Source of the DNA: Myxococcales bacterium
GTDB taxonomy: Bacteria > Myxococcota > B64-G9
Direction: 5' to 3'
Assembly (NCBI GenBank): GCA_012798435.1
Contig: JAAZNF010000102.1
Span: forward strand, 1 to 39,911
DNA length: 39,911 bases
This document shows positions 1 to 39,911 of this stretch, piece by piece. How positions within the stretch are numbered: the stretch's first letter is position 1; each line of letters starts with the position of its first letter. The notes under the pieces were generated by a model. It was not told where the DNA came from. It worked only from the letters and a program-made list of their open reading frames with translations, and did not search any database. Position numbers and translations under genes: made by a program.

Positions 1-346
<346 letters not shown>

Positions 347-362
347 AAGTTGGAAGAGCTTG

Positions 363-378
363 GGAGCCTTTCGGCTCC
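363..378 (-). other. GNRA-capped hairpin just upstream of 16S
   Basis: The transcribed strand reads GGAGCC-GAAA-GGCTCC, a perfect 6-bp stem closed by a GAAA tetraloop, about 16 nt before the 16S 5' end. Its place in the pre-rRNA leader suggests a processing or folding element. The hairpin is seen directly; the role is inferred. Confidence 0.6.
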
Positions 379-464
379 AGGCTCTGTTCTTCGGAATCTC
401 GCGGCTCCGCTCCCCGGCTCGCCATATCAGGGATCCGGACGGAACCGACTCGAGTACTACGACC

Positions 465-520
465 GCAATCTTGCGATTGCTGCTTTCCGGTTTTCAAAGA
501 CCGAGGCGCTGCTTCGCGCC
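465..520 (-). promoter_or_regulatory. rRNA leader with boxA-like antitermination site and two hairpins
   Basis: Reading the transcript 5' to 3', the leader has a GGCGC/GCGCC hairpin (505-520), then GGTCTTTGAAAACC (489-502), and then GCAATC-GCAA-GATTGC (465-480), a perfect stem with a GNRA loop. The middle element resembles boxA (consensus near TGCTCTTTAACA; TCTTTGAAAA variants occur in many bacteria), where Nus factors assemble to stop premature termination of rRNA transcription. Its position between the promoters and the 16S gene supports this reading. Confidence 0.6.
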
Positions 521-541
521 TTCCCGCGACTCGGGACGCCC

Positions 542-570
542 TCTCTAACACCGCGTCCAAATCGTGTCAA
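542..570 (-). promoter_or_regulatory. rRNA promoter P2 (candidate)
   Basis: The minus strand has a perfect -35 TTGACA (565-570), a 17-bp spacer and a -10 TAGAGA (542-547) preceded by TGT, i.e. an extended -10 (TGn). An A/T-rich patch (GAAAATTT) lies just upstream of the -35, as expected for an UP element. The -10 is weak (3 of 6), so this is less certain than the upstream promoter. Tandem promoters are usual for rRNA operons. Confidence 0.55.
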
Positions 571-637
571 GGGAAATTTTCAACCGGAGGGGCCGACCAA
601 CTTCGGCGCAACCGCCTCCGTCCAATCGAGGGCCACG

Positions 638-666
638 CTTATAAAGGAGAGCGCGATCGTTGTCAA
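638..666 (-). promoter_or_regulatory. rRNA promoter P1 with UP element
   Basis: On the minus strand a consensus -35 TTGACA (661-666) is separated by exactly 17 bp from TATAAG (638-643). Directly upstream, 667-690 is almost pure A/T (runs of A and T), which matches a strong UP element bound by the RNA polymerase alpha C-terminal domain. The start point is predicted near 631. The -35 begins only about 40 bp after the gmk stop codon, so gmk and the rRNA operon are back to back in the same direction. Confidence 0.85.
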
Positions 667-705
667 GAAAAAAAATAAAATTTTTTTCAGAGAGGAATTC
701 GCCGC

Positions 706-1329
706 TCAGCCGCTCACGCGAACGATCAGCTCCTCGAGCAATTCGTCGTGGCGCGGCCTTCCCAGCGGAAGCCCGCGTCGTACCCGATCGACATCAGCGA
801 TGGCCCGCTCGAGATCGTCGTTCACCACGTGGAAGTCGTAGTCGCGTCCCGCGCGCAACTCCTCAGCGGCGGTCTGGAGCCGGATGCGGATCTGCTCCTC
901 GCTCTCGGTGCCGCGCCCGCGCAGGCGACGCCGCAACTCCTCGAAAGAGGGCGGGAGCAGGAAGACGAGCAGGGCGTCGGGACGGGCGCTCTTGATCTGT
1001 CGGCCGCCCTGTACGTCGATGTCGAAGAGCACGTCCTTGCCGGCCGACAACAGCCGCTCCACCTCGGCGCGGGAACTGCCATAGCGCTTGCCGAACACGT
1101 TGGCCCACTCGAGAAACTCTCCCGCCGCCACCATGCGCTCGAAGAACTGCTCGCTCACGAAGTAGTACTCGACGCCGTCCCGCTCGGTGCCGCGCGGGGG
1201 CCGAGTGGTGTGCGAGACCGACACGCCGATGTCGGCGTTTCGCTTTCGCAGCGCATCGCACACCGTGCTCTTGCCCGTCCCCGAGGGTGCGGACACCACC
1301 ACCAACTTGCCCTGGCGTTGTGCCGTCAT
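706..1329 (-). CDS. gmk: Guanylate kinase
   Basis: Phosphorylates GMP to GDP with ATP in the cytoplasm (purine nucleotide and GTP/ppGpp supply). The 207-residue product matches the family length. The P-loop SAPSGTGKST lies at about residues 9-18, followed by VSHTTRPPRGTERDGVEYYFV, the GMP-binding segment containing the conserved RxGE/D-type and Tyr residues, and then FDIDVQGGRQIK. I chose the ATG at 1329 because GAGG sits just before it and because yicC stops 4 bases upstream; an in-frame start 10 codons earlier would overlap yicC. The two genes are therefore translationally linked. No clear intrinsic terminator follows; an A/T-rich tract and the rRNA promoter come next. Confidence 0.97.
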   Translation of the reverse strand: MTAQRQGKLVVVSAPSGTGKSTVCDALRKRNADIGVSVSHTTRPPRGTERDGVEYYFVSEQFFERMVAAGEFLEWANVFGKRYGSSRAEVERLLSAGKDVLFDIDVQGGRQIKSARPDALLVFLLPPSFEELRRRLRGRGTESEEQIRIRLQTAAEELRAGRDYDFHVVNDDLERAIADVDRVRRGLPLGRPRHDELLEELIVRVSG

Positions 1330-1333
1330 GTCC

Positions 1334-2209
1334 TCACTCGACGTTCTGCACCTGTTCACGCACCCGCTCGATCTCCGCTCGCAGCGCCACCACGCGCGGC
1401 GCGACGCTCTCGGCCCGCAGCTTGGAGGCCAACGTGTTCGCCTCGCGGTTCATCTCCTGCAGCACAAAATCGAGTTCGCGCCCAACGGACGCCGGAGAAT
1501 CCATGAGGGAGCGAAAGTGCCCCATGTGCGCTGCCAGCCGCGACAGCTCCTCGCTCACGTCCAGCCGCTCCGCGAGCAAAGAAAGCTCCTGGCCGACCCG
1601 GTCCTGGGAGATACCCGCCTCCCCCGCCAGGGAACGCAGGTTCTGGGCGAGCCGCGAACGCTGGCGCTCGATCTCCTGGGGCGCCAACCGGGTGAGCTCC
1701 GCGATCAGGCCATCCATGTTCGAGAGGTGCGAGCGGATGTCGCGCGCGAGCGCCTCGCCCTCCCGCTCGCGCATGGCGCACAGGCCATCGAGCGCCGCAT
1801 CCAGGATCCGCTCCAGCTCGGCGCGCGCCATATCCACCGGGAGGCCGACCTCATCCTGAACGAGCACCCCGGGCAACCCCGAGAGCAGCGAAAGCGACGG
1901 CCGCTCCTCGAGCCCGGCGGCGGCGGTGAGCTCCGAGAGCGCCTTCTGCCAGGCGACCAGCGCGCCGCGATCGAGGCGCGGCCGACCCGAGAACGAGGCC
2001 CCGGCGGAGAGGCGCAGCGACATCTCCAGCCGGCCACGGGCGATGCGGCCGCGCGCGCGCGCCTCGGCCGCCGGCTCGAGGAAGAGCAGAGTGTTGGGAA
2101 ACGACAGGCGCACCTCCTGGTAGCGGTGGTTGAGGCTGCGCGCCTCCACCGTCACCGTCATGCCACCGATGGTGCCCTCGGCCCGGCCGTATCCGGTCAT
2201 GCTCTTCAA
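1334..2209 (-). CDS. yicC: YicC family endoribonuclease-type protein
   Basis: The product has 291 residues and starts with the family signature SMTGYGRAEG, followed by VEARSLNHRYQEVR. The C-terminus, VLQEMNREANTLASK followed by a helical stretch, matches the YicC/DUF1732 domain. E. coli YicC is reported to be an endoribonuclease affecting small RNA stability; its neighbour gmk is a common partner in this phylum. I start it at a TTG (2209) because GGGAGGAG lies 5 bases before it and gives MKSMTGYG. The ATG three codons later (2200) would have a 14-base gap to that site. The gene ends 4 bases before gmk. Confidence 0.93.
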   Translation of the reverse strand: MKSMTGYGRAEGTIGGMTVTVEARSLNHRYQEVRLSFPNTLLFLEPAAEARARGRIARGRLEMSLRLSAGASFSGRPRLDRGALVAWQKALSELTAAAGLEERPSLSLLSGLPGVLVQDEVGLPVDMARAELERILDAALDGLCAMREREGEALARDIRSHLSNMDGLIAELTRLAPQEIERQRSRLAQNLRSLAGEAGISQDRVGQELSLLAERLDVSEELSRLAAHMGHFRSLMDSPASVGRELDFVLQEMNREANTLASKLRAESVAPRVVALRAEIERVREQVQNVE

Positions 2210-2411
2210 GTCCGCTCCTCCCTTCCTGCCGCCGCAACACATAGCCCCGCCGCGCTCCGAAATCAAGCCGGGCGCACTCGGAGCGCATCGAAAATGATCT
2301 GAACATGTCGATAGAGGACGCGCCGCCCATGAACCCCCATCGGGGCCCCCCCGAAAAAAACTTCTGCCAGGGAAAATCACAAAAAAAATCAGAACGCCCT
2401 GTTTGTGAGGG

Positions 2412-2431
2412 GGAGCATGCTTGCATGCTCC
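2412..2431. repeat. Perfect inverted repeat (hairpin)
   Basis: GGAGCATGC-TT-GCATGCTCC: 9-bp arms around a 2-bp centre. There is no T-tract directly after it on either strand, although an A8 run lies about 20 bp to the left. It may be a protein-binding site or a factor-assisted terminator; nothing in the sequence decides between them. Confidence 0.6.
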
Positions 2432-2527
2432 GCATAGTTGCAAAAGAAGCCGAAGCTCGGCCGTTGTCAAGGGTGAGCGAAGCGAATCGCGCAGCGACTG
2501 GCTGTGCATGTACGCGGTGACTACGAA

Positions 2528-2598
2528 GGGTCCTCCGTGCAACGGAGCCGGCTCGGCGGCGAGCAGTTAGAAGGACTCGCCGTCAAGCGACCGCGCCC
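2528..2598 (+). repeat. Dispersed 71-bp repeat, copy A
   Basis: This segment aligns without gaps to 21664-21734 at 63 of 71 positions. It begins GGGTCCTCC and contains GGAGCCGGCTCGGCGGCGAG. Its potential stem (GAAGGGTCCTCC with GAAGGACTCGCC) keeps 8 Watson-Crick pairs and one G-U of 12. The segment ends 4 bp from the DUF4416 stop codon and lies outside genes in both places. Confidence 0.8.
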
Positions 2599-2602
2599 TG
2601 CG

Positions 2603-3184
2603 TCAATCGCGCGAAGCGAGGGTCGCCGCGAGCGTTTGCGCCTCGACGATCCGGTACGGGCCCCGCAAACGCCGCAGGTACTCCTCGCGCAGATCCCGCA
2701 GGATGGCCTGCACACCGGGCGAGGCGTAGTCGGGGTAGGTCCACTCCGCGTTCACGAAGGCCCCGCGGACGTAGCGCAGCGTCACCTCGGCCCAGATACC
2801 GTCCCGCAGGTACACCCGGTGGGCGTAGCCCTTGGTGGAGGCCAGCACCAGGCTCTCACCCGAGAGCAGTCCCGGATCGAGGTTCACCCGCCGTCGCCCC
2901 GCCTCGTCCGAAAGCTCCTCTTCGATGCGCACGCACCGCCGCTTGAGATCGGGCAAAAGCTCGCGCGGCAGCAGGAGCTCTGATGCGAAAAACCGCCGCC
3001 GCAGCTCCGCCCCCATCTCCTTTTCGTAGTACTCCGTCCAATCGAACGAGAGCTCCTCCCCCGCCGGCCGCAGCTCTCCGAGGACAGGCGCGAGGCGACG
3101 ACACGCGCGATCGAGCCACTCCGCCTCGCGGTAGAGGGCGCCGAGCAGGACGAGCGCCGGCCGGGGAGGCGGGTGGGCCTTCAT
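2603..3184 (-). CDS. DUF4416 family protein
   Basis: A 193-residue protein of the uncharacterised DUF4416 family. Family hallmarks seen are FDWTEYYEKEMG (about residues 46-57), the RRVNLDPG motif (about 96-103), VLASTKGYAHRVYL and the C-terminal WTYPDY. Members are cytoplasmic, occur mainly in deltaproteobacteria and related phyla, and have no established function. The ATG at 3184 is 3 bases after the stop of the upstream Cys-rich lipoprotein gene, so it is the last gene of a three-gene operon. Its ribosome binding site is weak, consistent with translational coupling. Pairing with secreted lipoproteins is probably incidental. Confidence 0.9.
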   Translation of the reverse strand: MKAHPPPRPALVLLGALYREAEWLDRACRRLAPVLGELRPAGEELSFDWTEYYEKEMGAELRRRFFASELLLPRELLPDLKRRCVRIEEELSDEAGRRRVNLDPGLLSGESLVLASTKGYAHRVYLRDGIWAEVTLRYVRGAFVNAEWTYPDYASPGVQAILRDLREEYLRRLRGPYRIVEAQTLAATLASRD

Positions 3185-3187
3185 GGG

Positions 3188-4213
3188 CTACAGGCAGTCG
3201 GGGTGCCGATCGCAGGGGAACAGGCCGGTCACACAGTGATAGGCGGTCTGGGGCATGGAGTCCAAACATTCGTTGAGATACTGGCAGGCAACCGGAGAGT
3301 GCGCCGCCATGCAGGCGCCGAACTCGTTGTATGTGGCGATGGCGCAGTCCTGCATCGAGCGCTCGCCATGGCAGGTCTGTACGATGCAATCGCCGACCTC
3401 GCCATGGTAGTCGATCAGACAGCCGTAGGCGCACTGGATGTGCGAGCAGGTATTCTCCGGCGTGTTGGGCGGACATTGAGAGATGCAAGCGTCGAGGGTG
3501 GCCTGCTGTGTCTGCGCGCACACCTGACCGCAGTCGGCGGGCATGTCGGGTTGGCCGGTGCAGTCCTGCTCTATGCAGGTCGAAAAGGCTGCGCTCGCCC
3601 GTTGACTACAATCTCGGACACAGGTAAAAGCCTCCTTCTCGTCGGGAATGGTCTTGCAAGCCTCCTTGCAGGCCTTGGTGGAACTCTCTTGCGCTTTGAG
3701 GCACGCCCGGCGGCAGGCGGAGGAGCGGACCAGCGGGTAGGTCTCGAACTCTACCGTGAAGCTTCCCGCGTTGTCGCGGTAGGAGTCGTCGTTGACCACC
3801 AGGTAGAGCCGGCCCTGGCAGACGGGGCGGCCCTGGAGGCTCGCGCCGATCTCGAAGACACACTCGAAGGTGTCGTCGGCGGACTCTTTCACCAGGCCGA
3901 TGAGCGCCCCGCGGTGACCCTCGGGCAGCGGGCAGTGTATGCCGCACGGGTCCGAGAGCCCTGCCGGCGAGACGTTGGAGACCCCCGCGCCCAGCGAGAT
4001 GGACCCGCTGGCCGTGACCGAGAGGTTCTCGTGGTAGTGGAACATCTGCCCGGTGTAGACCGGCTTTCCCTGGATGGCCGGGACGACCACCTGCTCGAGC
4101 TTGAGAGGCTCTGGGCTCGAAGATAGCTTCTCACCGGACACCGGCCCACCCTCGCACGCCGTGATGACGCAGAGCAGGCCCACGATGGACAGAAGGCAAA
4201 GAAGAGTTCTCAT
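3188..4213 (-). CDS. Cysteine-rich lipoprotein with LecA-like N-terminal domain
   Basis: 341 residues. The signal peptide ends in the lipobox ITAC with the lipidated Cys at residue 20. Residues ~40-160 resemble the PA-IL (LecA) galactose-binding beta-sandwich: GSISLGAG, then GALIGLV, then GRLYLVVNDDSYRDNAGSF, where the ND...DN residues correspond to the calcium/sugar site of that family. Residues ~165-341 hold roughly thirty cysteines in CxxxC pairs on predicted helices, a disulfide-locked pattern common in myxobacterial exported proteins. The ATG at 4213 has an excellent AGGAGGTGATG site. It lies 20 bp after the vWA gene and 3 bp before DUF4416. Lectin homology is my reading of motifs and is untested. 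Confidence 0.8.
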   Translation of the reverse strand: MRTLLCLLSIVGLLCVITACEGGPVSGEKLSSSPEPLKLEQVVVPAIQGKPVYTGQMFHYHENLSVTASGSISLGAGVSNVSPAGLSDPCGIHCPLPEGHRGALIGLVKESADDTFECVFEIGASLQGRPVCQGRLYLVVNDDSYRDNAGSFTVEFETYPLVRSSACRRACLKAQESSTKACKEACKTIPDEKEAFTCVRDCSQRASAAFSTCIEQDCTGQPDMPADCGQVCAQTQQATLDACISQCPPNTPENTCSHIQCAYGCLIDYHGEVGDCIVQTCHGERSMQDCAIATYNEFGACMAAHSPVACQYLNECLDSMPQTAYHCVTGLFPCDRHPDCL

Positions 4214-4233
4214 GGCATCACCTCCTGGGCCCG

Positions 4234-7098
4234 CTATGGAGTGGCCCACAGCACCGGGTTGCCGTTCGCGGTGGCGTGGGCGATCTTGTTGGCGCCGTCG
4301 AGTTTCAGCGCGAACTCCACGATGTTGGTCATGAGGCGCAGGCCGCGGATGAACTTGACCAGGTTGGGCACGTCCTCGAAGGCGGCCTCGCAGAAGTCGG
4401 GGAATTTTGTACAGGTGGCCGCGGTCAGGTACTCGGCGATGTACAAGAGGTACTCGGCGCCGCTCAGCCACTGGTCGATCTGCTCGAAGGTCTCCTGGAC
4501 CGACATGGCAGCGAGTGCTCGAACGACGTTCGGCTCCACCACGTCCCGGCGGTAGGCACGAAAGTCCTGATGCATGGCGTCGTAGCGCTCAAGCGCGTTG
4601 CCGTCCGGGCCGAAGCCCTGGGCCTGCGCCCACAGCTCGCGCATGCCGTTCTCGAGCGGGGTGGAGAAGTAGCGCTCGATTAGCACGTAGTTGCAGAACA
4701 GCCGCGCCAAGGTCTCGACGATGATGTCGTGATCCACCTTGCCGCCGTCCACGTCCACCGCCGTGCGCAAGATCATGTCGAGCAGCGGCAGGACGAACTC
4801 GCGCATCATACCGGGGCCGCTCTTCTCCTTGAGGATGTCGATCACCGCCGAGACGGCCTTCTTCACGTTCTTGGGTTCGCCGAGCTTGGCCACGGCCGCC
4901 TGGACCCGGGTCTTCACCGCGTTCAGGAAGGACGTCTCCTGGGATTGATCGAGGAGGGCCGAGATGCCACCCCAGATGGCCTCCAGGCCCACGCGCACCA
5001 GGGCAGTCACCTCGTCGGAGTACTCGGCGGCCGCCTCCCCCAGCGCGTCGCGCAGCTCGTCCTTCAGCGCGCTTTCCACCGCCTCCACCGCCCGGTCGAG
5101 CACCGGTGCGAGGAAGATGGCGGCGATTTTCAGCACCACCTTCTGGAGGGCCCCGGAGTCGTTGTCCCAGTTGGCGTACACCAGCTCCTTCACCAGGTCG
5201 ATGATGTTGGCGGCAAGCTGGCCGTTGTCGCAGTTTTGGCGGATGAGGTCGAGCATCCACTCGACGGCCTTGGGGACCAGCTCCTTGACCACCGTTTTTT
5301 TGAGCAGCTCGACGTAGCCCTCGTTCTCGGCCCACTTTTCGGTGGCGTCTAGGTCCCGCTGGATGAGGTACGAGGCGAGCAGGATGAGCGTGTCCCAGGA
5401 GATGACGTCGCTGTCGAGCTCGTCCGCGGTTTCCTCCGTCCGGCGGAACAGCTCGCGCAGCTCGCGGGCGGCGTCTACAAAATCCTGGATGGCCCCTTCC
5501 ACCATGGCCTCGCCGAACGACAGGGTGTTGAGGTAGGCGGACAGGCCCACGTTGAAGCGCTTGAGCCGCTCGAGCGCGACGCGGTCCATGCCTTGTTGCT
5601 CGAGGCCGTCGAGCCAGGCGCGCACCTCCACCGCGTAATCGGCGAACGGCCGGTTGGCCGGCGCGAAGTCGGCGATGTCGGCGAGCAGGCCGCGCGCGCG
5701 GGCCAGCTCCTGGGCCTGATCGGCGAGCGGCGGCTTCACATCGACCACCGTCTGACCACCGGGGATCACCTGGATGGTCTGCTCGGAAAAGTAGCGCAGC
5801 GCCTCGTACTGGTACCAGCCGTCGGTGGTGACGCGCAGGATGAAGTCGCCCTCCGGGAGGTGCGGCACGGTGGCGCGCCCGCTCTCCACGGCGTTGTCCC
5901 AGGACACCTCGGCGAAAAGATCGCCCATGCGGCGTAGCAGGACGGCGGTGGCGTCGCTGACCGGGTTGCCGCGAACGTCCTCGACCTGGAGGCTGATGTC
6001 CCGCTGGCTCAACACCGCCGGCACGCTGGCCTTCTGCGTGAAGGTCCCGTCGGGCAGCGTCACCGAGAGGTCGATCTTGACCTGCTGGCCATCCGCCTGG
6101 GTCAGCGAAAGTCCGCTCATCCAGGCGAAGTAGTACACCGAGTCGACCACCTCGGTCGCCGAGAGATCGAGCGCGGCCACGAGGTCGTCGGCGGTGAGCG
6201 GCCAGGGGAGCTTTTCCCCCAACGGGTCCATCTTGCCCAGGCTCAGCGCCTTGGGATTGGTCTCGGAAGAAGCATAGGAATCGTTGCTCGGGTCGGTCCC
6301 CTCGACCCCCGACCACGGCGAGGTGGAGTAGAGCAGGCGGAACGCCTTTGCCTTCTGGATCTCGTGCGCCGCGGCCTGGTTGGCGTTGGTGCACCAGATG
6401 GAGTACCACTCGAGCCCGTAGGCCGAGGCCGAGAACGAGTCCGACACCGCCACCACCACATGTTCCGCATCCTCCCGCCAGGCGAGCCCCTGGGAGGCCC
6501 CATCGCCCGCCAGCAGCAAGGCGTCGAAGGTGGCCGCCGGGGTCCACCACTCGCCCCGGACGGTGAGATCAGCGATGAACTTTCGCAGGGCCGCCTGGTC
6601 CATGGGCCCGCGGAACGGCTCCACCACCACCTCGTCGAACAGGTTGTCGTACAGGATGAACCCCAGACGGAAGTCCGCCCGCTTCTGGTAGAGCGCATCC
6701 AGGATTCTCCCGAGCTCCGGCTTGAGCGGCGCGACGAAGTCCTCCATGGTCCTGGAGATGTCGATGGTGAAGATGATGTCGACCTTGTCGGCGGTCACCG
6801 AGCGCTCGTAGAAACCCGGGTCCTCGAAGGCGCGCTCCTTGGAGTCGAACACCACCGGCCGCGCGTCCTGGCCCGACACCGACTCGGTGAGGGCGAAGGC
6901 GTTCAGCCCGAGGCCGGTCACAGGTTTCTGTCCGGTGTCGAACACCCGCGCCGCGCACCACAGGTGCCCCTGCTCCCAGTGCGTGCAACCCTCGAGCACC
7001 AACCGCTTGGGCTCCTGGGAGTCGTCAGCGCAACCAGCGGCCGTGAACCCCACGACCCATAGCAGCGCTCGCCACAACCGTTTTCGTTCTCTGCGCAT
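4234..7098 (-). CDS. Large lipoprotein with von Willebrand factor A domain
   Basis: 954 residues. A signal peptide ends at TAAGC (lipidated Cys23), so it is probably anchored in the outer membrane. A vWA domain spans ~105-300 with a MIDAS-like DISRT (D113, S115, T117; the classic motif is DxSxS) and a later VVAVSDSFSAS strand. A carboxypeptidase-regulatory-like beta domain follows (~360-455: LQVEDVRGNPVSDATAVLLR...). The remaining ~480 residues are mostly alpha-helical and unrecognised. I start at the second ATG (7098) because AAGGGG is correctly spaced for it but abuts the first ATG (7104). First gene of an operon with the LecA-like lipoprotein. Probable role: metal-dependent adhesion or protein-protein binding at the surface. 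Confidence 0.85.
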   Translation of the reverse strand: MRRERKRLWRALLWVVGFTAAGCADDSQEPKRLVLEGCTHWEQGHLWCAARVFDTGQKPVTGLGLNAFALTESVSGQDARPVVFDSKERAFEDPGFYERSVTADKVDIIFTIDISRTMEDFVAPLKPELGRILDALYQKRADFRLGFILYDNLFDEVVVEPFRGPMDQAALRKFIADLTVRGEWWTPAATFDALLLAGDGASQGLAWREDAEHVVVAVSDSFSASAYGLEWYSIWCTNANQAAAHEIQKAKAFRLLYSTSPWSGVEGTDPSNDSYASSETNPKALSLGKMDPLGEKLPWPLTADDLVAALDLSATEVVDSVYYFAWMSGLSLTQADGQQVKIDLSVTLPDGTFTQKASVPAVLSQRDISLQVEDVRGNPVSDATAVLLRRMGDLFAEVSWDNAVESGRATVPHLPEGDFILRVTTDGWYQYEALRYFSEQTIQVIPGGQTVVDVKPPLADQAQELARARGLLADIADFAPANRPFADYAVEVRAWLDGLEQQGMDRVALERLKRFNVGLSAYLNTLSFGEAMVEGAIQDFVDAARELRELFRRTEETADELDSDVISWDTLILLASYLIQRDLDATEKWAENEGYVELLKKTVVKELVPKAVEWMLDLIRQNCDNGQLAANIIDLVKELVYANWDNDSGALQKVVLKIAAIFLAPVLDRAVEAVESALKDELRDALGEAAAEYSDEVTALVRVGLEAIWGGISALLDQSQETSFLNAVKTRVQAAVAKLGEPKNVKKAVSAVIDILKEKSGPGMMREFVLPLLDMILRTAVDVDGGKVDHDIIVETLARLFCNYVLIERYFSTPLENGMRELWAQAQGFGPDGNALERYDAMHQDFRAYRRDVVEPNVVRALAAMSVQETFEQIDQWLSGAEYLLYIAEYLTAATCTKFPDFCEAAFEDVPNLVKFIRGLRLMTNIVEFALKLDGANKIAHATANGNPVLWATP

Positions 7099-7179
7099 CG
7101 GCATCCCCTTTCGGTTGCTCTACCTCAGAGTACCGTCTCCCGTCGAGCGATTTCGTGGTACTAGTGGCGTGGTGCGCCC

Positions 7180-7208
7180 TTTCTAGCATCGACAGAGAAA
7201 ATCCACAA
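7180..7208 (-). promoter_or_regulatory. Candidate promoter of the vWA lipoprotein operon
   Basis: Minus strand: TTGTGG (7203-7208), 17-bp spacer, TAGAAA (7180-7185), giving a leader of ~75 nt to the start at 7098. Match to consensus is moderate (3 of 6 and 4 of 6). Confidence 0.4.
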
Positions 7209-7232
7209 TGACGAGTGCTGGACGGGTCAGAA

Positions 7233-7249
7233 CGCTTGAAATTCAAGCG
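7233..7249. promoter_or_regulatory. Perfect inverted repeat between divergent operons (possible operator)
   Basis: CGCTTGAA-A-TTCAAGCG: 8-bp arms and a single central base, located between the vWA operon and the TonB-receptor operon, upstream of the predicted promoters of both. This symmetry suits a dimeric repressor or activator. There is no T-tract, so a terminator is unlikely. Confidence 0.45.
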
Positions 7250-7292
7250 ACAAAAAGAAGCGCCCAACTCCCTTCTGGCCCTCGCGGCTCTC

Positions 7293-7321
7293 TTGACACT
7301 CGTTCCCTCCGGGGAGAAGAT
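7293..7321 (+). promoter_or_regulatory. Weak candidate promoter of the TonB-receptor operon
   Basis: A perfect TTGACA (7293-7298) is followed after 17 bp by GAAGAT (7316-7321), only 3 of 6 to the -10 consensus. A start point near 7328 would leave a very short leader before the start codon at 7342. The -35 is convincing, the -10 is not. Confidence 0.3.
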
Positions 7322-7341
7322 GGCCCTCGTACGGAGTGGCC

Positions 7342-9870
7342 GTGACAAGACCCAGCTTGTTCCTACTCGCCTGGATCGTGCTCGCGCTCGGGCCCGCCAA
7401 GCGCGCGGGCGCCCAGACCTTCAACGTCACCTTCCTGCACACCCCCACCGCCAAGGCCGCCCAGGGACAAGATCTGATCATCAAGGGCAACATGATCGGC
7501 GCCGACCAGATCAGTATCGCCGCGCTGGCCTTCCGCCCGACCGGGACCACCGAGTACGAGATCCGGGAGCTTCGGCTGGTGAGCGGGGATCTCTACGAGG
7601 GTGTCATTCCGGGCAAGAGCGTGCAACCGCCGGGGATCGAATACTTCTGCTATGCGGTGGACTTCGAGGGGAACCGCCACGTGGTGTTCGCGGCGGAGGC
7701 CCAGCCCCAGGTGGTCTCGGTGGTCAACCCCCAGACTCAACCCAAGCCGAAACCGAAACCCAAGCCCAAACCCCAACCCAAGCCCGAGCCCGGTGGGGAG
7801 GGCGCGGTAGCGGGAGCCGTCACCATCCAGCTGGCCACTCGCAGCGCGCAGAGCCAGGAGGCGGCGCCCGCCATCGTCTCGGTGGTGGAGCGGGCCGAGA
7901 TCGAGGCCACCGGGGCGCAGACCGTGGCCGACCTGCGCGACCGCCTGCCCGGCTTGCACGTGGTGCGCTCGGTATCGGGAACGTACCGGGTGGCGGTGCG
8001 CGGGGTGCTCTCGGACGCTCAGGTGCTGGTGCTGCTCGACGGCCACCGGCTGAACGATCTCTACGACGGCAGCGCTCTACTCGAATTCCCGGCCGAGGCG
8101 GTGGAACGCCTCGAGCTCGTCCGCGGCCCGGGTTCGGCCCTGTACGGCACCGGTGCCTTCATGGGCGTGCTGAACATCGTCACCCGCGAGCCGGTCGACC
8201 CGGAGGGTGCCGCGGCATACGGGCTCTTCAACACCGCGCGCGCCTCCGCCGGAGGCGGCTTCGAAAACGAGCAATTCGCCGTCAACGCCCAGGCCCAGTT
8301 CGTGTTCAGCCAGGGACAGGATCGCACCGTGGAGAGCGACGCGCTGTCCGGCATCGCCGGGACCATCCCCAAGGACGCCCAGGGCCACGCCCAGGACGTC
8401 TCCAATACCCCTGGCTCGGTGGACGACCATCGCCTCCAGGTGCACGCTCAACTGCGCGGCATCTACAAGAAGCTGGGCGGCGGCGAGCTGACCTGGCTCT
8501 CCCACTACGTCTTTCAGACCCGCGGGGCCTACGTCGGAAAGTACGACACGCTGGACCGCGGGTCGGATCTTCAACTGCACCTCGTCAACACCGACCTCGC
8601 CTACCGCTTTCCCATCGGGCAACGGGTGGCGCTGGAGAATCGCTTCTACTTCGACACCCGGCTGGTCGACAACGCCTTCCAGGTGATCCGGGCCGGCGAA
8701 AACGCCTACATCGCCGGCGAGAAGCACCTGGAGGACGGCCTCCGCGAAAGCACGCGCTATCGCACGCAAACGCTGGGTTTCGAGAGCAGCGGCCGCTTTC
8801 AGCTCATGGCCAACAACCTGCTCATCGCCGGCGGGCAGTTCGAGTACCTGTCACTGCCGGACTTCACCCTGGTCCGAGATACCGGCGGCATCACCTGCAG
8901 CGGCGCGGGCCAGGGCTCGCTGGTGATCGGCGGCTTCTCCCTGCCCTGCGGCACGATGACGGGGAAGCCCGAGGGACAAGATCGCATCACCTTCGGTTTC
9001 TACGCCCAGGACCACTGGCAGGACGTGGCCCCTGGCCTCGACCTGCTGGCGGGCTTTCGGCTGGACTACTCCGCGGACTTCGGCGTGGCGGTGAACCCCC
9101 GCGTGGGCGTGGTGTACCGCCCCTTGCCGCCCCTGTCCTTCAAGGCGCTGTACGCCATGGCCTTTCGCGCGCCCACTTTTCAGGAGCTGTACGACTCCAC
9201 GGATTTCGACCCGATCCGGTCGTTCCAGGGCAACCAGGAGCTGGGCGCGGTGACCATCCACACCGTGGAGGCCGGGGTCGAGGCCCACTTCGAATCCGGC
9301 CCGGTGGAATACCGTCTGCGCGGGAACTTCTTCTACAATTGGATCCGCAACAGCATCGAGCCCATGGACGTGGCGCAGCTCTCCCCGGTGTACCGCAACG
9401 TCGAGGCCCTGGACGTGTTCGGAACCGAGGTGGAGGGCGTGGCGCGCGTCGGCAACCGCAACCGCGTGTACGCCAACTCGTCGTGGTTCCGGGCGACGGC
9501 CACCTCGGCCGGGCAAGCCTCCTCCAGCTACATCACCGACATGCCGCAGATGCGCTTCAACGCGGGGTTCGACCTGGCCGTGTTCGAATGGCTGGATCTC
9601 CACGTGGCCGTCCAGTACGCCTGCGAACGCCGCAACAACACCCGCCAACAGATGGAGGTGCTGCGCTCGTTCGTCATCCCGGCCGCCACCACGGTGAACG
9701 CCGGGCTTTCCACCCAGCCGATCCTGTTCAATCATTTGGGGTTCTTCGCCCACGCCTACAACGTCTTCGACGCGGACGTGCGCGATGCCCCGCCGAGACC
9801 GGATCGATTGAGCGGTCTTCTGCCGCGCGAGCCCTTCTCATTCCTCTTCGGGCTGCGCTGGCATCCCTGA
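7342..9870 (+). CDS. TonB-dependent outer-membrane receptor with extra N-terminal domain and Lys-Pro spacer
   Basis: 842 residues. Signal peptide ~1-23 (ending AGA). Residues ~24-120 form a predicted Ig-like beta domain (PPGIEYFCYAVDFEGN near its end), not usual in this family. A repeating Lys-Pro spacer (residues 134-150) resembles that of TonB itself. The plug follows at ~165-285 (VADLRDRLPGLHVVRS, VLLDGHRLND, VERLELVRGPGSALYGTGA, GVLNIVTRE), then a 22-strand-type beta barrel to the C-terminus (AMAFRAPTFQELYD in the barrel). Imports a bulky ligand using TonB/ExbBD energy; the ligand is unknown. I start at GTG 7342, with GGAG 5 bases before it; GTG 7336 is an alternative. First gene of a three-gene operon with a nucleotidase C-domain lipoprotein and a peptidase. 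Confidence 0.92.
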   Translation: MTRPSLFLLAWIVLALGPAKRAGAQTFNVTFLHTPTAKAAQGQDLIIKGNMIGADQISIAALAFRPTGTTEYEIRELRLVSGDLYEGVIPGKSVQPPGIEYFCYAVDFEGNRHVVFAAEAQPQVVSVVNPQTQPKPKPKPKPKPQPKPEPGGEGAVAGAVTIQLATRSAQSQEAAPAIVSVVERAEIEATGAQTVADLRDRLPGLHVVRSVSGTYRVAVRGVLSDAQVLVLLDGHRLNDLYDGSALLEFPAEAVERLELVRGPGSALYGTGAFMGVLNIVTREPVDPEGAAAYGLFNTARASAGGGFENEQFAVNAQAQFVFSQGQDRTVESDALSGIAGTIPKDAQGHAQDVSNTPGSVDDHRLQVHAQLRGIYKKLGGGELTWLSHYVFQTRGAYVGKYDTLDRGSDLQLHLVNTDLAYRFPIGQRVALENRFYFDTRLVDNAFQVIRAGENAYIAGEKHLEDGLRESTRYRTQTLGFESSGRFQLMANNLLIAGGQFEYLSLPDFTLVRDTGGITCSGAGQGSLVIGGFSLPCGTMTGKPEGQDRITFGFYAQDHWQDVAPGLDLLAGFRLDYSADFGVAVNPRVGVVYRPLPPLSFKALYAMAFRAPTFQELYDSTDFDPIRSFQGNQELGAVTIHTVEAGVEAHFESGPVEYRLRGNFFYNWIRNSIEPMDVAQLSPVYRNVEALDVFGTEVEGVARVGNRNRVYANSSWFRATATSAGQASSSYITDMPQMRFNAGFDLAVFEWLDLHVAVQYACERRNNTRQQMEVLRSFVIPAATTVNAGLSTQPILFNHLGFFAHAYNVFDADVRDAPPRPDRLSGLLPREPFSFLFGLRWHP

Positions 9871-9888
9871 TGTGGCGAGGTCCATGTC

Positions 9889-10809
9889 ATGAAGCGGCGT
9901 TACCGTGACTTTTTGGCCTTGTGCGTTGTCCTGGGGATGGGTTCGGCCTGCGCGGTGTACAACGACTCCTGCCCGGTGACCCGTCCCGAGGTGTGGGGCA
10001 CCATCAACACCGACCTCGACATCCGCCGCATCTTCGTGCGTCAGTGCGAGGCCCCGGTGGGGAACTTCCTGGCCGATGCGCTCTTCTACCACGACTACAA
10101 CCAGCCGGGCGCGACCGTGGTGCTGTCGCTCTTCAACGGCGGCGCCATCCGCGACGAGGTAGTCTGCGGCAGCGGAGGCTCGGGCACCACCCGCGAGCGG
10201 ATCTCCAAGGGCCCCATCACCGACCAGGACGTGTACCAGATGATGCCGTTCCACGAGGACACGGTGGTGCTGGTGAAACTCAGCGGCGAGCAGTTGCTGC
10301 GGGTGTTGGAGAACGCGGTGAGCCTGGTGCCCAAGTTCGGCGAGAACGCCGGCGACCAGGCGGATCAGATGGGACGCTTTTTGCACGTCAGCGGCGGTTA
10401 CGACATCGCGCTCGGGCAGAGCAACGTCAAGGTGAGCATCGACTGCAACCAGCAGGCGCAGGAACTCACCGAGGATGGCAAGGGGATCCGCACCCAGGGC
10501 CAGCGAGTCTCGGTGACCTTCCGCGGGGGTATCCCGTTGGAGCCCACGGCCACCTACTGGGTGGCCACGCTGGACTACCTGACCGGCCAGAACAAGAACG
10601 GCCAGCCCAACGACGGCTACGTCGCGTTCCACGAGGCCGGGGTCGAGGTGTACAACACCAACATCCCGGTCATCGAGATCGTCCACGAGTGGATCGCGGG
10701 CCACGGACAGGTGCGCCAGACGAACACCACTCCTCCCGCCCCGGACCCCAGCTACCCCAGTGTCGAAGGTCGGTTGGAGCGCGTCTCCTGTTCCGATGTG
10801 TGCAAGTAG
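9889..10809 (+). CDS. Lipoprotein consisting of a 5'-nucleotidase C-terminal domain
   Basis: 306 residues with a signal sequence and probable lipidated Cys21 (GSAC). It aligns by motif with the UshA/5'-nucleotidase C-terminal domain: GNFLADA (58-64), NGGAIRDE (83-90), ITDQDVYQMMPF (110-121), HEDTVVLVKLSGEQLL. The N-terminal metallophosphoesterase half, which carries the two metal ions and does the hydrolysis in UshA, is absent; the gene starts directly with this domain. The C-domain normally binds the nucleoside base, so this may be a ligand-binding rather than catalytic protein. It lies 18 bp after the TonB-dependent receptor gene, with GAGG before its ATG, so it may deliver substrate to the receptor. 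That role is inferred. Confidence 0.83.
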   Translation: MKRRYRDFLALCVVLGMGSACAVYNDSCPVTRPEVWGTINTDLDIRRIFVRQCEAPVGNFLADALFYHDYNQPGATVVLSLFNGGAIRDEVVCGSGGSGTTRERISKGPITDQDVYQMMPFHEDTVVLVKLSGEQLLRVLENAVSLVPKFGENAGDQADQMGRFLHVSGGYDIALGQSNVKVSIDCNQQAQELTEDGKGIRTQGQRVSVTFRGGIPLEPTATYWVATLDYLTGQNKNGQPNDGYVAFHEAGVEVYNTNIPVIEIVHEWIAGHGQVRQTNTTPPAPDPSYPSVEGRLERVSCSDVCK

Positions 10810-10848
10810 CCGAAAGCGCCTGTTCCACTCGTCACAGAAAGGCATTCC

Positions 10849-12915
10849 ATGAGCACGCGGGCGACCCTGTGCATCCTTGGCGTCATGATGGGAACCATGG
10901 CCATGGCGGCTTCCCCCACCCCTCACCCGTTCGGCTGGGAGGACATGTTCGCCATGGTGCGCCTCTCCGACCCCCGGCCCTCTCCCGACGGACGCTGGGT
11001 GCTGTTCACGCGGGTGCAGTACGACATCGAGGCCAACCGGGGCAACACCGACCTGGGCATGGTATCCATCGACGGGAAGCTCTCGAGGCGCCTCACCCGC
11101 GACCCGGCGGTGGACACCAATGGTCGCTGGCTGCCGGATGGCTCGGCCGTGGTGTTCCTCTCCAACCGCTCGGGCAGCTTTCAGATCTGGCGCGCCAGCC
11201 TCGATGGGGGCGACCCCGAGCGGCTCACCGATTTCCCGCTGGACGTCGACGGCTTCGAGCTGTCGCCCGACGGCAAGCGCGCTGTCTTCTGGAGCGCGGT
11301 GTTCCCCGATTGCGCCGACCTGGCGTGCAGCCAAAAGAGACTGGCGGATCGCGCGGCGTCCAAGGCCACCGGCCGGATCTACGACCGGCTGTTCGTGCGC
11401 CACTGGGACTCCTGGGCCGACGGGCGGCGCAACCACCTGTTCGTCACGTCTCTTCCGGTTACGAACGGAAAGACGCCGGTCGATCTGATGGCCGGCTGGG
11501 ATCAGGACGCGCCGACCCGACCGTTCGGCGGCCCAGAGGAGATCGCCTGGGCGCCGGACGGCCAGAGCATCGTGTTTGCTTCCCGTCCCCCGCTCAACGA
11601 GGCCTGGAGCACCAACGTCGAGCTCTACCGCGTGGCCGCCGATGGCAAGTCCCGCCCGGCGTTGCTCACCGGCGATAACCCGGCCACCGACACCCGGCCC
11701 GTCTTTTCTCCCGATGGCAAGACGCTGGCCTACCTGGCCATGCAGCGCCCCGGGTTCGAAGCCGACCGCCTGCACATCGTCTTGATGGACGTGGCCAGCG
11801 GCAAGAAGAACCCGCTCACCCACGAGTGGGATCGCTCCGTGGAGGATCTGGTTTGGGCCGCCGACGGCTCGCTGCTGTACGTCACCGCGCAGGAGCACGC
11901 CCGGCAGAAGATCTTCTCAGTCGAGGCCGGCTCGGGTCAGGTGAAACCGCTGTGCGAGGTCGGGAGGAACTTCTCGCTGACGCTCACCCGCGGCGGGACG
12001 CTTGTCTTTCTGCGGGATCGCATGACCCACCCGGCGGAGGTCTTCGAGTTGGACCCGGCGACGGGCCGGGTCTCCCAGCTGTCGCGCGAAAACGAGGAGC
12101 GGTTGCGCACCGTCCGCATGAGCGAGCCCGAGGACCTCTGGTTCGAAAGCGATGGGTCGAGGGTGCACGCCTGGATCCTGCGCCCCGTCGAGGCGCGCAA
12201 GGGACAGAAGGTTCCGCTGGCCTTCCTCATCCACGGCGGCCCCCAGGGCAGCTGGCTCGACGACTTCCACTACCGCTGGAATCCACAGTTCTACGCCGGC
12301 GCTGGCTACGCGGTGATCGCGGTGGATTTCCGCGGCTCCACCGGCTACGGCCAGGCCTTTGTGGACGCCATTCGCGGCAACTGGGGCCCCGGCCCCTACG
12401 CGGACCTCATGGCCGGCCTCAAGGCCGGCTTGCAGAAACTCCCCGAGGTGGACACCGCCCGTATGTGCGCCCTGGGCGCGTCCTTCGGTGGCTATATGGT
12501 CAACTGGATCGCCGGGCAGGACCATCCCTTCGCCTGCCTGGTGACCCACGACGGGGACTTCGACGTCGAGAGCAGCTACTACAACACCGAGGAGCTGTGG
12601 TTCCCCGAGTGGGAGATGACCGGGCCACCGTGGGAAAAGCCGGAGGTCTACGCGCGCAACTCGCCCAAGGCCAACGTGAGCCGCTGGAAGACCCCGATGC
12701 TGGTCGTCCAGGGAGGGTTGGACTTCCGGGTGGTGGAGACCGAGGGCCTGTCCACCTTCAACGCGCTCCAGCGCCGGGGCGTACCCAGCCGTCTGCTGTA
12801 CTTTCCCGACGAGAACCACTGGGTGCTCAAACCCCAGAACTCGCGCTTGTGGCACCAGACGGTGCTGGAGTGGCTGGATCGCTGGACCCGGACCACTCGC
12901 AAGAGCGCGCGCTGA
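10849..12915 (+). CDS. Secreted S9 family prolyl oligopeptidase / acylaminoacyl-peptidase
   Basis: 688 residues with a Sec signal peptide (~1-20, ending AMA). Residues ~25-400 form a seven-bladed TolB/WD40-like propeller with repeated SPDG/APDG turns. Residues ~430-688 are the alpha/beta-hydrolase domain: IHGGPQG oxyanion loop, nucleophile Ser545 in GASFGGYM, Asp625 in GGLDFRV and His657 in ENHWV. It is of the dipeptidyl-peptidase 5/acylaminoacyl type, cleaving short peptides in the periplasm or outside. The triad is intact, so it should be active. It begins 39 bp after the nucleotidase-domain gene and closes the operon, suggesting that imported or surface-captured peptides are digested. Confidence 0.93.
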   Translation: MSTRATLCILGVMMGTMAMAASPTPHPFGWEDMFAMVRLSDPRPSPDGRWVLFTRVQYDIEANRGNTDLGMVSIDGKLSRRLTRDPAVDTNGRWLPDGSAVVFLSNRSGSFQIWRASLDGGDPERLTDFPLDVDGFELSPDGKRAVFWSAVFPDCADLACSQKRLADRAASKATGRIYDRLFVRHWDSWADGRRNHLFVTSLPVTNGKTPVDLMAGWDQDAPTRPFGGPEEIAWAPDGQSIVFASRPPLNEAWSTNVELYRVAADGKSRPALLTGDNPATDTRPVFSPDGKTLAYLAMQRPGFEADRLHIVLMDVASGKKNPLTHEWDRSVEDLVWAADGSLLYVTAQEHARQKIFSVEAGSGQVKPLCEVGRNFSLTLTRGGTLVFLRDRMTHPAEVFELDPATGRVSQLSRENEERLRTVRMSEPEDLWFESDGSRVHAWILRPVEARKGQKVPLAFLIHGGPQGSWLDDFHYRWNPQFYAGAGYAVIAVDFRGSTGYGQAFVDAIRGNWGPGPYADLMAGLKAGLQKLPEVDTARMCALGASFGGYMVNWIAGQDHPFACLVTHDGDFDVESSYYNTEELWFPEWEMTGPPWEKPEVYARNSPKANVSRWKTPMLVVQGGLDFRVVETEGLSTFNALQRRGVPSRLLYFPDENHWVLKPQNSRLWHQTVLEWLDRWTRTTRKSAR

Positions 12916-13077
12916 GAAAGAGCCAGGCGGCCGGGCCGCGCGCGCAGGCTTCGTCGCACCTCTGAAAGCGCATCTACGCAGTCCAGCCGGGCGATGAAAC
13001 GCCTGGAGACATCGTGCCCCGGCCGGTCCTCGGGCGTGGGAAAACCGGCCGCGCTGGCGCTAGCACATCCGAGCACC

Positions 13078-13242
13078 TCATTCATCGCGCACACACGGAG
13101 TCTCATGGCTCACCTCCCGGTGATCGCATTCTTCTTTCTCGGGCCGGACATGGGGGATTTGCACCGGGTAGCGACAGATGGAGCAGGCCCGTCCGGCTTG
13201 CTGCAACGTATGGCAGTTGGGGCAAAGTGTGATGAAAATCAT
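13078..13242 (-). CDS. Small zinc-ribbon protein
   Basis: 54 residues, with Cys pairs C7-x2-C10 and C20-x2-C23 separated by nine residues, a compact zinc-ribbon (LCPNCH...ACSICR). The tail is charged and has two more Cys. No family is recognised. It is supported by an ideal GGAGGTG ribosome binding site 4 bases before the ATG at 13242. An upstream in-frame ATG (13263) lacks one. It lies 199 bp downstream of the cNMP-binding gene on the same strand and may be the end of that cluster or a separate unit. Such proteins often bind nucleic acid or a partner protein. Confidence 0.6.
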   Translation of the reverse strand: MIFITLCPNCHTLQQAGRACSICRYPVQIPHVRPEKEECDHREVSHETPCVRDE

Positions 13243-13441
13243 GACGCACCTCCGCTCGGGCATCCGCGCCGATCAAAAAGCAATCGACATGCCAAACAGA
13301 TCATCGGCACCCGCCGGAAAAACAGCAGCCCCAGGTGTTCGGATTTGCGAAGGTTTGCCAGGCGCGCCTTACGCAGACGTGACGTCGCTCACCTTCCATT
13401 GTGGAACATGGGGTTCTCAGGCTGACAGGCGTGTCCGGTTC

Positions 13442-13885
13442 TCATGCGGGTGTGGTTTTCTGGCCCGAAAGGCGGCGATCCGCCTCGCGCAAGCGCTGGG
13501 TCAAAGTGCGAATGATCCCGTGGGCGATCTCGATCTTCTCGGACATGAGCTCGAAGAAGTCGTCTCGCTCGACCTTGAGGCAGTTTACATCGCTCACCGC
13601 GGTCACCGAGGCGGAGCGAGGCTCATTGTCGAGCAGGGACATTTCTCCGAAACTCTCCTTCTCTCCCAGTCGGCTGATCTCCTGGCCGAGCCGATGGACC
13701 ATCACCTGGCCGTCCAGGATCAGAAACAACGCGTCCCCGATCTCCCCCTCCTGGATGATCAACTGGCCTTGCTCGAACGAGACCTCCTGAGTGATCCCCG
13801 CGATCTGGGCCAGGTCCTCTCCCGGAATGCGGGAGAACAGGTCCACCGACTTGAGGAACAGGACTTTTTCCACGGTCGAGAGCAT
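13442..13885 (-). CDS. Stand-alone cyclic-nucleotide-binding domain protein
   Basis: 147 residues, almost entirely one CNMP/CRP-type beta-roll. The phosphate-binding cassette is complete: FGEMSLLDNEPRSASV with Glu81 (ribose contact) and Arg90 (cyclic phosphate contact). A helix follows, but there is no DNA-binding helix-turn-helix, so it is not a CRP-type regulator. The beginning, MLSTVEKVLFLKSVDLFSRIP, resembles the CNMP modules that I recall attached to the C-terminus of other HEAT-containing Npt-type transporters. Here it is a separate gene 15 bp after the ROK gene, in line with two such transporters. It probably senses cAMP, cGMP or a similar ligand and docks onto a partner. Confidence 0.88.
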   Translation of the reverse strand: MLSTVEKVLFLKSVDLFSRIPGEDLAQIAGITQEVSFEQGQLIIQEGEIGDALFLILDGQVMVHRLGQEISRLGEKESFGEMSLLDNEPRSASVTAVSDVNCLKVERDDFFELMSEKIEIAHGIIRTLTQRLREADRRLSGQKTTPA

Positions 13886-13900
13886 GACGCCGCCTCGGAA

Positions 13901-14890
13901 CTAGCCCGTTTCTGCCTGGGCGTCCAGGAAGAAGTCGTAGCGTTTCTCGGCGCGCAGAGCCGCCACCACCGCACCCAGCAAGCAAGCCCTCTCGGGATCC
14001 GGGGCGCACACGATGGCGACCTCGGCGTTGCGGGGCATGGCCTTGTCCCGGGCGGTCTTGAGCAGCGACTTCTTGAACAGGTTCCACGAGCGCAGGATTC
14101 CCCCGGACAACACCACCATGGCCGGGTTGAGGATGTCCAGCAGGATGGCCACGCCGAGCCCCAGCAGCACGCCCTGCTCCTCCCAGATGGAGATGCACGT
14201 CTCGTGGCTGGCCTGGGCGAGCTCGGCGACCTCTTCGGGGCGGGCGGGGAGTTCGTGCCCGGCCGCTCGATACTCGGCCAGCAACGAAGCGAGCGCGTAG
14301 CCCCCGGCGTGCGCCTCGAAACACCCGGTGCGACCGCAAACGCAGGTGCGCCCGGGATGAAACAGGCGCATGTGTCCGGCCTCCAGCGCGGAGTTCTTGG
14401 CGCCTCGAAGCAAGCGGCCATCCTCGATGAAACCGCAGTCGATTCCACTGCCCACCACCATCGACAAGAGCGGGCTGCGATCACGACTGGGCCCGAAGAA
14501 GTAGGCCGCCAGCGCCGCGGCGTTCCCTTCTCCCTCCACGGTCACCGTCCGTTGGAAGGACTGCGACAGCGGCGTCCGGAGATCGATCCCCGTCCAGCCT
14601 TGCAGCGGCGAGGCCACGATCACTCCGCTGTCCGGGTCCACGTGGCCGACGGTGGCGCATCCAACGGTGACCAGGTCGGCGAGCTTCACACCGCCGCGGT
14701 GCAACACCTCGCGGCAGGTCCGCACCAGCGTCTCGGCCAACGGGTTCTGCTGCCCCACCGGCGGAACTGCCTCCTCCAGGAACTGGACCACCTGCCCGCG
14801 GCGGTCCACCAACCCCGCCCGGACGTTGGTCCGGCCGACGTCGATGCCCATAGCAAAGGGGCCCACCGGGTTCTGCGACGAGATCGACAT
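13901..14890 (-). CDS. ROK family protein with altered catalytic loop
   Basis: 329 residues of the ROK (repressor, ORF, kinase) sugar-kinase fold. Seen: the first phosphate loop MGIDVGRTNVRAG (14-26); EAGHM (170-174) with His173; and the zinc motif CVCGRTGCFE (183-192, Cys183, Cys185, Cys190). The catalytic loop, usually ENDANAAA, is VEGEGNAAA (118-126), so the base Asp position holds Glu121 and the preceding Asn is Gly. The second phosphate loop is VGSGIDCG rather than GTGVGGG. No helix-turn-helix precedes the domain. It could be a weak or inactive kinase serving as a sugar sensor. Its ATG lies just past the DUF1571 stop (TGAAGAAATG), so the two are coupled. Confidence 0.87.
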   Translation of the reverse strand: MSISSQNPVGPFAMGIDVGRTNVRAGLVDRRGQVVQFLEEAVPPVGQQNPLAETLVRTCREVLHRGGVKLADLVTVGCATVGHVDPDSGVIVASPLQGWTGIDLRTPLSQSFQRTVTVEGEGNAAALAAYFFGPSRDRSPLLSMVVGSGIDCGFIEDGRLLRGAKNSALEAGHMRLFHPGRTCVCGRTGCFEAHAGGYALASLLAEYRAAGHELPARPEEVAELAQASHETCISIWEEQGVLLGLGVAILLDILNPAMVVLSGGILRSWNLFKKSLLKTARDKAMPRNAEVAIVCAPDPERACLLGAVVAALRAEKRYDFFLDAQAETG

Positions 14891-14894
14891 TTCT

Positions 14895-15788
14895 TCAGAA
14901 CTTGTACGCCGGGTTGGCGGGGTCGAAGTCTCGACTGGTGAGCCCGGGGTTGAGCTTGAGATCCTGGTACTCGAACGTCTCGTACACCTGCCCTTTCCAG
15001 TCCCAGATGGTCACGCGCAGCGGAAGATTCGTCTCGCGATCGACCAGGAACTCGGCCCGCGCGCCATAGTAGCGGGGGACCCACACGCTGTCCCCCTCGT
15101 CGGGGTCATCGGGTTCGTCATACTCCGGGTTGGCGTAGAGGATCAGGTACATGTCCTGGCCGGTGCGCGTGGCGATCTTCCACAGATCCTCGTCGGCCCC
15201 GACCTTGATGGTGGCGCCGGCCTTGGGAAAGCTGGCCTGGATCCGCAAGGTCTGGCGGCCGCCCACCGCGGGGCCCTCGGAGACATCGAAGGTGCCCTCT
15301 TTGCGCTGCATGGCCAAGCGCAGGTTCTTCGCGGCGACCTTGATGGTGTTCTCCAGGCCGAAGTCGAAAATACTGTGGTGGTTGCCACCCATGGCCATGG
15401 AGCCGCGGGGGTCGAGGTTCACATTGATGTCCGGGAAGGATCCCTTGTGCACCTTGAGCTGGTTGTCGTTGCTCCCCCGCACGAAGATGATCTCCCGACC
15501 GGCGAAGGGTTCGAGGTACTTGACGTACACCTTGAAAGGACGTGCGAACTTGATCTGCATCCGCTCGCGTGGGCCCGTCTCTTTCTTGAAACGCTCCTGC
15601 TTGAGCATGAGCGCGGTATAGTCGTTTACCTTGGCGATGGAAGCCTCGGCTCGCTGAATGATCTCTTCCACGCTCGGGAGCGGGTCACCGGAAGGTGCCG
15701 GGGATGGGGGTGCGGGTTCTGGCTCGGCTGCCAGAACGCTCGCCGAGCCGGTCAGGACGAGCAGGACGATCGCGGCGCGAAGAACCAT
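14895..15788 (-). CDS. DUF1571 periplasmic protein (LolA-like fold)
   Basis: 297 residues with a cleavable signal peptide (~1-20, ending VLA). After a Pro-rich stretch, the DUF1571 domain begins: VNDYTALMLKQERF (~55-68), FKVYVKYLEPFAGREIIFV, HHSIFDFGLENT, and a C-terminus TSRDFDPANPAYKF that is typical of the family. The family is distantly related to lipoprotein carriers of the LolA/LolB type, suggesting binding of a lipid or acyl ligand in the periplasm. ATG 15788 has AAGGAGG upstream. It lies 113 bp after the smaller MFS-HEAT gene and is coupled to the ROK gene downstream. Confidence 0.85.
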   Translation of the reverse strand: MVLRAAIVLLVLTGSASVLAAEPEPAPPSPAPSGDPLPSVEEIIQRAEASIAKVNDYTALMLKQERFKKETGPRERMQIKFARPFKVYVKYLEPFAGREIIFVRGSNDNQLKVHKGSFPDINVNLDPRGSMAMGGNHHSIFDFGLENTIKVAAKNLRLAMQRKEGTFDVSEGPAVGGRQTLRIQASFPKAGATIKVGADEDLWKIATRTGQDMYLILYANPEYDEPDDPDEGDSVWVPRYYGARAEFLVDRETNLPLRVTIWDWKGQVYETFEYQDLKLNPGLTSRDFDPANPAYKF

Positions 15789-15901
15789 GGTGGCCTCCTT
15801 CTCCTTCCGTGGCCGGACGATACCACACAACCGGGTCCGGGGGTCAATCTCGCCGGCTTGGACGGAGCCGTCGGGATCGGGATTCTTCCGGGACACCGCC
15901 G

Positions 15902-18667
15902 TCATGCGGGCGACCCCGGGGGTTCTCTGGCGACATCGCTGCGATTCATGCAGACCTGCGCCTCCTCTCGCACCAGGGTCTCGGGATGGCCGAGCAGGCC
16001 GCGGATCAGTGTTGAAAACCCGGGCAAAGAACTCCGCCGAATCGCGTCCAGAGCACATACCACCGTCCAGGCATGGCCAGAACCCAGCAGCTCGCGCAGC
16101 CAGCCAGGACCATCACGGTGCATCAACACGAACAACCCGTCGCCAATTTTCAGAAGTTTCTGGGATTGAGTTTCGAGCAGCGGGACCACGCAGCGGCGAT
16201 TCTCCTCGTCTAGCAGGTTTTCCAGCACCTCGAGCGCGTTGGCCCGGATGGTCCGGTGGGGGCTGGCCAGGTTTCTCAGCGCGGATTCCATGGCCGGTTC
16301 CGGGAACAGCGAGCGCAGCAACAACCACACCCGGTCCAGGGCTTGCTGGCGGAGGTTCTCCAGACAATCCTTCAGCAGCTCGGCCTGAAGAGGTTCGGTC
16401 TCGCACAGGATAGCCTGGAACTGGTACACCTGCTTCAGCTCGGTGTGGAGCAAACGGCGAAGGCTCTCCCGGTCCGCCCGCAGGGAAGGAAATCGCGCGC
16501 GCAACGAGACGATCCCCTGGAGCGCGGCATAGCGCAAGCTCGCGTCTTGATCCTCCAGCGCACGAGTGAGGAGGTCCAGGCTGCCCTGCTCGCCGATGCG
16601 GGAGAGCACCCGCGGCACCTGCCGGCGAATGTTGGGGTCTTCGCGAGGGTTGGCCAGCACGATCCGCAGGGTGGAATACGCCCGCGTCCCGAACTCGGCG
16701 ATCGCCTGCACCGCCGCGCGCCGGGTGTGCCGATCCGCCAGGCGCTGAAGCAGCGGCAGGAGCAGTTCGGAGCTGCCGAGCCTGCCTGCGGCCTCCACCG
16801 CATGAACGCGAACCGTATGATCGGGATCGTCCAGCAACGGCAACAGGTTTCGATACAAGCTGCGGATTCCGCTCTGGCCGACCACCCGCGTTCCGCAGCC
16901 GCGGGCCTCGGCCTGCGGGGCCTGGAGCAAGACCTTGAGGGGTTCGGCCGCGGCCAGGATCCCGTCCAGGCCACCGAAGCGTAAAAAGCCCGAGATCGCC
17001 GCGCTGCGCACCTCGAACGACTCATCGTCAAGGAATCGTTCCACCCTCGGCAACGCCCGCTCCTGGAGCATCGAGCAGTAGGTGCCCACCGCCTCGGACC
17101 GCACCCCGGGATCCGCATCCTCCATCCGTGCCCGGATGCGTTCCAGGAAGGGCGTGGCGTTCTCATGCGCCATCAGGCGCAAAGCTTCCTGTCGGATGCG
17201 CGGCGACTCGTGCTCCAGCAGGCGATCCAGATCTTGCGACCAATCCTGGCGGCGGATGAACGGCAGGATCTCCAGGGCGTGGAGCACATGGTGCTCGTCG
17301 GGCGCGGCCAGGGTCTCGCGCACCAGGCCCAGGGCTTGCTCGTCCTTGGCCAGGGAGATCGCCGTGCCGGTGGAGACGCGGCGGCGCTCATCGAGGGTGT
17401 CGCTGAGCGCGCGTACATACTCCCGGCGCAGGGTCCAGGTTGCGCCGAGCCAGGGGAGCAGGCACACCACGCTGCCAAAACCCAGCCACTCCACGTGAGG
17501 ATCGAGGCGCGGCGCCAGGATGGCGATGGCCAACCCGGCCATTCCCTGCGCCAGGTGCTTCAGAACGCCGTCCACGAAGGCGCGCGCGCGCCCGCTCCAG
17601 CGGCCCGACAGCGGCAGGTACAACACCTGGCTGGCGGCGTCGTGCACGGTATACCGCAAGACCGAGTCGGTGCCCCGGAGCAAGGTCACGCTCCACAACG
17701 CCGGCACCACCAGGAAGACGGCAGTGCCCATCAGCAGCAGGGTCGGCATCACGGCGAGGGTGCGGGCCACGCCCCAGCGGGTGATGAGCCGGCCGGTGAG
17801 CAGCACCTGGACCAGGATGCTCACCAGGCCACACACGCCGTGAAACGTGCCCAGGAACGCGGCCAGCTCGTTTTCCCGGTTCAGGTGGGCGTAGCGGGCG
17901 ACGACCTTGAACTGGAAGTCCACCACCGTCACCACCACGAAGGTGAGCACGGTGATCCAGGCCACCCACCGCATGTGTCGCACCGAGAACACCTGCGTCC
18001 AGTCCGAGAGCAACGAACGCCGCCGGCCGGCCGGTGCGTCTTTGGGGGCGGGTGCCTCGACCGGAACGATCCTCCGCAGCGTCACTTGCAGCACGAGACA
18101 GGCGAGAAGCAGCGCCGCGCACACCAGCAGCAAGTTGTCGGCGCCGACGACGCGGCCCACTCCACCGATGGTGAGTCCCACCACCACCGAGGCCACCACC
18201 CCACCCGCTCCGACAATCCCGAACAACCTCTTCGCCTGGCGCGTATCGAATACGTCGTGCGCGAAAGTCCAGAATTGGATGGTGAGCAGGCCCCCCATGA
18301 TCTCCACGAACACGTACAGGACCGGGTAGACCCACGGCAGACGCCAGGCCACCAGACCGCGCAGCACGAGCACCAGGGCGATGTGACCCGCGGTCAGCGC
18401 AAGGCCCAGGCTGTGGTGCCGAAAGCGATCCGCCACTCGGGAGTAGGCCGCCCCGGCCAGCACCATGGCCAGCGCCACCCAGGCGTACATGTAGGGCAGG
18501 GCGCCGATGTCGTACCGGGACAGGAACAAGGCGTCCCGGGCCACCCGTGCGGTGATGAAACTGCCCACCACCAGCGCCAGGTAAAGGAACAGGCTCATGG
18601 TCCGGCCGGCTTCGCCCTGCCGCCATTGCCCTAGGCCACCGAGACGTCCGTGTGGGGTTTCAGCCAT
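15902..18667 (-). CDS. MFS-type nucleotide-transporter-like protein with C-terminal HEAT repeats (paralogue 1)
   Basis: 921 residues. Residues ~24-425 hold about 11-12 membrane helices of the Npt/Tlc (ATP/ADP translocase-like) MFS type: ARVARDALFLSR near the first helix, AKRLFGIVGAGGVV, and LRYTVHDAASQVLYLP. Residues ~430-915 are a chain of HEAT-like helical repeats, predicted to be cytoplasmic. Classic bacterial Tlc proteins exchange nucleotides in intracellular parasites; members with HEAT solenoids in free-living bacteria have unknown substrates. I keep the ATG at 18667 because GAGG precedes it and because the paralogue aligns from there. It starts 6 bp after the paralogue's stop, so the two are co-translated. 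Confidence 0.88.
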   Translation of the reverse strand: MAETPHGRLGGLGQWRQGEAGRTMSLFLYLALVVGSFITARVARDALFLSRYDIGALPYMYAWVALAMVLAGAAYSRVADRFRHHSLGLALTAGHIALVLVLRGLVAWRLPWVYPVLYVFVEIMGGLLTIQFWTFAHDVFDTRQAKRLFGIVGAGGVVASVVVGLTIGGVGRVVGADNLLLVCAALLLACLVLQVTLRRIVPVEAPAPKDAPAGRRRSLLSDWTQVFSVRHMRWVAWITVLTFVVVTVVDFQFKVVARYAHLNRENELAAFLGTFHGVCGLVSILVQVLLTGRLITRWGVARTLAVMPTLLLMGTAVFLVVPALWSVTLLRGTDSVLRYTVHDAASQVLYLPLSGRWSGRARAFVDGVLKHLAQGMAGLAIAILAPRLDPHVEWLGFGSVVCLLPWLGATWTLRREYVRALSDTLDERRRVSTGTAISLAKDEQALGLVRETLAAPDEHHVLHALEILPFIRRQDWSQDLDRLLEHESPRIRQEALRLMAHENATPFLERIRARMEDADPGVRSEAVGTYCSMLQERALPRVERFLDDESFEVRSAAISGFLRFGGLDGILAAAEPLKVLLQAPQAEARGCGTRVVGQSGIRSLYRNLLPLLDDPDHTVRVHAVEAAGRLGSSELLLPLLQRLADRHTRRAAVQAIAEFGTRAYSTLRIVLANPREDPNIRRQVPRVLSRIGEQGSLDLLTRALEDQDASLRYAALQGIVSLRARFPSLRADRESLRRLLHTELKQVYQFQAILCETEPLQAELLKDCLENLRQQALDRVWLLLRSLFPEPAMESALRNLASPHRTIRANALEVLENLLDEENRRCVVPLLETQSQKLLKIGDGLFVLMHRDGPGWLRELLGSGHAWTVVCALDAIRRSSLPGFSTLIRGLLGHPETLVREEAQVCMNRSDVAREPPGSPA

Positions 18668-18673
18668 GAAACC

Positions 18674-21526
18674 TCAGGACGTGGGAGCACCGGCCAACAT
18701 GGACTCGGCGAAGGAACGCACCCGGCTGGAGGGATCCTTGACGTGCCGCTGAAGGACCACCTGGCGCCGCTCCGGCGGAAGCAACCTCGCCAGCGAGAGT
18801 AGGGCCGTCTCCCTCACTAGCGGATCATCGGACACGGTGCACATCTCGATGGCCGTGACAGTCTGTGGATCGTCAGCGACGCGGGAGGCGTACTCGAGGG
18901 CGCAGCAGGTCACCCAGGCATCGGAACTCTGCATCAACTCCTCCAGCACCTGCCGACGACGGGTGGCATCGACGGTGGGCTCCTCCGCGGGGTGCTGGCC
19001 GTTCCCTCCGGAGGGTGGCTCCAGCACCGGCAGCAGGCGGCGCCGAATGGACTTGTCCAGGAGATTGTCCAGGATCTCCAGCGCGTTGGCCCGGATCTGC
19101 CGCTGGGGAGCGTTCAAGTTTCGCAGCACCGCGTCCAGCGACCTCGGGGGTAAAAAGCCCGACAGCAGCCGGAAAATGCGTCGCAGGGCACGCTCGCGGC
19201 GTAGGACCAGGCATTCCCGCAGCAACCGCTCGGTCGCGGGGAGGTTGAGCTCGGCGAGCAACCGATCCGCCTCCCGCATCTCGGCGAGCTCACGATCGAG
19301 CCCGTCCTTCAACCGGGACGGATCCAATACCAGCCGTGGATCGCGGAGCCGAATGGCATGGATCGCCTCCAGCACCCGAGATCGCAGCAAGGGGTTCGGC
19401 TCCTCGATGTTCTGCGCCAGCACGTCGAGCGCGGCCCGGCCGCCAATGCGCGCCAGGATCGGCGGCACCGCGGCCCGCAGCGAAACGGACTCCGCCGGTT
19501 GGGCCAGCACCCGCTGCAGCAAGCGCACCGCGGGCTCACCGTAGGCGACCAAGGCGTCCGAGACCGCGCCGTGCATCTGCGGCTCTTCCAGCCGGTACAC
19601 CAGCGTGGGCAGAAGCTCCGGGCTACGCATGCGCCCCGCGGCGCGCACCGCGGCGAGCCTCACTGTCTCCTCCGGGTCCGAGAGGAGCTGGAGCAAGGGG
19701 TGATAGAAATTCCTGACGCCGACCTCGCCCAAAATTCGAGCGCCGGCGGCCCGGGCCGCCGGGTCGGGGCTCTCCAGGAGAGCCTTCAGCTTCTCCGCAG
19801 CGCTGAGCACGCCGTCCAACCCCGCGAATCGAACCAACCCGCTCACCGCCGCGGCCTGGATGTGGAGATCGGGATGTCTGAGATACTGCGCCGCCACGCG
19901 CACCGCTCGCTCGCGGCCGACGGCGCAGAACGCGGTCACCGCGGCGGCCTGCACCTGGCGGCTCTCGTCCTTGAGAAAACGCGCGATGCGCACGCCGTCG
20001 CGCAGCTGCCCTCGCTCGCCCAGGATCTCGACCGTGCGGGCGCGGACCTCGGGCGAGGGATGCTCGGCCAGCCGCAACAGGTCCGCGGTCCAGTCGATGG
20101 CCGGCAGGCCGCGGATCATCTCCAGCGCGTGCAGCACGATGTCGCGTGAGGGGTGCGTCAAGGCCTGGCGCAACACGCGGGAGGCCGCGTCGTCGGGAAC
20201 GATGGTCCCGGCCTCCTCCAGCGAAAATCGCCGGCTCATCACGGTTTGCATCAGGGCGGAAAGGTAGCGATGGCGCACTCCCACCGCAGCCAGGATCCAA
20301 CCGCCGAGCAATGCCAGAGTGATCCAGGTGAGCGCCGCGAGCGGGAGGCGGGGAACGATCCACACCAGCAGAGCACCGGAGACGCCGATGGCGAGCGGCC
20401 GGACCATCCCGTCCAGCAAAGCCTTGGCCCGTCCCCGCAGGCCCGCGGACACTGGCAGGTACAAGAACTGCATGGTGGCGTCGTTCACCGTGTAGCGTAG
20501 CACCGCGTCGCTGCCCTTGAGCAGACTGGCGCTCCACAGGGCCGGTTGCACAAGAAATGAAATGGCGCCCAGCGTCAGGGATCCCGGCAGTAGCAGCAGC
20601 GGCAACAACACTCCGAAACGCTCCAGGAGCCGCCCGGTGATCAGGAGCTGGATGACGCAGCTCAGAATCCCGGTGACCCCCCAGAACATCCCGAAGAAGG
20701 CGCCCATGTTCTTTTCTTGCCCCGCGAAGGCTTGCTGGGCGCTGGCCTTGAACTGGAAGTCGCAGAAGGTGGTGACCAGGGTGATGAGCAGGATGAGGAC
20801 GGACACCAGCTGCAGGTGGCGGTTGCCGAACACGCGCCGCCCGTCCGCGATCAACGATAGCCGGTGCAACGGGTGCAGGCGCCGTTCGACCAGGTGCGTG
20901 TTGAGCTCGGCGCCGTAGTGACGTCCCAGGCGATGGAGCAACAGCAGCGCCGTCACCAGCAGCAACGCGCACAGCAGCAGAAGCTCCGGGGTGCCGAGCC
21001 GCGATACGGCCGCGCGCGAGCCGAATCCGACCAGCACCGAGGACACCACGCCGCCGGCGCCGACCACGCCGAACAGGCGCTTGGCCTCGCGGGTGGTGAA
21101 GATGTCGTTCGCCAGCGTCCACGACTGCAGGATGAGCAGGTTCCCGGCCAGCTCCACCAGCACGTACAGGACGGGCAGGAACCAGTCCAGACCGGCCCCC
21201 ACCAGGACGCGGGACACCAGCATCAACGAGGCCGCGCTGGCCAGGCTGGCCTGCAGGATGCGGTCCCGGCGAAAGCGGTCGGTGATGCGTGAATACAGGC
21301 CGGCCTGAACGAACACCCCCAGCGCCACCCACAGGTACATGCTCGGCAACCAGGAGGACGGGAAACGGGACAGGAACAGGGTGTCCCGGGCCACCCGGCC
21401 GATGATGAACATGCCCACCACGCACATCATCAGGCCGAACATCAACGCGACCCGCCGGCCTTCTCCCGGCTGGACGCGCAGGACCCGGCCGGCGACCACG
21501 CTCAACTTGCGCGTCAACGCGCCCAC
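18674..21526 (-). CDS. MFS-type nucleotide-transporter-like protein with C-terminal HEAT repeats (paralogue 2)
   Basis: 950 residues, the same architecture as the next gene. Membrane domain ~20-435 (IIGRVARDTLFLSRF, TREAKRLFGVVGAGGVV, LRYTVNDATMQFLYLP), then HEAT repeats ~465-945 with a low-complexity Gly/Pro linker near ~865-885. I choose the GTG at 21526, which follows GGGAGGTGGC; an ATG 35 codons upstream would add a run without homology to the paralogue. The two proteins share motifs throughout, indicating an old tandem duplication; they may form a heterodimer. It is the first gene of the cluster. The region upstream carries the second 71-bp repeat, and I see no strong promoter. Confidence 0.87.
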   Translation of the reverse strand: MGALTRKLSVVAGRVLRVQPGEGRRVALMFGLMMCVVGMFIIGRVARDTLFLSRFPSSWLPSMYLWVALGVFVQAGLYSRITDRFRRDRILQASLASAASLMLVSRVLVGAGLDWFLPVLYVLVELAGNLLILQSWTLANDIFTTREAKRLFGVVGAGGVVSSVLVGFGSRAAVSRLGTPELLLLCALLLVTALLLLHRLGRHYGAELNTHLVERRLHPLHRLSLIADGRRVFGNRHLQLVSVLILLITLVTTFCDFQFKASAQQAFAGQEKNMGAFFGMFWGVTGILSCVIQLLITGRLLERFGVLLPLLLLPGSLTLGAISFLVQPALWSASLLKGSDAVLRYTVNDATMQFLYLPVSAGLRGRAKALLDGMVRPLAIGVSGALLVWIVPRLPLAALTWITLALLGGWILAAVGVRHRYLSALMQTVMSRRFSLEEAGTIVPDDAASRVLRQALTHPSRDIVLHALEMIRGLPAIDWTADLLRLAEHPSPEVRARTVEILGERGQLRDGVRIARFLKDESRQVQAAAVTAFCAVGRERAVRVAAQYLRHPDLHIQAAAVSGLVRFAGLDGVLSAAEKLKALLESPDPAARAAGARILGEVGVRNFYHPLLQLLSDPEETVRLAAVRAAGRMRSPELLPTLVYRLEEPQMHGAVSDALVAYGEPAVRLLQRVLAQPAESVSLRAAVPPILARIGGRAALDVLAQNIEEPNPLLRSRVLEAIHAIRLRDPRLVLDPSRLKDGLDRELAEMREADRLLAELNLPATERLLRECLVLRRERALRRIFRLLSGFLPPRSLDAVLRNLNAPQRQIRANALEILDNLLDKSIRRRLLPVLEPPSGGNGQHPAEEPTVDATRRRQVLEELMQSSDAWVTCCALEYASRVADDPQTVTAIEMCTVSDDPLVRETALLSLARLLPPERRQVVLQRHVKDPSSRVRSFAESMLAGAPTS

Positions 21527-21660
21527 GCCACCTCCCGTCCGGCTGGCGGAAGTGTCCCAAAGACAGGGCCGTTTGTCCAGGGAGCCAAGCCCTGACCGCA
21601 CCTCCCAAATCCTGCAATTCGTTCGAGCCATTGCAGAACTTGTCGTGGCGCGGCGGGCCA

Positions 21661-21734
21661 GGCGGGTCCTCCATGCAGCGGAGCCGGCTTGGCGGCGAGC
21701 AGTTAGGAGGACCCGCCGTCATGCAGCCGCGCCC
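21661..21734 (+). repeat. Dispersed 71-bp repeat, copy B, with perfect 12-bp stem
   Basis: The block 21664-21734 is the partner of 2528-2598 (63/71 identical, no gaps, same orientation). Here the outer arms GGCGGGTCCTCC (21661-21672) and GGAGGACCCGCC (21706-21717) pair perfectly around a 33-nt loop that itself contains AGCCGGCT. It lies between the divergent MFS-HEAT and small-lipoprotein genes. Neither the repeat nor the other DNA between 21527 and 21842 shows a convincing gene. Confidence 0.82.
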
Positions 21735-21787
21735 AAAAGTTGTCGGAGAATAAATTGAGGGACTGCCAGCGCCGAACCGATCTCTCG

Positions 21788-21816
21788 TTGTGAACGGCGC
21801 CGCCGTGTGGTATCTG
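21788..21816 (+). promoter_or_regulatory. Candidate promoter of the small lipoprotein gene
   Basis: TTGTGA (21788-21793), 17-bp spacer, TATCTG (21811-21816), 27 bp before the ATG at 21843. Matches are moderate (4/6 and 3/6). Confidence 0.35.
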
Positions 21817-21842
21817 CGGGCTGTTGCCAAGGAGCGCTTCGC

Positions 21843-22421
21843 ATGCCGACCCCCGGCTTGCAGTGTCACGGTCTTCGACGCCAGATCATGGGCGTGGGTC
21901 TGACAGCGGTGTGCCTATCCTGCGCCGCGCCCCGGCCCGCGTCCGAAGCCCCGGCGAACATCGCCGACATGCTCGAATCCGCGCCCCATTCCTCTCAAGA
22001 AGCGCCGCCACCGACGCCCCGGCCACTCTCCTGCGCGCGGCTGGTCCCGCGCGACTTCTCCGACCGGTGGTTCCACCGCGCAGAAATTGTCGAGAAGCAG
22101 CGAGGTTCGGGCCGGGCCACCTGCACCTTCATGGGCGGCGTCCTGTCCCGACCGGTATCGCTGGACTTCATCTGCTCCGAAGAGGTGGTCCGGCCGCGCT
22201 TCGTGGAACAGGTTCGCGGCCGGTTCGGCAACATGGCCTACCAGGAAGTCCCCGCTCTCGGGCGTCTCGCCTTCGTCCGGGAGGACATGCAGGTGATTGC
22301 CTGGGACGACGACGCGCCGTGCCTGGTCGTCCTCACCGGGTTCCAGAGCCGCCTCGATCTGCTCGAGCTGACACGGGAATTTCTGCACCAGCTGTCGCTG
22401 GAATCCCTCGGCAGCGATTGA
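21843..22421 (+). CDS. Small exported protein, probable lipoprotein, function unknown
   Basis: 192 residues. The N-terminus is basic, followed by a hydrophobic stretch (MGVGLTAVCLSCAAPRP) with two Cys that could act as lipobox cysteines, although neither context is canonical. A Pro-rich linker (~33-65) leads to a compact domain (~68-190) with ARLVPRDFSDRWF, ATCTFMGG and a C-terminal amphipathic helix. I recognise no family. ATG 21843 has AAGGAG 8 bases upstream; an internal ATG (21888) would still keep the signal sequence. It converges with the hydrolase gene, with only 6 bp between their stops. Confidence 0.72.
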   Translation: MPTPGLQCHGLRRQIMGVGLTAVCLSCAAPRPASEAPANIADMLESAPHSSQEAPPPTPRPLSCARLVPRDFSDRWFHRAEIVEKQRGSGRATCTFMGGVLSRPVSLDFICSEEVVRPRFVEQVRGRFGNMAYQEVPALGRLAFVREDMQVIAWDDDAPCLVVLTGFQSRLDLLELTREFLHQLSLESLGSD

Positions 22422-22427
22422 GGCCTA

Positions 22428-23441
22428 TCAAGGCTTGGAAGCGGGGATCGGCGCCGATTCCGCCCGGGCGCGCTCCACCACGCCGTCCGCTCCCACGCGG
22501 GCGGAGAGCCCGTCTTTCCACAGGTACTCGCCGGCGGCGGCGTCATCGCGCAGCGTGGCGTCGAAGAAGGCCGCGCAGGCCGCCCGGGTGAGCTTCTGGA
22601 AGTGCTCGTCGCGCGCGCCTGCGCGTTTCATCCGCCACAACCGGCCCGAGAACACGAAGTGATCGGCCCCCTGGAAGGTGATCAGGATGCGATCCGAACG
22701 CGGGCTGTGATCGAACGGCGCCCGCCGATCTATCGCGCGGGTCTCCCCCAGGGGGCTCTCGTCCTTGGTGCCGGTGAGGTGCAGCACCGGGATGGTGATC
22801 GCCGCGAAGGCCCGGTCGATCATCCGCCGCGTCCGGGCCGAGACGGGCGCGCTCATGGCCACCGCCGCGCGCACGCGTTTGTCCCCGAGCGAGACCTCCT
22901 TGCCGTCCAACGGGTTTTCGAAGACCTCGCCGGCCACCGACAGCGCGGTCCAGGCGCCGTAGGAGTGCCCGGCCACGCCGATGCGCGCCAGGTCCAGCTT
23001 GCCCTTCAAGGGACCGTCCGCCTGCGCCAGCGCCGTCAAGCGATCGATGGCGAAGCGCACGTCGGCGGGCCGCGCCAGGGCGGCGCGCATGTCGCGGGCG
23101 GCCCGCCCCAACTCCTGAAACGGATGGGACTTGCCGCGCCACACCTCGGCGTCGCTGCCGGCGTGTTGCAGGTGCACGCACACGTACCCCCGCGCGGCCA
23201 GGTGCTTGCCCAGATACGCATAGGACTCGCGCGAGCCCCCCAGGCCGTGCGACACGATCACCACCGGGAACGGGCCGGCGCCGTCGGGATGATACACCCG
23301 CACCGGGACCGCCCGGGCGCGCGCCTGGTCGGTCCAGACCTCGTCGAACTGACGGAGTTCGAACAGCGTCCGATCGGGATCGTACAGGGCGGGAGCGCTC
23401 GCCGCGGCCACTTGCATCATGATGAGCCACCACGCGGTCAT
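22428..23441 (-). CDS. Alpha/beta hydrolase, dienelactone-hydrolase / PAF-acetylhydrolase-like
   Basis: 337 residues with a short hydrophobic N-terminus (MTAWWLIMMQVAAASA) that is a likely signal peptide. Hydrolase features: oxyanion loop VSHGLGGSRESYAYLG, nucleophile Ser160 in GHSYG, acid in GTKDESP and His in GADHFVF. The architecture matches the secreted acetylhydrolase group, which includes PAF acetylhydrolase-like and PET-hydrolase-like esterases; the natural ester is unknown. I use ATG 23441, with AAGGTG 5 bases upstream; the frame stays open much further but only as an antisense shadow of the divergent gene. A credible promoter lies at 23475-23503. Confidence 0.92.
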   Translation of the reverse strand: MTAWWLIMMQVAAASAPALYDPDRTLFELRQFDEVWTDQARARAVPVRVYHPDGAGPFPVVIVSHGLGGSRESYAYLGKHLAARGYVCVHLQHAGSDAEVWRGKSHPFQELGRAARDMRAALARPADVRFAIDRLTALAQADGPLKGKLDLARIGVAGHSYGAWTALSVAGEVFENPLDGKEVSLGDKRVRAAVAMSAPVSARTRRMIDRAFAAITIPVLHLTGTKDESPLGETRAIDRRAPFDHSPRSDRILITFQGADHFVFSGRLWRMKRAGARDEHFQKLTRAACAAFFDATLRDDAAAGEYLWKDGLSARVGADGVVERARAESAPIPASKP

Positions 23442-23474
23442 GCGGGCACCTTGCGATTCTTTCGTGCCTCTCGT

Positions 23475-23503
23475 TGTATAGTCCGCCCCGGTCCCGCTTG
23501 CAA
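23475..23503 (-). promoter_or_regulatory. Promoter of the alpha/beta hydrolase gene
   Basis: Minus strand: TTGCAA (23498-23503), 17-bp spacer, TATACA (23475-23480). A start near 23468 gives a leader of ~27 nt. Each box matches consensus at 4 of 6. Confidence 0.55.
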
Positions 23504-23521
23504 CCCCGTCCCGGCACGCAC

Positions 23522-23549
23522 TTGAGTCCCGCGCCCAACCGGGTATACT
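23522..23549 (+). promoter_or_regulatory. Promoter of the 318-residue protein gene
   Basis: TTGAGT (23522-23527), 16-bp spacer, TATACT (23544-23549; 5 of 6 to consensus). The predicted start near 23556 falls at the GAGGG ribosome binding site, so the leader is only about 10 nt. Confidence 0.55.
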
Positions 23550-23564
23550 GGCGCCGAGGGCCGC

Positions 23565-24521
23565 ATGACGGAATTCGCCGAAGACCCCAAGCTGCGCCGC
23601 ATCGAGCGTCACTACCTCAAGGTCTTCCATTACCTCGAACCTGCCAGCCTGCGTACGCACGTATCTCGCGAGCCCGAGTGGCCCGACGCCGGCGCCTTGG
23701 GCTCGGCCAGCGTAAAGAGCGATCGACCCCAAGACACCTTCCTGGACTTCTACGGGCGCGAGGGGCTGGCCGCGGCGCTGGAGGTGTACGGGCTCTTCGA
23801 CGAGGTCCGCCGGCGCGGCCTGGGCGAGCCGAGCCTGTCTTTCTCCCGCTTCGAGGACACCTACGACGTGCTGCGCATCCACGGCTCGGCCAGCCCGCAC
23901 CCGCTGGTCGAGCTCATCGCCAAGACCGGCCCGCTCCCTCCCGAGGTCCGCGAGCCGCCCGGGCTCGGCGCCTGTAATTTTTTGCACGTCAAGTGGCTGC
24001 GCATGCAGAACCCCCTGGCCCCGCCCTCCCCGGACAAGCCGCTGCTGCCGGGGCAGGCCTTCCCCGGGCTGGGGATGGGCCGCGAGGTGCTCTCGCTGCT
24101 CCAGATGATGGCCCACCGGCTCGACTTGGACGGCGTGGTCGAGGTGCCCGAGCGCCTGCACAACGCCGCCCTGTACTTCGTGCGTTTTCGCTTCCTGAAC
24201 CCCGAGGAGCAGGGCGTGTTCACCTCCATCCTGCGGGACACCCGCGAGCACACGCTGGCCGACCTGGCCTGGGGCGTGGAGTGCGGCGCCCTGCTCGACC
24301 TCAACTCGCACAAGCCGTTCCGCTGGCTGCCGCGCGAGCAAGTGCTACCGCGCCGCGGCCCGGTGCTGGAGTGGCTGGAGTCCGCCGAGTACCGCGACCG
24401 CGCCCGACAGGCCATGGAGCGGTCGCGTTTTCAGCTCTCCACCGGCGACATCACCCTGGACGAGGTCCGGGCCGCCACCGGCGGAAGCGCCGAGAACCCC
24501 TTCCCTGTCAAGATCAAATGA
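23565..24521 (+). CDS. Conserved protein of unknown function
   Basis: 318 residues, soluble, without signal peptide or membrane helix. A notable segment is WLRMQNPLAPP followed by LPGQAFPGLGMGREVLSLL (~residues 145-183), then LDLDGVVEVPERLHNAALY. I recall similar segments in uncharacterised deltaproteobacterial and planctomycete proteins, with no named function. The C-terminal part is helical and charged. ATG 23565 follows GAGGGCCGC. It is transcribed away from the hydrolase, and the four-cysteine protein gene follows 57 bp downstream. Confidence 0.82.
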   Translation: MTEFAEDPKLRRIERHYLKVFHYLEPASLRTHVSREPEWPDAGALGSASVKSDRPQDTFLDFYGREGLAAALEVYGLFDEVRRRGLGEPSLSFSRFEDTYDVLRIHGSASPHPLVELIAKTGPLPPEVREPPGLGACNFLHVKWLRMQNPLAPPSPDKPLLPGQAFPGLGMGREVLSLLQMMAHRLDLDGVVEVPERLHNAALYFVRFRFLNPEEQGVFTSILRDTREHTLADLAWGVECGALLDLNSHKPFRWLPREQVLPRRGPVLEWLESAEYRDRARQAMERSRFQLSTGDITLDEVRAATGGSAENPFPVKIK

Positions 24522-24578
24522 GCTACCTTCTCGGAAGACCCGCCGCGCGGTGTGCGCCGGAGGAGGAGCCGGCCAAGC

Positions 24579-24875
24579 ATGAAATGCCGTGACTGCATCC
24601 ACTGGGCACCCCCGCGGTCGGTGGAGTCATTGCCCGACTACCCCATCGGCTTTTGTGAGATCTTCCAAAAAGACGTGGCCGGGGAGCTGGCCGGCTGCGC
24701 CGGGAAGTTCTTCCTCTCCAAGAACCGCGAGGACTGGCGCGGCACCATCCACGAGAAAGAAGCCCCCGCCGACCTGCCCATCGAGATCCCGGACGGCGCC
24801 AAGATCGTGTCCATCTCCGAGCCGATCGCCCCCGACGGCCGGGTCAAGATCGTGTACCTCATGCCCGAGAAGTGA
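24579..24875 (+). CDS. Small four-cysteine protein (probable metal-binding domain)
   Basis: 98 residues. The N-terminal half has CxxC (Cys3, Cys6), then Cys26 in GFC and Cys40 in GCAGKF, with Trp9 after the first pair. This spacing matches small 4-Cys domains that bind zinc or an Fe-S centre; the metal cannot be told from sequence. The C-terminal half (~60-98) is a beta-rich stretch. I start at ATG 24579 behind a GGAGGAGGAG tract (10-base gap); a GTG at 24552 would put that tract inside the gene. Probably co-transcribed with the preceding unknown gene. Confidence 0.72.
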   Translation: MKCRDCIHWAPPRSVESLPDYPIGFCEIFQKDVAGELAGCAGKFFLSKNREDWRGTIHEKEAPADLPIEIPDGAKIVSISEPIAPDGRVKIVYLMPEK

Positions 24876-24890
24876 GCGAGAATCTCGCTC
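24874..24890 (+). terminator. Possible hairpin at the end of the four-cysteine gene
   Basis: GAGCGAG-AAT-CTCGCTC, a perfect 7-bp stem overlapping the TGA stop codon at 24873-24875. There is no T-tract, so an intrinsic terminator is doubtful. The gene converges with rplQ, where some transcription stop is expected. Confidence 0.3.
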
Positions 24891-25147
24891 CTGGCGCGCC
24901 CTCGCCTCTACCCTGCCTCTCGTCGACAGATGTTTGCACAACCGCGTCTGGCAACACCGATGGTGCAGTCCCCCCGTAACCCTCGCCGAAGGCTCCTGAC
25001 GACACAGACTGGACGAACGCGCCACCTGACAACGCCAGCACGGGGCGGCATCAACCACAAGATGGCAGATAGAAAACACCCTCTCCGGGATCACTGGGTA
25101 AGAGGGATCGAGCGGCTGGCACCGGGGATTCGCGACACCGATGCGGC
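24876..25147. other. Convergent intergenic region
   Basis: 272 bp between the four-cysteine gene and rplQ, which converge. Apart from the hairpin at its left end I see no gene, repeat or clear terminator for the ribosomal operon. Confidence 0.5.
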
Positions 25148-25710
25148 TTACTTGTCGTCGCCCTCGGCGGGCTTCTTGGCGGCAGGCTTCTTGGCGGCGG
25201 GCTTCTTGGCGGCCGTCTTGGCGGCCGTTTTGGCGCCGGGCTTGGCTCCCTTGGCCGGAGCCTTGGCCCCCGGCTTCTTGGCGGCGGGCTTCTTGCCACC
25301 CTCGGGCTTCGGTGTCTCCGCCGGGATCAGCTCCAGGAAGGCCATCGGAGCGTTGTCGCCGTGCCGGAAGCCAGTGCGCACGATGCGGGTGTAGCCGCCC
25401 GGCCGGTCCTTGAAGCGCGGCGCGATGGTGCCGAAGAGCTTCTCCAGCGCCTTGTCGCTCTGCACCAGGCGCTTGGGATTGCCGACCCACTCGCCCTGGG
25501 TGTTGAGGCGCTGGGCGGCCAGACGCCGCGCGGCCAGCGTGCCGCGCTTGCCGAGGGTGATGATCTTCTCCGCCACCCGGCGCAGCTCCTTGGCCCGGGC
25601 CAGCGTGGTGAGCACCCGTTCGTGCACGAGCAGGGAGGTCACCAGGTTGGCGAACATGGACAGGCGGTGCTCGGTGTCCCGGCCGAAGCGCCGGCTCTTG
25701 CTCTGGTGTC

Positions 25711-25714
<4 letters not shown>
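25148..25714 (-). CDS. rplQ: 50S ribosomal protein bL17 with Lys/Ala/Pro-rich tail
   Basis: 188 residues; E. coli bL17 has 127. The first ~125 residues are a normal bL17 ([59 protein letters not shown]). The remaining ~60 are a low-complexity tail of KKPAAKK-type repeats ending EGDDK, similar to histone H1-like tails. bL17 sits on the solvent side near the exit tunnel of the 50S. The gene overlaps the rpoA stop by four bases (ATGA) and is the last of the alpha operon. Confidence 0.97.
25168..25300 (-). repeat. Imperfect 15-bp tandem repeats in rplQ
   Basis: Units close to GGCTTCTTGGCGGCG recur consecutively at 25168-25215 and again at 25272-25298, with diverged copies between. On the coding strand they encode KKPAA units of the bL17 tail. 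Such repeats can change copy number by slippage. Confidence 0.75.
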
Positions 25715-26739
<1,025 letters not shown>

Positions 26740-26749
26740 GAGGCCTCCG

Positions 26750-27376
26750 CTACTTGGAGTACAGCTCCACGATCATCTGTTCCTGAATGGGCATGGTGAT
26801 GTCTTCGCGCGCCGGGAGCGCCTTCAGCGTGGCCTTGAACTCCTTGCGATCCAACTCGATCCAGGCAGGTACACCGCGCCGCTCGATGGCGTTCAGCGAC
26901 TCCTCGATCAACTTGAGCTGGCGGCTCCCCTTGCGCAGCGACACCACGTCGCCGGCGTTGAGCAGCATGGCGGGCACCGTGGCCCGGTGGTCGTTGACCC
27001 GGAAGTGGCCGTGGCTCACCAGCTGGCGCGCCTCGCCACGGGTACGCGCGAAACCCATGCGGTACACCATGTTGTCCAGGCGGCGTTCCAGGGAGAGCAG
27101 CAGGCTCTCGCCGGTAATCCCCTTGCGCCGGGCGGCGTCGGCGAAGAACCGCCGGAACTGCCGCTCCAGCACCCCGTAGATGCGCTTGACCTTCTGCTTT
27201 TCGCGCAGCTGCGTACCGAAGGGCGAGAACTTGGTGCGCGCCTGGCCGTGCTGGCCGGGGGGGTACGGCCGACGGTCGACGGAGCACTTGTCGGAGAAAC
27301 ATCGGTCGCCTTTCAAGAACAGCTTCAGTTTCTCACGGCGACACAGCTTGCACAGGGAACCGGTGTAACGAGCCAC
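26750..27376 (-). CDS. rpsD: 30S ribosomal protein uS4
   Basis: 208 residues. Primary 16S binder and assembly initiator of the 30S body. The N-terminus has a zinc-type Cys set (CKLCRREK...CFSDKC). The S4 RNA-binding domain follows: [31 protein letters not shown]. In many bacteria it represses the alpha operon by feedback. It starts 30 bp after rpsK. Confidence 0.99.
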
Positions 27377-27406
27377 TGCATCCTCCTTGGACTGGCGGTC
27401 GCGATC

Positions 27407-27781
27407 TCAGACCCGCCGCCGCTTGGGCGGCCGGCAACCGTTGTGGGGAACCGGGGTCACGTCCATGATCTGGGTGACCTTGAGCCCCGAGGCCTGGAGC
27501 GCCCGAATGGCCGCCTCCCGGCCGGCGCCGGGGCCGTTGACCTCGATGCCGATCTGCTTGAGCCCGTGCTCCATCGCCTTCTTGGCCGCCTCCTGGGCCG
27601 CTAGCTGGGCCGCGAAGGGCGTGCTCTTGCGCGATCCCTTGAAACCGCAAGCGCCCGCGCTCGACCAGGCCAGCGTGTTGCCGGCCACGTCGGTGATGGT
27701 CACGATGGTGTTGTTGAAGGTGGACTGGATGTGGGCCATCCCGCTCTGGACGTTCTTCTTGACTTTCTTCGCCTTGGCCAT
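27407..27781 (-). CDS. rpsK: 30S ribosomal protein uS11
   Basis: 124 residues, a normal length. Hallmarks: [29 protein letters not shown] and the C-terminal [18 protein letters not shown]. Located on the 30S platform near the 3' end of 16S and the mRNA exit. 27 bp after rpsM in the alpha operon. Confidence 0.99.
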
Positions 27782-27808
27782 ACCTCACCGTGTCCTTTCC
27801 GCGATTCG

Positions 27809-28213
27809 TCAGCTCGGCTGGACCGGCGCCGAGGTCGAGGACCCAGGTTTCTTGCCCAGCAATTTACCCTTGCGCGGGCCCTTGCGGGTGCGCGCGTTGG
27901 TGTGTGTACGCTGGCCACGCACGGGAAGGCCCTTGCGGTGCCGCTGGCCGCGATAGGTGTTGAGGTCCATCAGCCGCTTGATGTTCATCGACACCTCTCG
28001 CCGCAGGTCGCCTTCGACCTTGTAGTGCGCGTCGATGAACTCACGCAGGGACTTCACGTCGTCCTCGCTGAGGGCATCGGTGCGCTTGTTGACATCGATG
28101 CCGACGCCCGTGCAAATCTCGCGCGCCCGGGTGGGCCCCAGGCCGTAGATGTACGTCAGCGCCACCACGATCCGCTTGTTGCGGGGAAGGTCGACTCCAG
28201 CAATACGTGCCAC
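27809..28213 (-). CDS. rpsM: 30S ribosomal protein uS13
   Basis: 134 residues. Starts [15 protein letters not shown] and shows the family segment [13 protein letters not shown] and [25 protein letters not shown]. It lies in the 30S head and bridges to uL5 of the 50S. The C-terminal tail ([13 protein letters not shown]) is slightly longer than usual. 27 bp after rpmJ. Confidence 0.99.
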
Positions 28214-28240
28214 CGCATCACCTCCTGTGCTGCCGGGCCG

Positions 28241-28357
28241 CTAGGTGCCCTGGCGCTGCTTGTGCCGCGCGTTGGTGCACTGCACCCGGACCACGCCGCG
28301 CCGCCGGATAATCCGGCACTTGTTACAGATCCTTTTCACCGAAGCGCGAACCTTCAT
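28241..28357 (-). CDS. rpmJ: 50S ribosomal protein bL36
   Basis: 38 residues, too short for many gene finders. The translation begins [20 protein letters not shown] and carries the zinc set C11-x2-C14-x12-C27-x4-H32 of the zinc-containing bL36 form. Its ATG overlaps the map stop by four bases (ATGA), so it is translated by coupling. In many bacteria infA sits between map and rpmJ; here there is no room for it. Confidence 0.97.
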
Positions 28358-29139
28358 GGCTCTTCTCCTTCTTCCAGCCGGCTGAGCACCATCGGGCCGT
28401 CCGCGGCGATCGCCACCGAATGCTCGAAGTGGGCCGACAGGCTACCGTCCTGGGTCAGCTGGGTCCAACCATCCGCCGCGGTCCGCACCTGGTAGCCACC
28501 CTCGTTCACCATGGGCTCGATGGCCAGCACCATGCCCGGCCGCAGCCGCTCGTTGTGACCGGCAGCCCGGTAGTGCGGCACCTGCGGCTCCTCGTGCAAG
28601 GCGCGCCCGATGCCGTGTCCCACGAAATCCCGTACCACCGAGAAGCCGCTCTTCTCCACGTGATCCTGGATGGTCGCGCCGATGTCCGAGATGCGGTTGC
28701 CCGGCCGCAGCTTCTCGATGGCCAGCTCCAGCGCCTCGCGGGTGACCTGCATCAGGCGCTCTGCCACCGGGCTGACCTTCCCGATGGGGAGCGTCACCGC
28801 CGCGTCGCCGTAGTAGCCGTCCACCACCGCGCCGAAGTCCACGCTCAGGATGTCGCCCTCGCGCAGGCGGCGTTTGGCCGAGGGGATGCCGTGCACCACC
28901 TCGTCGTTGAGGGAGGTGCACAGGCAGCCCGGGAACGGGTAGGGCCCCGCGCCCTGGTAGCCCTTGAAGGCCGGGGTAGCGCCGTAGCGCCGGGTCAAGT
29001 CCTCGGCCAGCTCGTCGAGCTCGAGGGTGGAGACGCCCGGCCGGGCCGAGCGGGCCACCTCGCGCAGCACCTTGGCCACGATGCGGTCGGCCTTGCGCAT
29101 GCGCTCGATCTCGGACTCGGATTTGAGCACCACAGCCAT
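28354..29139 (-). CDS. map: Methionine aminopeptidase, type I
   Basis: 261 residues. Removes the initiator Met from new proteins, a two-metal enzyme acting near the ribosome exit. All ligands are visible: His in [10 protein letters not shown], Asp pair in [17 protein letters not shown], His in [14 protein letters not shown], Glu in AIEPMVNEG and Glu in FEHSVAI. Starts 3 bp after adk and overlaps rpmJ by four bases. Confidence 0.98.
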
Positions 29140-29142
29140 GCC

Positions 29143-29796
29143 TCAGACGTCCTTGATCCCCAGCGCCTCGCGGATGGCGCGCCCGATCTCCACGGGGGTG
29201 CCGCTTCCGCTGATCGGCTTCAGCAACCCCTGGTTCCGGTAGTAGGGTTTGAGCGGCTCGGTCTGCTCGGCGTACACCGAAAGCCGCTTGCGGATGGTCT
29301 CCTCGCGATCATCGTCGCGGGTGATGAGACGCGAGCCGCAGTTGTCGCACAAGCCGCTCTTTCGGGGCGGCTTGGAGTCCTTGTGAAACATGGCCCCGCA
29401 GGCCGGGCAGCTCAGGCGGCCGGTGAGCCGGCGCAGCAGCTCCCCCTCGGGTACCTCGATGCTCAACACCGCGTCCAGCCGACGGCCGGTCTCGGCCAGC
29501 ATGCGGTCGAGCGCCTGGGCCTGCGCCACCGCGCGCGGGAAGCCGTCCAGCACGAAGCCGCCCTGGCAATCGGGGCGGGCCAGGCGTTCCCGGATCATAC
29601 CGATCACCACCTCGTCCGGCACCAGCCGGCCCTGGTCCATGAAGCTCTTCGCCTGGCGACCGAGCTCGGTCCCCTCGCGCACCGCCGCCCGCAACAGATC
29701 TCCGGTGGACACCTGCGGGATGCGCAGGCGCTCCACCAGCATCTGGGCCTGGGTGCCCTTCCCCGCCCCGGGAGGACCGAGCATGATGAGCTTCAT
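29143..29796 (-). CDS. adk: Adenylate kinase
   Basis: 217 residues. Interconverts 2 ADP with ATP and AMP. P-loop GPPGAGKGTQA at residues 7-17, LDGFPRAVAQAQALD in the core, and a long-form LID holding a four-cysteine zinc site (CPACGAMFH...CDNCGSRL), typical of Gram-positive and deltaproteobacterial enzymes rather than of E. coli. Starts 10 bp after secY. Confidence 0.99.
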   Translation of the reverse strand: MKLIMLGPPGAGKGTQAQMLVERLRIPQVSTGDLLRAAVREGTELGRQAKSFMDQGRLVPDEVVIGMIRERLARPDCQGGFVLDGFPRAVAQAQALDRMLAETGRRLDAVLSIEVPEGELLRRLTGRLSCPACGAMFHKDSKPPRKSGLCDNCGSRLITRDDDREETIRKRLSVYAEQTEPLKPYYRNQGLLKPISGSGTPVEIGRAIREALGIKDV

Positions 29797-29806
29797 GAGC
29801 GGCTCC

Positions 29807-31128
<1,322 letters not shown>

Positions 31129-31129
<1 letters not shown>

Positions 31130-31611
31130 CAGCCCTCCTGCGCCGGAGCCTTCACCGGGTGCCGGATGGGAGCGATCACCTCGGCCTTGCCGCCGGCCGC
31201 CTCGATCTTGCTCCGGGCCGAGGCGGAAAAGCCCTGGGCCCGGACGGTGAGCGCCTTGCCCAGCTCGCCGTCGCCCAGCACCTTGACCGGGTCGGTGAGC
31301 CTCTGGATGAGCCCGGCCGACTTCAGGGCCGCGGCGTCCACCACCGCGCCCGCGTCGAAGGCCGAGAGGTCACCCAGGTTGACCACCGCGAACTCGCGCC
31401 GGTTGAAGTTGAGGAAGCCGCGCTTGGGCATGCGGCGCTGCAGCGGCATCTGGCCGCCCTCGAAACCGCGCCCGATGCGATGACCCGAGCGGCAGCGCTG
31501 CCCTTTGTTGCCCCGACCCGCGGTGCCACCGCGGCCGCTGCCGCAGCCGCGCCCGACCCGGCGCCGCGCCTTGACGGCTCCCCGGGGAGCCTTGAGCCCG
31601 TTCAGTTTCAT
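31129..31611 (-). CDS. rplO: 50S ribosomal protein uL15
   Basis: 160 residues. The N-terminal glycine-rich rRNA-threading segment [19 protein letters not shown] and [17 protein letters not shown] are diagnostic. Late-binding 50S protein in the central core. Ends on the secY start codon; 25 bp after rpmD. Confidence 0.98.
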
Positions 31612-31636
31612 ATCCGCCTCCGCGCGCTAGCCTGGG

Positions 31637-31819
31637 CTAGCACTCCTCCACGTCGATCATGAACGCGAGCTTCTGCACCATGCCCCGCACCGCGGGGGTG
31701 TCCTCGCGGACGACCGAGCGGCCGCGGCGCTTGAGCCCCAGGCCGTCCAGGATCGCCCGCTGGCGATCGCTGCGCCCGATGCGGCTCTTGCGCAGGGTGA
31801 TCTTGATCTTCTTGGCCAT
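31637..31819 (-). CDS. rpmD: 50S ribosomal protein uL30
   Basis: 60 residues, normal length: [26 protein letters not shown] and a C-terminal [16 protein letters not shown]. Small two-layer alpha/beta protein of the 50S. Starts 3 bp after rpsE. Confidence 0.97.
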
Positions 31820-31822
31820 GGC

Positions 31823-32338
31823 CTACTTACCCTCCTGGATCCGCAACTCCTCCGGCTTCTTGCCCCGACGCACCGCTGCCACCTCGATCGCCTCCAGCTG
31901 CTCCAGCGCCTTGAGGGTGGCGCGCACCACGTTGTGCGGGTTGCCGGTCCCCAGGCTCTTGCTGAGCACGTCCCGCACCCCGGCCGCCTCCAGCACTGCC
32001 CGCACCGGGCCGCCGGCGATGACGCCGGTACCCTTGCCGGCGGGCTTCAGCAGGACCTGGCCGGCGCCGAAGTGCCCCAGCACCTCGTGCGGGATGGTGC
32101 CATCGATCAGCGGGACCCGGAACATGTGCTTGCGCGCGTTCTCGGTCCCTTTGCGGATGGCCTCGGGCACCTCGTTGGCCTTGCCCTTGCCCACGCCCAC
32201 CGAGCCGTTACCGTCTCCCAGCACCACGATGGCGGCGAAGGAGAACCGCCGGCCGCCCTTGACCACCTTGGCCACGCGGTTGATGTGCACCACTCGCTCG
32301 ATGAGCTGCTCTTCGCCGGCGCCGAACTGCTTGTTCAC
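31823..32338 (-). CDS. rpsE: 30S ribosomal protein uS5
   Basis: 171 residues. N-terminal double-stranded-RNA-binding-like fold ([18 protein letters not shown]) and C-terminal half with [18 protein letters not shown] and [18 protein letters not shown]. It takes part in decoding fidelity and mRNA unwinding at the entry channel. 12 bp after rplR. Confidence 0.99.
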
Positions 32339-32350
32339 GTCACCCTCCTG

Positions 32351-32716
32351 TCAGAACTTCAGGCCCTTGGCCCGGGCGGCGTCCGCCAGCTTGGCGACGC
32401 GACCATGATATGGATATCCGTTCCGGTCGAACACCACCTGTTGGATCTGTCGCGCCAGGCAACGCTCGGCAACCACCTCTCCCACGCGAACCGCGGCGTC
32501 CACCTTCTTGAGGTCTTCGGCGCTCTGGCGCAGATCCTTCTCCAGGGTGCTGGCAGAAACCAGCGTCCGCCCGGACTGGTCGTCGATCACCTGCACGTAG
32601 GTGTGCCGGGCGCTCTTGAAGATGGTCATGCGGGGCCGCTCGGGGGTACCCACCACTCGCTTGCGGATGGCCCGCTTCCTTCGATTCCGTCTTTCACTGC
32701 TGCGATCCGTAATCAT
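32351..32716 (-). CDS. rplR: 50S ribosomal protein uL18
   Basis: 121 residues: [37 protein letters not shown] and the C-terminal [24 protein letters not shown]. It binds 5S rRNA. The ATG at 32716 is 16 bp after the rplF stop and gives the normal length; upstream in-frame starts would run into rplF. Confidence 0.98.
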
Positions 32717-32732
32717 GTCGTCACCTTCTTGC

Positions 32733-33281
32733 TCACGCGGTCGTGCCAACGGCCTTCTTGCCCGCCTTGCGCTTGATGACCTCACCCTCGTAAGTGATCC
32801 CTTTGGCCTTGTAGGGATCGGGCCGGCGCAGCGCCCGGATGCTTGCGGCAACTCTCCCCACCAGATCCCGGTCGGGACCGGTGAGGATGACCTTGGTGTT
32901 CTTCTCCACGGCGACCTTGAGACCGGCGGGGATGGAGAACGTCACCGGGTGCGAGAACCCCAGGTACAGGACCAGATCCTGGCCCTTGGTCTCGGCGCGG
33001 TACCCCACGCCGTTGATGTCCAGCGCGCGCCGGAAACCCTCGTGGACCCCGCGCACCATGTTGTTGATGAGCGCTCGGGCCATGCCCTGGTTGGCGCGGG
33101 AGGCACGCTGGTTGTCTGGACGGCTCACCAGCAGGCGCTGCCCCTCTTGGGTCACGCTGATGCCGGGTGCCAGGTTGAGTTCCAGCTTGCCCTGCGGGCC
33201 CTGGACCTGGATATGCCCGGCGTCGATGCTGACCTTCACTCCGGGCGGGATCGGAATCGGTTTCTTGCCGATGCGGGACAC
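32733..33281 (-). CDS. rplF: 50S ribosomal protein uL6
   Basis: 182 residues with two homologous alpha/beta halves. Start MSRIGKKPIPIPPGVKV; C-terminal signature RRPDPYKAKGITYEGEVIKRKAGKK. It lies at the base of the L7/L12 stalk near the sarcin-ricin loop. 13 bp after rpsH. Confidence 0.99.
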   Translation of the reverse strand: MSRIGKKPIPIPPGVKVSIDAGHIQVQGPQGKLELNLAPGISVTQEGQRLLVSRPDNQRASRANQGMARALINNMVRGVHEGFRRALDINGVGYRAETKGQDLVLYLGFSHPVTFSIPAGLKVAVEKNTKVILTGPDRDLVGRVAASIRALRRPDPYKAKGITYEGEVIKRKAGKKAVGTTA

Positions 33282-33294
33282 GACGTCACCTCGC

Positions 33295-33696
33295 TTACCA
33301 GATGGAGCACACGTACTCGCCGCCCACCTTCTGCTGGCGAGCCTGGCGATCGGTCATCAGCCCCAGGGACGTGGACAGAATGGCCGTGCCCAGCCCGTTG
33401 CGCACCCGCGGGAGCTTCGAGGAGGCCACGTACATGCGGCGGCCCGGGCGGCTCTCGCGCCGGATGCCGCGGATCACCGGCCGCCCATCCTCCAGGTAGC
33501 GCAGGTGGATGACCAGCAGCCCCTGGCGCCGGTCCGGCACCAGGGTGAAATCGTCGATGAAGCCCTCGTTCTTCAGGATCTCGGCCATCCGCGTCTTGAG
33601 CTTGGAGGCCGGGATGCTGACCTCGTCCTTCTTGGCGTGAGCCGCGTTGCGGATCCGCACCAAGAAATCGGCAATGGGGTCGTTGATGGCAGACAT
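33295..33696 (-). CDS. rpsH: 30S ribosomal protein uS8
   Basis: 133 residues: [22 protein letters not shown] at the start and the C-terminal [20 protein letters not shown]. Binds the central domain of 16S; in E. coli it is the repressor of the spc operon. 27 bp after rpsN. Confidence 0.99.
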
Positions 33697-33723
33697 GCAC
33701 GCTCCCTCTTCGTTCAGCCCGTG

Positions 33724-33909
33724 TTACCAGCTGGCCTTGATCACGCCGGGGATCTCTCCCCGCAACGCGAGCTGCCGGAAGCACAGGCGGCACATATCGA
33801 ACCGGCGCAGGTAGCCGCGCACGCGCCCGCACAGCGGGCAGCGGTGGTACGAACGGACCTTGAACTTCGGCTTGCGCCGGGCCTGAATCATCTTGGAAAT
33901 CTTGGCCAC
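33724..33909 (-). CDS. rpsN: 30S ribosomal protein uS14, zinc-binding short form
   Basis: 61 residues, the type Z form with Cys24, Cys27, Cys40 and Cys43 (CPLC...CRLC) that holds one zinc. [20 protein letters not shown] is the family end. 12 bp after rplE, before rpsH. Together with zinc-type bL36, uS4 and uL24, the operon is of the zinc-using kind. Confidence 0.98.
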
Positions 33910-33921
33910 GTTACCCGCTCC

Positions 33922-34476
33922 TTAGTTTTTCCGAAACGGCATTCCCATACGGGTCAACAGCGACCGCCCTTCCTCGTCGCTCCGGGCGGTGGTGACGATG
34001 CACACTTCCAGGCCCTTGATCTTCTCCAGCTTGTCGTAGTCGATCTCCGGAAAGATGATCTGCTCGCGGATGCCCAGGCTGAAGTTGCCGCGGCCGTCGA
34101 AGGACTTGGGGGAGATGCCCTTGAAGTCGCGCACTCGCGGCAAGGCGATGCTGACCAGGCGGTCGAAGAACTCGTACATGCGGTCCCCGCGCAGGGTGAC
34201 CATGCAGCCGATGTTCTGGCCCTCGCGCAGCTTGAAGTTGGCCACCGACTTGCGCGACTTGGTGACCACCGGCTTCTGGCCGGTGATGGCCGCCATCTCG
34301 GCCACCGAGGCGTCGATGAGCTTCGGGTTCTGCAGCGCCTCGCCCAGGCCCATGTTCACCACGATCTTGTGGAAGCGCGGCACCTGCATGCGCGAGGTGT
34401 ACCCGAACTCCTTCATCAGGGCCGGCACCACCTCGTTCTCGTACATCTGCCGCAATCTGGATTTTTCTTTGGCCAT
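33922..34476 (-). CDS. rplE: 50S ribosomal protein uL5
   Basis: 184 residues. Binds 5S rRNA and contacts uS13. Family signatures: [42 protein letters not shown], and [18 protein letters not shown]. 12 bp after rplX. Confidence 0.99.
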
Positions 34477-34488
34477 GACCGCTCCGCC

Positions 34489-34809
34489 TTACTTGTCGAC
34501 CACTTCGTTACACTTGCGGCAGAAGCGCACCCGTTTCCCGTCCTCGAGGGTCTTCATGCCGAGGTCGGTGGGTTGGGAGCACTTGCTGCACACCACCCGC
34601 ACGTTGGAGACGTGGATGGGGGCGGAGACGTCGATGATGCCACCGCGCGGGGCCTTGGGATCGCGCCCGGCCTTCACATGGCGTTTCACCTGATTGACGC
34701 CCTCGACCCGCATCCGCTGTCTCCCGTCCAAAAACTCCAGGACCCGGCCACGCCGGCCGCGGTCTTTTCCCGAGAGCACCACCACCGTGTCATTCTTGCG
34801 GATTCGCAT
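34489..34809 (-). CDS. rplX: 50S ribosomal protein uL24
   Basis: 106 residues. KOW motif near the start (RKNDTVVVLSGKDRGRRGRV) and a C-terminal zinc knuckle with two CxxC pairs (VCSKCSQP...FCRKCNEV). An early 50S assembly initiator near the tunnel exit. 20 bp after rplN. Confidence 0.98.
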   Translation of the reverse strand: MRIRKNDTVVVLSGKDRGRRGRVLEFLDGRQRMRVEGVNQVKRHVKAGRDPKAPRGGIIDVSAPIHVSNVRVVCSKCSQPTDLGMKTLEDGKRVRFCRKCNEVVDK

Positions 34810-34829
34810 GAACTTCCCTGCCTTTCCCG

Positions 34830-35198
34830 CTACAAGACTTCCGGCGCCAGCGAGATGATCTTCATGAACTTCTTGGCCCGCAGCTCGCGCGCCACCGGGC
34901 CGAAGATGCGTGTCCCCACCGGCTCCAACTGCTCGTTGATCAGCACCGCCGAGTTGTCGTCGAAGCGGATGTAGCTCCCGTCCGGGCGGGAGGTCTCCTT
35001 GGCCACCCGCACGATGACCGCCCGCTGGATGGCGCCCTTCTTGACCTTGGACTCGGGCAAGGCCTCCTTCACCGCCACCACGATGACGTCGCCCAGGTAG
35101 GCGTACTTGCGCCGGGTCCCGCCCAGCACCTTGATGCAGCGGACCTTCTTGGCGCCGGAGTTGTCCGCCACGTTGAGCACGGTCTGCATCTGGATCAT
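34830..35198 (-). CDS. rplN: 50S ribosomal protein uL14
   Basis: 122 residues, normal length: [19 protein letters not shown] at the start and the end segment [20 protein letters not shown]. It lies at the subunit interface and forms bridges to the 30S. First gene of the spc-type part; 27 bp after rpsQ. Confidence 0.99.
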
Positions 35199-35225
35199 GG
35201 CCCTCTCCTCGCTCTCCCGCCGGAG

Positions 35226-35504
35226 CTACTGGTTGCCCGTTTCGCCGACGGCCTGCGCCAGCACCTGCACCACCCGCCAGCGCTTGGTCCGGCTCAGGGG
35301 GCGCGACTCGACGATGCGCACCCGGTCGCCGGTGTGGCAGGCGCCCTTCTCGTCGTGCGCCACCAGGCGCCGCCGGGTTCGGACGAACTTGTGGTAGCGG
35401 GCGTGCTGGACCATGGCCCGGATCTCCACCACCACCGTCTTCGCGGTGCGGGCACGCACCACGGTTCCGGAATACTCCTTGCGATTGCCTCTTTCGGTCG
35501 CCAT
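35226..35504 (-). CDS. rpsQ: 30S ribosomal protein uS17
   Basis: 92 residues. OB-fold protein that binds 16S early: YSGTVVRARTAKTVVVEI, HDEKGACHTGDRVRIVESRPLSRTKRW. 16 bp after rpmC, last gene of the S10-type part. Confidence 0.98.
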   Translation of the reverse strand: MATERGNRKEYSGTVVRARTAKTVVVEIRAMVQHARYHKFVRTRRRLVAHDEKGACHTGDRVRIVESRPLSRTKRWRVVQVLAQAVGETGNQ

Positions 35505-35520
35505 GGGGCCTCCTCGCGGC

Positions 35521-35748
35521 CTAGCCCTGCGCGCCGGGCCGCTCGGTCAACTTGCGGATGCCCAGCTCGTGCTCGCGCAGCAATGTGTTGACCCGGGCCA
35601 GCTTGCGCCGAGCCTGGCGCAGCTTGGATACGTCGTCCAGCTGGCCGGTGGCGTGCTGGAAGCGCAGCTTGAAGATGTCCTCTTTGAGGTCCTGCGCCAT
35701 CTGGCGCAGCTCCTCGAGCGGCCGCTCGCGCAACTCGCCGGCTTTCAT
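35521..35748 (-). CDS. rpmC: 50S ribosomal protein uL29
   Basis: 75 residues. Starts [17 protein letters not shown] and contains the coiled-coil body [19 protein letters not shown]. It lies at the tunnel exit near the SRP and trigger-factor site. ATG 35748 overlaps the rplP stop by four bases (ATGA). A longer in-frame reading exists only as a shadow of rplP. Confidence 0.97.
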
Positions 35749-36161
35749 AGCTCCTCCTTGCGACTCACTACCCGGGTGGGGATGCCCAGCTTGTGGCCGG
35801 CCAGACGGAAGGCCTCCCGCGCCACCGGATCCTCCACGCCCTGGAGCTCGAACAGCATCCGGCCCGGCTTGATCACGCAGACCCACTCTTCGGGCGCGCC
35901 CTTGCCCTTGCCCATGCGGGTCTCCAGGGGTTTCTTGGTGATGGGCTTGTCGGGGAACACCCGCACCCATACCTTGCCGCCGCGCTTGACATGGCGCGTG
36001 ATGGCGATGCGGCCGGCCTCGATCTGGCGGGCGGTGAGCCAGCCGCAGCCGACGGCGATCATTCCCACGTCGCCGAAGGCGAGCGAGCTGCCCCGGTAGG
36101 CCTTGCCGCGCATCTTGCCCTTCTGTATCTTTCGCCACTTGGTTTTTGCCGGCTGCAACAT
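35745..36161 (-). CDS. rplP: 50S ribosomal protein uL16
   Basis: 138 residues. [21 protein letters not shown] at the start, [14 protein letters not shown] and the [23 protein letters not shown] loop near the peptidyl-transferase centre. Coupled to rpmC by a four-base overlap and 3 bp after rpsC. Confidence 0.99.
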
Positions 36162-36164
36162 GGC

Positions 36165-36836
36165 TTACTCCCGCTCCGTACGGCCGAAGCTCGCCGAACT
36201 CGCCCGGTTGCGGTCCAGCACCTCGCCCTTGAAGATCCACACCTTGACGCCGATGGTGCCGTAGGTGGTCATGGCGGTGGCCGTGCCATAATCGATGTCG
36301 GCCCGGATGGTGTGCAACGGCACCCGGCCCTCGCGGTACCACTCGACCCGGGCCAGCTCGGCCCCGGCCAGGCGGCCGCCGCAGCGCACCTTGATGCCCT
36401 TGGCGCCGAACTTGAGCGCGGTGGACACCGCCTTCTTCATGGCGCGACGGAACGCTACCCGGTTCTCCAGCTGGCCGGCCACGCTCTCGGCCACCAGTTG
36501 GGCGTCCACCTCAGCCTTGCGCACTTCTCGGATGTTCAGGAAGACCTCGGACTTGACCAGGCGCTGCAGATCCTTCTTGAGGGTCTCCACACCGGCGCCC
36601 TTCTTGCCGATGACGATGCCGGGACGAGCGGTGTGGACCGTCACTTTGGCCTTGTCGCCGGCCCGCTCGATGAACACCCGCGAGATGCCGGCCTTGACCA
36701 GTTCCTTGTGGATGTAGCGGCGCAGGCGGATGTCCTCGTGCAGCCAGCGGGCGTAGTTCTTCTTGGACACCCACTTGGAGTCCCAGGTGCGGATGACGCC
36801 CAACCGAAAACCAATGGGATTGACTTTCTGACCCAA
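36165..36836 (-). CDS. rpsC: 30S ribosomal protein uS3
   Basis: 223 residues. N-terminal [22 protein letters not shown], a KH type II domain with [20 protein letters not shown], and the C-terminal domain ending [15 protein letters not shown]. It lines the mRNA entry channel with uS4 and uS5. 31 bp after rplV. Confidence 0.99.
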
Positions 36837-36867
36837 GTGCTTCCTCCTTGACGCGGCCGCCGGCGGC

Positions 36868-37269
36868 CTAGCCCTTCTTCACGCGTTCGCCGAGCATGAG
36901 TTGGATGTGACAGGTCTTCTTGTGGATGGAGGTGGCCTGTCCCCGGGAGCGCGGCAGGTATCGCTTGAGCATCGGCCCCTGATCCACATGGATCTCCTTC
37001 ACGAACAGCGCGTCCACGTCCACGTTTTCCAGCGTGGAGGCGTTGGCCAGCGCGGCTTTCAGCATGCGCGCGATCGCCGGCGCTGCCGAACGACGGGTGA
37101 ACTCCAGGACCGCCAGGGCCCGATCCACCGGCAGCCCGCGGATCACGTCCGCCACCGCGCGCGCCTTGCGCGGGGTCACCCGTAAAAAGTACAGCCGGGC
37201 GCTCTTGTGCTTGCGCTCCGCGCGCTGTTCGGCCAGGCGCTGCTTTCGTTGTTTCTTGCGTTGGCTCAT
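36868..37269 (-). CDS. rplV: 50S ribosomal protein uL22 with basic N-terminal extension
   Basis: 133 residues; E. coli has 110. The core starts at [21 protein letters not shown] (~residue 23) and includes [20 protein letters not shown], part of the loop that reaches the exit tunnel. The first ~22 residues ([20 protein letters not shown]) are an added very basic stretch. GGAGGAG upstream of the ATG at 37269 supports including it. 43 bp after rpsS. Confidence 0.97.
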
Positions 37270-37312
37270 GGTCCTGTCTCCTCCGACCGCCCGGCGGTCG
37301 GCCGTTCGTTCC

Positions 37313-37654
37313 CTACTGCTTGGCGGCCGGAGCTGCCTTGGCCGCCGCCGGCGCCGCCGCCGGCGCCGATCCCGCCGATGGAGCCGCCGCCTTGCGGTCG
37401 CCCGAGTGGGCCCGGAAGGTCCGGGTGGGGGCGAACTCGCCCAGCTTGTGCCCCACCATGTTCTCGGACACGAACACCGGGATGAACTTGTTCCCGTTGT
37501 GCACCGCGAAGGTCAGGTTCACCATCTCCGGCACGATGGTCGAGCGGCGCGACCAGGTCTTGATCACCTTGCGATCCCCGGACCGCTGGGCCTCGTTGAC
37601 CTTGCGCAGCAGGTGCGCATCGATGAATGGCCCTTTCTTCAGCGAACGGCTCAC
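37313..37654 (-). CDS. rpsS: 30S ribosomal protein uS19 with Ala/Pro-rich tail
   Basis: 113 residues against the usual ~92. The core is standard ([43 protein letters not shown]). About 25 extra C-terminal residues are mostly Ala, Pro and Lys. uS19 sits in the 30S head with uS13, where tails can contact A-site tRNA. 17 bp after rplB. Confidence 0.98.
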
Positions 37655-37671
37655 GGCGTGCTCCTTTGCGT

Positions 37672-38499
37672 CTATTTACGGCGCCGGACGATCCAGCGGT
37701 CCGTACGTCTCTGGTTGCGGGTCTTGTATCCCTTGGTGGGCTTGCCCCAGGGGGTCACCGGGTGCGGGTTGCCCTGAGGAGAACGACCCTCGCCGCCCCC
37801 GTGGGGGTGATCCACCGGGTTCTGCGCCACACCGCGCACGGTGGGCCGGATGCCGCGCCAGCGGGAGCGGCCGGCCTTGCCGATGGAGAGGTTCTCGTGG
37901 TCCAGGTTGCCCACCTGGCCCACCGTGGCCCAGCAATCGCACAACACCTGGCGGATCTCGCCCGAGGGCATGCGCAGCTGCACGTAGCGGCCCTCCTTGG
38001 CCATCACCTGGGCGAAGGAACCGGCCGAGCGCACCAGCTGACCGCCCTTGCCCAACTTGACCTCCACGTTGTGGATCCAGGTGCCGAGCGGGATGGCCCG
38101 CAGCGGCAGGTGATTGCCCGGACGGATGTCGGCGGTCTCGGAGGCCACCACGCTGTCGCCCACCTTGAGGTCCAGCGGGCACAGGATGTAGCGCTTCTCG
38201 CCATCCTTGTAGTGCAGCAGCGCGATCAGCGAGGTGCGGTTGGGATCGTACTCGATGGTGGCCACCCGGGCCGGCACCTCGCGCTTGTCGCGCCGAAAGT
38301 CGATGAGGCGCAGTCTCCGCTTGTTGCCGCCGCCGCGGTGGCGCACGGTGACGCGGCCCTGGTTGTTGCGCCCGTTGATGCGCAGCTTGCGCACGGTGAG
38401 TTTCTTCTCGGGCCGGTCGCGGGTCACCACGTTGGCATATTCCAGCACCGTCATGTGGCGCCGGCCCGCGCTGGTCGGCTTGAAGGTCTTGACGCTCAT
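37672..38499 (-). CDS. rplB: 50S ribosomal protein uL2
   Basis: 275 residues. Start [21 protein letters not shown] chosen at ATG 38499 with GAGAGGG upstream. The essential peptidyl-transferase-proximal segment is present: [13 protein letters not shown], with the conserved His. C-terminal [20 protein letters not shown]. 23 bp after rplW. Confidence 0.99.
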
Positions 38500-38522
38500 G
38501 GTTCCCTCTCGCAATCCGGGGG

Positions 38523-38816
38523 CTACACGCCGCCCATGAACTCGATCTTGTCGCCCTCGCGCAGGCGCACGATGGCCTTCTTCCAGGAGGGGCGCAGGCC
38601 CTGGTTGCGGCCCACCCGGCGCCAGCGGGCGGGGCAGCGCACGGTGCGCACCGCCACCACCTTGACGCCGAACAGCTTCTCGATGGCCTTGCGGATCTCG
38701 ATCTTGTTGGCGCTCTGCGCCACACGGAACACCACCTGGTTGCCCTTCTCTTGCAGGAAGGTGCTCTTCTCGGTCTGGAAGGGGCGCAAAACGATATCGG
38801 ATTCGCTCTTCTTCAT
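38523..38816 (-). CDS. rplW: 50S ribosomal protein uL23
   Basis: 97 residues: [12 protein letters not shown]-like start ([18 protein letters not shown]), [22 protein letters not shown]. Docking site for trigger factor and SRP at the exit tunnel. Overlaps the rplD stop by four bases (ATGA). Confidence 0.98.
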
Positions 38817-39436
38817 GACCGCAGACCCTCCTCCAACTTCTCCACGCCCTGCTTGCTGATCATCAGGGTGCCGTAGCGCATCAGCTCGATCAGGTTGATG
38901 GCCTCCACCCGCCGGAACAAGAAGGACGCCAGATTGCGGGCGGACTTCTTCAGGTTGAGGTTCTCAGCGGCGTCGACCAGCAGGCCCCGCTCCAGCCCGA
39001 ACTTCGACAGGATCTGGGCCAGGACCTTGGTCTTCACCTGGGGCAGGCGAAAGTCGTCCACCACCACCAGCCGGCCTTCCCGGGCCTGCTGCGACAGCAC
39101 CGAGCGCAGCGCCAGCCGCCGCACCTTGCGCGGCACCTGGTAGGCGTAGGAGCGCGGGTGCGGCCCGAAGGCGACTCCGCCCTTGCGGTGGTGCGGCGCC
39201 CGCATGGTGCCCTGGCGCGCCCGGCCGGTGTGCTTCTGGCCGTAGGGCTTCTTGCCGGTGCCGGACACCGCGCCCCGAGTCTTGGTGGCGGCGGTGCCCC
39301 GGCGCCGGCGAGCCATCTGGGCCTTGACCACCTCCCAGACCACCGCCGCGTTCGGCTCCACGCCGAACACCTCGTCGCTCAAGGACAGGCTGCCGACCTT
39401 CTTGTGTTCCAGATTGTACAGATCCACGTTGGGCAT
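38813..39436 (-). CDS. rplD: 50S ribosomal protein uL4
   Basis: 207 residues: tunnel-reaching loop [43 protein letters not shown] (read in pieces), then [22 protein letters not shown]. Regulates the S10 operon in E. coli. Its ATG at 39436 is 10 bp after the rpsJ stop with an AGGGAGTG site. Normally rplC lies between them; it is absent here. Confidence 0.99.
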
Positions 39437-39446
39437 GACGCACTCC

Positions 39447-39755
39447 CTACGACTTGATCTCCACGTCCACGCCGGCCGACAGGTCCAGCTTCATCAGCGC
39501 GTCGAGGGTCTGGGGGGTGGGATCCAGAATGTCCAGCAAGCGCTTGTGGACCCGGATCTCGAACTGCTCGCGAGACTTCTTGTCGGTGTGCGGCGAGCGC
39601 AATACCGTGTAGCGGCTCACCCGCGTGGGAAGGGGAATGGGCCCCGACACCCGCGCGCCGGTCTGCTTGGCGGTCTGGATGATCTCGCCCGCCGACTGGT
39701 CGAGCAGCTTGTGATCGTACGCCTTCAGTCTGATCCGAATCTTGGGGATGTTCAT
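39447..39755 (-). CDS. rpsJ: 30S ribosomal protein uS10
   Basis: 102 residues, normal length: [52 protein letters not shown] (in pieces), ending in VDVEIKS. It is in the 30S head and, as NusE, joins antitermination complexes on rRNA transcripts. 21 bp after tuf, followed directly by rplD. Confidence 0.99.
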
Positions 39756-39776
39756 CCGTGTACTCCTCGCGCCCGC

Positions 39777-39911
39777 CTAGGCCAAAATCTCGGTGATCAC
39801 GCCCGCGCCCACCGTCCGGCCGCCTTCCCGGATGGCGAAGCGCAGCTCCTTCTCCATCGCGATCGGCGTGATCAGCTCCACCTCCATCTGCGTGTTGTCC
39901 CCCGGCATCAC
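39777..39911 (-). CDS. tuf: Elongation factor Tu, C-terminal end (partial)
   Basis: The last 44 codons of EF-Tu, read from the window edge: [20 protein letters not shown], then [20 protein letters not shown] and a final Ala before TAG at 39777-39779. This is domain III of the factor that brings aminoacyl-tRNA to the ribosome. The rest lies beyond 39911. It precedes rpsJ by 21 bp, the usual str-S10 junction. Confidence 0.98.

Follow-up and report, generated by a model that had tools for sequence, protein, structure and literature searches.

NTT-HEAT proteins, in which an NTT-type (ATP/ADP translocator family) domain is followed by HEAT repeats, occur widely among bacteria and oomycetes; Chlamydia trachomatis has one. 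NTT-HEATs located next to, or fused with, a cyclic-nucleotide-binding domain (cNBD) were described in 2017, and control by cAMP was proposed for them (Major, Embley & Williams, PMC5381601); this adjacency or fusion is a trait of some NTT-HEAT(-cNBD) members, not of all. In AtNTT1, the mutations K155E and K155R abolish ADP binding, and K527E abolishes ATP binding (PMC3306366). In mycobacteria, LprG receives triacylglyceride from the MFS transporter Rv1410, and one operon encodes both proteins (PMC10576003).

The locus described here lies in a window of 39,911 nucleotides (the whole stretch of DNA that was analysed) from a Myxococcales bacterium. As in the systems of PMC5381601, an NTT domain carries C-terminal HEAT repeats and a cNBD is encoded nearby. 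Unlike those systems, it has two tandem transporters, both lacking the nucleotide-binding lysines, together with a zinc-ribbon protein and an S9 peptidase neighbour; the cNBD is neither directly after nor fused to an NTT-HEAT, as genes for DUF1571 and ROK proteins intervene. The first-pass annotation knew of no described system with this gene set. That is correct for the inserted DUF1571 and ROK genes, for the transporter duplication and for the lysine loss, but not for the NTT-HEAT/cNBD combination, published in 2017 (PMC5381601). The genes are as follows.

18674..21526, minus strand: T1, NTT-type 12-TM transporter with a C-terminal HEAT solenoid (950 aa; Pfam TLC and HEAT_2)
15902..18667, minus strand: T2, second NTT-HEAT transporter, tandem paralogue of T1 (921 aa; Pfam TLC and HEAT_2)
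14895..15788, minus strand: DUF1571 protein (297 aa; Pfam DUF1571, 2.2e-44)
13901..14890, minus strand: ROK-family protein (329 aa; Pfam ROK, 5.8e-44)
13442..13885, minus strand: cNMP, stand-alone cyclic-nucleotide-binding domain protein (147 aa; Pfam cNMP_binding, 5.4e-22)
13078..13242, minus strand: small zinc-ribbon protein with four cysteines (54 aa; 199 bp beyond cNMP)
10849..12915, plus strand: secreted S9-family peptidase with a PD40 propeller (Peptidase_S9, 1e-57), a convergent neighbour outside the operon

Layout and conservation of the cluster

The six genes from T1 to the zinc ribbon are on one strand, and their recomputed gaps (6, 113, 4, 15 and 199 bp, in order) match those given in the first-pass annotation. 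An Rfam scan revealed no RNA element inside the cluster; all that it matched was a fragment of 16S where the contig ends. The promoter scan returned 0 promoters, and the terminator scan returned 4 terminator-like matches against 5.6 expected. The zinc ribbon is a tiny ORF with no Pfam match and without other support in the window. We regard it as a real gene because an ORF with the pattern LCPNC-x3-Q-x-AG-x2-C-x2-C recurs at the same site after cNMP in L061, L062 and L063; it was not seen in L064 or L085.

The class is an uncultured, myxobacteria-like lineage, and all of its genomes are MAGs. The order T1-T2-DUF1571-ROK-cNMP, with similar gaps, was found again in L064, L059, L063 and L062, in the last of which the stop/start junctions overlap. 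L061 has the matching order without T2, and L060 matches until its contig ends inside ROK. Gene order thus agrees in all six order-informative genomes of the class, which represent six genera with approximately 50% protein identity, and this recurrence of order and gaps argues that the cluster is not due to chance. The S9 peptidase also adjoins cNMP in L061-L064 and L085 (60-79% identity). In several relatives, a gene for an Omp85-barrel outer-membrane protein lies upstream of the operon; the Omp85 gene of the window's own genome is located elsewhere, at C72. The gene-neighbourhood comparison, proposed earlier as a check on the cluster, showed that the genes are not separated at random in relatives. 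The evidence is strong that they form one conserved operon, and they are presumably co-transcribed.

A seventh class genome, G003, keeps DUF1571 and cNMP beside the same convergent S9 peptidase, without ROK or T2 and not adjoining T1, so the linkage is not absolute. This arrangement bears on an explanation that we consider improbable, namely a loose operon in which NTT-HEAT and cNMP are one unit and DUF1571 and ROK another, inserted between them and merely co-transcribed. It would account for the separation of DUF1571-cNMP from T1 in G003, for NTT-HEAT-cNMP pairs outside the class without DUF1571 or ROK, and for DUF1571 paralogues, which occur in other gene contexts. However, the tight spacing is held at approximately 50% identity in six genomes, and the gene that G003 keeps beside DUF1571 is cNMP rather than a random one. 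Neither DUF1571 nor ROK was found beside NTT-HEAT outside the class (loci of approximately 20 other families). Their placement between a transporter and its cNMP partner occurs only in this class and is new.

The transporters and their cyclic-nucleotide-binding partner

T1 and T2 match Pfam HEAT_2 (4e-33 and 2.4e-28) and the TLC ATP/ADP transporter family (4.7e-14 and 3.8e-15). Their TLC scores, 52.5 and 56.1 bits against a curated cut-off of 21, place them in the NTT family, and the HEAT repeats C-terminal to the NTT part place them among the NTT-HEAT(-cNBD) proteins. Their earlier designation as MFS transporters is correct for the fold; the proper assignment is to the NTT/Tlc-type family of ATP/ADP translocators, which has the MFS fold. 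The T1 orthologue clade and the T2 clade each have 100/100 support in the tree, and T1+T2 has 99/100. The pair goes back to a single tandem duplication at the root of the class, which is a new observation; G003 and G004 gave no T2 match. L070, a natural fusion homologous to T1 and T2, is predicted as 12-TM + HEAT + CNBD (pLDDT 88.7, pTM 0.83), and the NTT part of this model matches AtNTT1 (9j3m_A) with a TMt of 0.73.

Residue roles at AtNTT1 positions were taken from PMC3306366 and PMC10654386, and the assignments were concordant between two MAFFT modes and an HMM alignment. In T1, K155 corresponds to Y64, E245 to E125, E385 to D256, and K527 to I380. The K155 site is Tyr in 44 of the 45 NTT-HEATs and Lys in none, and the K527 site likewise is never Lys; the E245 site is E/D and the E385 site D in all 45. 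As aligned, both nucleotide-binding lysines are absent from all 45 NTT-HEATs examined while the acidic pair is kept, which is new. Having lost these lysines, T1 and T2 would not exchange ATP/ADP and probably move something else. They descend from ATP/ADP exchangers and probably carry another substrate, perhaps a lipid; the lysine loss argues against canonical ATP/ADP chemistry better than for a lipid substrate.

These residues bear on the model of Major et al., in which NTT-HEAT moves ATP/ADP or another nucleotide, the cNBD tunes uptake to the energy state via cAMP, and DUF1571 and ROK have side functions. This published proposal (PMC5381601) agrees with the TLC scores above the cut-off, with AtNTT1 as the best fold match of the L070 model, and with the acidic E245 and E385 sites. 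We nevertheless consider it unlikely, in view of the Tyr at the K155 site, the missing K527 lysine and the loss of ADP or ATP binding in the AtNTT1 mutants. The scores for the NCBIfam NTP/NDP exchanger model TIGR00769 (44.5 and 54.9 bits) are also far below its cut-off of 387.2. AtNTT1 and chlamydial NTT1 (PDB 9j3l-9j3o) thus share with these proteins the fold, as judged from the close relative L070, and the acidic residues, whereas here K155 and K527 are replaced and HEAT and cNBD partners are added.

The phosphate-binding cassette of cNMP, FGEMSLLDNEPRSASV, has its Glu and Arg intact, and the protein is 69-79% identical within the class. The window's own genome encodes eight class III cyclases and has only approximately 17 CNBDs. 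The best paralogue of cNMP among these CNBDs is the one fused to NTT-HEAT at C119 (42% identity, 4e-31; the next at 2e-19), in whose cassette, GGVSLLDQKPHAAS, the Glu and Arg are lost. Outside the class, among approximately 26 evaluable T1-type loci, cNMP directly follows NTT-HEAT in 11 and is fused to it in 1; approximately half of the evaluable NTT-HEAT loci there have no adjoining cNMP. The C119 paralogue, together with the fused and adjoining versions across the phylum, bears out the earlier suggestion that cNMP is the free form of a transporter-fused domain, and the sequence comparisons argue strongly for cNMP as the unfused partner of NTT-HEAT. In sea urchin SLC9C1, too, a cyclic-nucleotide-binding domain works together with a transporter. 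This protein appeared in the Foldseek list via the CNBD only and differs in its unrelated exchanger fold, its lack of HEAT repeats and the location of the cNBD in the same chain.

The DUF1571 and ROK proteins

The DUF1571 protein has an N-terminal signal peptide (...SASVLAAEPE) without a lipobox Cys. Its structure model (pLDDT 88.5, pTM 0.81) gave RseB, MucB, LolA, LprG and LppX as top Foldseek matches in the PDB (E 1e-8 to 1e-4). Nearly all top PDB matches listed belong to the LolA/RseB/LprG superfamily, with a probability of 1.00 and moderate TM values of 0.3-0.66. LprG has a LolA-like fold, in agreement with these matches. Against a viral fold library, DUF1571 had no useful match. The model suggests that DUF1571 folds like the LolA/RseB/LprG periplasmic lipid carriers, which is new, and strengthens its earlier reading as a handler of a periplasmic ligand. 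By sequence, unlike in predicted fold, DUF1571 is a family separate from the LolA/RseB/LprG/LppX superfamily, with no recognised LolA Pfam match.

RseB and MucB, members of the fold group suggested by the model, are sensors, which weakens the carrier reading, as do the moderate TM values. DUF1571 might correspondingly be an RseB/MucB-like envelope-stress sensor in an operon for a signalling-controlled stress response, the transporter removing or flipping the sensed molecule. The best fold matches of DUF1571 include RseB and MucB, whose query-normalised TM is the highest (0.41-0.43), and Pfam MucB_RseB gives a weak, sub-threshold match (20.7 vs 22.3 bits). We give this explanation a low probability: the operon has no anti-sigma or sigma gene, and the carriers LolA, LprG and LppX match DUF1571 about equally well.

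The ROK protein keeps the Zn motif CxCGxxGC as CVCGRTGCFE and ExGH as EAGH, and its closest PDB match is human GNE ManNAc kinase (1e-35). Other motifs are not intact: the phosphate loop DxGGT reads DVGRT and NDGN reads GEGN. In the class-wide alignment, which upholds the earlier description of an altered ROK protein, the catalytic Asp is Glu in the window and L064 and is retained in five relatives, and the first Asn of NDxN is gone in nearly all class members. When 84,980 named species genomes were scanned by pattern for orthologues of ROK, only six were found, all in deltaproteobacterial/myxococcal MAGs; one further match was weak and unrelated. Identification as a NagC-type repressor was rejected because the ROK domain begins at residue 13-14 and there is no HTH.

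In the model of the first-pass annotation, T1 and T2 form a heterodimer that cNMP gates by docking, DUF1571 handles a periplasmic ligand and ROK senses a sugar; this sugar would then be the substrate or the signal. The tandem T1-T2 pair is indeed retained in the window and five relatives, and ROK, whose nearest match is a ManNAc kinase, preserves the Zn motif and most of the sugar site. However, T2 is missing beside T1 in L061, neither T2 nor ROK has a match in G003, and beyond the class cNMP is paired with just one NTT-HEAT. In ROK, the first Asn of NDxN and one Gly of DxGGT are gone. We regard this model as quite improbable.

Proposed mechanism and its implications

We tentatively propose, at somewhat less than even confidence, that this one operon encodes an envelope transport system under cyclic-nucleotide control, which would export a substrate other than a nucleotide, probably a lipid-like one, and pass it to DUF1571. 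T1 and T2 would sit in the inner membrane as NTT-fold transporters, their HEAT solenoids on the cytoplasmic side. The cNMP protein may dock on a HEAT solenoid, to which it is covalently fused in relatives, and binding of cAMP or cGMP by docked cNMP is predicted to alter transport. The substrate, which would not be ATP/ADP and is likely lipid-like or amphipathic, would be moved to the periplasmic side, where DUF1571, a putative soluble LolA/LprG-like carrier, would receive it and deliver it across the periplasm. ROK may be an accessory sugar- or phosphosugar-binding protein with lowered or altered kinase activity.

By analogy, the system would most likely work like mycobacterial Rv1410-LprG (PMC10576003), which also combines an MFS-fold inner-membrane transporter and a LolA-fold periplasmic carrier in one operon; the analogy is one of layout, and the transporters are not homologous. 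Here, in contrast, the transporter is of the NTT family with a HEAT solenoid, DUF1571 is soluble and without a lipid anchor whereas LprG is a lipoprotein with a lipobox, and cNMP and ROK proteins are added. A broader claim, that NTT-HEATs overall are cyclic-nucleotide-regulated exporters of lipids or amphiphiles rather than nucleotide carriers, and that this operon reveals their envelope lipid-trafficking role, is at present doubtful.

NTT-HEAT-cNBD proteins are widespread and uncharacterised, and ATP movement is the sole published idea of their function. Two features of the locus point away from ATP movement: the lysines that bind nucleotide are lost, and there is a dedicated partner of LolA-like type. 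DUF1571 also gains a likely fold class. It suggests an alternative in which cyclic nucleotides may control the movement of lipids or amphiphiles across the bacterial envelope.

Structure of the probable operon and its conservation in the class

The cluster comprises six reverse-strand genes, listed below in order of transcription and separated by successive gaps of 6, 113, 4, 15 and 199 bp. The coordinates, order and spacing reported in the first-pass annotation all agree with this. Pfam domain assignments are secure for every gene except the zinc ribbon, for which the Pfam search gave no match.

Genes of the cluster in the window
21526-18674, minus strand: T1, NTT-HEAT transporter (NTT, ATP/ADP translocator family; Pfam)
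18667-15902, minus strand: T2, NTT-HEAT transporter (Pfam)
15788-14895, minus strand: DUF1571 protein with signal peptide (Pfam)
14890-13901, minus strand: ROK protein (Pfam)
13885-13442, minus strand: cNMP, stand-alone cyclic-nucleotide-binding protein (Pfam)
13242-13078, minus strand: four-cysteine zinc ribbon (no Pfam match)

An S9 peptidase with a PD40 propeller (10849-12915, plus strand) is convergent to the operon. The cluster lies approximately 3.6 kb beyond the rplQ-like gene of a ribosomal protein operon (25148-39755), which contains secY-, adk-, map- and rpoA-like genes according to gene-caller translations. The contig end truncates a 16S rRNA gene, of which positions 1-346 hold the 5' part (Rfam, 268.6 bits).

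The class B64-G9 consists of nine genomes of one family, and those named here are MAGs. When the T1 region was retrieved from relatives in the class, the gene order recurred in six, as the proposal of a linked set had anticipated: T1-T2-DUF1571-ROK-cNMP is present in L064, L059, L063 and L062, T2 is missing from L061, and L060 retains the order as far as the contig end inside ROK. Successive gaps in relatives are short (-4 to 27, 93 to 136, -1 to 43 and -1 to 63 bp), protein identities are 43-61% (72-81% for cNMP), and the zinc ribbon also follows cNMP in L061, L062 and L063. In genome G003, DUF1571 and cNMP lie together (L085), adjoining the S9 peptidase, with T1 on a different contig; a search of this genome for T2 and ROK found no match for either. 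From G003 and L061, the persistent core is T1, DUF1571 and cNMP, while T2 and ROK are dispensable. The genes very probably form a real operon in which cNMP pairs with NTT-HEAT.

The convergent S9 peptidase is common to five relatives (L061-L064 and L085). In four relatives, an orthologous HAMP-PAS sensor histidine kinase is encoded upstream of T1 (L059:2-1744, L063:4072-6048, L058:6829-8760 and L065:2882-4900). Immediately beyond the S9 peptidase after the cNMP gene, L062 encodes a fusion of a Ser/Thr protein kinase with a cNMP-binding domain (5058-6560).

Association of NTT-HEAT with cNMP

Across the phylum, about 20 further families were surveyed, and these have, as a rule, one T1-type NTT-HEAT. 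The cNMP gene is directly 3' of NTT-HEAT in 11 of these outside-class loci and fused to it in one (L070), an adjacency far from chance given only about 17 cyclic-nucleotide-binding domains (CNBDs) in the source genome. None of the outside-class loci carries DUF1571 or ROK between the two. In a tree of 45 NTT-HEATs, T1 and T2 are sister clades (support 100/100 each, 99/100 jointly), indicating that a single tandem duplication, basal to the class, gave rise to the pair.

L070 is a natural T1-type NTT-HEAT-CNBD fusion of 1085 amino acids. Its confident model (1083 aa, pLDDT 88.7, pTM 0.83) runs from long membrane helices at the N-terminus through a HEAT solenoid to a folded CNBD, which is attached by a short linker of low confidence (933-944). 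The N-terminal portion resembles the plastid translocator AtNTT1 (TM 0.73). A second, distantly related fusion is encoded in the source genome on contig C119 (L054:8320-11478, 1053 aa), and no other CNBD in that genome is as close to the window cNMP as the one in this fusion (42%, 4e-31; next 2e-19). The suggestion that cNMP resembles a domain fused to related transporters is thus borne out by both fusions. The C119 cassette, GGVSLLDQKPHAAS, has lost the cyclic-nucleotide-holding Glu and Arg, both kept in the window cNMP; the same loss occurs in L055 and L056. By its sequence, this sensor domain is degenerate and perhaps free of ligand. The source genome encodes eight class III nucleotide cyclases.

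The first-pass annotation knew of no described system with this gene set. An operon of this make-up, specific to the class and holding DUF1571, ROK and a duplicated transporter, was indeed not found in the literature searched, but the NTT-HEAT/cNBD module is already known: Major et al. 2017 published the link, including possible cAMP control (PMC5381601), so the central idea was known in outline.

Transporter residues, partner proteins and proposed mechanism

Transport by AtNTT1 depends on charged residues K155, E245, E385 and K527 (PMC3306366, PMC10654386); the protein no longer binds ADP when it carries K155E or K155R, nor ATP when it carries K527E (PMC3306366). These positions, at which the AtNTT1 numbering gave the correct letter in all four cases, were mapped onto the 45 NTT-HEATs by aligning to the PDB chain and by two MAFFT alignments made independently. 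The acidic pair is kept throughout (E or D at E245, D at E385), whereas K155 is replaced by Tyr in 44 of 45 and K527 by Ile, Gln or another non-Lys residue in all. NTT-HEATs therefore appear to retain the NTT fold and acidic machinery with the nucleotide contacts lost. Loss of these lysines in NTT-HEATs was not found in the literature searched.

The AlphaFold2 model of DUF1571 (17 homologues; pLDDT 88.5, pTM 0.81) matched, nearly exclusively, RseB, MucB, LolA, LolB, LprG and LppX in the PDB (probability 1.00, E 1e-8 to 1e-4, moderate TM-scores). The protein has a signal peptide and lacks a lipobox, and we read it as soluble, periplasmic and a putative member of the LolA-like superfamily of lipid/lipoprotein carriers or sensors, a fold for DUF1571 not found in the literature searched. 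In two genera, a DUF1571 paralogue is divergent from acetoacetate-decarboxylase (Pfam), acyl-CoA-dehydrogenase-like and TetR-like genes (L087:2598-6191 and L088:17-3701).

The nearest solved relative of the ROK protein is human ManNAc kinase. The ROK protein has no HTH and retains the zinc motif and ExGH; DxGGT is DVGRT in the window (DVGVT in most relatives), and GEGN stands in place of NDGN (most relatives have GDG). Sugar binding is possible, with kinase activity that is low or altered, and the absence of ROK from G003 suggests an accessory role.

An outer-membrane protein of about 960 amino acids (Peptidase_MA, PD40 propeller and Omp85 barrel) is encoded upstream of NTT-HEAT, either next to it or at a distance of one to a few genes, in G001, G003, G004, G005, G008 and two other families (L074 and L050). 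Its loci are L059:3164-6073, L058:3816-6692, L061:173-3088, L097:14787-17681, L074:713-3571 and L050:1587-4469. In the source genome it lies away from the operon (C72:45925-48801). The upstream protein is consistent with an envelope-spanning role.

The closest working analogue is Rv1410-LprG, in which an MFS-fold transporter passes triacylglyceride to the carrier LprG of the same operon (PMC10576003). LprG has a LolA-like fold. The most likely reading, which we hold tentatively, is cyclic-nucleotide-switched transport. The cNMP protein would bind cAMP or cGMP and dock on a HEAT solenoid, switching transport; the transporter would carry a substrate that is amphipathic but not a nucleotide to the side facing the periplasm, where DUF1571 would take it up.
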